Assembly: GCA_018220935.1 (NCBI GenBank)
Contig: JAAOXU010000005.1
Span: forward strand, 1 to 54,028
Direction: 5' to 3'
Length of the DNA stretch: 54,028 bases
DNA from: Candidatus Altarchaeota archaeon
Lineage (GTDB): Archaea; SpSt-1190
A program made the position numbers and the translations under genes. How positions within the stretch are numbered: the first letter of the stretch is position 1; every line of letters begins with the position of its first letter. Shown one piece after another: positions 1-54,028 of the stretch. The notes below the pieces were generated by a model, which was not told the origin of the DNA, searched no databases, and was given only the letters and a program-made list of their open reading frames with translations.

Positions 1-59
1 ATACTAAGGGCATCCTTAGATGCAAGTTTCCTTTCGCAATATTGGCATTCGACTTTCAA
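1..59 (-). CDS. N-terminal fragment of a Cys-x2-Cys (zinc-finger-like) protein, truncated by window edge
   Basis: After the stop of the 357-aa ORF, TTG start at 59 gives (M)KVECQYCERKLASKDALS..., resembling the first half of a C2H2-like finger; runs off the window. Confidence 0.35.
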   Translation of the reverse strand, partial: MKVECQYCERKLASKDALS

Positions 60-1133
60 CTAACTTGCCTCCAAATCAGTAAATTTAACGTCTCCCATAG
101 CACTTATTTCTCTAAAGATATGTGTTTTATCATCTTCAACAGTTCCAACATTTGACCAGACACTATCAAGTGCTGGATATGGTTCAAAGTCACCTTGTAA
201 CACTATGGTTGGGATTTTTGTGATGCTGTATTTTTCAACCAAGGTCATGCCTTCTTCTGACCTAAACGCCAAAGTCTTTTCACTACTTAAAATTATTCCA
301 AAGTTAGGTAGTATTTGTTTATGAAGGGTGACATCATAACAGTCACTACATTCTTCATCAACTAACATAATGAGGTTAACTTGTCCTTTGATTTCACCTG
401 TAGTGGTATTTACATAAGGTCCTTGTGGATCAATTACAAAGTAATTATCTGTTGATGGTGCTTGAATGCTTTCCCATTGATCATAGAGTGAAATATCTTT
501 TGTAAACAAAATCGTAGGGACCCTCTCTATCTTATTTTCTTCAATTAGTTTAACTGCTTCACTTGAGGTTCTCTCAAGCTCCTTTGAAGTAATGCTTATG
601 CCTGTACTTGTTAGGCTCTGGATTAATGGATTTAGGTCCGCGCATATACTACAGTCTTTGTCTTTTAGTATAATGGCTCTAACTTGGCCAACTACGTTTG
701 ACGTGTCTGCATCAATATATGGTGGCTTAATCTCAGTATAAACTAAAGTACCGTCCGTCTTTTCAAATCCAGAGAATTCAAACTTATCTGTTTCTCCCCG
801 TAGTATGATGGTTGGTAAATTTTCAATCTTATGCGTTATTATTAGTTTTTGAGCTTCACTTGAGTCACTACTAACAAAGTTTTCAATGAGTATTTTCACA
901 TTATTTTCCTTGAAGTCGTTGTATGTACTTAAGATATCAAAACAACCTTCACAGTTCACTGTTATTATGGTTGCTTCTAACTCAGCAGGTCTACCTGCTT
1001 CACTTATTTCAAGTATCTTTTCATTTGCTAAAGCTGTTACACTCATAGTTGTTATTGAATTAAAAATTGCAACTACTGACAATACAATTAAACCACCTAA
1101 TATTAAATCTCTCATTTCTATTTCTTTTTTCAT
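60..1133 (-). CDS. Membrane-anchored/exported protein with three tandem thioredoxin-like units
   Basis: N-terminal hydrophobic segment; CEGC, CSIC and CSDC motifs, each followed about 55-60 aa later by a cis-Pro-type motif (LPTII, VPTIL, IPTIV). Confidence 0.75.
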   Translation of the reverse strand: MKKEIEMRDLILGGLIVLSVVAIFNSITTMSVTALANEKILEISEAGRPAELEATIITVNCEGCFDILSTYNDFKENNVKILIENFVSSDSSEAQKLIITHKIENLPTIILRGETDKFEFSGFEKTDGTLVYTEIKPPYIDADTSNVVGQVRAIILKDKDCSICADLNPLIQSLTSTGISITSKELERTSSEAVKLIEENKIERVPTILFTKDISLYDQWESIQAPSTDNYFVIDPQGPYVNTTTGEIKGQVNLIMLVDEECSDCYDVTLHKQILPNFGIILSSEKTLAFRSEEGMTLVEKYSITKIPTIVLQGDFEPYPALDSVWSNVGTVEDDKTHIFREISAMGDVKFTDLEAS

Positions 1134-1558
1134 TTCTTTTCACCTTTCCATATTTTGACTATAAGTAAATAAACCAAAATAACTGCGCCCGCTAACAAGG
1201 CAGTGTATAAAGCTTGATTGGTGGTTGAATTGACAAGTGTATTATAACCCATCATACCTCCCATCATGCCGTGATTTGTATTTTCACTAATGCCACAATA
1301 AATATTTTGACCCATTGCTACGTGCATTTCGTGAAGGCTTTCTGAATCTTCTCCACCCATCATCTTATCCATAACTTCGTGCTCCTCTCCTGGGTGCATT
1401 TGCTCCATATAATAATCCCCTAAACTTTCAAATTGTTCTTCACTTAATTGGTTGCAAGGAATTTCTGCATTTATTAATGCCTCAGCTTCAATAAACGTCT
1501 CATTGCTATGTGCGAATGAAGCGATTAATAAAAAAATAAATAAAAAGGCGGGCCTCAT
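1130..1558 (-). CDS. Exported Met/His-rich protein with C-terminal TM helix, possible metal binding
   Basis: Signal-like N-terminus, MDKMMGGEDSESLHEMHVAMG, NHGMMGGMMG, C-terminal TM. Confidence 0.6.
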   Translation of the reverse strand: MRPAFLFIFLLIASFAHSNETFIEAEALINAEIPCNQLSEEQFESLGDYYMEQMHPGEEHEVMDKMMGGEDSESLHEMHVAMGQNIYCGISENTNHGMMGGMMGYNTLVNSTTNQALYTALLAGAVILVYLLIVKIWKGEKK

Positions 1559-1559
1559 C

Positions 1560-1790
1560 TTAACATCCTCCCACCATGGTTTGTAGGCCTTGTATATTAT
1601 TTTGTAGGGTCTTAGTTACTTCTTCACCGCTACTTTCACTATTACTTCCGCCTGCAAACTTATTTGTGCTAATTTCGGCTGTCATACCTTCCATTGATGA
1701 AGATAGTAGCCTTAATTCAATTGCTTGCACTGTTGACACTACTAATAGTACGCCAACACTTATTGCCATTAACCACATTTTTTTATCCAT
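1560..1790 (-). CDS. Small exported protein with a single Cys at the extreme C-terminus (TMVGGC)
   Basis: 76-aa ORF, N-terminal hydrophobic helix, ends GLQTMVGGC; tightly packed in operon with GGAGG before next start. Confidence 0.6.
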   Translation of the reverse strand: MDKKMWLMAISVGVLLVVSTVQAIELRLLSSSMEGMTAEISTNKFAGGSNSESSGEEVTKTLQNNIQGLQTMVGGC

Positions 1791-1798
1791 TTTTTCAC

Positions 1799-2263
1799 CT
1801 ATATTCTCATAAATTCTTTTGTCTGTCCTTCACTTATTGAGTATATGACAAAGTCTCCACTTTTTGCACCTGGCATCCCTGGGGATCCAGAAGGCATACC
1901 GGGTAGAGCTATCCCCCCTATGTTTGGTTTCTCGTTTAATAGTTTAAACAAACCTTCCTTTGGGATGTGACCTTCAATAAAGTAATCACCTATCTTAGTG
2001 GTGTGACAACTATACATCCCTATAGGTATACCTAGAGATTGTTTTATTGAATTTAATTCAATGTCTTCAACTAATATAACTTCAACATCTGCACCTTTTG
2101 CCTTTAGATAGTCCGCATAATATGTACAGCATCCACAGCTTGGTGACTTATACACTTCCATTTTTATACCTTCAAACTCATTAGCACTTCCTGACGTTAG
2201 AAATGCACCTATTATTATTACCAAAGACAAACCTGTTATTATCCACATTTTCATTTTTAACAT
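1799..2263 (-). CDS. DUF411-family metal-binding protein
   Basis: MEVYKSPSCGCCTYYADYLKAKGADVEV... IPIGMYSCHTTKIGDYFIEGHIP matches DUF411 pattern. Confidence 0.85.
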   Translation of the reverse strand: MLKMKMWIITGLSLVIIIGAFLTSGSANEFEGIKMEVYKSPSCGCCTYYADYLKAKGADVEVILVEDIELNSIKQSLGIPIGMYSCHTTKIGDYFIEGHIPKEGLFKLLNEKPNIGGIALPGMPSGSPGMPGAKSGDFVIYSISEGQTKEFMRI

Positions 2264-3651
2264 CCTCCTACCATTGTGTTCAATCCTGCAGCACTAACTT
2301 TTGCAGGATCTTTTCCTGCGACATCAATACCAACTGCTACCATATTTCTTGGGAAAAAAGTTGTTTTCCAATTCATAACTTCTCTTAGTACCTGTGCATC
2401 ACTATAATCTGTATTTTCAATTAGTCCTAAGGTTACGGCTAATAGTGCTGGGTGATGTTGACAACCACATTTTGACCTTCCGTCTGCAGTTACTCCTTGA
2501 GGTCCAACACCACAACAATATTCACAACTTACCCCCCGGGGTGCCGCTGCTAAGTTAAGGTATCTTTCCCAACTTTCTGGATTATTTTTTACTTCTTCAT
2601 TTATTACATAATACCATTTTGCAAGATAACCTAGTGAATTTAGTGGGTCGTCAAAACTAACTCCACCTAAAATTTCACTGTATTCTGGTACCCCACTCGG
2701 CATCATTATTTGCATTACTTCTTCTTCTGTTTTTGCGCTTTGAAGTTCAGGAAATACTGATGCTACTGTTGCTGCAGTTGAAGATAAAGCAGATATGTCA
2801 ACATCTGCTAGAGTCCCTGCTAATTGGTTATTACTCATAAACAATATACTAGGTCCACCAAGTGCACTTGAAATACCCTGTATTTGTATTTGATTAAAAC
2901 CCATAACGGCTGCAACTAGGAAAATTCCTACTAGCATCAATGTATCAAAGCGTTCAAGTTTTGGATCTTTTTTAATCACATTAAACTTGTGCTTTTTCTT
3001 TTGTGGGCTAAGTTGCATAATTGAAAATCCCACCAACCCCAAAGATAAAAATTTTAACTCCAGTCCTTGAAACGGCAGTACTGCAAGTCCTGCAGATAAT
3101 CCAAGAGCTGAATAAAGAATTGCCCCACATGAAGGACACCCAACTGAGAATACCCATGCAAGTAACCCACCTGAACTTGAAACACTCATGTTCCTGTTTT
3201 TTATTGTTTTGTAAACATTCACTAATAATATGCCAATCATTGGGATGATTAGTGCACTAAGAACCATGCTTAAAGTTGTGTAAACAAACCCATTCATTTG
3301 TGTATATGAAAAAATACTGTAAGATGTTCTTGAGAGCATAAGGTAAAAATTAATTAACCAAAATATACCGATTAATATTAGGGTTTTTTCACCCCATAAC
3401 TTCGTGTGCTTTTTACTGAGGTATCCTGACATTAGACCCAGAGATACTGAAAATGCACCCACCACTAAAACACCTAAGGTTGCATACAACAAAGCTTCCT
3501 TTAAAAAGTAGTTAAATAAGGTGTATGAGCTTGTTGGTATAACTGAGGTTAAGACCATAAATCCCAGAAAAGACAGCGTTGTTACTTTCCCTGATAATTT
3601 CATCGCTTTTTTATCCGATACGAAGCCGTTAAATTCTTTTTTTAAATTCAT
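2257..3651 (-). CDS. Polytopic membrane protein with Cys-rich C-terminal domain
   Basis: Several TM segments, GCPSCGAILYSALG, then CEYCCGVGP...CGCQHHPALLAVTLGLIE, ends GLNTMVGGC. Confidence 0.7.
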   Translation of the reverse strand: MNLKKEFNGFVSDKKAMKLSGKVTTLSFLGFMVLTSVIPTSSYTLFNYFLKEALLYATLGVLVVGAFSVSLGLMSGYLSKKHTKLWGEKTLILIGIFWLINFYLMLSRTSYSIFSYTQMNGFVYTTLSMVLSALIIPMIGILLVNVYKTIKNRNMSVSSSGGLLAWVFSVGCPSCGAILYSALGLSAGLAVLPFQGLELKFLSLGLVGFSIMQLSPQKKKHKFNVIKKDPKLERFDTLMLVGIFLVAAVMGFNQIQIQGISSALGGPSILFMSNNQLAGTLADVDISALSSTAATVASVFPELQSAKTEEEVMQIMMPSGVPEYSEILGGVSFDDPLNSLGYLAKWYYVINEEVKNNPESWERYLNLAAAPRGVSCEYCCGVGPQGVTADGRSKCGCQHHPALLAVTLGLIENTDYSDAQVLREVMNWKTTFFPRNMVAVGIDVAGKDPAKVSAAGLNTMVGGC

Positions 3652-3660
3652 TATATCACC

Positions 3661-4137
3661 TTATTCTTTACAACAGTCCACTAACTTTTTTACTATGTTT
3701 GTGACTTTGTCCCATTTACCTTTTTTTATCTTTCCTTTATTCACACCTTCAATATTAAGTTTCCAAAATAATGAGTATAGATAAAATGCGTCGTTAAATT
3801 TATCTTGAGCTTCTTTTTTCTTGCCTTCTCCTTGATACTTAGTTCCAACCTCGATTAACCTCATCGAAGTGGCTAAAAGATGTTTTGAAATGCACCAAAC
3901 TTCTCCTTCTGGTTTCTTAACAATTTCTTTTAGTAATTTTTTTCTCATACTTCGCATTTCATTAAGTAATTCAAGATATTCTTCTTTGCCCGTCTTCATG
4001 GCTGAAAAATACATATGTTCTTCTAGTGAAATTAGATTCATTATTGCTATTGATAGGTCTTCACCCCTTGACAAATCAATTCCATCTAAACTCCCTACCT
4101 TTTTTACTAATTCTTTTGCATCCATCATATCGCCCAC
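3661..4137 (-). CDS. Conserved helical hypothetical protein
   Basis: 158-aa ORF, LSIAIMNLISLEEHMYFSAMKT; in same-strand cluster. Confidence 0.6.
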   Translation of the reverse strand: MGDMMDAKELVKKVGSLDGIDLSRGEDLSIAIMNLISLEEHMYFSAMKTGKEEYLELLNEMRSMRKKLLKEIVKKPEGEVWCISKHLLATSMRLIEVGTKYQGEGKKKEAQDKFNDAFYLYSLFWKLNIEGVNKGKIKKGKWDKVTNIVKKLVDCCKE

Positions 4138-5024
4138 GTAAATATTCTTTCTTCAACGCCATATACACCATAAATGGTGAGTTCAAGTCTGTCTGTATTT
4201 TCAAGTTTTGGAAATGTCAATATACCTGATCTATGGTGACCTCCACTAAGTGAACCTTCCCAACTGATTGGCTGATACGTGTTCCCTTCTGCGTCTTCTA
4301 AAATACTAACTTTAGTCATATCATAATCTAAACTACCTTGATGTGTGTTTAGTGCAACATCAAATTTGATTGGTTCATAAAAATTAAATTCAATTGGTGT
4401 GATTTCTATAGTCAAACTATTTTCACTATTTGTTTTTGTTCCTAAATTTGCAGTATTTTGTGAAACTACTGGGGTTGCAGTTGCACCAATAAATATTATG
4501 GGGAGTGCTAAAATTGCTAGTGCGAGTGTAATATTTTGAAGTGATTTAAAATCTTGTTTTATTAACCAAGTTGGACCCTTAATTGCCATATTTTCTTTAG
4601 CTACTTTTAGCATCATAAATATCCCAAATATATTTGAAAATAAACCGATTGCCAAAAAGAAAGTCTGATACTTCATTAAAAATAGTGATGCTGCCGACAC
4701 ACCAATAATTGGTAAGACGTCTGTAAGACGATGTGCACAGCATGCAACCATGGAGGCCATTGATACGCCACCTGATGTTGCCATTTCTACCTTGCCTTTA
4801 TTGTCCTTTATGTGGGTATTTATTTTAGTGTATAAGTATGCTTGTATACCAAATCCAAAAGATAATGCGATTATCCAATACCACATTGATGTGAATTGAC
4901 TAACTGCGTATTCAAAGGAATTTGAAAGCGTTAACGTTCCAAAATAAAACAAGAGTAATGCGATTCCAGCGCCCACACCTATTAACTTGGCTTTAGTTTC
5001 ACTCATCACTTTAGAATCCCCCAA
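4125..5024 (-). CDS. Membrane protein with CCAH motif (metal-transport-like) and extracytoplasmic beta domain
   Basis: TM segments, VACCAHRLTDVLPIIGVSAASLFL, C-terminal soluble region. Confidence 0.65.
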   Translation of the reverse strand: MGDSKVMSETKAKLIGVGAGIALLLFYFGTLTLSNSFEYAVSQFTSMWYWIIALSFGFGIQAYLYTKINTHIKDNKGKVEMATSGGVSMASMVACCAHRLTDVLPIIGVSAASLFLMKYQTFFLAIGLFSNIFGIFMMLKVAKENMAIKGPTWLIKQDFKSLQNITLALAILALPIIFIGATATPVVSQNTANLGTKTNSENSLTIEITPIEFNFYEPIKFDVALNTHQGSLDYDMTKVSILEDAEGNTYQPISWEGSLSGGHHRSGILTFPKLENTDRLELTIYGVYGVEERIFTWAI

Positions 5025-5515
5025 GTTATTATGCTTGAAACTAACAGGCTTAAAATGATAAATACGATTGTTTGATATGGGAAAAGTAGCCCCTTCTTTT
5101 GTTTAACTATAGTGCTTACTTTCATTGCACCAACTAAAAGACTCCCACCAACAAGAATTCCAAGCAGTAGTCTATCTATTCCAAAAAGTGAACCTGAGGG
5201 CATCATCATGTAGATTGCATGTTTACTACCGCCAATAAAACCCGCACCATATAGTGGAATTACAAGAGACAAAATAGTTAGTAATACTATTATTGCTTCT
5301 TGACCTTTGATATATTCCCTTTTTAGTGATTTATTAAACCACAGTGCAGTTGAAACCAAAAGGGCACCGAGCCAAAAACCAACAATGATGTCATCAACTC
5401 CATAAAATCGAGTAATTGCAACTCCTGCTCCTGCTGCTGCAGTACAAAGTGGGCAATGTGCCTTTATTGGAACTAACCCCATCATCAAAGTCGCAATGAT
5501 TTTTCCCCAAACCAC
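5006..5515 (-). CDS. Polytopic membrane protein with HCPLC motif
   Basis: KAHCPLCTAAAGAGVAITRFYGVDDIIVG; GTG start; multiple TM segments. Confidence 0.65.
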   Translation of the reverse strand: MVWGKIIATLMMGLVPIKAHCPLCTAAAGAGVAITRFYGVDDIIVGFWLGALLVSTALWFNKSLKREYIKGQEAIIVLLTILSLVIPLYGAGFIGGSKHAIYMMMPSGSLFGIDRLLLGILVGGSLLVGAMKVSTIVKQKKGLLFPYQTIVFIILSLLVSSIITWGILK

Positions 5516-5551
5516 AATAGAATTAACGTGAAACTCCTTATGGTCTATTGT

Positions 5552-5567
5552 ATGAAACTAGTTTCAT
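5552..5567. promoter_or_regulatory. 16-bp perfect palindrome, candidate operator
   Basis: ATGAAACTAGTTTCAT, identical to its reverse complement, 36 bp upstream of the 5515 start and 24 bp from the regulator stop. Confidence 0.55.
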
Positions 5568-5591
5568 TCAATTAAAAATGTTTTATTGGGT

Positions 5592-6059
5592 TTAATCTTC
5601 TTTTAACACAATTACATTAGTCATGCCACGTCTACGTCTCTCAATTACACCTTGTCCTTCAAGACGATCAAGTGCACGAGTAACTTTAACTTTACTAAAT
5701 CCAGTTTCTTCAACAATTTCAGATTGAAATATTGCACCGTTTGATTTAATAACAGTTTCAAAAATAGTTCTTTCATCAGATTTCATGGTTTTTAGAATTT
5801 TTGAATAGTCTTTTTTTGGTGTTGATTTTTCACCGTAAATTAAAAAGTAAATTCCAAGAGTGAGTACAGCAACAATTATTGCAATACTCGTATGTGTTTG
5901 AAATTCAATTGTACTCCACATCGTACACGTTAATCCGTGATCACATGTTGCTGCTACAATTCCTGAAAGTGCTGTATTAAATGACCACGTAATAAAAGCA
6001 ATTAATAAAGATATTCCAATAAGCAGCATACCAAATTTTTTTCCATCCATGTTACTCAA
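5592..6059 (-). CDS. Membrane-anchored winged-helix transcriptional regulator
   Basis: Two N-terminal TM segments with CDHGLTC between them; C-terminal wHTH (IVEETGFSKVKVTRALDRLEGQGVIERRRRGMTNVI). Confidence 0.8.
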   Translation of the reverse strand: MSNMDGKKFGMLLIGISLLIAFITWSFNTALSGIVAATCDHGLTCTMWSTIEFQTHTSIAIIVAVLTLGIYFLIYGEKSTPKKDYSKILKTMKSDERTIFETVIKSNGAIFQSEIVEETGFSKVKVTRALDRLEGQGVIERRRRGMTNVIVLKED

Positions 6060-6108
6060 AAATTAAAAAGACAGGAGTTTTTAAACCCCTTACCCCTTCA
6101 TAAACGCC

Positions 6109-6309
6109 TTATCCACAATTTGCAGAACCTTGTGGTATATTGAATCCTTGTGGCGCTGCTTGCGGTTGTGGTAATTGCTGTAATGGTGCTACGTCTTGTG
6201 TGTTTACTTCAGGTAAACCAATATCAGCTGCACTAGTAACGGTTGCAGTTAATGCACCGACTAGAACCAAAACAATTACAAACAATTTCATGTCGAAACT
6301 TCCATTCAT
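6109..6309 (-). CDS. Small secreted Pro/Gln-rich peptide with a single Cys
   Basis: Signal peptide-like MKLFVIVLVLVGALTATVTSA; ends PQGSANCG. Confidence 0.55.
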   Translation of the reverse strand: MNGSFDMKLFVIVLVLVGALTATVTSAADIGLPEVNTQDVAPLQQLPQPQAAPQGFNIPQGSANCG

Positions 6310-6356
6310 TTTTTAACACCGTTATGTTAATTAGTAACCTCGGTTTATATGTCTTT

Positions 6357-6950
6357 ATGATGTCTCATAAGTTGCTTGAATTTGTTGCCCAATTAAAAAA
6401 AGGCATCCAATTTGAAAATAATATCCTGATTGCAAAAGTAAAGAAAAGTAAATTTAGGGGTCAGTACAATTTAGTAGTGTCTTATAATTCTGAAGAGTTG
6501 TTTCAAGCTAAAGTCTTTAAGGGAGATAAGAAATTTTTATTTCCTTGGATTGAAATCTTTACAATAAATTCTACTTACTTTGATTCAAAAGTTGAAAAAT
6601 TTATCATGAAAAAACTTTCAAAATCGTTTGGTCCCGGGGGGAGAATTTTTGTTGAATATGGTGCTGACAAATTAACTTATGAGAGAATGTGGCTTGGTGT
6701 ACCACCTGCTGCAACTAGACTTGGATATTTAATGTACACTAATGGCTTTACTTGGTTTAAGGATTGGTATTTTCCTGAAGGTTTTTATGAGGGGGATGTT
6801 AAACTCCAAGCTGAAAAGCCAATTAATATTGAGGCTAAAAAGCGACACGTAATGCAAATGAAAGATGAAATGAAAAAATTTTTGAAGTCCCCACTTTCAA
6901 AAAAATTTAAGGAAGACGCAATGAGGGCAAAACTACTCCTTGACAATTAA
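6357..6950 (+). CDS. DUF1122-like archaeal protein
   Basis: Start taken as MMSHKLLEF; ...YGADKLTYERMWLGVPPAATRLGYLMYTNGFTWFKDWYFPEGFYEGDVKLQAEKP. Confidence 0.75.
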   Translation: MMSHKLLEFVAQLKKGIQFENNILIAKVKKSKFRGQYNLVVSYNSEELFQAKVFKGDKKFLFPWIEIFTINSTYFDSKVEKFIMKKLSKSFGPGGRIFVEYGADKLTYERMWLGVPPAATRLGYLMYTNGFTWFKDWYFPEGFYEGDVKLQAEKPINIEAKKRHVMQMKDEMKKFLKSPLSKKFKEDAMRAKLLLDN

Positions 6951-7241
6951 ATTTACTTTTTTAAAGGTTATAATTAGCATTCTTAAAAATAAAACTAATC
7001 CAATTACTGAAAAATATCCTAATACCGCCCCTATATTTTTGTACTTATTGAAAATGGGTAAGAACATAAAAGCTAAAACAATTAATGTTATACCTAATCT
7101 CTTATTTCCTTGGGCTGCTTCAAACGCAGTATGAATAAAAGAAGCAAAAATTAGACCAAAGATTGCAAAGACAAATACGAGTACAAAAGACCCAAAAAAT
7201 GGTAATAATTTCAGTGCTGCAGCGTCTAACAATCCATACAT
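6933..7241 (-). CDS. Small membrane protein
   Basis: 102-aa ORF with several hydrophobic segments. Confidence 0.5.
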   Translation of the reverse strand: MYGLLDAAALKLLPFFGSFVLVFVFAIFGLIFASFIHTAFEAAQGNKRLGITLIVLAFMFLPIFNKYKNIGAVLGYFSVIGLVLFLRMLIITFKKVNLIVKE

Positions 7242-7283
7242 ATTTTTTTACCTAATAAACTGTGGTTTAAATCTTAAAAAAGC

Positions 7284-7568
7284 TTATGTCTGTCTAAATA
7301 CTTTGATTACACGTCCCAGAACATCGCTTTTTTGTACTAAACCAAAGTGTCTACTATCTGTACTCCCGAGTTTATTGTCTCCGCGTAGTTCAATTCCTTT
7401 TTTAGTTACTTTGTAGACCCTTTTCATAAGTAATTTATGATCTCGTGGGTCTTTTGCAACCACAACACAGTTTTTTTGAGTCTTAAAAAACTTAAAAATA
7501 AGAACGAAGTCCCCTTCTCTTGCGTAAGGGGACATACTACTTCCTTTGACTTTTAGTATCTCAATCAT
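7284..7568 (-). CDS. sodX: S26-type peptidase, Ni-superoxide dismutase maturation protease
   Basis: VKGSSMSPYAREGDFVLI (Ser), LMKRVYKV (Lys), LRGDNKLGSTDSRHFG; directly downstream of NiSOD. Confidence 0.85.
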   Translation of the reverse strand: MIEILKVKGSSMSPYAREGDFVLIFKFFKTQKNCVVVAKDPRDHKLLMKRVYKVTKKGIELRGDNKLGSTDSRHFGLVQKSDVLGRVIKVFRQT

Positions 7569-8080
7569 TTTCCCTCGCCCGCGGGGGATTTGTGAACTAC
7601 TATCTCCCCACCAGTTGGGTATGTTGATGGAATCCTTAAAGTTTCAAGTCCCTTAGTTTTGTAGAAAATCTCTGCCAATTTTTGAGTCTTATTTAGTAAT
7701 GTTTGTGCTATACTTGTGTTTATTTCCTGTTTTGTTTTTGAAGCAAGTTTTAAGATTTCTAAAATTAAACTATTTAGTTCTGAATTTTCTTTAAAATGAT
7801 TTTCTTTAAAATAATCTCCATACAAAATCCTTACTTCTTGTTTTAATTTTTCTGCGTGATCTTCTTTGACTTTTGTGTATCGTGCGATTCTATGTACGTG
7901 TTCATTCTTACTTGGTTCTGGTATGGCTTCAATTAATCCAACCATCCTAATTATTGTGTGTGCACAAACCTGTGCTTCGTAGGTATCATATATTCCACAA
8001 GGTACATCACAATGTGCATGTACTTTTCTAAATCCCGTTCCGCGGGAAAACTTTAACAATTTATCTATCTTTTTTAGCAA
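7565..8080 (-). CDS. sodN: Nickel superoxide dismutase with propeptide
   Basis: HCDVPCGIYD nickel-hook after about 22-aa propeptide ending KVHA; helical remainder as in SodN. Confidence 0.92.
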   Translation of the reverse strand: MLKKIDKLLKFSRGTGFRKVHAHCDVPCGIYDTYEAQVCAHTIIRMVGLIEAIPEPSKNEHVHRIARYTKVKEDHAEKLKQEVRILYGDYFKENHFKENSELNSLILEILKLASKTKQEINTSIAQTLLNKTQKLAEIFYKTKGLETLRIPSTYPTGGEIVVHKSPAGEGK

Positions 8081-8539
8081 TTATTTCAACTCCTTTGTAT
8101 TCCGCATCGCGGAAATTTTTTCAACTACTTTTTTGGCGTGTCCTTTAGCTTTGACTTTTAGCCAAGCTTGGATTATTTTGCCACTTTCATTGATAAGAAA
8201 TGTGCTTCTTTCAATCCCAAAATATTTTTTACCATACATACTTTTTTCTTTCCAAGTACCATACTTTGTTGAGACTTCCTTTTTTAGATCACTCAAGAGT
8301 ATAATACCTAAGTCGTGTTTTACCATAAATTTTTGATGACTTTGACACGTGTCTGGACTAATTCCAATCACTACTGTGTTTAAGTCTTCAAACTCTTTTT
8401 TTAGTGTAGTAAATTCAATTGCTTGTACTGTGCATCCGGGTGTATTGTCTTTTGGATAAAAGTAAAGAACCACTTTTTTACCTCTAAAGTCTTTTAGACA
8501 CGTAATCTTTTCATCAGCATCTTTAAGGCAAAAATCCAT
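8081..8539 (-). CDS. bcp: Peroxiredoxin, BCP family
   Basis: FYPKDNTPGCTVQAIEFTTL, conserved BCP core. Confidence 0.92.
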   Translation of the reverse strand: MDFCLKDADEKITCLKDFRGKKVVLYFYPKDNTPGCTVQAIEFTTLKKEFEDLNTVVIGISPDTCQSHQKFMVKHDLGIILLSDLKKEVSTKYGTWKEKSMYGKKYFGIERSTFLINESGKIIQAWLKVKAKGHAKKVVEKISAMRNTKELK

Positions 8540-8540
8540 T

Positions 8541-9014
8541 TTATTTCCTCTTTGATAACCTGTGATCCATCATTAAAAGACCTCCAGGGTTATTATTTGT
8601 CATCTTTATTTTTTGAACAATTTCATCAACACTTGCTTCTTCTTCCACCTGTTCAGTTACAAACCAGTGCAAAAAGATCTCAGTTGCATAATCATTTGTT
8701 TCTCTTGATAATTTTACTAAATTATTTATTGACTTTGTAACAAACTTCTCGTGTGCTAGTGCGTCTTCAAATGCTTCGAGTGGTGAAGACCATGTAGTTT
8801 TTGGCTTGTCAATTTGTTCTAATTCAATTCCTAACCCTTTTTCAAGTAAATAATCAAAGAATTTTAATCCGTGTTCTTTTTCTTCTTTTGCTTGTAATTT
8901 TGCCCAGTGGGCAAACCCTCCAAAGTTTTTTGATTCAAAATATGCTGCCATTGAAAGATACAAATATCCTGAATGCAATTCCACATTTAATTGTTTATTT
9001 AATTCTATTTTCAT
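8541..9014 (-). CDS. Ferritin
   Basis: LNVELHSGYLYLSMAAYFESKNFGGFAHWAKLQAKEEKEHGLKFFDYL. Confidence 0.92.
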   Translation of the reverse strand: MKIELNKQLNVELHSGYLYLSMAAYFESKNFGGFAHWAKLQAKEEKEHGLKFFDYLLEKGLGIELEQIDKPKTTWSSPLEAFEDALAHEKFVTKSINNLVKLSRETNDYATEIFLHWFVTEQVEEEASVDEIVQKIKMTNNNPGGLLMMDHRLSKRK

Positions 9015-9025
9015 TTTATCACCTA

Positions 9026-9586
9026 CTAAATTTTTCCAACTAAATCAATGCTTGGTTTTAGTGTTTTTTTACCTGGCTCCCAACTTGCAGGACAAACCAT
9101 CCCTGGATTATCCTTCACGTGTTTTGCAGCCTGAAGTTTTCTCAAAATTTCTTTTGCATTTCTTCCTATACTATTATCGTGTATGTCCATGGCTTTTAAT
9201 ATTCCTTCTGGATCAATAATAAATGTTGCACGCAAAGATATGCCTTCGTTCTCAATATAAGTTCCAAGCGCCTTACAAATTAATCCAGAGGGGTCTGCAC
9301 CCATTGGATACTTAATTTTTGCAATTGAGGCCGATTGATCATGCCATGCTTTGTGAACAAAGGCGGTATCTGTACTAAAGCTGATTATTTCTCCGCCTTG
9401 TTCTTTGAAATCGTCGTGTAGGTTTGCAAGTTCTTCTAATTCTGTTGGGCAGACAAATGTAAAGTCTGCAGGATAAAATGCTAAAACTAGCCATTTACCT
9501 TTAAAGTCCGAGATGCGCATCTTTTTTATATCATTTTTATAATATGCATCAAATGAAAAGTCAGTTATTTCTTCACCAATATTCAT
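9026..9586 (-). CDS. 2-Cys peroxiredoxin (AhpC/Prx family)
   Basis: FYPADFTFVCPTELEELANLHDDF; C-terminal VCPASWEPGKKTL. Confidence 0.93.
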   Translation of the reverse strand: MNIGEEITDFSFDAYYKNDIKKMRISDFKGKWLVLAFYPADFTFVCPTELEELANLHDDFKEQGGEIISFSTDTAFVHKAWHDQSASIAKIKYPMGADPSGLICKALGTYIENEGISLRATFIIDPEGILKAMDIHDNSIGRNAKEILRKLQAAKHVKDNPGMVCPASWEPGKKTLKPSIDLVGKI

Positions 9587-9595
9587 AAAACACTG

Positions 9596-10450
9596 TTAAC
9601 TCGTGGTATTTAAAAACTTACGAGCGAGTATGCCAATTACAAACGAGATAAAAGCAACACCTAAACTGATGGAGACCATCTCCAAAAAGGATTTTTTGAA
9701 GCTAACTTCTCTAATTACTGAGGTAAAGAGTGTGAATGCAAATATTATGATGATTGCATTTGATATGGCAAATGCTAAAGCACCTATGGGACTTTTTAGT
9801 ATAAAGTAGGGACTAACTAATGCGGCGACTGCAAGTAAGTATGCAAAACCAGTGTAACTTGCGGCTTTAAACGCATTTTTACTATCATCAGTTCTTTTAG
9901 ATAAGTATTCTGATGCTGCCATTGAAAGTGTGGCTGAAATACCTGTAATTAGACCTGCAAGTCCGACTATGGCCGTATTTTGTAGTGCAAAAGTTAAACC
10001 TGCAAGAGTTCCAGTTATTTCAACTAAAGCGTCGTTTATTCCAAGTACCATCGAACCAATATGCTCTGTTGACTCTTCACTAATCATCCTAACTAATGCG
10101 TTTTCGTGATCTTCTTCATCCTTTAAAATTGACTTTGCACTGGGGAAGTCTTTTAGGACCTTTGCATATGCTTCTTCTGCTTCTTTTTCTCCTGCTTCCA
10201 TCAGTTTTACTGCAAAAGTCAAACCCAAAATTCTTGCTATTAGTGTGTAAAAGAAAATTTTTAGTTTATTTGGGGAAACTTCCTTTTTAGTATATTCTTT
10301 CCAAAAGGTATAATGTTTTAGTTCATCTTTAGATAGTTTTGATAATACTTTTTTGTTTTTCCCCTTGGCAAACTTGATTAAATTTTTGTATATGTGGTAC
10401 TCTGTAATCTCACTTTTTTGAAAACCTAAGATTAATTTTTGAGTCTCCAC
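9596..10450 (-). CDS. Rubrerythrin-like domain fused to VIT1/CCC1 iron transporter
   Basis: N-terminal helices with E/H motifs (DELKHYTFW, DEEDHENAL), then GSMVLGINDALVEITGTLAGLTFA. Confidence 0.85.
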   Translation of the reverse strand: METQKLILGFQKSEITEYHIYKNLIKFAKGKNKKVLSKLSKDELKHYTFWKEYTKKEVSPNKLKIFFYTLIARILGLTFAVKLMEAGEKEAEEAYAKVLKDFPSAKSILKDEEDHENALVRMISEESTEHIGSMVLGINDALVEITGTLAGLTFALQNTAIVGLAGLITGISATLSMAASEYLSKRTDDSKNAFKAASYTGFAYLLAVAALVSPYFILKSPIGALAFAISNAIIIIFAFTLFTSVIREVSFKKSFLEMVSISLGVAFISFVIGILARKFLNTTS

Positions 10451-10498
10451 TTAGATTCGTGGCCTTAGTTGTTTAAAACTCTTATATGTTCTACTTTT

Positions 10499-11074
10499 GT
10501 GATTGGAATCTTAGCATTAGGTAATGAACTTAGGGGTGATGATGGGGTTGGAATCTATGTTGGGAAAGAATTAGAAAAATGTAGCATACCTGTGACTTTT
10601 GGCTTCTCAACTCCTGAAAATCTAAAAGAGATACCCTACTCCAAAATAATTGTTGTGGATGCAGCTCATTTTGACCTTTCAGTTCCGTTTCTTATTGGAA
10701 AAGATACTATTAGTCACTATACACATAAGCCTAGTCTTGATAAGCTGGCTAAATTTTTTGGTGTTGAGTATACTGTCTTTGGAATCAAAACGTATAATAG
10801 GGAACTAGGTAATAAGATTTCAGAGCAGGCAAGAAAAAATGCCGACTTTACAATTAGGGTGATAAAAGTGTGTATGGCAATTCCGGGGGTAGTGGTTGAT
10901 GAGGGTAAAAAAGTGGTTGATTTAGGCCACAAAACTAAACAAGTTAAATTTGCAATTCCTCATTTAAAAAATGGAGATTTTGTATTAGTTCATGCAGGTA
11001 TGGTAATTGATAAGTTAAGTGAAGATGATTATAAAAATGCTAAAGACGCATTAAGTGGATTATCTTGTGAATAA
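10499..11074 (+). CDS. Fusion of HycI-type hydrogenase maturation endopeptidase and HypC-type chaperone
   Basis: N-part IGILALGNELRGDDGVGIYV...IVVDAA (HycI/HyaD); C-part VCMAIPGVVVDE...GDFVLVHAGMVIDKLSEDD (HypC/HupF); GTG start chosen, ORF open to 10469. Confidence 0.85.
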   Translation: MIGILALGNELRGDDGVGIYVGKELEKCSIPVTFGFSTPENLKEIPYSKIIVVDAAHFDLSVPFLIGKDTISHYTHKPSLDKLAKFFGVEYTVFGIKTYNRELGNKISEQARKNADFTIRVIKVCMAIPGVVVDEGKKVVDLGHKTKQVKFAIPHLKNGDFVLVHAGMVIDKLSEDDYKNAKDALSGLSCE

Positions 11075-12235
11075 ACCAATTTGTGATGCAGACATATCAA
11101 ACAATGTATTTGGGAATAGTCCTAAGTATAGTGAAAGGAAGAATAATGCAATAATTACGGCTTTTAGTTTCTTATCAACTTTAATTGATTTTGAGCCTTT
11201 GATTTTTGATATGATTCTTAAGGCAACAAACGCGCTTAAAATCATATTAACCACTAAAAAATATGAGAGTGGGTTGTGGATTGAAAATACAGATGAGAAC
11301 AAAATTATTTTACTTGGGAATAAGTGAAACGGTGGGAGACCTGCTAGTATTAAGAAAGCACCATAAAACGGCAGTTCAAGACCTCTTGGAATCCAAAGAT
11401 CTTTTAGACTTTTTGCTTTTGAAGCTTCAATAACTGCGAAGACAAGAGTTATTGCTAGTACGTGGGAGAACATCATGTAAAGGGCTGCTACTCTTGATGC
11501 AGAACTCGCAACTGAGATAGCCACTAAATCATATGCTAGATTAGAAGCGTCAATTAATGCGATTAGCCTAAGAAGTGAAAGTTCAGATAGTGCCATTAGG
11601 TTTGCAATTAACATAGACAATAATGCAAAAGCGGTTATTGTGGGGGATGGTCTAGTTATTACCATAAGAAGTGCTAGTGGACTAATTTCAGTTAAGACTG
11701 ATGAGAAAAATATTCGCATCTCAAAATCAACTGATTTATAGATTTCAACTAGCCAATCCTGAAATGGTGCAATACCTAATTTTACAAGAAGGCCTAAAAC
11801 AAAAAATATGGTAGCTTCAGGTGTTAGTGCTGTGATTAAACCTGTCTTAAAAAATGAAATTGCAATGGCAAATAGCATGAGTGCACTCCCCACTGAATTT
11901 ACAATAAAGTACCGAAGTGTTGCTTTTCTATGTTCAAAAATCAAGAAGTATGAAGCATAAATTGCAAGTTCAAAATAAATGAAAAGTTCAACTAAGGTTT
12001 GACTGTTTATTATTCCAATAAGATCAAACATGGCTAAAAAGAAGAGTGGATATTTTGCGTTTTTCCAATTTGATAACCACATTATCATTAAGGATAATGC
12101 AAAGAAAAAAGTAGCTAATGAATATCCACCTATTGATGAATTTATCGTTGCGTAGATGAAAGCTAGGGCTGTTAGTGGTTTTCTCCATTCTTTAGTGAAT
12201 GGAAGCAGCAACGCTATTATTAAGAGGACATCCAT
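11060..12235 (-). CDS. Antiporter-like membrane subunit (ND2/NuoN-like)
   Basis: Polytopic; GLLVKLGIAPFQDWLVEIYKS; in hydrogenase operon. Confidence 0.75.
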   Translation of the reverse strand: MDVLLIIALLLPFTKEWRKPLTALAFIYATINSSIGGYSLATFFFALSLMIMWLSNWKNAKYPLFFLAMFDLIGIINSQTLVELFIYFELAIYASYFLIFEHRKATLRYFIVNSVGSALMLFAIAISFFKTGLITALTPEATIFFVLGLLVKLGIAPFQDWLVEIYKSVDFEMRIFFSSVLTEISPLALLMVITRPSPTITAFALLSMLIANLMALSELSLLRLIALIDASNLAYDLVAISVASSASRVAALYMMFSHVLAITLVFAVIEASKAKSLKDLWIPRGLELPFYGAFLILAGLPPFHLFPSKIILFSSVFSIHNPLSYFLVVNMILSAFVALRIISKIKGSKSIKVDKKLKAVIIALFFLSLYLGLFPNTLFDMSASQIGLFTR

Positions 12236-13341
12236 GGTATCACTCCGGGAAGTAGTAGTAGTGCAATTATTAGTGGTAAAGCTGATTCAAGTTTGACTGG
12301 GCTCTTTCTAAAGAACATACTAATTAATCGTTCAATGTAAAAAATTGAAGGGAAAATCGCAAATAAGAAAAATATAACTCCAACTGGACTCTTAGTCATC
12401 AATTGAGTTAATATTGAGAATTCTGCCATGAATCCAAGAAGTGGTGGAAAACCAATTAGTGAAAGACAAGCAATCAATACTGAAACAAAAAGAGTCTTTG
12501 AATAAACTCCGCCTGAAACTGTGTTGACACCATTCTTAATGAATTCACCCACACTAAAGAAAAGAGATGATTTTGCAAGTGCGTGAGCAATTAAAAATAT
12601 GATAACTGCTTCTGGTGCTGCCCACAATGCAACTGCTACAAAGCCCATTTGTGAAACTGTTGAATACGCGAGTAATCGTTTTAAGTCGTGTTCAGCACTA
12701 GCACCAATTGCACCATAAATGGCAGAAATTATTCCAATTGGTACTAAAATTTCGGGGGTAGTTGAATAAATTAAAATACCAAAGGCACCTAGTGCAACAA
12801 TCAAACTACTAAGTAATGCGGAGACGGGGGTTGGTGCTTGTGAGTGTGCATCGGGTACCCACGAATGGAATGGGAAAATACCCATCTTAATGGCAAAACC
12901 AAGTGTCAAAATCATTGAGCCTAAAATTCCACCACTGAGTAGGCCTGCTAGTATTAGAATTGACGCCGTTTGCATAAATCCAAAGTATTTGAAAGCCGCA
13001 TTCTTGTCTTCTTTTAGTAATAAGTAAAAAGTTGGGAATATGATTAATTCTAGGAAAAAGAAAGCTTGAATTATACTATTTGTTCCAAGAAAACCAATAA
13101 TTCCTGCAATGATTATTATTAACATTGAAATTTGCTCTTTTGAAAAATCTCTTGCATATACTAGGGCCGTCATACAAATAATTGCGGCTGCAAAAACTAT
13201 TGATTCATATGGTGGTGACCATGAAAACATTATCCCAGGTAGCCAAGAATAGTAGAATTGTTCTGAGATGAATGCAAAGGAAAGAATGGCAGACCATCTT
13301 GCAATTTGAGGGTGTAGGTAAGCTAAAAGTGCCGAAACCAA
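12220..13341 (-). CDS. Antiporter-like membrane subunit (ND4/NuoM/MrpD-like)
   Basis: FAIKMGIFPFHSWVPDAHSQAPTPVSALLSS. Confidence 0.9.
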   Translation of the reverse strand: MVSALLAYLHPQIARWSAILSFAFISEQFYYSWLPGIMFSWSPPYESIVFAAAIICMTALVYARDFSKEQISMLIIIIAGIIGFLGTNSIIQAFFFLELIIFPTFYLLLKEDKNAAFKYFGFMQTASILILAGLLSGGILGSMILTLGFAIKMGIFPFHSWVPDAHSQAPTPVSALLSSLIVALGAFGILIYSTTPEILVPIGIISAIYGAIGASAEHDLKRLLAYSTVSQMGFVAVALWAAPEAVIIFLIAHALAKSSLFFSVGEFIKNGVNTVSGGVYSKTLFVSVLIACLSLIGFPPLLGFMAEFSILTQLMTKSPVGVIFFLFAIFPSIFYIERLISMFFRKSPVKLESALPLIIALLLLPGVIPWMSS

Positions 13342-13355
13342 CAGTATGCCAATTG

Positions 13356-14738
13356 TTATCGTATTATTACCCCCAAAGCTAGTGCTGCAAGTGAGACTGC
13401 AATATAACTCACGTCCCCTCTTATGTCTTTTGTGAATATGTAATTTATACCTTGTGACAATTTTTTAGTTCTTTTTTCTACGCCACTTGCCCAGTTCTCT
13501 AAATATTCTTCAGGTGGACTAACCTCAACAAAAACCCATTCAGTTGATTTTGAAAGTTTTTCTGAAATGTTATTTAATGATTTTGAATCAAATAATTTGT
13601 ATGCTAAAAGTGCCGCACCAAAGAAAATGACTAAGCTTTCTGCTTGTGGTATACTTATTGGATAAAATCCAATTGAACTCAAACCTAAACCTAAAGGAAC
13701 TAAAATTTTCCAATTTCTTGGCGGTGTCATATTACCTGAAAATGTATTACTAAAGAGCTTGAAAAAGTATAGAAGTGAAAAGAATGTAATAATTGCTGAA
13801 CTAAAGTTTTGCATTTTTAACCAGTACAATCCAAAGAGAGGTGCACCACTCAGTGAAAACATCAAAAATAATGAGAGTATACCTTCAAGTGACCTTGGAT
13901 TAAAACCAAGGTTAAGTGCGTAATTTGTATCTCTTGAATATAACTCAACTAATAAGAAATATGCTGCTTTAGTTAATGCATGAATTAAAAATGCAAATAT
14001 GAAGTTTTCTGAATTAAAAAATGCATATAAAAATCCGAGGTTAACAATGGTTGAATACGCAAGAACTTCCTTTTGGTTATTTGAACTTATGGCTAGGATG
14101 GTTGCTATAATAATTGAGAGTGTAGTCCAAACTGAAATTAGACCACTTAAGAATAAAAAGTGACTCGAAAATCGTGATATGAGTAAAGGTCCGACTGCAA
14201 CTGCCGTTACTGAGTGAATTAGTGCTGAAACGGGTGTTGGTGCCCTTACTGCGTCTTTTAACCATAAAAATGGGAATTGGGATGACTTAATCATACCTGC
14301 AATTAAAATTAGTAATGCTGATGTTGGTGGAATTATTGAAAATTCAAAACTACCTGAAATACTATAAATTATTCCAATTGCAGTTAAAAGAAGTAAACCG
14401 CTGATTCTGTTAAGTATAAAAATTTTTCTAGCCGATTTCTTGTTAAATGCGTTTGATGAATTAATTAAAAGATATGCGAGTACGCTCATGAGTTCCCATG
14501 CAAAATAAAGATAAATCCAATCGTTTGCACGTAAGAACAAAATCATACCGAGTAAAGATAATACAATTAAGCTTCCGTTTTTCTTAGTTCTTGTAAAACT
14601 CAAAGTAGCTAGTGTAATAAATATGATAGTTTTCTCAAGTATGGTTGATGCTAGTAATAGTGAATAGCCGGCTGTAAGAAAACCTAATAAGGGTAAAACT
14701 TGGTATAAAATACTGGAAACTAAAAGTTCAATTATCAC
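13356..14738 (-). CDS. Antiporter-like membrane subunit (ND5/NuoL/MrpA-like)
   Basis: MIKSSQFPFLWLKDAVRAPTPVSALIHSVTAV. Confidence 0.9.
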   Translation of the reverse strand: MIIELLVSSILYQVLPLLGFLTAGYSLLLASTILEKTIIFITLATLSFTRTKKNGSLIVLSLLGMILFLRANDWIYLYFAWELMSVLAYLLINSSNAFNKKSARKIFILNRISGLLLLTAIGIIYSISGSFEFSIIPPTSALLILIAGMIKSSQFPFLWLKDAVRAPTPVSALIHSVTAVAVGPLLISRFSSHFLFLSGLISVWTTLSIIIATILAISSNNQKEVLAYSTIVNLGFLYAFFNSENFIFAFLIHALTKAAYFLLVELYSRDTNYALNLGFNPRSLEGILSLFLMFSLSGAPLFGLYWLKMQNFSSAIITFFSLLYFFKLFSNTFSGNMTPPRNWKILVPLGLGLSSIGFYPISIPQAESLVIFFGAALLAYKLFDSKSLNNISEKLSKSTEWVFVEVSPPEEYLENWASGVEKRTKKLSQGINYIFTKDIRGDVSYIAVSLAALALGVIIR

Positions 14739-14973
14739 TAAATAACCTCCTATAATATCTAGTCTTTAGTTTTTTTAGTAAGAGTAATGAGAACGCAAAT
14801 GGAACTGCTTCAATTACTAACATGAGTAACACTAGATTTTGTGCTCCTGATTTTACGAGTAGCATTATTGCTGGGAGTGTAATTAAACTAGTTAGGGCTG
14901 CAACTTTGATTAGATCGTCATACTTAATTAAACCATATATTGAAATTGCTAAAATTCCTAATTCGTAAATCAT
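14728..14973 (-). CDS. Small membrane subunit (NuoK/MrpC-like)
   Basis: 81 aa, three TM segments, position in operon. Confidence 0.6.
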   Translation of the reverse strand: MIYELGILAISIYGLIKYDDLIKVAALTSLITLPAIMLLVKSGAQNLVLLMLVIEAVPFAFSLLLLKKLKTRYYRRLFSDN

Positions 14974-15131
14974 TTGACAACCTCCAAACCTACTGCAAAA
15001 GTGAAAATAAGTGCGAATGCCAAATAAATTTCTGTTGAGTTAATTATTGGGTTTGATATTAGTGGTGCCGGATTACCCAGTAAAAGATACGTTGAGACAA
15101 AAAGCACCAAAGCAATTAACTTATTCTTCAC
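14970..15131 (-). CDS. 53-aa small membrane subunit of hydrogenase complex (not in ORF track)
   Basis: GTG start; VKNKLIALVLFVSTYLLLGNPAPLISNPIINSTEIYLAFALIFTFAVGLEVVK; stop TGA overlaps ATG of next gene; fills an otherwise empty operon gap. Confidence 0.65.
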   Translation of the reverse strand: MKNKLIALVLFVSTYLLLGNPAPLISNPIINSTEIYLAFALIFTFAVGLEVVK

Positions 15132-15306
15132 TTACTTCACCTCCAAATGTGAGTAGTGCTAAACTACCCATAATCGCACCAACTGATTGGACTACTGCTG
15201 CTAAAATCATGCCATATGAGAATATCCACAAGCCTGCAACTAATCCTACCATTAAAAATGAAAGAGCAATCCTGTCATGACTCTTTGAGATCACAACCCA
15301 AGCCAC
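15121..15306 (-). CDS. Small membrane subunit (MrpA C-terminal/NuoJ-like)
   Basis: LSFLMVGLVAGLWIFSYGMILAAVVQSVGAIMGSLALLTFGGEVSEE; start uncertain. Confidence 0.55.
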   Translation of the reverse strand: MAWVVISKSHDRIALSFLMVGLVAGLWIFSYGMILAAVVQSVGAIMGSLALLTFGGEVSEE

Positions 15307-15314
15307 TAAAATCG

Positions 15315-16109
15315 TTAGTACAAGTTCAATGATATTATCACTTCCAGCATTGCTACTATGTTGAGTATAGTCAAATACTTTATTAATTTTTTAACGCTAA
15401 AACGAGGCAAAAGCGATGACAAAAGGACCATAAAACTGAAAATTCCAAGAGATTTTAAGAAAAAGTAGTTAGGTCCCCACATATATGCTAATAAGGCTGA
15501 AGCTGCCACTGCTTTAGCGTAATGGGCATAATTAACACAAGCTAAAAGTACGCCTGAAAGCTCTGCTTTCCACCCGCTAGCTATTTCTCCTTCAGCTGTT
15601 GGTATGTCAAATGGCGTCATTTCAAGTTCGGCCATTGAAGCAATTAATGCTAACGGGAAAAATCCTACAGCTACCATTGGCCAGCTTATAGGATTAAATC
15701 CAAATAAGAATGCAGGTGCTAAGACTGAAAGAGGAAATGCAGGATCTAGGGCCATTTTTAGTCCTGCTAGTCGAGACATTCCTTGCATACTATATGGGCT
15801 CTTAACTGAATATGCTAAAAATGTTTTAATTAAAATATCTAATAAAAATAAAGTTATCAAAAATAACACTACATAATTTACTCTATTAAGTGCCAAAAAC
15901 ATTGCAAGAACACTATTTATTAAGAGTAGTGGTGGTGCTAAAACGAAAATAAGTTTCTTGCCGTGTGGTATTATTACTTCTTTTTTGAATAATTTAATAA
16001 AATCATATATGGGTTGTAGCAATGGTGGACCGACTCGCCTTTGAACTTTGGCGTGCATTTTTCTATCAATCCACTCATAAAAAAACGGCAGTAAAACTTC
16101 ATACCCCAT
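15315..16109 (-). CDS. Hydrogenase membrane subunit, NuoH/ND1-like
   Basis: HAKVQRRVGPPLLQPIYDFIKLFKKE; EMTPFDIPTAEGEIASGWKAELSG. Confidence 0.92.
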   Translation of the reverse strand: MGYEVLLPFFYEWIDRKMHAKVQRRVGPPLLQPIYDFIKLFKKEVIIPHGKKLIFVLAPPLLLINSVLAMFLALNRVNYVVLFLITLFLLDILIKTFLAYSVKSPYSMQGMSRLAGLKMALDPAFPLSVLAPAFLFGFNPISWPMVAVGFFPLALIASMAELEMTPFDIPTAEGEIASGWKAELSGVLLACVNYAHYAKAVAASALLAYMWGPNYFFLKSLGIFSFMVLLSSLLPRFSVKKLIKYLTILNIVAMLEVIISLNLY

Positions 16110-16287
16110 TAGTCCACCCCTTAATTAGTGCCAGTAATAATATGATGCTGGCTTTTGCGTCCCAAGGCATAATAAATATGGCCCCATGAATTGCAATTAA
16201 CAATAAAAATATTTTATAAGAATTAACGGTGGCTTGCCTAGCTTTGACCTTGACTCCGCCTGAAAATGGATTCCTTTTATTACTCAT
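16099..16287 (-). CDS. Small membrane subunit in hydrogenase operon
   Basis: 62-aa ORF overlapping NuoH-like start, hydrophobic helices. Confidence 0.5.
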   Translation of the reverse strand: MSNKRNPFSGGVKVKARQATVNSYKIFLLLIAIHGAIFIMPWDAKASIILLLALIKGWTNGV

Positions 16288-16360
16288 TTTTCATCACCTA
16301 CAGGGGCTCCGCCCCTTGTAACCCCTAATTTTTGAGTTTGTTTACTCACTTTTCATCACC
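16280..16360. repeat. 19-nt direct repeats (18/19) flanking a GC-rich hairpin
   Basis: ttactcatttttcatcacc (16280-16298) and ttactcacttttcatcacc (16342-16360); between them aggggc-tcc-gcccct. Confidence 0.75.
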
Positions 16361-16548
16361 AATGCTTTTGTTGGACAAACTTCAGTGCAAACAGAGCAAC
16401 GTATACACATTTCGTGATCAACTTTAATGAATTTGTCTTTAACTACTTTAATTGCAACTGCGGGACAATGCTTTACACAAAGGTGACATTTGATACATTT
16501 ACTCTTCGTATAGTCAACTCTTCCTTCTGCCCACTTAGGGACAGTCAT
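16342..16548 (-). CDS. 2[4Fe-4S] ferredoxin subunit of hydrogenase
   Basis: CIKCHLCVKHCP and CIRCSVCTEVCP; start at MTVPKWAEG. Confidence 0.9.
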   Translation of the reverse strand: MTVPKWAEGRVDYTKSKCIKCHLCVKHCPAVAIKVVKDKFIKVDHEMCIRCSVCTEVCPTKALVMKSE

Positions 16549-16558
16549 CTTGTCCCCT

Positions 16559-16975
16559 TTAAGCGTCTCTTTTTTCTTTAACAGTCCTTTCGCTCCCTTT
16601 AGAAACAAGTAATTTTCCTCCTTCTTTTATGGCTTCTATTATTTTCGTTGGTCGTGGTGGACAACCCTGAACTTTTATATCCCCTTTAATTCGTGGCCCA
16701 GGACACTTAAATATGCCTCCATTAAGCGCACAGGCACCGATTTCAATTAAAACTCTTGGCTCAGGCACTTGATCTAATACTTGTTGTGCCTTTTCACTTA
16801 ATTTTTTTGTACCACAACCTGTGAGTAAAACAATATCAGCATGACGTGGGCTAGCTACTCTTTTAATTCCAAATCTTTCGACATCAAATCTTGGGGAAAA
16901 AAGGGTAAGTTCTTCTAATTCACATCCATTACATGTGCCTTGACTTAGCATGTAAACCCAGGGTGATTTTTTCAT
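16559..16975 (-). CDS. [NiFe]-hydrogenase group 4 small subunit
   Basis: GTCNGCELEEL, IGACALNGGIF, VQGCPPRPTKIIEAI. Confidence 0.92.
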   Translation of the reverse strand: MKKSPWVYMLSQGTCNGCELEELTLFSPRFDVERFGIKRVASPRHADIVLLTGCGTKKLSEKAQQVLDQVPEPRVLIEIGACALNGGIFKCPGPRIKGDIKVQGCPPRPTKIIEAIKEGGKLLVSKGSERTVKEKRDA

Positions 16976-18111
16976 ATTGAAACCTCCCTTGTTGTTTTAG
17001 TGGATCTGTCAATTACAATGACTCTATCTGTACATGCAAAGCAAGGATCAATACTACTAATTACAATTGGAACATCACTCATAGTACCACCCTTTAACAT
17101 ACTGGGGATTGCTACCATATTTGCGAAGGTAGGCGGTCTTGCTCTAAAGAATTTAGGTGTTTGAATCCCCGATTGTAAAAAATGAAAATTTTCTCCACGT
17201 GGTGCTTCAACTATTTGTGATGCTTCACCTTCTTTTGACGTATAAATTGGCTTTGCGGGTTCAATCTTTTTTCTTGGTAATTCGTCTAAAATTTGAGTTG
17301 TAATATGCAAACTCTCCCAAATTTCCTCGAGCCTGACTACCGCTCTTGCATATGAGTCTCCACCGTTTTGAGTTGGAACTTTAAAGTCAAGATCTTCATA
17401 TGCTGAGTATGGATTATCTCGTCTTACATCCATGTCAAGACCACTACCTCTTGCAGTTGGTCCAACTACTCCAAATTTTTCGGCCTTAGTTTTACTCAAT
17501 AATCCAACGCCTTTTAGTCTGTCTTCTAAAAATTCATTTGACATAAAAAGTTCATATGTATCTTTGTACTTGTCTGTCATCTCCTTTAATTCAGCTTTTA
17601 GAAAGTCTAAACTAGCCTTATTGAGATCTCGATAAACTCCGCCGAGTCTAACATAATTATAATGAATTCTTTTACCAGATATATTTTCTAACATATTAAG
17701 TGCGTGTTCTCTTGCACCCCAACTTTTCATAAAAAGTGTATCAAAACCTGAACTTTCTCCTAAAATACCTAACCAAAGTAAATGGCTGTGGATTCTTTCA
17801 AGTTCTGCTCCAAAACTTCGAATTTGTTTAGCTTTTGGACTTACTGTTAGTTGATTTATTTTTTCAAATGCAATGCCAAAAGCTTGCGTGTGTGCTGAAC
17901 TACAAATACCGCAAATTCGTCCCAATAGTATTAGGGCTTTTGGCCACGTAAAACTCAAAACTTTCTTTTCTATTTCCCTATAATTATAACCTAGGTCAAA
18001 ATCAACATTTACAATTTCTTCCCCATCTAAGACTACCCTAAAATACTCTGGTTCCCCTAATGCAGGGTGGTATGGTCCGAATGGTACTTCAACTCTTGGC
18101 ATATCAATCAC
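16972..18111 (-). CDS. [NiFe]-hydrogenase group 4 large subunit
   Basis: Both nickel-ligand motifs: RICGICSSAH and DPCFACTDR, followed by a 15-16 aa C-terminal tail. Confidence 0.95.
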   Translation of the reverse strand: MIDMPRVEVPFGPYHPALGEPEYFRVVLDGEEIVNVDFDLGYNYREIEKKVLSFTWPKALILLGRICGICSSAHTQAFGIAFEKINQLTVSPKAKQIRSFGAELERIHSHLLWLGILGESSGFDTLFMKSWGAREHALNMLENISGKRIHYNYVRLGGVYRDLNKASLDFLKAELKEMTDKYKDTYELFMSNEFLEDRLKGVGLLSKTKAEKFGVVGPTARGSGLDMDVRRDNPYSAYEDLDFKVPTQNGGDSYARAVVRLEEIWESLHITTQILDELPRKKIEPAKPIYTSKEGEASQIVEAPRGENFHFLQSGIQTPKFFRARPPTFANMVAIPSMLKGGTMSDVPIVISSIDPCFACTDRVIVIDRSTKTTREVSI

Positions 18112-18350
18112 GTAAATAGTTTCTTTGGTTTTGGGTGGTTTTCAAACATAACTCCGAATTTTTCCATTATTTCTCGTTCATATAATTCGGCACCTGGAAA
18201 GGTCTTACATAAGCTCATAAGGTTACGTTTTGACTTATTTTTGGTTATTATTTCCCCTTTCAAAAAGAAGTGATAATATACCTTTTTTCCGTCACAAGAT
18301 ATGGTAATTAGGCGTGCTCCCCGGTCTAATAGCTTAATTAACCCTTTCAC
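18108..18350 (-). CDS. NuoC-like (30-kDa family) hydrogenase subunit, short
   Basis: CKTFPGAELYEREIMEKFGVMFENHPKPKKLF. Confidence 0.85.
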   Translation of the reverse strand: MKGLIKLLDRGARLITISCDGKKVYYHFFLKGEIITKNKSKRNLMSLCKTFPGAELYEREIMEKFGVMFENHPKPKKLFT

Positions 18351-18421
18351 TTAATTAGAACTACTGTAACCATTAAAACCTTTCTAAAAAATCCTTTTAA
18401 ATTATAGTTTTTTTGATAATT

Positions 18422-19040
18422 ATGAAAACGTTGATATTAAAGGTTCAAAACCTCATGAAAGGTCCTGTTAGTGATGTTGTTGAGATTAGAATCAAAGAAT
18501 TTGAAAGTGTTAACGCTTCAGATGAAAATAAGTGGTTTGATGAACTTTGTTTTTGTCTTTTAACGGCTAACTTTTCAGCCAAAGGGGGACTAAAGATTCA
18601 AAATAATATCAAAGATGGGTTTAGACTTTTAAGTGAAGCTAAGTTAGCAATAAAATTGGCCGATCTTGGTCACAGATTTCCGAATGCTAGGGCTAATTAT
18701 ATTGTGAGTGCAAGAAATAATTTAGGCTCACTAAAACAAACGGTTAAGGGCTTTGAAAATGGTAGAATTGCAAGACTTTGGTTAAAAGAAATTAAAGGAC
18801 TTGGGATGAAAGAATCTAGCCATTTCTTGCGAAATGTTGGTTACAAAGATGTTGCAATTATTGATAGACACATCCTAAACTTACTTCATGAACATAAATT
18901 AATCGAAGACACTAAACTAACACCAAAAAACTATCTACTAATTGAAAAAAATAGATATTTTAAGTGAAAAACTAAAGGTAGATCATGCCAGACTTGATCT
19001 TTATTTATGGTACCTAAAGACGGGTCAAATCCTGAAGTAG
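18422..19040 (+). pseudogene. ogg: Archaeal Ogg (8-oxoguanine DNA glycosylase/lyase) with 1-nt frameshift near the C-terminus
   Basis: LWLKEIKGLGMKESSHFLRNVGYKDVAIIDRHIL; after A7 run (18945-18951) removing one A restores ILSEKLKVDHARLDLYLWYLKTGQILK to TAG at 19038-19040. Confidence 0.75.
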
Positions 19041-19082
19041 GTTAAAGCCAACACTTATTACTATGAGTTACTTGATTTATCT

Positions 19083-19409
19083 ATGCGCATTAATTATTTG
19101 TCTAAATCCTTAAATGATGAAATTGAATCAAATGTTGATTTGATGTCTAAATTTTTTACACTTCAAAAAATAACGGCGTGTGAAAAAATTAATGAAGATG
19201 TTTTAGCTGCGCCTAATGGTGATTCAACTTTCCTTCTTACTAATTTTGAAGGTGGTATAGCCCTTTTTGATGTTTTAGATGTTAAAGATAATCTTCAAAT
19301 CGAGATGCTAAAGCATGACTCAATTAGGAAGTTAATAGAAATAAAAAAAGGAAAGGTGGTCCACTTAAAGAATTCCCTGGTGGGTTCTGTTCTTCCTACT
19401 CGACCGTAG
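19083..19409 (+). CDS. Hypothetical protein
   Basis: 108-aa ORF, no recognised family. Confidence 0.4.
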   Translation: MRINYLSKSLNDEIESNVDLMSKFFTLQKITACEKINEDVLAAPNGDSTFLLTNFEGGIALFDVLDVKDNLQIEMLKHDSIRKLIEIKKGKVVHLKNSLVGSVLPTRP

Positions 19410-19505
19410 GTCGATAAACCAGCGAGCAACTTCAAGAGTTCCTTCTCCATATTTTTCTTGCATTTCATCTACCCAATCTTCTACATTGAGGAAGCCGTTT
19501 TCCAT
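19365..19505 (-). CDS. Possible 46-aa small protein or remnant (not in ORF track)
   Basis: MENGFLNVEDWVDEMQEKYGEGTLEVARWFIDLRSSRKNRTHQGIL; protein-like composition continues upstream to a TGA without ATG. Confidence 0.35.
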   Translation of the reverse strand: MENGFLNVEDWVDEMQEKYGEGTLEVARWFIDLRSSRKNRTHQGIL

Positions 19506-19608
19506 ATTATAAGCTAACTTTTCGAGAAGTATATGTCACATGGTAAACTTGCCAGTGTGCCAGTAAACCTTCTGTAATTGTAATAACCCTTAAGGGTATG
19601 CTCAAATA

Positions 19609-20598
19609 TTGGTGCTGTACGTAATTATTGTGAAGTTTAAGCTAAAATTCAAGCTAAACCTAAAAAAAAGGTGGTTAGTCTTAAAAGAGCTCTTAGACGA
19701 GTCTTATCTCCATTTTAATGCAGTAAAAAAACCAAAATTATTGGATTTGTATAAAAGTAACCGAGATGGCCTGAAGTTCTTCGTCAAAAAAAACAAATTT
19801 AATTTAGTTAAAGTTGGCCTTTTGGTGATTTTTTTTCTATTTTTTACGTCTAAATATGCACCTATAGTTGAAAAAGTCAATGGGACTTTTTCTGGAATAA
19901 TAAATGCTAATATGAATTGGTCTGGCACTATCTATATTTCTGGTGATTTAGTAGTTCCTCCAAGTTTTACAATTTTTATCTCACCTGGGACTAAAATTTT
20001 ATTTTTAAATCAAGATAGTGAATTTCACGACAATGGGAGAACTAGTTTGTTTAATGTGAGTGATCCAACTAATTCAAAAGAATATGAAGTAACACACGCG
20101 TCTCTTTCTGCTAAAATAATTGGTGATGGTGTCATTTTTACATCTGCAAAGGAACCAAAGGAATATGCAGATTGGTCTGACTTAACTTTATTTGCTGGGA
20201 GTATTTTGAATAATTCAATTGTTGAATACTCACGTGGTGGAATTATTACAAATGAGTTAGTGTATTTAGAAAATATAACGTCAAGATATAATCTTTGGAA
20301 TTGTTTTGATGTTGGTGGGGGTATAATAACAAAATCTAGGGCTAATAATTGTTGGAATCATTGTTACTTAATCAAATCTAATTCAACCATTACTGATAGT
20401 GGTGCAAATGAGTGTAATATTGGTTTTGGGATTTATTCTAATGTTACTTTAAAAAATATTTTTGTTTTAAATTTTTGTAATAATTTTACGGGGGACTTTA
20501 GTCAATACAAAAACTATAAGGCCGCTTCATTAATTTCAGGTACTAATGCTAGTAGTGAAGGAATTTATGGTGGTAGAATAATTTACCGCTGCTCTTGA
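19609..20598 (+). CDS. Membrane-anchored right-handed beta-helix-like surface protein
   Basis: TM at VGLLVIFFLFFTS; repetitive strand pattern with Asn/Gly turns. Confidence 0.55.
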   Translation: MVLYVIIVKFKLKFKLNLKKRWLVLKELLDESYLHFNAVKKPKLLDLYKSNRDGLKFFVKKNKFNLVKVGLLVIFFLFFTSKYAPIVEKVNGTFSGIINANMNWSGTIYISGDLVVPPSFTIFISPGTKILFLNQDSEFHDNGRTSLFNVSDPTNSKEYEVTHASLSAKIIGDGVIFTSAKEPKEYADWSDLTLFAGSILNNSIVEYSRGGIITNELVYLENITSRYNLWNCFDVGGGIITKSRANNCWNHCYLIKSNSTITDSGANECNIGFGIYSNVTLKNIFVLNFCNNFTGDFSQYKNYKAASLISGTNASSEGIYGGRIIYRCS

Positions 20599-20852
20599 AT
20601 CAATTTAGTTTTTGCGAGCTTATTCATCTTTTTGATTCTTTTTTCTTCTGCAACTGCTTCTTCTTTAGTTTTAAATTCATTGTCCCACAGAAGAATCACA
20701 TCATCAAACCTACCTGTATATTTTTTTCGTTTATTATTTTGTGCATTTTTTTGATGTTCAGAAACTCGTCTATCCAAATTATTAGTGTAGCCAGTGTAAT
20801 ATACAACTACTTTTTTTTCACGTATACAACCTAAAATGTAAACATAATACAC
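20583..20852 (-). CDS. GIY-YIG endonuclease domain protein (UPF0213-like)
   Basis: MYYVYILGC...YYTGYTNNLDRRVSEH. Confidence 0.9.
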   Translation of the reverse strand: MYYVYILGCIREKKVVVYYTGYTNNLDRRVSEHQKNAQNNKRKKYTGRFDDVILLWDNEFKTKEEAVAEEKRIKKMNKLAKTKLIQEQR

Positions 20853-20914
20853 TAAAAACTTAAGATAAGCTTATATATGGTTTAGTGGTAACTTATAAAA
20901 TATAAGGTTATAAA

Positions 20915-21652
20915 ATGGCACGAGATTTACGAATTTTTTGGAGTAGTTTTTTCTTTGTACTTGGTTTTTCAGTTATTTTTTCACTTTTAGGGGTTTTACT
21001 ACAGAGTTTACTTGTTAGTGTTTCTTATGCTGCTAAGACCCTTTTAGCTAAACTTGGTGGAATCATCATTATTTTCTTTGGTATTTACTTAACTGGTATC
21101 TTAAAAATTCCATTTTTTGAAAGGGAACATAAATTTAAGCCCAAAAAAACTAACTCATCTTACCTGACTTCATTTATTTTTGGTGCTGCTTTTGCGCTTG
21201 GATGGACGCCTTGTGTTGGTGCAGTTTTAGGTGCAATTTTAACTTTAGCAGCAACCACTCCTTCAATTGCTTTTTTCCTACTTCTTAGCTATTCACTGGG
21301 GTTAGGACTTCCGTTTTTAATTATGGGCTATTTTGTGGATGAAGCTCAACGATTTTTCGTTAAGGGTGGCGGTAAATACACTAAATACATTGGACTTCTC
21401 AACAAGGTATTTGGTGTGGTCCTCATCTTAATGGGTGTGGCAGTTTTCACTAATAGTCTTGGTAAACTTGCGAACTTTGGGGGTGCTGTTGAACTCCTTT
21501 TAAGTCTTGAGACGGGATTAAACTTAGGTACGACTGTGAATTTAGGTGTGGCTTTCCTTGCTGGAATAATATCTTTTCTTAGTCCATGTATACTACCTTT
21601 GATGCCTGCTTTTCTAACATATCTTGCATCGATTGGGGTTAATCATGAATAA
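20915..21652 (+). CDS. CcdA-family thiol-disulfide transmembrane protein, apparently circularly permuted
   Basis: Internal GWTPCVGAVLGAIL plus C-terminal AFLAGIISFLSPCILPLMPAFLTYLA, normally the N-terminal helix. Confidence 0.85.
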   Translation: MARDLRIFWSSFFFVLGFSVIFSLLGVLLQSLLVSVSYAAKTLLAKLGGIIIIFFGIYLTGILKIPFFEREHKFKPKKTNSSYLTSFIFGAAFALGWTPCVGAVLGAILTLAATTPSIAFFLLLSYSLGLGLPFLIMGYFVDEAQRFFVKGGGKYTKYIGLLNKVFGVVLILMGVAVFTNSLGKLANFGGAVELLLSLETGLNLGTTVNLGVAFLAGIISFLSPCILPLMPAFLTYLASIGVNHE

Positions 21653-22676
21653 ATTACTAATATTATTTGGAATTGTGATGATTGGATCATTACTTTATTT
21701 GGGTGAATTAGCAGTGAAAAATGGAACAACATTAGGGGAGCCATATCCAAAGGCACCTGAACTAGAAGGTATAAGTGAATATCTTAATTCAAATGAAAAT
21801 CTTAGCATTACGAACCTAAAAGGAAAAGTAATTCTAATTGATTTTTGGACTTATTCTTGTGTTAATTGTATTAGGACTTTACCTCACCTGGTTAGGTGGA
21901 ATGATATGTACAAAGACAAAGGTTTAGTTATAATCGGTGTTCATACACCTGAATTTGATTTTGAAAAAAAGGTTGAAAATGTTCAAGCGGCTTTAGATAA
22001 GTATGGTATTGAGTATCCAGTTGTAATGGATAACGATTATGCCACTTGGAAAGCTTTTGAAAATAGGTACTGGCCTCATAAATTTTTGATCGATTCGAAG
22101 GGATTTATTAGATATCACCATATTGGTGAGGGTAAATATGATGAGACTGAAAACATTATTCAGACTCTTTTACTTGAAGTAGGTCAAGATACGAGTGACG
22201 TTGTTACTTCAAACCTTACTGACAAAACACCAAGTAGACCTCAAACTCCTGAATTATATGCAGGGCATGCTTTTGCGTTACCTAGGGGGCAAAATTTGGG
22301 TAATGAAGAAGGTATGCAACCTGGAAGTACGTTTAATTATTCTTTACCAAATAACATAGATGCAAACAAAATTTACTTATCTGGTTCTTGGATTAGTGGT
22401 AAGGATGCTTTAACTGCCCATAGTGATGGTGAAATAATTTTAAGATTTTTAGGTAGTTCTGCTAATATTGTAGTTGAAAATCAAAATGAAACTTTATCTC
22501 AAATTTTAATTAATGATAAATTTTCAAAAGATAATCAAGGGGATGATATAAATGATTCAGTCCTTAAAACTTTTAGTCCTGCTTTATACAATATTTATCG
22601 TGGGGATTATGGTTATACTAAACTAACTATTAAAGTCAAAAAAGGTTTTAGTTTTAATGCCTTTACCTTCGGTTAG
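21645..22676 (+). CDS. DipZ-like protein: TlpA-type thioredoxin domain plus C-terminal DipZ domain
   Basis: IDFWTYSCVNCIRTLPHLVRW, GVHTPEFDFE, NRYWPHKFLID; C-terminal GFSFNAFTFG. Confidence 0.92.
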   Translation: MNKLLILFGIVMIGSLLYLGELAVKNGTTLGEPYPKAPELEGISEYLNSNENLSITNLKGKVILIDFWTYSCVNCIRTLPHLVRWNDMYKDKGLVIIGVHTPEFDFEKKVENVQAALDKYGIEYPVVMDNDYATWKAFENRYWPHKFLIDSKGFIRYHHIGEGKYDETENIIQTLLLEVGQDTSDVVTSNLTDKTPSRPQTPELYAGHAFALPRGQNLGNEEGMQPGSTFNYSLPNNIDANKIYLSGSWISGKDALTAHSDGEIILRFLGSSANIVVENQNETLSQILINDKFSKDNQGDDINDSVLKTFSPALYNIYRGDYGYTKLTIKVKKGFSFNAFTFG

Positions 22677-23893
22677 GCTTCGTGAAACTTTTTACCACCA
22701 AGGTTTTGATAGTTTTTTAGTACATAAAGCCAACCTAAAAAGATGAATAAACTTGCAAGTATGGTTGGCATATGAATGTTTAGTGACGTTACATATCCTG
22801 CTATTATAGGTGGTATTGCTTGTGCTAGTGAAAATACTGATTGTTGAATTCCTAAAATTTCTCCTTGAGATTTTTTGTCTGATAAATTTGATATTAGTGC
22901 TGAAAAATTGGGCTGGAGTATTCCATTTGACATTGAAATTAAAGGCATAATCATATACAAGTAAAACGACTTAGTTGGGATGAGTAAAAAGAGTAACATG
23001 GTCGCTGAAATTGGTAAAAATATTTTAATCGCTTCTTTTGGCTTAAATTTCTTTGATATGGGTCTTATTAGGATACCTTGAGTAAATGCAATCCAAAGTC
23101 CAATATACCCAAATAAATTACCAATTTGATCAGTAGTATAATTAAATTTCCCATACATATATACTTGGAAGAATTGTGTGAACATACTCCAGCCAAATAT
23201 AAACAAAAATAACGCAATAAATGTAGTTCGTAAACTTTCCATTTTCATGGCCCTTGAAATATTTTTTATGCCCGTAAATAGTGTGATTTTTATGTTGCTT
23301 TTTTCCTTTAATGTTTCTGGTAATTTTATTTGAATAAAAAAGAAATTAACTAACGCTAGTATTGCTGCAAAAATAAAGGGTGTTGAAAAATCAAAACCAA
23401 AACTTGGGTTAGCTAATTTTCCGCCGACAAAAGGCCCTAAAATAAAACCAACACCAAATGCCATCCCAATAAAACCGAAATTTTTGACTTTATCTTCACC
23501 AGAACTGATATCTGCAATAATTGATCTAACAACTGATAAGTTTCCGCCTGTAAACCCGTCAATTATTCTTCCCAAAAATAATAGTATAATATTAGTATAC
23601 CATAGTCCTGCTGCAAATACGAGATAACCAATAAAGGTTCCAAAAACTGAAAGTGACAAGATTTTTTTCCTACCATGTTTGTCTGATAGACCTCCTAAAA
23701 TTGGAGCTCCAAAAAATTGTGCTAAGGAATATGAAGAAATCAACAGCCCTAAAACTAGGGTTTTTGTGGCAATGCTAGCACCCAATAAAATGTTAGTTTC
23801 AAAAAAAACTAAAGGTAATATCGGTATTACAATCCCTATACCCAAAACATCAAGAAATGCGACTGAAAATAGAATTGGGAGTATTTGCTTCAC
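22673..23893 (-). CDS. MFS transporter (TetA-like)
   Basis: 12-TM pattern, GLSDKHGRKKIL motif, GRIIDGFTGGN; start placed at GTG before KQILPIL. Confidence 0.9.
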   Translation of the reverse strand: MKQILPILFSVAFLDVLGIGIVIPILPLVFFETNILLGASIATKTLVLGLLISSYSLAQFFGAPILGGLSDKHGRKKILSLSVFGTFIGYLVFAAGLWYTNIILLFLGRIIDGFTGGNLSVVRSIIADISSGEDKVKNFGFIGMAFGVGFILGPFVGGKLANPSFGFDFSTPFIFAAILALVNFFFIQIKLPETLKEKSNIKITLFTGIKNISRAMKMESLRTTFIALFLFIFGWSMFTQFFQVYMYGKFNYTTDQIGNLFGYIGLWIAFTQGILIRPISKKFKPKEAIKIFLPISATMLLFLLIPTKSFYLYMIMPLISMSNGILQPNFSALISNLSDKKSQGEILGIQQSVFSLAQAIPPIIAGYVTSLNIHMPTILASLFIFLGWLYVLKNYQNLGGKKFHEA

Positions 23894-23921
23894 TATAATT
23901 CGCCTCTTTAACCTTTTATAA

Positions 23922-24335
23922 CTATATCCACCTGCAGTAACCACAATCTATTGGGGTGGACTGACAATCTTCACCATCGTCACAGAAACCATCACCTTCA
24001 AATGGATTGGTTGGTCTACATATTAAGTGAACACATTCTGTGCTAATACAATCTCCATCAATTTCACAGGGTTTCCCATTTTCAGTTCTACATTCTCCAC
24101 AATCCTTTGAACAGCTCGCACAAGTCTCCCAAGCATCACAATAGTAATCCCCACAAAAGACGGTTCTATTTCTACAATACCCATTAATACAATTCTTACT
24201 CTCACAATCTGAATTCGCAATACAAGTATAGTCTCCAACGGGTTTAGGGTCTGGATATCTTAGAAGAAAAACTACAATTAAAAATATCCCTATGACTGTT
24301 GTGGGAACCTTTAATTTACTGTAAGGAAACGTCAC
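23922..24335 (-). CDS. Membrane-anchored Cys-rich protein with two tandem Cys-rich units
   Basis: CIANSDCESKNCINGYCR..YCDAWETC..DCGECR and CEIDGDCISTECVHLICR..FCDDGEDC..DCGYCR. Confidence 0.7.
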   Translation of the reverse strand: MTFPYSKLKVPTTVIGIFLIVVFLLRYPDPKPVGDYTCIANSDCESKNCINGYCRNRTVFCGDYYCDAWETCASCSKDCGECRTENGKPCEIDGDCISTECVHLICRPTNPFEGDGFCDDGEDCQSTPIDCGYCRWI

Positions 24336-24386
24336 AATATTTTTTTACATGCTTAGGATTTATGGTTTTAATTCTTGATGTGAAAG

Positions 24387-24396
24387 CTTATAAATT
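24387..24396 (+). promoter_or_regulatory. TATA-like box upstream of thioredoxin gene
   Basis: CTTATAAATT about 25 nt before ATG 24415, compatible with a leaderless transcript. Confidence 0.5.
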
Positions 24397-24414
24397 ATAA
24401 GTAATACTGTTAAC

Positions 24415-24909
24415 ATGGTTAATAAAACAAGTTTAATTTTTGGATCATTAGTCGTTGGACTGTTGGCTTATTTACTATTTTTTAATTCTCCCACTACACA
24501 CATAATCAAATTTAGTGATCAAAATCCTCAACAAAGTTCTGGATTAGTTAAACTTGCAGGAGATAAATCGCCATACTACACTTTTAATAATACTGAATAT
24601 CAAAAAGCAATTAGTGAGAATAAAGTTATTTTACTACATTTTTATGCCAATTGGTGTGGTATTTGTAGGGCAGAACAAACTAGTGCACTTAGGGCATTTA
24701 ATGCTTTAAACGTTGAAGGTATGGTCGGTTTTAGAGTTAATTTTGGGGATTCTGAAACTGATAGTTTTGAGGAGGCCTTAGCAAGAGAATTTAATGTGCC
24801 TTATCAACATACTAAAGTTATTGTCAAAAATGGTGAAGTTTTACTAAAGGATTTGAATGCGTGGAATGAAATTGTATTTACTCAAAAAATTAATGAAGTA
24901 CTCTCATAG
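24415..24909 (+). CDS. Membrane-anchored thioredoxin-fold protein
   Basis: ILLHFYANWCGICRAEQ. Confidence 0.88.
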   Translation: MVNKTSLIFGSLVVGLLAYLLFFNSPTTHIIKFSDQNPQQSSGLVKLAGDKSPYYTFNNTEYQKAISENKVILLHFYANWCGICRAEQTSALRAFNALNVEGMVGFRVNFGDSETDSFEEALAREFNVPYQHTKVIVKNGEVLLKDLNAWNEIVFTQKINEVLS

Positions 24910-25584
24910 TTTTATTATTGAGTTTTTCTTAAAGTAATTGTTTGGATCTACTTTGATTTTTCTGTATAGGTCTTTTGGTACGCCAATATCTGCCACATAT
25001 TTTTTGGACTTTATTTTTTTACAACCAATTTTTGGTAAACTCAAAAACAAAATACTATGTGGTTTGATGTGTGTATTGTAAATGATTCCTTTGTCTGTAT
25101 CGATTCCTGAGGGAACATCACATGCAATTATTGGTCTTTTCGAATTATTTGAGATATCAATTACATCTTTAAATTTACCTCGTGGCTCACCTTTCAAGTT
25201 ATATCCAATCAAACAATCATAAATTAATTTTGTCTCCTTTAATTCAGATTTTAGTGTTTTAATTGATGTAAAAATAGGAATTTTTAGTTTTTTTGAAATT
25301 TCAAGGTGTCTTTTGGATGGACCTTTTAGTTGTTTATCTATTAAGAATATCTTTGGAGAAAAACCAAAATTAAGTAAGTGTCTTGCAGCAGATAATCCAT
25401 CCCCTCCGTTATTTCCCTTCCCCACTAAAATTAGAACGTCTTTCTTTTTTGGATATTTTAGTCTTACAAATTCTGCCATCCTGTATCCTGCATTTTCCAT
25501 CATCATAATTACAGAAATTTTATAGTGATTTACCATTAAACTATCTAACTTTGAAATTTGAGCTTTACTCACCCAGGGGACCAT
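24904..25584 (-). CDS. nnrE: NAD(P)H-hydrate epimerase (YjeF N-terminal domain)
   Basis: LVGKGNNGGDGLSAARHL, ACDVPSGIDTDKG. Confidence 0.92.
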   Translation of the reverse strand: MVPWVSKAQISKLDSLMVNHYKISVIMMMENAGYRMAEFVRLKYPKKKDVLILVGKGNNGGDGLSAARHLLNFGFSPKIFLIDKQLKGPSKRHLEISKKLKIPIFTSIKTLKSELKETKLIYDCLIGYNLKGEPRGKFKDVIDISNNSKRPIIACDVPSGIDTDKGIIYNTHIKPHSILFLSLPKIGCKKIKSKKYVADIGVPKDLYRKIKVDPNNYFKKNSIIKL

Positions 25585-25631
25585 ATACTTCTTATTTTAA
25601 TCAATTATTAAAAGGTGTCTTAATGATTTAT

Positions 25632-26819
25632 TTACTCACAACTTATGACACAACTTGGACAAATTTCGGGTAAGTTATTTGTATCTACAAACTCAGGAAA
25701 TGGACTTTTTACTGAATTTAATCCAAATTTTACATATGCATAACTTGAAGCCATCATAGTTGTTGGATAATTAATTTTTGAACATTCATAACTAAAAGTT
25801 TGATTTAATTGTGTGAGTTGTGTATCTAACCAAATTTTTTGAGATTCCATCGGCAATAAACTGTCAACAGTACCATAGTTAAGCAGATAATATGCTTCCC
25901 TTGAAAAGAATAAAGACATAGAAATAATAAGTGCAATTAAAAGTTTTCTATACTGCTTTTTTTCACTTAATTTTTTGAACACTAAAAATATGACTAGTGG
26001 TGCAAGGGAAGCTGCACGCGTGTTTTTTAGTATGGGAATTATCCAAAGAAAACAAGCACCCGTCCCAGTACAAATTAAAGCTTCACTAAACAAAAGGGGG
26101 ATAATTTTTACAAAATTAAATGAGAGTAGTAAAAATGGTGCAGCTTGAAACAGATTAAAAAAACCAACTAAAGAAGTGTCATGTACCCACTTAGTGAAGG
26201 CTGCATTTTGAATTAAAAAAATAAAGTATGGAAAAATTAGGACTAATCCACTAAAAGCTGATTTGATTTCTTTTCCTGAAAGAAGGATTAAAGGGATTAT
26301 TAGTGTTGGATGATGTAAATATGATAGTGCCGCAAAAATGACTTTTTGTTTTTTACTTTTAGTCATAAAGAAAAGCGCTGCAAACATCGTTGCAGTCATC
26401 TCTAAAACTCTTCCCGTCTTAAAAAACCACCAAAATGCAAAGGGTGTTCCTAAAACTGATAGCACTACTAATTTATCTTGTTTAAAGACTTTAGTTGATA
26501 ATTGATAAAAAAGTAGGATGTAAAATAAAATAGCTAAAACAAATCCAGTTTTTATACCAAAAAAGAGACTAAAAAAGGCAGATGTAACAAAGAATCCTGG
26601 TGCGTTTTTTGTACAAATATTGTAACCAGTCCAATTTCCAATTGAATTACAACCGTTTTCAAGCATAATTTTTGTACCTGTAATGTGTGATGCATAGTCC
26701 CAGTAATTTGCGAGAGGCCACTCAAAAAAGAGCCTTAAAGGAATTATTAATGAATATGCGAAAACTGCTAATAAAATGAGGTAAATTATTTTTTTCTCAT
26801 CCACAAAATGGTTTGCCAC
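25632..26819 (-). CDS. Polytopic membrane protein, possible GT-C type glycosyltransferase
   Basis: Multiple TM segments, ArnT-like architecture. Confidence 0.5.
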   Translation of the reverse strand: MANHFVDEKKIIYLILLAVFAYSLIIPLRLFFEWPLANYWDYASHITGTKIMLENGCNSIGNWTGYNICTKNAPGFFVTSAFFSLFFGIKTGFVLAILFYILLFYQLSTKVFKQDKLVVLSVLGTPFAFWWFFKTGRVLEMTATMFAALFFMTKSKKQKVIFAALSYLHHPTLIIPLILLSGKEIKSAFSGLVLIFPYFIFLIQNAAFTKWVHDTSLVGFFNLFQAAPFLLLSFNFVKIIPLLFSEALICTGTGACFLWIIPILKNTRAASLAPLVIFLVFKKLSEKKQYRKLLIALIISMSLFFSREAYYLLNYGTVDSLLPMESQKIWLDTQLTQLNQTFSYECSKINYPTTMMASSYAYVKFGLNSVKSPFPEFVDTNNLPEICPSCVISCE

Positions 26820-26902
26820 CCCATGTATATAACGTATTAGACTGTTTTGATTGTGTATATCTTACCACGAAAATAGTTTTTATTCACCACTTTTTTCCAT
26901 TA

Positions 26903-27928
26903 GTGTCAAGAGGATCTATTATCACGTACATTGGACCTATGCATAGTTTTAAGACAGGTCAACTTTTTGGGGTCGTAGACGCCCAACAATATGCTAAAAA
27001 CATTGCAGAAACGCTAGGTATTGATGCACTTTTTTATGATATTTTAATTGGAAAACCAACTAAAGATGATAGGAATATAGCTAATGACGTAGTACTATTA
27101 CATTCTAAGTCAGATACAGTTTCAGATCTTGCAACTGATTTTCAATATTTTAGTGCTAATAGCTTAGAATCTGCACTCTTTGGGTGTGATCCTAAAAAAA
27201 CCAAAATACTCCTAGATGAAGCTCAGTTTGAGGTTGGTGGTGATTTGGCCGCTACCATTAGAGATTTGTCTGAAGATGGTTTTGAATTTCATATATCCCT
27301 TCTTAGTACAAATTACACTGGATATGCCTTTAATGAACAGTCTAAAGATATTCTAGCATATTCAGATGAGATTATTTTTTCTGCTAGGGCATATTGTTTG
27401 AATTGTAATGAAAACAATCCAAACGAGCCACAAGTTGCATCAAAAACACTTTTAAAAGATGATGGGAAGCCCAAAGAATTCATCGAGGGGCCTTTTGAAT
27501 TAGTTGGGGATGCTGGGTTTTATGCAGTTTGCAGGCGACATCACTATGTTCCAGGAAAAGACAAAGTAAGACATTCTAACTACTTTGAAATTGATGATTT
27601 AGATGTTGAAGGAACTATTTTGGTGGTTAATGACACTCTTGGTGTATCTAAAGATTTAGATTATTCATTATCGATAAATGATATAACTTCTAGACTTAAA
27701 AACGGTGAAAAAAAGATTATTTTATCTAATCTTGAAAATTTAGATGAAAAACCTGAAGTATATGCTAGATTTTTAGATGATATCTCAAGTAAAGGTTACC
27801 AAGTTGTGGTTTTGGGCAGCTCCCTTGATGCTAACAATAAACCAGACAAATACTTAAGGGAAATATTACCTATGGCAAATAAAGTCATCACTACTAAAGT
27901 TGGCTCTAATGGGAATGGTTTATCTTAA
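26903..27928 (+). CDS. Divergent thymidine kinase-like P-loop protein with C-terminal extension
   Basis: ITYIGPMHSFKTGQLF; KILLDEAQF; Cys/His zinc-site pattern CLNCNEN...YAVCRRHH. Confidence 0.6.
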   Translation: MSRGSIITYIGPMHSFKTGQLFGVVDAQQYAKNIAETLGIDALFYDILIGKPTKDDRNIANDVVLLHSKSDTVSDLATDFQYFSANSLESALFGCDPKKTKILLDEAQFEVGGDLAATIRDLSEDGFEFHISLLSTNYTGYAFNEQSKDILAYSDEIIFSARAYCLNCNENNPNEPQVASKTLLKDDGKPKEFIEGPFELVGDAGFYAVCRRHHYVPGKDKVRHSNYFEIDDLDVEGTILVVNDTLGVSKDLDYSLSINDITSRLKNGEKKIILSNLENLDEKPEVYARFLDDISSKGYQVVVLGSSLDANNKPDKYLREILPMANKVITTKVGSNGNGLS

Positions 27929-27940
27929 AAAATAACATCC

Positions 27941-28711
27941 TCACTTTGTTTTATTATTGAAAAATTCAACTAATAAGTTATTTTTTCCAAAACCTAAAAT
28001 CTTTTCAGTTATATCTGAATGATTTGTTGGTATGGTTTTTAAGTTTGTTGAAACTTTTTTTGCATATTTTAATGGTGCAAGTTGATCAAATTTACCTGAG
28101 ATTACTAATACTTTATTTCCAAGATCCTCAATATTTTTTGCAACGTTAATTTGTCCGTTCCATACGACACCGCCAAAGAATGCTTCCCACCTCTGGCTTA
28201 GTATCTCCTCAATTCTTGATTCAATTTTTTCTCTTGGATAATCTGGTGATGTATTAGTTTTATATGTATTTTTAAAAAATTCATAAGGTGTTACTTTTCC
28301 GTTAGTTACAGTTTTCCAAACCATCTTTGCGAAGAATTTAGATGAATTTCTTTTTGATATGACTGGTACAACCATTACAGTTTTTTTAACACGTATATCA
28401 TTTATTGCCAATTCAGATGAAATATTTGCACCCATTGAAAGTCCGGCGCAATGATATTCATCTATGTTTAATTCATCAATTATTTTTTTTATTGAACTTA
28501 TTAGAGTGTTCATTCTTGGTGTCCAATATGTTGAACTACCATGACCTGGGATATCAACTTCAATTACCTTAAACCCCGATTTGACTAACTGATTTGTATA
28601 TAATTTATTTCGTTGATGATCCATTAACATGCCGTGTATAAACACAACTGGGAAACCCTCACCTCTAACTTTAAAACCAATTTCTTTGTTTTTATAGCTG
28701 ATTTTCTTCAC
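27941..28711 (-). CDS. Alpha/beta hydrolase
   Basis: FPVVFIHGMLMDHQ, HCAGLSMGANISSELA, PTNHSDI. Confidence 0.88.
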   Translation of the reverse strand: MKKISYKNKEIGFKVRGEGFPVVFIHGMLMDHQRNKLYTNQLVKSGFKVIEVDIPGHGSSTYWTPRMNTLISSIKKIIDELNIDEYHCAGLSMGANISSELAINDIRVKKTVMVVPVISKRNSSKFFAKMVWKTVTNGKVTPYEFFKNTYKTNTSPDYPREKIESRIEEILSQRWEAFFGGVVWNGQINVAKNIEDLGNKVLVISGKFDQLAPLKYAKKVSTNLKTIPTNHSDITEKILGFGKNNLLVEFFNNKTK

Positions 28712-28767
28712 AAAAGAAATTATAGTCCTTAGATTTATACTTTATTAAATAAAAAAAAGAAAAAGAA

Positions 28768-29331
28768 CTACCTCTTTTTAGTTCGTGTAGTTCTTTTAGC
28801 TTTAGACTTTCTAACTGCTGTTTTTCTGGTTGATTTTTTCTTAGTAGTAGCCCGTTTAGTTGTCTTTCGCTTTACTGGTCTTTTAGTAGTCTTTCTTGTA
28901 GTCTTCTTGACCGTTTTCCTTTTAGTCGTTGGTTTTCTTGTAGTCTTTCTTTTTGTAGTTTTTTTAATAGTTCGTTTCTTAGTCGTTGGTTTTCTTGTAG
29001 TTGTCTTCTTTACAGTTCGTTTCTTAGTACTCGTTTTTCTTTTTACAGGTTTTCTAGTAGTAGTTCTTTTAGTAGTCTTTCTTGTAGTCTTCTTGACCGT
29101 TTTTCTTTTAGTCGTTGGTTTTCGTGTAGTTTTCCTTTTAGTAGTCTTTCTGGTTGTAGTTTTTTTCTTTACGGGTTTTCTAGTTGTTGTCCTTTTAGTT
29201 ATCTTCTTTGCTGTTGTCTTTCTTGTAGTTGTCTTCTTCTTTACTGTCGACACCCTACGTGTAGTTTTTTTCTTTACAGCTGTCTTTCTAGAAGTCTTCT
29301 TTGCCGTGGTTTTTGATTTTTTAACTGGCAT
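28768..29331 (-). CDS. Lys/Thr/Arg-rich low-complexity protein (histone H1/Hc1 tail-like)
   Basis: 187 aa of TTRKPxKRKT/KKTTRKTTKR repeats; start ATG, clear stop. Confidence 0.75.
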   Translation of the reverse strand: MPVKKSKTTAKKTSRKTAVKKKTTRRVSTVKKKTTTRKTTAKKITKRTTTRKPVKKKTTTRKTTKRKTTRKPTTKRKTVKKTTRKTTKRTTTRKPVKRKTSTKKRTVKKTTTRKPTTKKRTIKKTTKRKTTRKPTTKRKTVKKTTRKTTKRPVKRKTTKRATTKKKSTRKTAVRKSKAKRTTRTKKR

Positions 29332-29381
29332 ATTTTTTCACCTAAAGCATTTGCTTTAGAACTTATGCGTCGATTTTTTAT

Positions 29382-30803
29382 TTATCCGTTTCTAATGAAA
29401 AAAACACCGTCTGGCCAATCAAAACTTTCTACTTTTGATACTAAATCATCTTCGTTTATTTCATAAAGACCAATTTTATCCTTTCCTGAGATTACTTTAA
29501 AATTAAATGTCAAGTCCCCAACTTTTTTGAAATTGTTTGGAATGTATCCTAAGAACCAATCATCATAAATTGCTGCAATCGATACATCTTTTGATACGTT
29601 GTAAACTAGTTTGGAACTATATTCCCCTTTAATTTTTGAATCTAATATTTCATTATTTCCAAGACCAAATAAATCTACTATTTTAGTGTTTGAGTAAAAT
29701 GAAGTAGTGCCAATGTCATTTAATGCAACCGAATCAAAATTATTTTGTTTTATGAATTGAGACAGACTGTACTGTTGGATGTATATGTCGTGTGGCGCAC
29801 CAACTGCCCTTACTAAATATAAACTAGACATTAAAATCGTTGGTAGAAGCGCTAAAACCACGATAGGTTGAATTTTTTTGTATAGTCTTTTCATATCAAT
29901 ATTTGAAAATTGGAGTACAAAAAGAGCTTGAAGATATGCAAAGTAACGAATATCAATGGTACTTATTTGAGCATGTATTGCACTCGATAATAAATAAATT
30001 ATACCTAATTTTTTTGATATTTTATTGTTATTTATTGAGATGTTTGATGCGGTTATTAAGTATTGTGCCAAAAAGAATGCATTAGTCATGAGTGTGTAAG
30101 GGAATCTAAACAAAATTCTGAAAATACTTAAGCTGGAAGTTATTTGGTGTGGTGACTTTGCAAGTATTGATGTGGGGAGTAAACGTCCTGTAAATTGATA
30201 ATGTAAAAACAACAAACAAATGGTTGTAACTATTGGAATTAAAATTGCTAGTTTTTTTGTTTTAGATTTGCCCACAAAGAAAAAACCAGATGCAACCAAA
30301 AACAACCCCTCAAGACGTATTAAGGGTAATGTAAAAGCTGATAAAAGTAATAATTTTGTACTCGGTTTTTCTTTTAGAATTTCGGTGACAAAAATTATTG
30401 ATACTAAAATTTGAAGAGTGTGTTCCATTCCTGAAATTACAATAAATGGAATAAAACCTAAAAACAAGAATGCTAATATTTTATCTAGAGTTAATCTATA
30501 TTCTTTTTGTGTGTACCAAATTATTCCAATTAAAGAAATCAAATTTATTAACAATGGAACAATGTCAGATACATTAACTTTGTAGACTAAACACAATATA
30601 GCAGGATACAAAAATGAACTTGTTGCACTCACAACCTCATCACTATTAATTCCCCAATTGTTATGCAGTGCACAGTTTTTTGCAACACCCATGTGAATAT
30701 ATGCGTCATCAAGACCATATACTAGGTTTGAATCATTCCATAAATATTGTGAAAAAATTAAAGCTAATACCAGAGTTATTGGAACTAAAATTACTTTATT
30801 CAC
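29382..30803 (-). CDS. Polytopic membrane protein, possible GT-C glycosyltransferase
   Basis: YGLDDAYIHMGVAKN near N-terminus, many TM segments; resembles the 43845 ORF. Confidence 0.6.
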   Translation of the reverse strand: MNKVILVPITLVLALIFSQYLWNDSNLVYGLDDAYIHMGVAKNCALHNNWGINSDEVVSATSSFLYPAILCLVYKVNVSDIVPLLINLISLIGIIWYTQKEYRLTLDKILAFLFLGFIPFIVISGMEHTLQILVSIIFVTEILKEKPSTKLLLLSAFTLPLIRLEGLFLVASGFFFVGKSKTKKLAILIPIVTTICLLFLHYQFTGRLLPTSILAKSPHQITSSLSIFRILFRFPYTLMTNAFFLAQYLITASNISINNNKISKKLGIIYLLSSAIHAQISTIDIRYFAYLQALFVLQFSNIDMKRLYKKIQPIVVLALLPTILMSSLYLVRAVGAPHDIYIQQYSLSQFIKQNNFDSVALNDIGTTSFYSNTKIVDLFGLGNNEILDSKIKGEYSSKLVYNVSKDVSIAAIYDDWFLGYIPNNFKKVGDLTFNFKVISGKDKIGLYEINEDDLVSKVESFDWPDGVFFIRNG

Positions 30804-30836
30804 AAAAGTAAAGGTTTTTTGATTTTATATAGAAAA

Positions 30837-32780
30837 CTACTCATTAAGTCTTTTTTTAAGTGCTGACACTTTATCGCGTAATTCTATTGCAAGTTCAAAT
30901 TCTAAGTTATTGGCAACCCTATTCATTTGATATTCTAAATCAATTATCATGTTTGGTATGTCTTTTTTGGCAATATGTTTGGTATCTTTAACATCCGTTA
31001 TTTTCTCTTGTTTTACGGGTTTTATGATGGTTTTTGGTGTTATATTGTGTTCTTTATTGAATCTAATCTGGATATTTCGACGTCTTTTGGTTTCTTCCAT
31101 GGCTTTTTTAACACTTTTAGTAATTTTGTCTAAATAAAGTATGACTTTACTTTCACTATTTCTTGCGGCTCGACCAATGGTTTGTATTAGACTTTTTTCA
31201 TTACGTAAAAACCCTTCTTTATCTGCATCAAGAATACCAATAAACGCAACTTCAGGAATGTCTAATCCTTCTCTAAGAAGATTAATTCCAATGAGACAGT
31301 CAAACTCACCAAGTCTGAGTTGTCTTATAATCTCACTTCGTTCAAGTGTCTGTATTTCTGAATGAAGGTAGCGTACTTTTACACCCTTAAGACTCAAATA
31401 CTCAGTTAGTTCTTCTGCGAGTCGTTTAGTTAAGGTTGTTACGAGTGATCGATATCCCTTTTTTGTATTATCTTCAATTTCTTTGATTAAATGTTCCATT
31501 TGTCCTTTTATGGGGTGTGTTAAAACTTTTGGATCAATTAAGCCAGTTGGTCTAATTATTTGTTCAACTACTTGATCACTTTTTTCAATCTCAAAATTAT
31601 CGGGTGTTGCACTGACATAAATCACATTTTTTAAGAATTTTTGAAATTCCTCAAATTTTAGTGGACGGTTATCAAAGGCACAAGGGAGTCTAAATCCGTA
31701 GTCAACTAGCATCTTTTTTCTACTATAATCACCTTTATACATCCCCCGAACTTGAGGTAGCATTTGGTGGCTCTCGTCAATTATGATCAAAAGATCTTTT
31801 GGGAAATAATCAAGTAAACAGTAAGGTCTTTCTCCTTGTTTTCGATTATCTAAATATCTAGAATAGTTTTCAATACCTTTACAGTATCCGAGTTCTTTTA
31901 TCATCTCAAGATCATAGTTTGTTCGTTGTTTTAATCTATGCTTTACTAATGGATCTGAAATTGTTGGTAGTATTTCTATAAGTTCTTTTTTTATGGCTTT
32001 AATTGCCCTTTCTTGGGTTTTAGTGTCAGTTACAAAGTGGTTGGCTGGAAAAAGATAGTACTTTTCAAGATTTTGAGTTCTTGTAAAATTTTTAGTCTCA
32101 ATTATTTCTAGATTTTTTATTGAATCAACACCGAGTGTAAAACGAATTATTTCTTGTGAATAACTTGGAATTATATCAATAACATTTCCCCTCACCCTAA
32201 AATTTCCGGGTTTTAACTCAAGTTCATTTCTTTCAAATCCTAAATCAAGAAAAACACCCATGAGTTTTTTACGACTTATTTTTTGATTTATTTTAAAAAT
32301 AGTTGCAAGTGATCTGTAACTTTTTGGATTACCAAGACCATATATTGCTGATACGCTTGCGACTATTATAGTATCTGATCTAGTTAGGAGTGCTTCTGTT
32401 GCTGAGAGTCTCATTTGCTCAATTTTTGGATTTATTGCTAAATCTTTTTCAATATAAGTATCTGTTGAAGGAACATATGCTTCGGGTTGATAATAATCGT
32501 AATAACTTACAAAATATTCAACTCGATTTTTTGGAAAAAAATCCTTTAGTTCTTGGTAAAGTTGAGATGCCAGAGTTTTATTATGTACTAAAACTATGGT
32601 TGGTTTGTTTAGGGTTTGTATTACATTACTTATGGTGAAAGTTTTTCCACTCCCCGTAACTCCCAATAAAACTTGTTTAGTCTTATTTTTACTAAAACCT
32701 TTTAGAATTTTTTTAATTGCTTTTGGTTGGTCTCCTGAGGGACTAAAGTTTGACACCAACTCAAATTTTTGTTTACTCAC
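30837..32780 (-). CDS. uvrB: Excinuclease ABC subunit B
   Basis: VTGSGKTFTISNVIQ, YDYYQPEAYVP, C-terminal UVR domain. Confidence 0.97.
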   Translation of the reverse strand: MSKQKFELVSNFSPSGDQPKAIKKILKGFSKNKTKQVLLGVTGSGKTFTISNVIQTLNKPTIVLVHNKTLASQLYQELKDFFPKNRVEYFVSYYDYYQPEAYVPSTDTYIEKDLAINPKIEQMRLSATEALLTRSDTIIVASVSAIYGLGNPKSYRSLATIFKINQKISRKKLMGVFLDLGFERNELELKPGNFRVRGNVIDIIPSYSQEIIRFTLGVDSIKNLEIIETKNFTRTQNLEKYYLFPANHFVTDTKTQERAIKAIKKELIEILPTISDPLVKHRLKQRTNYDLEMIKELGYCKGIENYSRYLDNRKQGERPYCLLDYFPKDLLIIIDESHQMLPQVRGMYKGDYSRKKMLVDYGFRLPCAFDNRPLKFEEFQKFLKNVIYVSATPDNFEIEKSDQVVEQIIRPTGLIDPKVLTHPIKGQMEHLIKEIEDNTKKGYRSLVTTLTKRLAEELTEYLSLKGVKVRYLHSEIQTLERSEIIRQLRLGEFDCLIGINLLREGLDIPEVAFIGILDADKEGFLRNEKSLIQTIGRAARNSESKVILYLDKITKSVKKAMEETKRRRNIQIRFNKEHNITPKTIIKPVKQEKITDVKDTKHIAKKDIPNMIIDLEYQMNRVANNLEFELAIELRDKVSALKKRLNE

Positions 32781-34347
32781 CTTTCATCCCCTTACTTCTT
32801 AGTAACCTATGATACTTTACTGCAAATCTATGTGCTTCATCTCGCCCCAAAATTAAAAGCTTTAGCGCTAGTGAATCTTTTTTTAGTCTTAGTGGCTTAC
32901 TTTTATTTGGTAGATAAACTTCTTCAAATTGTTTAGCTAATCCAATTATTGGTAACTTTAAACTTAGTTCATTGAGTGCTTTTAGTGCTGCATTCAATTG
33001 ACCTATACCACCATCAATTACAATTAAATCAGGAAAGTCGTCTTTTGACTCTTTTAACCTCGTGTAGCGCCTTTTTACTATTTCATAAATACCTAAAAAG
33101 TCATCATTTGACTGAAACGATTTCATTTTGAATTTTCTATAATTTGATTTGTCTGGTTTTGCATCTGTAAATCGCACCATTGCACCTACAACATTAGTTC
33201 CGCCAGTGTGAGAAACATCAAAAGTTTCAATTATTTTTGGTGTTGAATTAAGATTTAATTCGGTTTTTAAGCTACTAACCATTGTGTTTTGTTTTAGAAA
33301 ACCAACTTCAATATTTCGTTTAACTAATTCAAGTAACTCTTTTTTGGCACCTGAACGTGGAACACTTAAACTAACTTTTTTACCTCTAATTTTTTCGAGA
33401 TATTTTTTTATTGATAGATCATTTAGTTTTTTTGGAATTATAATTTCTTTAGGTACTGGATTTTCAGAATAATACGCTTTTAAGAATTCTTCAAAAAAGT
33501 TAACACCCCCTTCAAATGAAAATTCGTTTTTTGTGGTGAGTACGCCTTTTTTGAGATTAAAAACTATTGTGTAGACTTTCCCCTCACTTAAAATATAATT
33601 AATTACATTCTCGTCATGTTTCTTTTCTCTTTCCATATTTTGTTTAATATTTAAGTATTTTAGAGCGTCTATTTGATCCCTTCTCGTTTTTGCAGTCTCA
33701 AATAAAAGTTTTTTACTAAAAGTGTTCATTTCAGTTTCAAGTTGTTCTATTAGTTTTGTTGTCTTTCCGTCTAAAAACCTTTTTACTTTTTTTGCGTTTT
33801 TCTGATATGTGCGTTTGGATATTTTTCCTTCACAAGGTGCATCACATAGTTTGATGTGAAACCTTAAACAGGCTCTTTTTGGCATTTTGTTACACGTTCG
33901 TATTCCAAAATTATTAGTGAGAAGTTTTCTTAAAATTTCTCTATATTCCCCACTTGTGAATGGACCAAAATATTTACCCTTTAATTTTTTATTTCTTACA
34001 GTGAGTAATTTTGGAAAATTTTCGTCAGTCAAAACTAAGTAAGCGTATCTTTTACTTTCTTTAAGATCTATGTTAAATTTTGGTTTGTGTTTTCTTATCA
34101 AATTGTTTTCTAAAATTAAGGCTTCTACTTCATTTTTTGTAACAAAAAAATCAACACTTTGTATTTTTGATGCTAAAACTCTTGTTTTTTGATCTTTGTA
34201 GGTCGTCTTAAAATACGATTTTATCCTTTTTTTGAGTGATTTGGCCTTCCCAATGTAAATTATTTTTCCATCTTTGTTTTTGAATAAATAGCAACCTGGG
34301 TCTTTTGGGGGTGTTGTTGTATCCACAAAATTTTCATATTTTTTCAC
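32773..34347 (-). CDS. uvrC: Excinuclease ABC subunit C
   Basis: GIY-YIG N-terminus (PGCYLFKNKDGKIIYIGKAKSLKKR), DVSHTGGTNVVGAMV. Confidence 0.97.
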   Translation of the reverse strand: MKKYENFVDTTTPPKDPGCYLFKNKDGKIIYIGKAKSLKKRIKSYFKTTYKDQKTRVLASKIQSVDFFVTKNEVEALILENNLIRKHKPKFNIDLKESKRYAYLVLTDENFPKLLTVRNKKLKGKYFGPFTSGEYREILRKLLTNNFGIRTCNKMPKRACLRFHIKLCDAPCEGKISKRTYQKNAKKVKRFLDGKTTKLIEQLETEMNTFSKKLLFETAKTRRDQIDALKYLNIKQNMEREKKHDENVINYILSEGKVYTIVFNLKKGVLTTKNEFSFEGGVNFFEEFLKAYYSENPVPKEIIIPKKLNDLSIKKYLEKIRGKKVSLSVPRSGAKKELLELVKRNIEVGFLKQNTMVSSLKTELNLNSTPKIIETFDVSHTGGTNVVGAMVRFTDAKPDKSNYRKFKMKSFQSNDDFLGIYEIVKRRYTRLKESKDDFPDLIVIDGGIGQLNAALKALNELSLKLPIIGLAKQFEEVYLPNKSKPLRLKKDSLALKLLILGRDEAHRFAVKYHRLLRSKGMKGE

Positions 34348-37158
34348 TTAAAAATCTCCTAAAACCTTGCGTAAATACTGTCCCGTGTAACTAGTTGATA
34401 TTTTAGCAACTTTTTCAGGAGTCCCACTCGCAATCAATTTTCCGCCTCCTTCCCCTCCTTCAGGTCCAAGGTCAATTAAGTAGTCTGCATTTTTTATTAT
34501 GTCTAAGTTATGTTCAATTACAATTACAGTATTACCTTTTTTAACTAATTCTTGTAAAATGTTAACGAGTCTGTTTACGTCATCAAAGTGGAGTCCCGTT
34601 GTGGGTTCGTCAAGAAGGTAAATAGTTTTTGAATTAGTTTTTTTTGCAAGCTCTCTTGTTATTTTTATTCTTTGGGCCTCACCGCCTGACAAAGTAGTTG
34701 AAGGTTGACCTAGTTTAATATAACCTAAACCAACTCGATATAAAGTCTTTAGTTTTCTTCTTATTAACGGAATATTTTCAAAAAACGTTAGTGCTTCATC
34801 AACACTCATATTCAATATTTCACTTATGTTCTTACCTTTGTAATCAATATCAAGTGTAGCTTCGTTGTATCTTTTACCTTTACATTCTTCACAAGTTACA
34901 TATACGTCTGGTAAAAAATGCATTTCAATTTTTATGAGTCCATCCCCTCTACAATTCTCACATCTTCCTCCCGAAACATTGAAACTGAATCTACCGGGCT
35001 TATATCCATTTAATTTTGCACCTCTTGTTGCTGCAAATAAAGTTCTAATATCATCAAAAACTTTTGTGTATGTTGCAGGATTACTTCGGGGAGTACGTCC
35101 TATTGGTGATTGATCAATCATTATGACTTTTCTTACGAAATTTGGAATTTTTACTGATTTAATTTCAGTTATTAAGTCCTTTGACTTCATAAGTTCCTTT
35201 TTTAGGACTTTGTGAAGCACCTCATAAATTAGGGTGCTTTTTCCGCTACCACTAACACCTGTAACTACAGTAAATAGGTCTGTTGGAAACTCTACATCCA
35301 AATTTTTTAAGTTGTGTTTTGTTACACCATTTAGTCTTAAAAATTCGCTTGGTTCTCTTCTTGTTTTTGGGATTGCTATTTTTTTCTTACCGCTGAGGTA
35401 CTGACCCGTTAAAGATTTGGGATCTTTTATTATGTGTTTTGGTGTACCTTCACTAACTATATGGCCTCCATGAATTCCTGCTCCTGGACCTAAATCTAGT
35501 ACATGATCTGCTGCTAAAATGGTTTCTTCATCATGTTCGACTACAATTAAGGTGTTTCCTATGTCTCTTAATTGAAGTAAAGTCTTAATTAATTTATCAT
35601 TATCTTTTTGGTGAAGACCAATGCTAGGTTCATCTAAAACATATATAACGCCCGTTAGATTAGCTCCAATTTGTGTTGCAAGTCTAATTCTTTGGGCCTC
35701 ACCACCTGAAAGAGTACCTGAACTTCTACTAAGTGTAAGATAATTTAATCCAACATTTTTTAGAAAACTTAATCTCGATTTAATTTCCTTTGTAACTTGC
35801 TTTACAATTTTTTTATCTGTCTCACCTAGTTCTAATTTTTTGAAAAACTGTAATGAATCGCTAATACTCATATTTGTAATTTCAATTATGTTTTTATCTG
35901 AAACTTTTACTGATAAAATTTTTCTCTTTAATCTTTTACCATTACATACACTACAATGGTGAGTGCTCATAAATTTTTCAATTTCACGTCGTCTATAATC
36001 ACTTTTAGTTTCTTTGTATAATCTTCTTAAATTTGGTACAACACCTTCCCAATATCCCCTAAAATTAAATTCAGACTCCTTGTTTTTTGATTTAAATTCA
36101 AATTTGAGTTTATGGTCACTTCCATAAAGTAAGGTTTTTAGTTGTTTTTTTGTTAGTTTATTTATTGGATCAAAAATACTAAACCCATATTCTTTTGCAA
36201 CAGCAGCGAGTTGTTTACCTCTAAAGCTTGATACTGCATTCCCGTAGGGCTTTATTGCACCATCTGCAATTGACATATTTTTATGTGGTATGACTAATTC
36301 CGGATTTACTTCTTGTCTAAATCCTATACCGTGACAATCCCCGCAAGCTCCAAATGGACTATTAAAACTAAACATTCTTGGTTGAAGTTCTTCAAATACG
36401 AGTCCACATTCTGGACAGCTCAAATCTTCACTAAAAAGTTCATCCTTTTTTTTATTTAATATAATAAGTAAACCGTTTCCTTTTTTTAGGGCAATTTCAA
36501 CTGCCTCATTTAATCTTTTATGGTCGCTTGCATTAAATTTATCAACAATTAATTCAATATCATGTTTTTTGTATCTTTCGAGTTTTGGTTTTTCTTCAGT
36601 TGATTTCATTTTTTTATTAATTCTGACTTGAGTATAACCTTCCATTTTTAAGTCTTCAATTAACTGCTCGTATGTTCCTTTTTTTTGCATTACAATTGGA
36701 GCTAAAACTGTTACGACTTTACCTTGATACTTAGTGAAAATATCTTTTGAGATTTGTTCTGGTGATTTTTTTTGTATTGGGATGTTATGATCAGGACAAT
36801 GTGGAGTTCCAATTCTTGCAAAAAATAATCTTAAATAATCGTAGATTTCTGTTACAGTTCCAACAGTACTTCTAGGATTCTTACTTGTGGTTTTTTGTTC
36901 AATACTTATTGCTGGACTTAAACCTTCAATACTTAAAACATCAGGCTTACTCATTAATCCCAAAAACTGACGAGCATAGCTACTGAGACTCTCAACATAC
37001 CTTCTCTGCCCTTCAGCATAAAGGGTGTCAAAAGCAAGACTACTTTTTCCACTACCACTAAGGCCTGTAATTACAGTTAATTGGTTTTTAGGTATGACTA
37101 CGTTTATGTTTTTGAGGTTGTGTTCCTTTGCGCCTTTTACTATGATTTTATTTATCAT
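34348..37158 (-). CDS. uvrA: Excinuclease ABC subunit A
   Basis: VITGLSGSGKSSLAFDTLYAEGQRRYVESLSSYARQFL, two ABC signatures, zinc motifs. Confidence 0.98.
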   Translation of the reverse strand: MINKIIVKGAKEHNLKNINVVIPKNQLTVITGLSGSGKSSLAFDTLYAEGQRRYVESLSSYARQFLGLMSKPDVLSIEGLSPAISIEQKTTSKNPRSTVGTVTEIYDYLRLFFARIGTPHCPDHNIPIQKKSPEQISKDIFTKYQGKVVTVLAPIVMQKKGTYEQLIEDLKMEGYTQVRINKKMKSTEEKPKLERYKKHDIELIVDKFNASDHKRLNEAVEIALKKGNGLLIILNKKKDELFSEDLSCPECGLVFEELQPRMFSFNSPFGACGDCHGIGFRQEVNPELVIPHKNMSIADGAIKPYGNAVSSFRGKQLAAVAKEYGFSIFDPINKLTKKQLKTLLYGSDHKLKFEFKSKNKESEFNFRGYWEGVVPNLRRLYKETKSDYRRREIEKFMSTHHCSVCNGKRLKRKILSVKVSDKNIIEITNMSISDSLQFFKKLELGETDKKIVKQVTKEIKSRLSFLKNVGLNYLTLSRSSGTLSGGEAQRIRLATQIGANLTGVIYVLDEPSIGLHQKDNDKLIKTLLQLRDIGNTLIVVEHDEETILAADHVLDLGPGAGIHGGHIVSEGTPKHIIKDPKSLTGQYLSGKKKIAIPKTRREPSEFLRLNGVTKHNLKNLDVEFPTDLFTVVTGVSGSGKSTLIYEVLHKVLKKELMKSKDLITEIKSVKIPNFVRKVIMIDQSPIGRTPRSNPATYTKVFDDIRTLFAATRGAKLNGYKPGRFSFNVSGGRCENCRGDGLIKIEMHFLPDVYVTCEECKGKRYNEATLDIDYKGKNISEILNMSVDEALTFFENIPLIRRKLKTLYRVGLGYIKLGQPSTTLSGGEAQRIKITRELAKKTNSKTIYLLDEPTTGLHFDDVNRLVNILQELVKKGNTVIVIEHNLDIIKNADYLIDLGPEGGEGGGKLIASGTPEKVAKISTSYTGQYLRKVLGDF

Positions 37159-37244
37159 TGACAGAGTTAATTTTTCTACAGGGTATATAAAAATTGTTAG
37201 GAGTTTGCCCTAATAATTTATAAACTATCAGTTTAACAGTGTTT

Positions 37245-37889
37245 ATGGTAATTAATACATCTGAAATTATAAAACAATTAAATTGGCGATATGCTACAAA
37301 AGAGTTTGATACTTCAAAAAAGCTGTCTAATGAGCAATTAGAACTGGTTTTTGAGTCTCTTAGACTGTCTCCTTCCTCGTTTGGTCTTCAAGCTTGGAAG
37401 TTTGTAGTTGTTAGTGATCAAAAACTAAAAGTTAAGCTAAAACCGCATGCATGGAATCAAAGTCAAATTACTGATGCATCTCAGATTGTGGTACTTTGTA
37501 GACTTGAAAATCTAGATAAAACTTATGTTAAAAAATACATTGAACATGCGGCTAATACTAGGGGCGTTCATTTGGAAAATATGAAGGGTTATGAGCAAAT
37601 GATTTTGGGTGGTATGAAAACCAAGAGTGAGGGTGAAATTAATGAGTGGATGAGCAAACAAGTATACATTGCTCTTGGGATGCTTATGGCAAACTGTGCT
37701 GCTGTTGGTATTGATGCGTGTCCAATCGAAGGCTTTGACAAAAAAAAGTTTGATGAAATTCTTGAACTTAAAACTTTGGGTGTGACATCTCAAGTTGTTT
37801 GTGCTGTTGGATTTAGATCAAATAATGATAAATATGCGAGTATGAAAAAAGTTAGATTTGATAAAGAAGACATAATCACCTTAAAATGA
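37245..37889 (+). CDS. Nitroreductase-family NAD(P)H oxidoreductase
   Basis: RYATKEFDTSKKLSNEQL...SLRLSPSSFGLQAWKFVVV. Confidence 0.93.
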   Translation: MVINTSEIIKQLNWRYATKEFDTSKKLSNEQLELVFESLRLSPSSFGLQAWKFVVVSDQKLKVKLKPHAWNQSQITDASQIVVLCRLENLDKTYVKKYIEHAANTRGVHLENMKGYEQMILGGMKTKSEGEINEWMSKQVYIALGMLMANCAAVGIDACPIEGFDKKKFDEILELKTLGVTSQVVCAVGFRSNNDKYASMKKVRFDKEDIITLK

Positions 37890-38909
37890 TTTTTTGAAAA
37901 CTTTTAGTGTTTGGTTTGAGACCGCATCCCAGCTATTTACGTGAATGTTAGTTAGTTCATATGTCAATTTATCCATTGCAAGTTGTAAATCGTTTGAATT
38001 TTTTGAATTAATTAACACACAACCATTCTTACCTTCAATAGTTTCAGGGATACCGCCAACACGAGTTCCAATAATTGGCAATTTCATGGCTAGGGCTTCA
38101 AGTAATACTAAGGGTAAACCTTCATTAATACTAGGAATTACTAAATAATCTACGGCTGCATAATACTCGCGTAATTTTTTCTTGTCATACACCGGTCCAA
38201 TATACTTTATATTCTTGGGTAGATTTTTCAATAAATATTCTTCCTCGCCACTTCCTATGATTAAAAGATCTGACTTTGATTTTTTTGCTGCAGAAATTAA
38301 ATAGTTTAAGCCCTTAATTGGCATGAATTTACCTACAAAGAGTCCAGTTTTTTTAGTTAGTTTTAATTTTTTTCTTAATCGAGTTCTATTTGTCTTCTTT
38401 GGTGAAAAAAACGTGGTATCTACACCATTTGGTAATATATTTAGATTCCTCAGTGTGAAAGCTTTCATATGATATTTTGATATTGAAATTAATTGATCAC
38501 AGCTATTCATTACGAATTCTTCTAGTAACCAAAATAAAGGCACCATATGCCATTTTCTTTGTGTCACCATATTTTCTGTCATAGTTCCATGCATAGTTAA
38601 GACTTTTTTGAAATTAGAAAAAACGAACGGAATTATGGTTGAGGTGTTATGAAAATTAACCACATCTATTTTTTTATTTTTAATATATGTTTCAACTAGG
38701 TGTTTTGATTTTAGAAATCCTCTAAAACTTGTTGAATCGGGGATAACTAATACATCATCCCAAAAATCCTCAAATTCAGTGTTTTGGGGTCTTTTTCTAA
38801 CTATTAAGTAAACTTGATGGTTTTTTTTCATACGTTTTGCAAGTTCTCTTACAACATTCTCAACCCCACCTAATTTCATATACTGAGTTAAAAAAAATGC
38901 AATTTTCAT
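37881..38909 (-). CDS. Family 4 glycosyltransferase
   Basis: MKLGGVENVV, KPIKGLNYLI-type region, NEGLPLVLLEALAMKLPIIGTRVGGIPE. Confidence 0.92.
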   Translation of the reverse strand: MKIAFFLTQYMKLGGVENVVRELAKRMKKNHQVYLIVRKRPQNTEFEDFWDDVLVIPDSTSFRGFLKSKHLVETYIKNKKIDVVNFHNTSTIIPFVFSNFKKVLTMHGTMTENMVTQRKWHMVPLFWLLEEFVMNSCDQLISISKYHMKAFTLRNLNILPNGVDTTFFSPKKTNRTRLRKKLKLTKKTGLFVGKFMPIKGLNYLISAAKKSKSDLLIIGSGEEEYLLKNLPKNIKYIGPVYDKKKLREYYAAVDYLVIPSINEGLPLVLLEALAMKLPIIGTRVGGIPETIEGKNGCVLINSKNSNDLQLAMDKLTYELTNIHVNSWDAVSNQTLKVFKKSF

Positions 38910-39739
38910 AATAATCCCTTTATGCCGTCTTCTAATTTAATTTTGGGTGAAAAGCCCAAATCCTTTTTTGCTAGTTCATTAGACATAACATATTTTATTT
39001 GTGATTCTTCAACTTCAATATGTTTTATTTCTAAATTAGTTTGTGATAATTTTAATATTAGTTTTGCTAATTGATTTATTGAAATATTTTTTGAAGTTGA
39101 GATATTATACAAGCCCCGTCCTGAATTAATGGCTAAAAGTATGGCATCAATAATATCATCTATGTGGATAAAATCCCTTTTTTGATTTCCACTTGACCAA
39201 ATGCTTAAGGATTCTTTAGTTTTGATTTTTTTTATAAATTTGTTTATTATTCCTGAGCCACTAATTCCATATGCATTTGAAAATCTTAAAATTACATTTG
39301 GTGTTCTTGAAGCTAATACAATTTTTTCACCTTCAACTTTAGTGATACCATAATAATTATCGGGATTTGTCTTAGTTTTTTCAGTCACTTTACCTTTCTC
39401 AGATGAACTATATACCGCAGCACTTGAAGGGAATATAATTTTTTTACATTCTTTTTTTTCAGATGCGTTAACTACATTTTGAGTCCCCATTATGTTTACG
39501 TCAAAATATTTTTCTTGCATTTCATCTGATTCATGAGCGTTAATTAATGCAGCTAGATGTACTATTATGTCCCCTTTTTCAAATTCGTTTTCGAGTGCTT
39601 CTTTATTAGTTATATCTACAACTGTTGCGTCACCATTTTTTGAATTAATGTCTAAAACCTTAAACTCCCTTTTTAGTTTCTTTAATCTTTTAACAAGCGC
39701 AGTCCCAATAAATCCAGAACCACCAGTAATTACTATCAC
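38906..39739 (-). CDS. NAD-dependent epimerase/dehydratase
   Basis: GGSGFIGTALVKRL, YGITKVEGE (YxxxK). Confidence 0.92.
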   Translation of the reverse strand: MIVITGGSGFIGTALVKRLKKLKREFKVLDINSKNGDATVVDITNKEALENEFEKGDIIVHLAALINAHESDEMQEKYFDVNIMGTQNVVNASEKKECKKIIFPSSAAVYSSSEKGKVTEKTKTNPDNYYGITKVEGEKIVLASRTPNVILRFSNAYGISGSGIINKFIKKIKTKESLSIWSSGNQKRDFIHIDDIIDAILLAINSGRGLYNISTSKNISINQLAKLILKLSQTNLEIKHIEVEESQIKYVMSNELAKKDLGFSPKIKLEDGIKGLL

Positions 39740-39768
39740 GAATATATTTTCCGCAATTCTTTAAATTA

Positions 39769-40506
39769 TTATTTTTTTCCAACAAGAAGCAAATAATAGC
39801 CAAACCATTGGTCAAAAGGCGTTCTTATTTCTTTATTTTTAGACTTAAACAGCCTCTTTAAGGGATTTATGAAATTTAACGATTCAACAAAACCACCCCC
39901 AAAAACTTCAACATTTTTTGAGAATTTTAGTGAGTTAGTCTTTAGTTCTTTGTGTGTGAATGGTATTTCTAAACCAAATTGCCATCTCCCTACTAATTTA
40001 GATAAAAACATCCAAATTCTGTACGGAAAACAATACGCATTTGGAACTCTGATAAACGAAATACCACCTGTCTTTAGGGGTGAGAAATGAGACTTTATTA
40101 TTTGGATTCTTTTCTTACCTTTAAAGTGTTCAGCCAAGCCAAAAGACATGGATATATCAAATTTATTTTTTAAAGTTTTATCTAGATTGAGTGCATTTGC
40201 TTCAACAAACTTTGCTTTCAATCCATTTTTTTTAAAATTCTTTTTTGCAACGTCAAGGGCCCTTTTTGAATAATCTAATACTGTAACTTCGGCCCCTCTC
40301 AACGCAAATAACATGGATGCAAAGCCACTTCCGGCCCCAATTTCAAGTACTTTTAAACCTTTAAACGATTTGAATTTACTTAAAATTTCTTCACTCATAA
40401 TTTTCCACGTTTTAGTTGATTTTTCCGTGGTTAGATGCTTTTTATCATGAATTGAGGGAATATTATCCCAAACAGAATCCCAAACCCCGGGTGTATTTAT
40501 TTTCAT
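39769..40506 (-). CDS. Class I SAM-dependent methyltransferase
   Basis: LKVLEIGAGSGFASMLFALRGAEVTVLDYS. Confidence 0.9.
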   Translation of the reverse strand: MKINTPGVWDSVWDNIPSIHDKKHLTTEKSTKTWKIMSEEILSKFKSFKGLKVLEIGAGSGFASMLFALRGAEVTVLDYSKRALDVAKKNFKKNGLKAKFVEANALNLDKTLKNKFDISMSFGLAEHFKGKKRIQIIKSHFSPLKTGGISFIRVPNAYCFPYRIWMFLSKLVGRWQFGLEIPFTHKELKTNSLKFSKNVEVFGGGFVESLNFINPLKRLFKSKNKEIRTPFDQWFGYYLLLVGKK

Positions 40507-40582
40507 AACTACATACTTGTGATTTGAACTTTAAATTAATTAACGTAATAACACATAAGTAGTGAGCTTAGCTTAGTAATTT

Positions 40583-40927
40583 GTGGCAAATTTAATTAGA
40601 ATTCTGTCTGGCCTCTTAATGATTGCAATAGGTAATATTTTTGAGGTTTTTCCATTATTGGTTTTTGGATCCCTTTTATTTTTTAATGGACTCTTTTACA
40701 AGAAAAAAGATGATGGGAAAAAGTTTGTACCACATAGAGAAGAATTACCAATGGATGAGGCAATTGTTGCTGAAATGAAACGAGACATGGGTGATGATTT
40801 TGTGCCACCTAAACCTAAGGAAGAAGAAAAGAAACCTGAAGATAAAAAAGAAGATGAATCTGAAAAAACTCCTGAAAAGCAAGAAGACGGTGAACAAAAA
40901 AATGAAGAAAAAGATAAACTTGCTTAA
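40583..40927 (+). CDS. Small membrane protein with acidic/lysine-rich tail
   Basis: Two TM segments then E/K/D-rich C-terminus; GTG start. Confidence 0.5.
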   Translation: MANLIRILSGLLMIAIGNIFEVFPLLVFGSLLFFNGLFYKKKDDGKKFVPHREELPMDEAIVAEMKRDMGDDFVPPKPKEEEKKPEDKKEDESEKTPEKQEDGEQKNEEKDKLA

Positions 40928-40971
40928 TTATTAATGTAAAATATTTTTAAGGGGGTGGATAACGACATATT

Positions 40972-41514
40972 GTGTCTTTATCAAAGATAGTTTTCACAGG
41001 TGGACCTGCTAGTGGTAAAACAACTTTACTAAATGAAACTAAAAAGTTCTTTAAAAAACAAGCTAAAATTGCCTGTTTTATTGATGAAGTTCCAAGAGAT
41101 TTATTGAAAGAAGCTAAAATTACTAAAACGCGAGCAGTTCCTTGGGATTGTTATCATACTTTTGAGCTTAAGACTATGAGAGTTCAAATTCAAAGAGAAA
41201 ATAAGTGTAAAGGTTTGACTTTTCTAGATAGATCTGCAATTGATGTTATTGCATATTACAAGCTTTTAGGGGGTCTTCCACCCAAATTTTTAGTAGATAT
41301 CGCAAGAAAGAGAAAATATGACCAAGTATTCTTTTTGGATTTACTTCCATTTACAATTGATGCAGAAAGATATGAGACGTCACAAGAAGAAGCAGAAAAG
41401 ATTTCAAAAGTTATTGCTAAAACGTATGAGATGTTTGGGTATGAACTTTTAAGAGTCCCAGTACTCCCCATCCCCAAACGACTAGATTATGTATTAAAAC
41501 GTGCTAAGCTCTAA
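40972..41514 (+). CDS. AAA-type ATPase/kinase
   Basis: IVFTGGPASGKTTLLNET; FIDEVPRDLLKEA; FLDRSAIDVIAYYK. Confidence 0.8.
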   Translation: MSLSKIVFTGGPASGKTTLLNETKKFFKKQAKIACFIDEVPRDLLKEAKITKTRAVPWDCYHTFELKTMRVQIQRENKCKGLTFLDRSAIDVIAYYKLLGGLPPKFLVDIARKRKYDQVFFLDLLPFTIDAERYETSQEEAEKISKVIAKTYEMFGYELLRVPVLPIPKRLDYVLKRAKL

Positions 41515-43181
41515 TCACTTGAAAATACTACATCTAACCAATCTACAATATCTGATATAAAACTAAATATTGACTTTTTAAAGTGTTCTTTATCAAACTC
41601 TGCAAATTCTGGAAATTCTTGATTGAATGAATCAACTACTTGGACTTGTCCTTCCTCTGATTCAATTATTTGTGAGGTCTTTGTTGCTCTTGTTTCAACA
41701 GTCTGAGTTATTGTATCAGTCATTACTTCACCTTCCATGGGTTCAGGCATTCCAGCTGCGGAGTCATACATCATACGAACAGGTCCAAAATATTGACCTT
41801 TTGGTACAATCCACTTAGTAATTGACCAGTCACTAACTTGAACTATGTTTTTAGTTAATTCATCAAGTTTGATTATTGCTTCTTCTTCATTATCTAAATC
41901 AATTTGAACTCGTGCAAATACTGCATTTTTTGTAATTACAACATCTCTCATTTGTGTGGGGGGATACATCATTTTCTCATCTGCACTCGTTATTTCTGCA
42001 AAGTTGTCTTTGACAAATAATTGAATATACGGATTTCCGATGTTAACACTTACAGTGTCTCCATAGTAATTTTTATTCATCCGGTCTTCAACAAGTTCCA
42101 TATTGCTTAATTCACTTTCACGTAATTTCAAATTACTTGCTTTTTTAGTGCCTTCAAAATGAGCATAAATGTTTTCTTCATCTGCTGCAAAGGTTCTATA
42201 GTCTATTTCTCTAAGATCTGGAATTATACTTTCTCCAAAGAACCTACTAGTGATTTCTGAAATATAAGTTTCTGCGTCACTGACAAAGTCCCCTGCCCTT
42301 TTACCGTCAACTGCAACATAAACTTGGGCCACATCACCATCAAATCCATAGACTTGAACACTTATCCAGGCTTCTTCGATTTGTTTGTTTGCAGACAGAT
42401 GGAATCTGCCTTCTTTTCTGTAAAATCCATGACAATCTTCAATTTCTGTTAAGTAATAGTCATCTCGATTAAGTTCACAATTCAAATTTTTACTTATGGC
42501 TTCAAGATCAAAAATACCTTTGGCTTCACCTTCAAATGCATATGCAATATCTTCACTAAAATAAGAAATGTACTCTACTTCATTTGAGACTAACTCTCTT
42601 ATTTCTGAAGTTTTAACTTTAATTATGACTTCACAATATCCCTGTTGATCATTAAGATATACTTTGTCAAAGTCACTGTAAACTGATTTTAAGCTATTAC
42701 AGTCAATCTGGGTCGCGCCTTCTTTATTGTATACTGGGTACGCTACTGTATAAAACTCATCGTCCTTTCCACTTGATAGATACTCGACAAATCTCTCTTT
42801 TAAGTAATAATCTAACATTTGTGATTCTTTTTCTGAAAATACCGCATCAACATCTTTGAAATCATACATATTAATGGAAACACTAACTATTTTACCATCA
42901 ATTTCACTATCACTTTGTTTGAAGAAAAGATTTACATTCATATTTTGGTTTTCTTCACCTTTCCAACAATATGTCTCTTTAGTTTTGACAAATTCATATG
43001 TACTTAAATCTACTTCTTGTTTGGCTAAAGTTATTGCTCGTTCAATTGTACTATCTGAGACTATACACGAGTCTTCCATGAAAGGTGTTGGCATCATATC
43101 AATTCCAACTGATGTCTCCCCAATCATAGTATCTGAAAAACCAAACTGAAACAAAACAAGTAGTGCTAATAATACACGCAT
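41511..43181 (-). CDS. Large exported hypothetical protein
   Basis: 556-aa ORF with signal peptide-like N-terminus (MRVLLALLVLFQFGFS). Confidence 0.55.
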   Translation of the reverse strand: MRVLLALLVLFQFGFSDTMIGETSVGIDMMPTPFMEDSCIVSDSTIERAITLAKQEVDLSTYEFVKTKETYCWKGEENQNMNVNLFFKQSDSEIDGKIVSVSINMYDFKDVDAVFSEKESQMLDYYLKERFVEYLSSGKDDEFYTVAYPVYNKEGATQIDCNSLKSVYSDFDKVYLNDQQGYCEVIIKVKTSEIRELVSNEVEYISYFSEDIAYAFEGEAKGIFDLEAISKNLNCELNRDDYYLTEIEDCHGFYRKEGRFHLSANKQIEEAWISVQVYGFDGDVAQVYVAVDGKRAGDFVSDAETYISEITSRFFGESIIPDLREIDYRTFAADEENIYAHFEGTKKASNLKLRESELSNMELVEDRMNKNYYGDTVSVNIGNPYIQLFVKDNFAEITSADEKMMYPPTQMRDVVITKNAVFARVQIDLDNEEEAIIKLDELTKNIVQVSDWSITKWIVPKGQYFGPVRMMYDSAAGMPEPMEGEVMTDTITQTVETRATKTSQIIESEEGQVQVVDSFNQEFPEFAEFDKEHFKKSIFSFISDIVDWLDVVFSSD

Positions 43182-43259
43182 AGTTTGATTGAGATTAGCA
43201 CCTATTTATTCTTAATTCTTGTTAAAAAACCATATAAATAACTCTGTTAGTTTGAATTT

Positions 43260-43802
43260 ATGAAGCAAATCACCGTTGTAACTGCTGTTTTGTTTGCAGT
43301 TATAATTGGATATGCTTTAGTAAATCTTGGTGATAATATGACAAATAAAATAGCAGTAATAGACACTAATTATGGGACGATGGAAATTGAGTTATTTGAG
43401 GATAGAGCCCCAATAACTACTAAAAATTTTATTGATTTAGCAGAAAAAGGTTTTTATGATAATTTAATATTTCATAGGGTGATAAAAGAGTTTATGATCC
43501 AAGGTGGGGACCCAGATGGGCGAGGCACTGGTGGACCTGGATATGAGATTCCTGATGAATTTCATGCGGAATTAAAACACGATAAACCTGGAATTCTCTC
43601 AATGGCAAATTCTGGACCTAATACTGGGGGTAGTCAGTTTTTCATAACTCTTATACCAACACCTTGGCTTGATGGTAAACACTCAGTCTTTGGTCAAATA
43701 ATTAAGGGTGAAGAGATACTTCAGAAAATTGGTGCAGTTCAAACTGGGCCTGGGGATAAGCCACTAACTGATATTGTTATGAAAAAAGTAATTATTAAGT
43801 AA
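43260..43802 (+). CDS. Membrane-anchored cyclophilin-type peptidyl-prolyl isomerase
   Basis: FHRVIKEFMIQGGDPDGRGTGGPGY, SMANSGPNTGGSQFFITL. Confidence 0.95.
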   Translation: MKQITVVTAVLFAVIIGYALVNLGDNMTNKIAVIDTNYGTMEIELFEDRAPITTKNFIDLAEKGFYDNLIFHRVIKEFMIQGGDPDGRGTGGPGYEIPDEFHAELKHDKPGILSMANSGPNTGGSQFFITLIPTPWLDGKHSVFGQIIKGEEILQKIGAVQTGPGDKPLTDIVMKKVIIK

Positions 43803-43844
43803 TTTCGACCTAATGCTTTTATGCACCCGTTAGTTTAGTGTATT

Positions 43845-45338
43845 GTGAAGTGGACAAGACCTATTAGTTTAGTTTTAGTCACAATAAGTTTGGTTTTATT
43901 CTTCAAATTTCTTATTGGTCTTTGGGGTTATACTGTTGATGATGCCTTTATCGTTTTTAGATATGCTGAAAATTTAGTTGATGGGAATGGTTTAGTTTGG
44001 AATGTTTCAAGTTTAAGGTCTGAAGGTTATACTAGTTTTTCGTGGCTTATGCTAATTGTCATCGGTCAATTCTTTGGTCTTAATTTGTTGATTTATTCTA
44101 AGTTATTGGGACTTCTTTTTTTACTTGGCACCTTGTATTTCTTTTGGAAATTCTCAAAGGAGTTATTTAAGGCTGATTTACAGATTTTTGTATTTTCAGT
44201 TGCTTTATTTTTTATGTTATCCAATTCATTTACGGCTTTACACACAGTTGCAGGGCTTGAAACTATCGCATTTTCATTTAGTTTGGTTGCTTTACTTTGG
44301 TATGCTTACAAAAATGATATAAAAATACTATCTTATGTTGCCTTGTTTTCAAGTTTAACTAGGCCGGAGGGTATAATTGCATCTTTTACTACGTTTTCAC
44401 TGATTTTTATTAAATCTAAACATAGGAAAAAACACCTAAAAATTGTTAGTCTTAACTTTTTGTTCCCTCTTCTGCTGTATTTTGTAATTAAATTTATTTA
44501 CTTTGGACATTTGTTTTCATTACCCATATTTGTAAAAATTCTAAATTATTCTTTTGATAGCATTAAACCAATAATTTTTTTGAGGTTTTTATTTTATGTT
44601 TTACCTTTTTTACTTCTTATTTATCTAAACAAAACTTTTCAGAAGTCTAAATTAAGATTGTTACTCCTTGGACCTTTGTCTTACTTAATTTTTTATCCAT
44701 TCTCAAATCATTGGATGAATTATGGGATGCGTTTGTATTTTCCAGCTTATGCTTTAATTTATCTTTTAACTGCAATTTCAGTTGGGTATTTTCTTAAAAA
44801 AAACCAAAAATATTTACGAATTGTAATGCTCTTAGTGGTTCTAGTTTTATTTTTAAATTTTAATTCGATTACAACTTTTATGGCATATTCAAACTTTATG
44901 CCACACTATCCAGAAACTGCACTCTACAAAATTGGAATGGCCTTGGGTGATTTTTCAAACTCAGATTTTTTATTAGTAACTAGTTATGCAGGTGCAATTC
45001 CATATTTTTCAAAAGTTAATCATGTTGATACTTATGGTTTAACTGATCCAAATATTGCAATAAATGGTGTTGCATCATTTGACTATATTGATAGTATTAA
45101 GCCTGATCTCATCTTAGTTTACAATTCTGTCGACAAAGTTCCCGAACAAAACGTGCATCCATTGCCATATGAGTGGCCCTTTATTTTGTATGCACAAGAA
45201 CATAATTATACGGCTTTACCTGGAATATTGTTTATTAAAGACTATTATTTTATACCTTTAATTAATCCAGAACTCAAAAACGTTGATATTCTAAAAACAT
45301 CTTTATTTGATGTGTCAGTTTGGTCTAAAACTAATTAG
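43845..45338 (+). CDS. Polytopic membrane protein, possible GT-C glycosyltransferase
   Basis: YTVDDAFIVFRYAENLVDGNGLVWN; GTG start; many TMs. Confidence 0.65.
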   Translation: MKWTRPISLVLVTISLVLFFKFLIGLWGYTVDDAFIVFRYAENLVDGNGLVWNVSSLRSEGYTSFSWLMLIVIGQFFGLNLLIYSKLLGLLFLLGTLYFFWKFSKELFKADLQIFVFSVALFFMLSNSFTALHTVAGLETIAFSFSLVALLWYAYKNDIKILSYVALFSSLTRPEGIIASFTTFSLIFIKSKHRKKHLKIVSLNFLFPLLLYFVIKFIYFGHLFSLPIFVKILNYSFDSIKPIIFLRFLFYVLPFLLLIYLNKTFQKSKLRLLLLGPLSYLIFYPFSNHWMNYGMRLYFPAYALIYLLTAISVGYFLKKNQKYLRIVMLLVVLVLFLNFNSITTFMAYSNFMPHYPETALYKIGMALGDFSNSDFLLVTSYAGAIPYFSKVNHVDTYGLTDPNIAINGVASFDYIDSIKPDLILVYNSVDKVPEQNVHPLPYEWPFILYAQEHNYTALPGILFIKDYYFIPLINPELKNVDILKTSLFDVSVWSKTN

Positions 45339-45348
45339 TTTAAAAATA

Positions 45349-45573
45349 TTATTTTTTCAGTTGTTTAAGAGATGCAATGATGATTTTCCAGTGTTGTATT
45401 ATATGTATTCCAATGAGCAACATAAAAATTGGTTGAAGTATTGCGGGAGTTGTAATCCCTACAAATTTTGATAATACTAATACAACAAAAACTAAAATCA
45501 TTAGCCAGTCAATAATTAAAATACTTTTTTTCATAATATTACTTAGTTTTAGGTGCATATATGTCTTATTCAC
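45349..45573 (-). CDS. Small membrane protein
   Basis: 74 aa with hydrophobic helices. Confidence 0.4.
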   Translation of the reverse strand: MNKTYMHLKLSNIMKKSILIIDWLMILVFVVLVLSKFVGITTPAILQPIFMLLIGIHIIQHWKIIIASLKQLKK

Positions 45574-46103
45574 AAAAAATAACGGGGGTTATAAGTCACA
45601 AAAAACAAGTTCAAACGTATAAAATGACAAAAGAAACAGTGGTGGGAATGAATAATTATGCCCACTTAGGTAGTGATGAGAATGGAGTAACTTATGGTTT
45701 AGGGGGTTGTTTAGGCCTCATAATTTTTACTCCAGATCATGGCGCTATAATGCACTATGGCAACACCCCCATCCTTTTATCAAGTCCTTATTATCAACGA
45801 CTTGTTGGTGTTCTGTCGGGTCAATCATTTTCAGATGCATTGGATGATTTTACACACAATTATCCACAAGTAAAAAATGCGGGGATAAAAAGGGCAGTTG
45901 CTTTGTATCCAAAAACGTATACTACCGAAAGTAAGCAGATATTTTATGATATTCTCTTTAATCAACTCGGCGATGATTTAGAATTAAAAGAACTACCTTA
46001 TGACTTTTCTGAGGATAAAAAAGGACATTTCATATCTTTATCTATGAAAACTGCTAGTTGGGAGTCATCTCTTGGTGGCGGTAGTTTTGAAACTTATCTA
46101 TGA
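45561..46103 (+). CDS. CheD-like (putative glutamine deamidase fold) protein
   Basis: TVVGMNNYAHLG...VTYGLGGCLGLIIFTPDHGAIMHYG aligns by eye with CheD GLGSC...H core. Confidence 0.5.
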   Translation: MSYSQKITGVISHKKQVQTYKMTKETVVGMNNYAHLGSDENGVTYGLGGCLGLIIFTPDHGAIMHYGNTPILLSSPYYQRLVGVLSGQSFSDALDDFTHNYPQVKNAGIKRAVALYPKTYTTESKQIFYDILFNQLGDDLELKELPYDFSEDKKGHFISLSMKTASWESSLGGGSFETYL

Positions 46104-46282
46104 TTCAATAAATCCAATTGGTTTAATTGTTAAGTTTCCCACACCTCTATTTCTTTGGAAAATATTAATACGTATCCATAGTTAATGTGGGAGTCTTGGT
46201 AACACGTAATTTTTTCTTAAACCAAAACTAAAATTTACAAATTAAATGGAAAATAATTAAAACGTTATAGTTGATTAAGCGT

Positions 46283-46972
46283 ATGGACGATTATACCGAA
46301 GATTATTTTAAATCTCACTCAAATTATAAGTTATCTGGCGGTTATGAGAGTTTAAGAAAAGACGTAATTTTTAGGGTTCGTCTTGTCATAAAAAAATTCT
46401 TTAAAAATTTGGACCGAAACGCAAAAGTTCTTTGTATAGGAACTGCTTATGGATATGACGTTGAAGCTTTTTTACAAGAGGGTTTTAAGGATGTTTATGG
46501 AATGGATATTTCAAAGCATGCAATAAAAGAAGCAAAGAAGACCTACAAAAATAAGGCTAAATTCTTTGTCGATGATGCAGAAAAACCAAAGGTCAAAGAA
46601 AAATTTGATTTGATTTATGCATTTGATGTGGTCGAACACATACCAAATCCCTTAAAGGCGTTGACTAATTGAAAAAAAATTCTAAATAAAAATGGTAAAG
46701 TTTTTATCTCAACTTCTGATGCAGTTGGTGTTAATTTCGTCTTTAGATTAGCCAGATTCATAAAGCCTCTAAAGGGCTTAGCTGAAACAATTGATAATGA
46801 AATAACTCACATCTCCGTACTTCCAGAATATAAGTGGTTACAATTTTTTTCTTTTGCAGGATATGATGTAGAACAATCAAAAAAAGTTTTTAGTTTAACC
46901 AAAAATAAATTATTTATGAATTATATATCTCCAGTTAGGCTACTATTAAATTATGTTTTGAGAGTAAAATGA
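46283..46972 (+). pseudogene. Class I SAM methyltransferase interrupted by an in-frame TGA
   Basis: LCIGTAYGYDVEAFLQEGF...FDVVEHIPNPLKALTN-TGA(46670-46672)-KKILNKNGKVFISTSDAVG...; same frame open to TGA 46970-46972. Confidence 0.8.
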
Positions 46973-47032
46973 AACATTACAAAGCTTAATCATGACTAAA
47001 GGTCCAAAACCTCAGGATTATTGAGTATAAAT

Positions 47033-47368
47033 TTACAAATAAGGCCGCATAAATTTATTGTAGGCTTCTTTGTTGCCCCAAACATAGTGACTTTGCCCCT
47101 TAACTGCCTGCTCAAAGTCTAGGTTGACCATCAAGGCTCTGCCAGACTTATTTTTTGGTACAGCGTATATGAATTCTGGTTCCTCATCAAGAACCTCTTT
47201 TACAAGTGCCCTTCCTATTCCCTTTCGTCTTATAGGTTTGTCAACGTCGACATAAGACAAGTATATGCCACCCTGAATGTGACGGTATTCAACTCTTCCC
47301 ACTTCAGAGTCGTCGACTACTGCCCGAATTGTGACTTTCTTGTTTTTTTGAGTTTTGGTGAACTTCAT
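47033..47368 (-). CDS. GNAT-type acetyltransferase-like protein
   Basis: LSYVDVDKPIRRKGIGRALVKEVLDEEP. Confidence 0.8.
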   Translation of the reverse strand: MKFTKTQKNKKVTIRAVVDDSEVGRVEYRHIQGGIYLSYVDVDKPIRRKGIGRALVKEVLDEEPEFIYAVPKNKSGRALMVNLDFEQAVKGQSHYVWGNKEAYNKFMRPYL

Positions 47369-47391
47369 GGGATCACAAAATTATTTGTAAA

Positions 47392-47946
47392 TTACTTTAC
47401 CAATGCATAGCTTTGTCTTTTATGTGGCAATCTCGGAACTACAAATTCTATAACATCATCCATAGATGCAACCGGTCTTCTTTTACTGATTAACCCGGTC
47501 TTTTCAAGTAAGTATAAATCGTCTGAAATTTGTTTTGTGTGTTTTTTATTAATATTATAGTCAAAGACGGCAGTTTCTGGGCAATCATATGTCCCCCCTT
47601 CGTTCATAAAGTAAAGTCCACGGTTCCCAAATTTATGTAATCCGCTGGCTATTCCACTTATTGTTTGTCCTGCTGTTTGTCCTGTTTCTCCAATTTCATT
47701 TAAGGGCGTTTCTAAAACAAATTCTCCATTTTCATTGTATTTGGCCACCAAACTATTTGAGTATGAATCAACTTCACCTTCGTTTTTTTCTCTTACAACC
47801 CGTTCTATTGACTCTTTGATTTCATGATACCTTTTGTCTGATTTTTTATTTTTAAGAAGATATTCGGTGCGTGTCTCCCAGTGTTCATCATTGTTCCTAA
47901 ATTCCCCCTCAAACCCGTTTTCCGCTTCATTCAATGTGATTGACAT
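47392..47946 (-). CDS. Hypothetical protein, possible wHTH segment at C-terminus
   Basis: 184-aa ORF; TKQISDDLYLLEKTGLISKRRP. Confidence 0.45.
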   Translation of the reverse strand: MSITLNEAENGFEGEFRNNDEHWETRTEYLLKNKKSDKRYHEIKESIERVVREKNEGEVDSYSNSLVAKYNENGEFVLETPLNEIGETGQTAGQTISGIASGLHKFGNRGLYFMNEGGTYDCPETAVFDYNINKKHTKQISDDLYLLEKTGLISKRRPVASMDDVIEFVVPRLPHKRQSYALVK

Positions 47947-48023
47947 AGGCTCTTTAGGATCTTTTCCCTTTATATATTTTTCTGACTAAGATACCCTTTT
48001 AAAGTAATAAAAAAGAGAGTGTA

Positions 48024-48653
48024 ATGGCGACATTAATTGTGATTTACGGCCTTCCTGGAACGGGGAAGACCACAATTTCAAAGAGAATTAACGAAACGTT
48101 TGAAGGGTCTTCTAGACGACTTTTTACTAAGCCCTATGAGGTTGGGGTTGACACTTCTGATCGAAGTGAGGATAGCTATTTGGATGCTAAAGAGCAGGCA
48201 TATGATGATTTGTTTGAAAGAACTAAGAAAACGTTGGAAAAGACAGAGGTTACTATAGTTGAAGGAACTTTTACGGATATTAAAAATAGAACTACGGGAC
48301 AAACAAGAATTGAAAACTATGTTGAACTTGTTGAAAACGAAGGACACCAGCTTTTACTTTTAGGTATTTATTGTAGTGACGAGTCACGACTAGAAGATCG
48401 CTTAATTTTACGAAAATCAATGTATCCCGAATCACGAGGATCTTTAGAAGAATACAAACTTCTTGTTCCTGCGTTCAATATTGACATTAATCACCCCGAA
48501 CATACAATTTTAATTGATAATGACGATATGAGTTTAGATGAACTTGATAATTATCTTGAAAAAAGTGTATACTCAAAGCTTAGTACGTATTTGGATGTAA
48601 TTGATCCTATTGATTATCAACCGAAAATTATGGGCTCAAAAACATCTGATTAA
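48024..48653 (+). CDS. P-loop kinase-like ATPase
   Basis: LIVIYGLPGTGKTTISKRIN; VTIVEGTFTDIKNR. Confidence 0.8.
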   Translation: MATLIVIYGLPGTGKTTISKRINETFEGSSRRLFTKPYEVGVDTSDRSEDSYLDAKEQAYDDLFERTKKTLEKTEVTIVEGTFTDIKNRTTGQTRIENYVELVENEGHQLLLLGIYCSDESRLEDRLILRKSMYPESRGSLEEYKLLVPAFNIDINHPEHTILIDNDDMSLDELDNYLEKSVYSKLSTYLDVIDPIDYQPKIMGSKTSD

Positions 48654-48761
48654 ACAAGCCTCAATTGAAACGCACCCAAGACCTCTACCTTACCAAAGTC
48701 GTATGTTTTTTGTTTTTTATTATTTAGTAACAAATTTAAAGGGAAAAATTTAGGTATTTTT

Positions 48762-49235
48762 ATGACTGGTGACCTTGGTGTTTTAGAGCGGCTTTATGAC
48801 CCTCATTTTAGATATCAAATGCCAATCGACGAAGATTTAGATAATTTTAATGATTTAATGGAAATTATAACGCCTCAAGAAAATACTGAAAACGTTATTC
48901 ATTTTGATGCAACTAGATATGGTGGTGACTCAAAAGAGGTTGCAAACTCATATTCTGAGTTAGTTGGTTCGGCAAAAACCCAGAATTCAAAACTTAAAGT
49001 TCATACAAACGGACATTGGAACCAAGACATTACTATAAAACTGAAAACAAAAGAAACTAAAAATCCAAATGTCTTACTAAAAAAATACAAGAAGCTTTCT
49101 GAAGCTAGTAGTAAGGCATACAAGAGAGCAAAAAGCACAGACTATACTGTTGAATATATTATGGGTGCAATTGGTATGACAACTATATCTCTGGGTTTGT
49201 ATGCTTTGGCGGTTTCTGAAGGTATTTTACCTTAA
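48762..49235 (+). CDS. Hypothetical protein with C-terminal TM helix
   Basis: 157-aa ORF, YIMGAIGMTTISLGLYALAV. Confidence 0.45.
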   Translation: MTGDLGVLERLYDPHFRYQMPIDEDLDNFNDLMEIITPQENTENVIHFDATRYGGDSKEVANSYSELVGSAKTQNSKLKVHTNGHWNQDITIKLKTKETKNPNVLLKKYKKLSEASSKAYKRAKSTDYTVEYIMGAIGMTTISLGLYALAVSEGILP

Positions 49236-49272
49236 GCCCCAACTGGACAGTCTTGATTTTGTTATGAACCCT
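49234..49272 (+). repeat. 39-nt direct repeat, copy 1
   Basis: aagccccaactggacagtcttgattttgttatgaaccct; 34/39 identical to 49652-49690. Confidence 0.8.
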
Positions 49273-49305
49273 ATCGTAAAAATGGAACAGAAACCACAGT
49301 TTACA

Positions 49306-49608
49306 TCATACTAATGTGAGGAGAAAAGAAGTATTCTTGTCCGCTCTTAATGAATGAATGGCATTTTCTTTCATATAAATAAAAACACCCTCTTTCATTT
49401 CTATGTCCGTTCCTTGGAGGTTAAAAACGCCTTTTCCTTCAATAACGTAAATAACACCATTTTTTGTTGATGTGTGTTCAGACATTTTCGTTCCTTCGGC
49501 CATACAGAATAAAGTAACACCTAACTCTTCGTTCTTTACAATTTCTTTACTCAATATCCCTTGTTTTGGATATTCGATTAGTTCCAAAATATTTTTGTCT
49601 ATATTCAC
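49306..49608 (-). CDS. Cupin-domain protein
   Basis: GVTLFCMAEGTKMSEHTSTKNGVIYVIEGKGVFNLQG. Confidence 0.88.
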   Translation of the reverse strand: MNIDKNILELIEYPKQGILSKEIVKNEELGVTLFCMAEGTKMSEHTSTKNGVIYVIEGKGVFNLQGTDIEMKEGVFIYMKENAIHSLRADKNTSFLLTLV

Positions 49609-49651
49609 AAAATTAGCATACGGTTTGTATATTTATTCGTTTTTTTGAACA

Positions 49652-49690
49652 AAGCCCCAACTGGGCTGTCTTGATTTGGTTATGGTCCCT
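49652..49690 (+). repeat. 39-nt direct repeat, copy 2
   Basis: aagccccaactgggctgtcttgatttggttatggtccct; contains agccc-caact-gggct hairpin. Confidence 0.8.
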
Positions 49691-49753
49691 TCCATATACA
49701 CGTATTAATCCGTATTTTATAAAACCCTTTTAGTTCAAATAAAACTCAAAAAC

Positions 49754-49761
49754 TTTATATA
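49754..49761 (+). promoter_or_regulatory. TATA-like box of mer operon
   Basis: TTTATATA about 25 nt upstream of ATG 49782. Confidence 0.55.
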
Positions 49762-49781
49762 CATTCTATTTATCAAATATT

Positions 49782-50111
49782 ATGAAATCAAAAGATGTTA
49801 ATCCTGATGAAGCCTACGATTATTTTTTAGGAACTTTAGCTAATAGGACTCGCCTGAAAATAATAAAAGAGCTTCTAAAAGGGGAAAAAAACGTCGGTCA
49901 ATTAACTGTCGCTATTGGAGTTGACCAGAGCACGATTTCAAATAATTTAAAGCGATTAAGAGACTGCGGGTTTGTTAACGCGAAGCCCAATGGAAAGCAA
50001 CGAATATACATTTTAAATAGAGAAACTATTGAACCTTTGATAAAACTTATTGATACTCACGTGAATAAATATTGTATTAATTGTGTTAGGGGGAGTTCTT
50101 TTGGAGAATAA
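49782..50111 (+). CDS. ArsR-family transcriptional regulator
   Basis: LANRTRLKIIKELLKGEKNVGQLTVAIGVDQSTISNNLKRLRDCGFV; C-terminal YCINC. Confidence 0.92.
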   Translation: MKSKDVNPDEAYDYFLGTLANRTRLKIIKELLKGEKNVGQLTVAIGVDQSTISNNLKRLRDCGFVNAKPNGKQRIYILNRETIEPLIKLIDTHVNKYCINCVRGSSFGE

Positions 50112-51513
50112 AAAATATGATTTAATTATTGTTGGTGGAGGGGCGGCTGCGTTTGCGGCTTCAAACAGAGCAAATGCCTTAGGAAAAAAAACCTTGATGA
50201 TTAATAATGGTGAATTTCTCCCCCTTGGCGGGACTTGTGTTAATGTGGGGTGCATCCCCTCAAAAATAATGATACACCAGGGGCGTTCATACTATTATGC
50301 GTTAAAGAATAAGTTTAGAGCAATAAAAATGAACGGAAAAATAGATTTAGTAGATGCCTTAAGGGAAACACGAAGTATGGTTGAAGAATTTAGGGCAAAA
50401 AATTACCTTAACGTAATCAAAAAACAAAAACACGTTGAATTTAAGGGTGGCTTTGCAAGCCTTCAAGACAAAAATAATGTCAGGGTTGGTGATGAAGTCT
50501 TCTTTGGAAAAAATATTTTAATTGCAACTGGGGCGTCAACATATATTCCGCCAATTAAGGGTGTTGAAGCCATAAACTATTTCACAAACGAGAACATATT
50601 CAAGTTGGATAAAATCCCTAAGTCAATGATAATTATTGGTGCTGGCCCATCTGGGATGGAATTTGCTTCAATGTTTCATCATTTTGGTGTTGAAGTGACT
50701 GTATTTCAAAGATCAAGTCAGATTCTAAGTAAATTTGATACACAAATTGCAAATGAATTAGAAAAACACTTGAAAGCTGAAGGCATTACAATTTACACAG
50801 GTTCAAAGCTTAAAAGTTTTGAAAAAACAAAAGATAAGACAATTGTAAATGCTGATGTTAGAGGAAGCCCTTTGAGCGTCACAGCAGATATTTTGCTATT
50901 TACCACTGGATTAGCCCCCCGAACAAAAGGTCTTGGTGCAGAAAAGGCAGGTGTTGGTTTGGATAAGAAGGGCTTTGTCAAGACTAATGAATACTTTCAG
51001 ACATCACAAAATAATATTTATGCTGTTGGGGATGTGATTGGCAAGATGCCCCTTGAAACTGTTGCAGCAAAACAAGGTAATTTAGCTACTCAAAATATGT
51101 TTGAGGATGCTAGAAAAACTATCAACTACTATGAAGTCCCACAAGCGGTTTTCACATCACCAGAAGTAGCGTCAGTGGGTATTACTGAAAAAGAGTACAA
51201 AGAAAAGTATGGGAACTGCCTTTGTAGCACTATATCGTTTGAACACGTTGAGAAGGCCTTAGCAATAAAGGATGCTAGGGGCATTATTAATATGGTAATT
51301 GACCCAAAAACCAAGCAAGTTTTAGGGGTTCATATTACAGGGCCAATGGCAGCAGATATCATAACAACTGCAACATATGCAGTAAAAAATAAGATGACAA
51401 TAAACAGCATTCGTGATACGGTTCACGTTTTTCCTACACTTAGTGAAGCAATAAAGAAGGTCGCTCAAAGCTTCGACCAAAATTTGGAGGAGATGGCGTG
51501 TTGCGTGGAATAA
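50101..51513 (+). CDS. merA: Mercuric reductase-like FAD/NAD(P) disulfide oxidoreductase
   Basis: GGTCVNVGCIPSKIMI; C-terminal vicinal Cys MACCVE; TTG start after GGGGGAG. Confidence 0.9.
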   Translation: MENKKYDLIIVGGGAAAFAASNRANALGKKTLMINNGEFLPLGGTCVNVGCIPSKIMIHQGRSYYYALKNKFRAIKMNGKIDLVDALRETRSMVEEFRAKNYLNVIKKQKHVEFKGGFASLQDKNNVRVGDEVFFGKNILIATGASTYIPPIKGVEAINYFTNENIFKLDKIPKSMIIIGAGPSGMEFASMFHHFGVEVTVFQRSSQILSKFDTQIANELEKHLKAEGITIYTGSKLKSFEKTKDKTIVNADVRGSPLSVTADILLFTTGLAPRTKGLGAEKAGVGLDKKGFVKTNEYFQTSQNNIYAVGDVIGKMPLETVAAKQGNLATQNMFEDARKTINYYEVPQAVFTSPEVASVGITEKEYKEKYGNCLCSTISFEHVEKALAIKDARGIINMVIDPKTKQVLGVHITGPMAADIITTATYAVKNKMTINSIRDTVHVFPTLSEAIKKVAQSFDQNLEEMACCVE

Positions 51514-51848
51514 ATAAAAAAGATAAAGAGATGGTGGCTGTAGGAGGATTAGCAGGTTTATTTGCCTCTCTTTGTTGCCTTGGACCCGTAGTGCTTGTAG
51601 CACTTGGTCTTGGCGGGGTGTCAACCGCATTAACAATCGGAAAATATTCTGAAATTTTTACACTTTTGGCCTTGTTGTTCTTTGGAATTGCAGTAGTCTA
51701 TTATCTTAAAGGAAAAGACAGTTGTTCTGCTAAAGGTGTTAAAGAAAATTGGAAAATAATCGTGTTGTCGTTTGTGGTATTCTCAATATTTTTAATAATA
51801 CTAAAATATTGGGCAGCACCATTGCTGGCGGAATTGGTGTATAGGTGA
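51498..51848 (+). CDS. MerT-like mercuric transport membrane protein
   Basis: GLAGLFASLCCLGPVVLVALGLGG. Confidence 0.8.
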   Translation: MLRGINKKDKEMVAVGGLAGLFASLCCLGPVVLVALGLGGVSTALTIGKYSEIFTLLALLFFGIAVVYYLKGKDSCSAKGVKENWKIIVLSFVVFSIFLIILKYWAAPLLAELVYR

Positions 51849-51854
51849 TAAAAA

Positions 51855-52196
51855 ATGAAAAAAATAATATTAGGCGTATTGGTTTTTGGGGTTGTGTTAT
51901 TTTTAACGAACTCTTTAGTTAGTGCGAATGACTCAAAGCAGGAAGTTCTCACAAAAACAGTGGGACAAGCCACAAATAGAGCGATTCTTCAGATTGATGA
52001 TATGACCTGCACATCTTGTGCTGCTGGAGTTGAGTGGCAATTACAACAAGTTGAGGGCGTAGTTAATGCAACAGTTGTGTACTCAGAAGGAAAGGGTTAT
52101 GTTGACTATGATGCGAGCATAGTGGATGCAGAAACTATAGCAAAAGCATCTGATGTTTACCCTGCAAGAGTTATTGAAAATAAAGGGCTCAATTAA
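51855..52196 (+). CDS. MerP-like exported HMA-domain protein
   Basis: Signal-like N-terminus; ILQIDDMTCTSCAAGVEWQLQQVEGV. Confidence 0.88.
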   Translation: MKKIILGVLVFGVVLFLTNSLVSANDSKQEVLTKTVGQATNRAILQIDDMTCTSCAAGVEWQLQQVEGVVNATVVYSEGKGYVDYDASIVDAETIAKASDVYPARVIENKGLN

Positions 52197-54028
52197 GATT
52201 TGAATGAGCCAATTCTTAACGCGTTTAGTATTACTAATAAACTTAAACCCATATCCCCGACTGCAACAGCCAGCCACAGCGGAACCATTCCTGGGATTGC
52301 TAAAAGTGTAAAAGAGCCCTTTATTAGAAGGGATGCTGTAATGTTTTGTTTCACGACTGCCATAGTCTTTTTGCTCAAATTAATAAGATAATTTAATTTC
52401 GATAAATCGTCGTCTACTAAGGCTATGTCTGCCGTCTCAATTGCAACATCCGAGCCAATGGCCCCCATGGCAATCCCAACATGTGCCTTTGCTAATGCGG
52501 GGGCATCATTTACCCCATCGCCAACCATCACTACGTGCCCATATTTTTTTAGTAAAGCATCGATTCCCTTAACTTTGTCTTCAGGGGACAGACTTGCATA
52601 ATATTCATCAACGATGAGTTCTTCTGCAATGGATTTTGCTACTCGCTCATTATCCCCTGTCAACATGACCGTCCTAATCCCTTGATTTTGTAGTTCTTTG
52701 ATTGTGTCGGCAGAAGATGTCCTGATCTTGTCCATTAGGGCGATTACACCAATTAAGTGATTTTTGTTTCCTATCATCACTGCCGTTTTCCCTTCGCTTT
52801 CCAGACTCTTAAGGAGGTCTGTTGGAATCTCTACTTTAGTTTCTTTGAATAAAGCCTCATTTCCAACATAAAATATTCGCCCTCTAATTTTTCCTTTCAG
52901 CCCCTTGCCTATAACGGACTTGAAACCAGAAACAGCTTTTAATTTGATGCCTTGTTGCTTTGCGCTTTCCACTATTACCTTTGCAAGCGGGTGCCTTGAC
53001 TTAGATTCCAATGAAGCCACCACTTCTAAGAGATCAGATTTGGTATATTCATTAAGTGTGACTATGTTTGTGATTTCCAATTGACCCTCTGTCAGTGTGC
53101 CTGTCTTATCAAAAACTACTACCCTTGCTTCTTTGATTTCTTCAATAAAATTACCTCCTTTTATTAGAACGCCATTCCTTGATGCCGAAGTGATGCCTGA
53201 AACCATTGAGACCGGGGTCGATATTGCTAGAGCACAGGGACACGAGACTACTAATAAGACCAATCCCCGATAAAACCAGTCAGAAAATGGTAAACCAAAT
53301 ATTAAAGGGGGTATTGTCATAACAGCAAGCGCCAGTAATATTACAACAGGTGTATAGTATTGAGAAAATTTATTAATGAAAAGCTCTGTTTTTGACTTTT
53401 GCTGTTGTGCGTCTTCTACCAGTTTTACAATCCTAGAAATAAGGGTTTCATCAGACTCTTTAGTTACTTTTATTTCAAGATAACCTTCTTCGTTAGTTGT
53501 TCCAGCAAAAACTCCATCTCCTTTAGTTTTAGTAACAGCAAGACTCTCTCCGGTTATTGGGGCCTGGTTCACTGATGAGATTCCATTGATTACAACCCCA
53601 TCAACAGGTATTCTGTCACCTGGTTTGATAATTACTATGTCGCCGATTTTAACATCTTGAATTGAAATTATCACTTCCTTTCCTTTCTTTTTGACAGTTG
53701 CAGTCTTTGGTGCAAGCTTCAACAATGACTCAATTGATTTTTTGGCTCGGTCTGATGCGTAATCTTCAAGAAATTCTGCAATAAAAAATAGGAAAATCAC
53801 TGCAGCCCCTTCTTCACCATGTCCTATCAAAAATGCGCCGACAGCAGCAATGCTTATTAGAACATTAATATTCAATTGTTTATTCAGGACAGACACAACG
53901 CCCTTTTTTATGATTTCCTGCCCTGAAAAAGCAACAACCACAAGGAATATTACCTGAGCAATTGTGTATTGCTTTGCAAAAAATTCAGCATAAAGCCCCA
54001 CTAACAGGAGAAGACCTGAAATAATAGC
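52193..54028 (-). CDS. P1B-type heavy-metal-translocating ATPase (Zn/Cd/Pb-like), N-terminus beyond the window
   Basis: CPCALAISTP, VFDKTGTLTEG, MVGDGVNDAPALAKAHVGIAMG; reading frame remains open to window edge. Confidence 0.93.
   Translation of the reverse strand, partial: AIISGLLLLVGLYAEFFAKQYTIAQVIFLVVVAFSGQEIIKKGVVSVLNKQLNINVLISIAAVGAFLIGHGEEGAAVIFLFFIAEFLEDYASDRAKKSIESLLKLAPKTATVKKKGKEVIISIQDVKIGDIVIIKPGDRIPVDGVVINGISSVNQAPITGESLAVTKTKGDGVFAGTTNEEGYLEIKVTKESDETLISRIVKLVEDAQQQKSKTELFINKFSQYYTPVVILLALAVMTIPPLIFGLPFSDWFYRGLVLLVVSCPCALAISTPVSMVSGITSASRNGVLIKGGNFIEEIKEARVVVFDKTGTLTEGQLEITNIVTLNEYTKSDLLEVVASLESKSRHPLAKVIVESAKQQGIKLKAVSGFKSVIGKGLKGKIRGRIFYVGNEALFKETKVEIPTDLLKSLESEGKTAVMIGNKNHLIGVIALMDKIRTSSADTIKELQNQGIRTVMLTGDNERVAKSIAEELIVDEYYASLSPEDKVKGIDALLKKYGHVVMVGDGVNDAPALAKAHVGIAMGAIGSDVAIETADIALVDDDLSKLNYLINLSKKTMAVVKQNITASLLIKGSFTLLAIPGMVPLWLAVAVGDMGLSLLVILNALRIGSFKS

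Follow-up and report, generated by a model that had tools for sequence, protein, structure and literature searches.

In the Sox system, the CcdA-type protein SoxV and the thioredoxin SoxW handle the thiol of SoxY. The cysteine of the C-terminal GGCGG motif of SoxY serves as a substrate carrier on an arm (PMC6067878). CopG holds a tetranuclear copper cluster through its CxCC motif, and TlpA reduces the cysteines of CuA in Bradyrhizobium (PMC7558416). For the stand-alone NosZ-like CuA proteins of DPANN archaea, whose neighbours are mainly acyl-carrier-protein genes, a role in N2O reduction has been suggested (PMC10936187).

Here we describe an island of genes for membrane and secreted proteins in a 54,028-nucleotide stretch of archaeal DNA (the window). 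The nearest analogue of its two MVGGC-tailed proteins, designated A and B, is SoxY/SoxYZ, which has a Cys beside glycines at the extreme C-terminus, on a flexible extracytoplasmic arm that serves several partners. However, A and B lack the SoxY/SoxZ domain (the SoxY family is absent from their Pfam and NCBIfam matches), no Sox genes were recognised, the context is one of copper rather than sulfur, and the tail ends at the Cys (MVGGC, not GGCGG) and occurs on two membrane-anchored proteins. Both the CxCC and the SCHT motif of CopG are found in the DUF411 protein of the island (Pfam PF04214, 5.6e-22; PDB 6wis, E = 1.7e-20, with CGCC and SCHT aligned), but CopG corresponds to one component only and, to our knowledge, described CopG operons show no linkage to MVGGC-tailed A and B proteins. 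CuA assembly by CcdA/TlpA/Sco/PCuAC likewise involves CcdA-fed extracytoplasmic thioredoxins and a CuA-type cupredoxin, the latter encoded in relatives of the island, whereas here A, B and a triple thioredoxin-like protein (triple-Trx) stand in place of Sco and PCuAC, for which no gene was recognised among the neighbours. The cupredoxins of these relatives resemble the DPANN NosZ-like CuA proteins, by motif only, as small secreted archaeal proteins that lack a CuZ domain and have the CuA motif C-x3-C-x3-H, but the CuA gene here lies within a copper/thiol island.

Organisation of the island and its conservation in relatives

The island comprises ten ORFs between positions 60 and 6309, all on the minus strand, as read from the window of an Altiarchaeota MAG of 850 kb that is 88% complete (Table 1). 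It lies at the start of the contig, and its downstream end (position 60) has possibly been truncated through assembly. A first-pass annotation of this DNA had counted nine same-strand ORFs; the common strand stands, and the count rises to ten. The Cys, thiol and Met/His elements that it described are all present where it had placed them, on what is the minus strand, including two single-Cys secreted peptides, namely protein B, whose sole Cys is residue 76 of 76, and a 66-aa peptide with its Cys at position 65 of 66. The GCPSCG and CCGVGP..CGCQHH motifs are likewise present, but they do not belong to separate proteins as had been assumed and are both part of the 464-aa protein A. Two ORFs that it left unnamed encode the 158-aa CCKE protein and the two-TM MarR-like regulator.

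Table 1 Genes of the island, listed in gene order 5′ to 3′ from position 6309 to position 60. Related loci are the 42 loci described in the text.
Feature	Position	Strand	Basis or occurrence
66-aa secreted peptide, NCG end, Cys 65 of 66	6109..6309	-	island membership uncertain
Two-TM protein, outer Cys pair (CDHGLTC), cytoplasmic MarR-like winged helix	5592..6059	-	Pfam PF24034/MarR; 23/42 related loci
HCPLC membrane protein, four TM	5006..5515	-	14/42 related loci
VACCAH membrane protein, C-terminal DUF5643-like domain	4125..5024	-	weak Pfam match, below cut-off; 16/42 related loci
Soluble 158-aa protein, CCKE end, motif EVWCISKHL	3661..4137	-	10/42 related loci
Protein A, 464 aa: N-terminal multi-TM domain with GCPSCG; predicted extracytoplasmic CExCCG..CGCxH domain; MVGGC tail	2257..3651	-	
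DUF411/CopG-type thioredoxin-like copper protein, membrane-anchored; CGCC and SCHT motifs	1799..2263	-	Pfam PF04214
Protein B, 76 aa: one N-terminal TM helix, low-complexity linker, MVGGC tail	1560..1790	-	
Met/His-rich secreted protein, C-terminal anchor (YYMEQMHPGEEHEVMDKMMGGE)	1130..1558	-	sequence; homologues in 5/42 related loci
Triple thioredoxin-like protein (triple-Trx), membrane-anchored, three CxxC (CEGC, CSIC, CSDC)	60..1133	-	weak Trx Pfam match

The CxxC cysteines of triple-Trx are residues 61/64, 161/164 and 262/265, and the Met/His-rich protein contains 12 Met and 6 His among its 142 residues. The true start of the VACCAH ORF may yield a shorter protein. Cys39 and Cys45 of the MarR-like protein lie between its two TM segments, and the protein is probably a one-component transmembrane regulator. 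The 66-aa peptide may fall outside the island, since no counterpart was found at the same place in the closest relative (L006).

The first-pass annotation had proposed a synteny check, and this revealed a conserved linkage. The island genes occur in identical order in a genome of the same genus (L006/L002) and, with a small rearrangement, in one of the same family (L007/L003), these two genomes being G003 and G006. Both relatives carry one additional gene just upstream of A, which encodes a CuA-type cupredoxin (C-x3-C-x3-H-x2-M; COX2 Pfam match of 2.6e-9 in L006) and was not detected in the 88% complete MAG of the window, and the VACCAH gene of L006 is cut down to its last ~59 codons. With the gene order conserved in two relatives and the gene set recurrent around 42 related loci, the island reflects more than chance.

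Proteins A and B share a C-terminal MVGGC tail

Among 394 archaeal genomes sampled, a profile of the C-terminal domain of A detected the protein in 26, and profile searches found it in 19 of 87 genomes of the phylum of G028 and 78 of 279 genomes of the phylum of G230. In most genomes A has ~230–300 aa and one TM helix; L120, from an unrelated phylum, likewise encodes the fused multi-TM form present in the window. All 42 A proteins analysed retain the five Cys and one His of the domain (C-E-x-C-C-G ... C-G-C-x-H). No family in Pfam, NCBIfam or PDB matched A: profile searches of the PDB returned no credible match, and 23 A homologues compared with Pfam and NCBIfam gave only scattered single chance matches. 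AlphaFold models of the 464-aa protein A and, with three sequences, of the C-terminal domain had mean pLDDT values of 39 and 46, respectively, and were for that reason unfit for a fold search. The domain may resemble the CcmH and PCYCGC three-helix domains, in motif layout only, and is not assigned to them; the CcmH match, just below the cut-off (1.9e-5), was to a neighbouring protein (L046:4232-5089) instead. Plasmid searches with A and VACCAH as queries and a scan of viral contigs with A identified no relatives.

TMVGGC closes both A and B, and no other protein end of this kind was found in the genome of the window. The first-pass annotation had not remarked on this common C-terminus. In a first set of 42 A proteins, 40 carry a tail matching [MQ][VAI]G[GASR]C, one of them with an extra Gly. 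In a second set of 40 further A loci, picked by match position regardless of the tail, MVGGC closes 36 of the A proteins, and 39 loci encode a tailed small TM protein (B) next to A, all four loci with a tail-less A among them. Overall, the near-invariant Cys tail is kept in 76 of 82 A proteins and absent from six, so that the copy on A itself is not essential. A DNA pattern for MVGGC followed by a stop codon occurs in 20 of the 26 genomes with A and in 6 of the 368 without it (Fisher p = 2.4e-23, with genomes treated as independent and kinship ignored), and it gave 43 hits compared with 8, scattered, for the reversed control pattern. Five of the six A-less hits are short frames that are not gene-like, and the sixth (G331, L136:1958-2128) encodes a B-like 56-aa peptide in a genome where A was undetected.

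Alignment of 23 B proteins showed that V-G-G-C are the sole invariant residues, with weak conservation of the helix end (VQAxQL). The tails of A and B vary jointly: QVGGC in A is accompanied by QVGGC in B at three loci, and MAGACG in A by MAGSCG in B at one locus (L058). For the residues upstream of VGGC, 87 within-pair matches were found against 54.9 expected, a value reached in none of 20,000 shuffles, with genome relatedness not removed. The tail codons of A and B differ in both genomes checked (the window and G003), as do the stop codons in G003, indicating conservation at the protein level. Gene conversion, or a copied piece of DNA, was considered as the source of the common tails and rejected on the basis of these codons.

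The joint variation is also what would be predicted if VGGC-COOH were a recognition or processing tag through which a common enzyme or receptor anchors, lipidates or cross-links A and B via the Cys, and such a tag would fit two proteins that are otherwise dissimilar and have the tail alone in common. However, no one further enzyme family is common to all loci, several small loci consist of A, B and Trx only, and little of B would be left if its tail served merely as a tag. None of the NCBIfam sorting-signal models matched, and the tripartite signal of sortase or archaeosortase substrates was not found: neither a TM helix nor a basic cluster follows the motif, and the protein ends at the Cys. 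We consider a tag improbable.

These data demonstrate the A/B tail pair, for which we infer a function below, and the pairing recurs across dozens of archaeal families. It is widespread in archaea and corresponds to no family in the libraries searched, and the literature searched contained no description of MVGGC in such a sense; as far as that literature shows, the pair is undescribed.

Copper and thiol genes around protein A

Neighbouring genes were counted within 8.5 kb of A at the 42 loci, many of which lie on short contigs. The two-TM MarR-like protein was found at 23 loci, P1B ATPases or fragments thereof at 21 (16 with CPC or CPH motifs, one clear Zn-type), CcdA at 16, triple-Trx at 13, a GHHP..ECL peptide at 13, cupredoxins at 11 (five with the CuA motif), DUF411 at 10 and PadR-TRASH regulators at 9. 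No copper-type P1B ATPase is encoded near the island of the window, which begins at the contig end. At the genome level, DUF411 occurs in 11 of 26 genomes with A and in 12 of 368 without it (p = 9e-9, kinship again ignored). Related loci encode both PF02683 (CcdA/DsbD_TM) and Trx, and thus the combination of CcdA with extracytoplasmic CxxC thioredoxins that characterises a DsbD-like relay; the CcdA gene of the window (20915-21652) lies outside the island. On the basis of the neighbouring genes, the co-occurrence of DUF411 with A and the membership of DUF411 in the CopG family, copper is the best-supported metal, with thiol-disulfide electron supply as the second constant theme.

The first-pass annotation had suggested a copper/mercury or disulfide system. 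Its extracytoplasmic copper/thiol part is well supported by the linkage and by the CopG, ATPase, CuA and TRASH genes, whereas the mercury part is not, the mer operon being separate. Detoxification of mercury, or of soft metals in general, instead of copper would agree with the two-Cys membrane motifs of the VACCAH and HCPLC proteins, which are MerT-like in layout (MerT and MerP are likewise short TM proteins with paired Cys), and with the presence of a mer operon in the window. However, that operon (49782-52196) lies ~44 kb away, towards the opposite end of the window, the related loci examined yielded no recognisable mer gene, and, apart from one, the ATPases near A carry motifs of the copper type (CPC or CPH). 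The island itself contains no MerA/MerT/MerP/regulator operon, and none of its proteins matched MerT or HMA in Pfam, the true MerT and MerP being encoded elsewhere in the window. We therefore regard a mercury system as very improbable.

The smallest loci consist of A, B and triple-Trx, with or without CcdA (L047, L048, L049 and L051), and no copper gene was recognised near two of them, L048 and L051, which have A, B and triple-Trx only. These loci point to the thiol part as the core, and the irreducible core may accordingly be redox rather than metal. They also favour a pure redox relay in which the CcdA/triple-Trx pathway would use the MVGGC tails as substrates or relays that carry no metal, with copper genes as neighbours because copper oxidises surface thiols. 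The triple-Trx homologues retain their three CxxC motifs at most loci that carry one, and Gln replaces the tail Met at several loci, which weakens the idea of a Met-Cys metal ligand. The strong and repeated link to copper-type ATPases, CopG, CuA cupredoxins and TRASH regulators argues against a relay of this kind, and we judge it rather unlikely.

A proposed carrier arm for copper and electrons

We propose, with a probability of roughly 0.45, that the island combines extracytoplasmic copper handling with thiol redox, the MVGGC arms carrying Cu(I) and being reduced via CcdA and Trx. In B, the Cys closes a C-terminal arm, presumably flexible, that consists of the low-complexity linker and VGGC-COOH. 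Charge and TM position predict that the tails of A and B lie outside the membrane, where each protein would expose such an arm. Because a membrane-anchored linker ending in a thiol is found on two proteins and changes in step, docking of the arm to a common set of partners is the best explanation.

The transmembrane MarR-like sensor would control this module. The terminal Cys would be the working atom and, together with the nearby Met, would form a mobile soft-metal/thiol ligand, kept reduced by electrons passing from CcdA to the triple-CxxC thioredoxin and on to the tail. The arm could then visit the Cys sites of the island, namely the CExCCG..CGCxH domain of A, the CopG-type DUF411 protein and the two-Cys membrane proteins, and in relatives also the CuA cupredoxin and the Cu+-ATPase. 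Between these putative contacts it would pass its presumed cargo, Cu(I), plus electrons where needed. B may act as the free tethered shuttle and A as the docking or working partner that bears its own copy of the arm.

Somewhat more tentatively still, MVGGC-COOH may represent a new class of membrane-tethered carrier arms that move Cu(I) or electrons between extracytoplasmic proteins in many archaeal lineages. In this view one docking tail would be common to B, a minimal shuttle with little beyond its TM helix and terminal thiol, and to its partner A. Protein pairs with a five-residue C-terminus as their conserved element are rare, and the A/B pair is present in about a quarter of the sampled genomes of one large archaeal phylum. 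The hosts concerned are largely uncultured archaea, mostly with small genomes. The linkage provides a genomic context for DUF411, for stand-alone CuA proteins and for several uncharacterised membrane families, and the two-TM MarR-like protein adds a candidate transmembrane one-component sensor of thiols or metals. With its C-terminal thiol, a small tethered protein such as B offers a simple and testable handle on extracellular copper and disulfide handling in these archaea.

C-terminal tails of A and B

The C-terminal tail MVGGC is carried by both the island membrane protein A and the small single-TM protein B that usually adjoins it. The tail is absent from the A homologues of six loci in other archaeal genomes (L066, L127, L145, L150, L155 and L157), each of which encodes an adjacent B that retains it; the tail of B is therefore more constant than that of A. 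In three further loci (L062, L147 and L163), one A is flanked by two different B-type proteins, indicating that the tails can be multiplied. L136 encodes a B-like secreted peptide of 56 aa ending in LPSMVGGC; A was not detected in this 3.6-Mb archaeal genome, and no copper or thiol genes were found among the neighbours of the peptide.

Locations of the features discussed
Feature	Location	Detail
TM-MarR protein	window 5592-6059	
Nickel superoxide dismutase	window 7284-8080	PF09055, 6e-37; hook HCDVPCGIYD
Hydrogenase region	window 10469-18111	
Histone H1-like protein	window 28768-29359	
uvrB-uvrC-uvrA	window 30837-37158	
Mercury operon and adjoining Zn-type P1B ATPase	window 49782-54028	
CuA-type cupredoxin	L006:11675-12088	stand-alone
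CuA-type cupredoxin	L007:1979-2377 (-)	stand-alone
Tail-less A	L066:7300-9116	
Tail-less A	L127:2806-3794	
Two B-type proteins	L062:7547-7960	
B-like peptide	L136:1958-2128	

Genes surrounding the island

In the window, the nickel superoxide dismutase gene is overlapped by a short S26 signal-peptidase-like (sodX-like) gene and lies close to ferritin. The dismutase/sodX-like pair is conserved beside the island in L006, from the same genus, together with a peroxiredoxin and a CCC1-like protein. Next in the window come a predicted hydrogenase maturation protease and a predicted membrane-bound [NiFe] hydrogenase, which is group-4-like and includes antiporter-like subunits; this region appears syntenic in L006, on the upstream side of the island.

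Elsewhere, this Altiarchaeota genome encodes a compact, Pfam-confirmed operon for resistance to mercury, which adjoins a Zn-type P1B ATPase and consists of an ArsR-type regulator, MerT, a MerP-like HMA protein and a MerA-type reductase with CCVE at its C-terminus. It also encodes a putatively complete uvr set of bacterial type, although the genome is archaeal. The long ORF antisense to the histone H1-like protein of Lys/Thr/Arg repeats is a product of the repeats.

Cupredoxins and a candidate sensor

NosZ-like CuA proteins have been reported from DPANN archaea (PMC10936187). The cupredoxins of L006 and L007 (the latter from a genome of the same taxonomic family as the window) may be their counterparts, but differ in sitting in a copper/thiol context.

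The TM-MarR protein has two TM helices, with a pair of Cys residues on the outer side and a MarR-like domain in the cytoplasm. Homologues lie near A in 23 of the 42 related loci, and most retain the outer-loop Cys pair. These proteins are probably one-component transmembrane sensors of thiol or metal.

Follow-up and report, generated by a model that had tools for sequence, protein, structure and literature searches.

A shared C-terminal pentapeptide as a possible exchangeable metal or thiol ligand in an extracytoplasmic tethered-thiol system of DPANN archaea

Why do two neighbouring membrane proteins of an archaeon end in the same few residues? The window (a 54,028-nucleotide stretch of contig JAAOXU010000005.1 from a Candidatus Altarchaeota archaeon) encodes on its minus strand a 76-aa protein (positions 1560..1790) with the C-terminus GLQTMVGGC and a 464-aa protein (2257..3651) with the C-terminus GLNTMVGGC. 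This likeness and the presence of only one Cys in the 76-aa protein had been pointed out in the first-pass annotation, and both observations, with their coordinates, were confirmed from the sequence. The 76-aa protein is a tethered arm, composed of an N-terminal membrane segment, a flexible linker and the terminal MVGGC (encoded at 1563-1577, minus strand), which contains its sole Cys. The 464-aa protein has an N-terminal membrane region with a GCPSCG motif (3124-3141); its last membrane segment is followed by a domain, here called the CEYCC domain, and by the MVGGC tail (2260-2274). Domain and tail together span 2260..2934 (minus strand) and are predicted to be all-alpha; CEYCCG is encoded at 2509-2526 and CGCQH at 2455-2469, and the Cys residues of the whole protein are at 172, 175, 376, 379, 380, 395, 397 and 464. 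Neither protein has a significant match in Pfam or NCBIfam.

The shared ending could be a coincidence, or its GG could be due solely to the ribosome-binding site of the following gene. Across 394 archaeal genomes, DNA encoding MVGGC followed by a stop was found at 45 sites, compared with 8 for a reversed control, and in genomes with at least two such sites these are always less than 1 kb apart. The paired sites are the ends of one CEYCC protein and one or two small membrane proteins. Of the single sites, some lie outside gene ends and match by chance (L028, L035-L038), and others are one member of such a pair. The CEYCC domain is encoded in 21 of the 22 genomes with an ORF-terminal MVGGC and in 30 of the 394 overall (Fisher p about 8e-27); the enrichment of C-terminal MVGGC in homologues, on which the first-pass annotation had made its reading depend, is thus strong and tied to this domain. 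At the codon level, GGAGGATGTTAA is identical in the two window genes and the upstream codons differ (GGATTGAACACAATGGTA vs GGCCTACAAACCATGGTG), implying that the identity of the tails is mostly at the protein level. GGAGG is over-used in the tails of CEYCC genes (47 of 71, vs 36% GGA among Gly codons), and 42 of these 47 have an ATG close by, as a ribosome-binding explanation would have it. However, GGAGG occurs in 26 of 82 small-gene tails, which is no over-use, and the tail genes use the full set of four Gly codons and two Cys codons as well as each of the three stops. Because the bias is confined to CEYCC genes and every synonymous codon is used, the ribosome-binding site shapes the choice of codons and not that of amino acids; it also leaves V, C and M/Q unexplained. 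The probability that coincidence or this constraint accounts for the tail is close to nil, and it is near certain that the tail is a functional, protein-level part of one module. What chance looks like is illustrated by L003:1300-1512 (G000:C26), in the same genome, where a pilus-like operon encodes a 71-aa membrane protein ending in TPVGGC. This ending was considered as a sign of a wider signal and rejected: it is absent from the relatives in G001 and G004 and is probably accidental. A further MVGGC-stop site, in a 3.6-Mb archaeal genome, belongs to an orphan 56-aa membrane protein ending in ALPSMVGGC (L025, G349:C204:2111-2128); no CEYCC gene was found in the 3 kb of sequence examined around it.

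A scan of one genome per species identified 215 relatives of the CEYCC protein, and the best 80 loci of these were analysed. Essentially all 80 are from DPANN archaea, with records from Micrarchaeota, Aenigmatarchaeota, Woesearchaeota, Pacearchaeota, Nanoarchaeota, Diapherotrites and further archaea; one record labelled Thaumarchaeota and one labelled Bacteroidetes may be misassigned contigs. A search for viral or plasmid carriage found no relative. Both a tailed CEYCC protein and a tailed small protein are encoded in 67 of the 80 loci, giving 76 pairs. The CEYCC protein has no tail in nine loci, in eight of which the small protein keeps it, and in three of the other four loci the contig ends shortly after the CEYCC gene. 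With few exceptions, no residue follows the motif; one of these is in the fourth locus, L070, where the small protein continues beyond MVGGC. The conserved core in homologues is [M/Q]VG[G/S]C, preceded by a variable linker rich in S/G/A/P. Across the 76 pairs of the 80-locus set, V, G, G and C are invariant and the preceding residues vary, so that the conserved tail proposed in the first-pass annotation stands in this shorter form and the GLxTMV part, which is replaced by variable linkers in homologues, does not. Variants in genomes with a CEYCC domain are QVGGC (G008, G212), MVGAC (L142), MVGRC (L147) and MVGSC (L150). Two proteins ending in AGSCSA (L062:5769-6317) and EASGC (L078:11487-12485) are either divergent relatives of the CEYCC protein or look-alikes.

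Past the membrane segment, each of about 92 homologous small proteins contains a single Cys, at the terminus; the listing holds 93, and the short L008 frame, a non-homologue that overlaps a real gene, was left out. In the minimal members (L061, L072, L107, L130) the arm is about 25-35 residues long. The small proteins of L064, L074, L077, L082, L089, L090 and L119 have a CC/His-rich stretch before the membrane segment, which is presumed to be cytosolic. The two proteins are both built as anchor, linker and tail, and some of them also have an intervening element in common; one was thus probably derived from the other, either the small protein by loss of the domain or the CEYCC protein by its gain. 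Such an ancestry might be the whole explanation, the small protein being a paralogue that lost the domain and kept the tail without any shared function. In line with this, 76 of 93 small proteins and 51 of 90 CEYCC proteins share a juxtamembrane QAxQ[I/L]-like motif, and an MxYExHGxxPAR element lies between the membrane segment and the tail both in a few CEYCC proteins (L079, L085) and in many small ones. On the other hand, the linkers have diverged beyond recognition whereas VGGC is invariant, and the tails change in concert, which makes descent alone a very improbable account; it may explain the origin of the tail, not its retention. Other small proteins have MMARMHPDQ between membrane segment and tail, which is Met/His-rich like MxYExHGxxPAR.

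The concerted change is seen at position -5, where Met or Gln agrees between the two proteins in 75 of the 76 pairs (shuffled pairs agree in 67.5 on average, and none of 5000 shuffles reaches 75); part of this agreement could be due to descent of the two proteins from one ancestor. On a tree of the CEYCC domain built without the tail, the tail changes its Met/Gln state about 5 times. The small protein follows in nearly all well-supported independent pairs (mean 2.9 of 3), which are too few for significance (sign test p 0.25). In G278 both tails are derived, the CEYCC protein ending in GMAGACG and its small partner in GMAGSCG. Domain residues that track the Met/Gln switch are a few weak candidates, confounded by phylogeny.

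The Cys and His residues of CxxCCG...CxCxH are invariant in the CEYCC domain, rare exceptions aside. None of 78 CEYCC members matched a Pfam family, two relatives had no significant Pfam or NCBIfam match, and a sequence search of the PDB gave no meaningful match to the domain. AlphaFold models of two CEYCC proteins are all-alpha and confident (pLDDT 91.5 for the window protein and 92.0), and neither had a significant Foldseek match in the PDB (best E 1.1 and 2.8). A literature search on the motif returned unrelated matches and, among the papers listed, nothing on a CEYCC/MVGGC system. The motif, the domain and the two core protein families are undescribed in the libraries and literature searched. 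The Cys-rich motif of the domain recalls PCYCGC proteins, presumably PF13798, in which a Cys-rich motif is likewise followed by a His and one of which is encoded near the pair at L013. However, profile comparison revealed no relationship (hhalign probability 1.3%), and homology of the two was rejected.

In the model of the window protein, the tail block has a pLDDT of 86. In a protein with a long linker (L055), the linker block drops to 57, whereas the tail block (GGLPNMVG) is back at 88; the last two tail residues are less confident (74). Packing of the tail on the CEYCC domain beyond a disordered linker, as the models predict, would give such a profile, although a rise in confidence can also come simply from conservation in the alignment. 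Docking in cis would be dispensable at the nine loci whose CEYCC proteins have no tail. A receptor common to both proteins best explains why the tail is restricted to two proteins of one operon, lies exactly at the terminus, varies jointly and is predicted to dock. When a receptor was sought among the neighbouring genes, no family was found in all 80 loci. Partly because there is no universal partner gene, the CEYCC domain is the best candidate for the shared receptor.

Sorting and lipidation, two of the four roles that the first-pass annotation had offered for the tail, fit these observations less well. A short, near-invariant motif placed exactly at the C-terminus of two different proteins could be a signal by which a dedicated, sortase-like enzyme anchors or conjugates both at the Gly or Cys. 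Yet both proteins are already anchored in the membrane, and nothing follows the motif, whereas the sortase type needs a hydrophobic segment and a charged end. No sortase-like or processing enzyme recurs alongside in the families examined. A general sorting signal is further made unlikely by the number of carriers, two or three per genome and almost confined to one operon, and we consider this role improbable. The lipobox pattern resembles [V]-G-[G/S/A]-C, and the likeness of VGGC to it could mean that the terminal Cys carries a lipid. In prokaryotic lipoproteins, however, the Cys directly follows a hydrophobic signal segment; here it follows a polar S/G/P-rich linker, and the membrane segment, at the opposite end of the protein, already provides an anchor. 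Since no hydrophobic segment precedes the Cys, lipidation is disfavoured and has a very small probability. By genomic context and predicted docking, a thiol relay or a metal handover is the best of the four readings.

The context consists largely of metal- and thiol-related genes, and the chemistry that it suggests would involve copper, another thiophilic metal or thiols. In the window, all on the minus strand, the gene for an exported DUF411 (CopG-like) protein with SPSCGCC (1799..2263) is situated between the two tail genes; the product has both the PF04214 domain (Pfam, E 5.6e-22) and the CxCC motif. We take CopG to be a DUF411 protein. In bacteria, the CxCC of CopG binds a Cu4 cluster (PMC7558416). 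The tail proteins, unlike CopG, are not themselves DUF411 proteins and belong to no known family. Downstream are an exported protein whose sequence is Met/His-rich (MEQMHPGEEHEVMDKMMGG...MMGGMMG; 1130..1558), resembling Met-rich SHOCT proteins of other loci, and a 357-aa exported protein with repeated thioredoxin-like domains (60..1133; Pfam thioredoxin match), whose family occurs in 16 of the 80 loci. Upstream are a soluble protein of the 'DEDL' family (DLSrDEDLSIAlMNL...CISKHLL; 3661..4137; in 29 of 80 loci, on the same strand every time), a membrane protein of the 'ACCAH' family (MVACCAHRLTDVLP; 4125..5024; 31 of 80), a membrane protein of the 'HCPLC' family (5006..5515), which at other loci stands in place of a CcdA-type protein, and a membrane-bound winged-helix regulator (5592..6059; 57 of 80). 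The regulator was assigned from its sequence and weak HTH matches, and a Cys/His/Met-rich loop (CDHGLTCTMWSTIEFQTH) joins its two membrane segments. A common gene order elsewhere is regulator, CEYCC, small tail protein, DUF411, HCPLC or CcdA, DEDL and ACCAH, with P1B ATPases and cupredoxins nearby.

The association with DUF411 genes raised in the first-pass annotation holds across the family, as such a gene is present in 38 of the 80 loci and in 26 of the 43 longest. P1B ATPases are encoded in 32 and cupredoxins in 25 of the 80; at least one of these three markers accompanies 34 of the 43 long loci, and the other nine have no copper marker nearby. CcdA-type proteins, some of which are fused to a DUF411-like thioredoxin domain, occur in 17 of the 80 loci and HCPLC in 43, and both together in only one (Fisher p 1e-5), suggesting that they do the same job, although shared ancestry of the loci weakens the test.

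These observations can be combined in a model in which MVGGC is an exactly C-terminal docking or ligand peptide of a two-protein module located outside the cytoplasm, where we infer the tail to lie. One protein would contribute the new all-alpha, Cys/His-rich CEYCC domain and its own tail, and the other would add hardly more than a flexible linker that joins the same tail to a membrane anchor. The CEYCC domain would bind the peptide both in cis (its own end) and in trans (the tethered arm), so that the terminal Cys, together with the Met/Gln at -5, would come to lie at the CxxCC...CxCxH site. This would allow the domain, the arm and the DUF411 and CcdA (or HCPLC) partners to exchange reducing equivalents or a thiophilic metal, for which Cu(I) is the likeliest candidate. 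Binding in trans, copper as the metal and the relay function are inferred, the chemistry from the gene neighbours. For an extracytoplasmic copper- or thiol-handling module whose CEYCC domain binds both its own tail and that of the arm, the case for and the case against seem to us about balanced; that the pentapeptide, in cis and in trans, is the exchangeable metal or thiol ligand of a DPANN tethered-thiol system is put forward more tentatively.

The same tail might also work in the absence of metal, the terminal Cys of both proteins relaying electrons from CcdA or HCPLC through the DUF411 and thioredoxin-like partners to the CEYCC domain or to clients. A lone Cys on a flexible arm would suit such a relay, as would the CcdA-type or HCPLC protein in 59 of the 80 loci, the CcdA-DUF411-like fusions and the thioredoxin-like neighbours, including the 357-aa protein of the window. 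However, a tail with a single Cys cannot cycle alone as a dithiol, it is not obvious what Gln/Met at -5 would do in thiol chemistry, and P1B ATPases, cupredoxins and Met/His-rich neighbours indicate a metal. A purely redox tail is a possible but rather unlikely reading.

The module is conserved across several DPANN phyla; both of its core proteins are without a database family and its domain is without a known fold. A five-residue tail with one Cys provides a sharp, testable handle on it. It also offers a functional hypothesis for many 'hypothetical' small proteins, which can be found by the tail pattern alone. If the docking model is true, metal or electrons would be moved outside the cell in a new manner, by a peptide arm instead of a soluble carrier. 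Extracytoplasmic copper/thiol handling, to which the surroundings belong, is a known kind of system; the tethered-tail mechanism, if confirmed, would be new in kind.

In bacterial Scs systems, a DsbD/CcdA-like membrane protein and an extracytoplasmic thioredoxin-like protein act in copper tolerance. To our knowledge, these systems have no CEYCC domain or tethered MVGGC arm, which sets them apart. ScsC binds Cu(I) tightly (PMC8900818). The eukaryotic copper importer Ctr1 has a flexible C-terminal HCH tail with a Cu(I)-binding Cys, which is thought to pass Cu(I) to chaperones (PMC6437178). The MVGGC tail resembles it in being flexible, C-terminal and Cys-containing. However, the Ctr1 tail is cytosolic and belongs to the channel itself, whereas the MVGGC tail is probably extracytoplasmic and common to two proteins, and its putative partner is a new domain. 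A C-terminal Cys pair also hands a thiophilic metal to the active site in MerA. In this case there are two Cys residues on the enzyme, unlike a pentapeptide common to two membrane-anchored proteins. The window itself encodes a MerA, which scores above the curated cut-off and ends in MACCVE. It belongs to a mercury/heavy-metal cluster at 49782-54001, about 46 kb from the tail genes, together with an ArsR-type regulator, MerT-like and MerP-like proteins and a heavy-metal P-type ATPase. Because the window also holds these genes, metals other than copper are possible.
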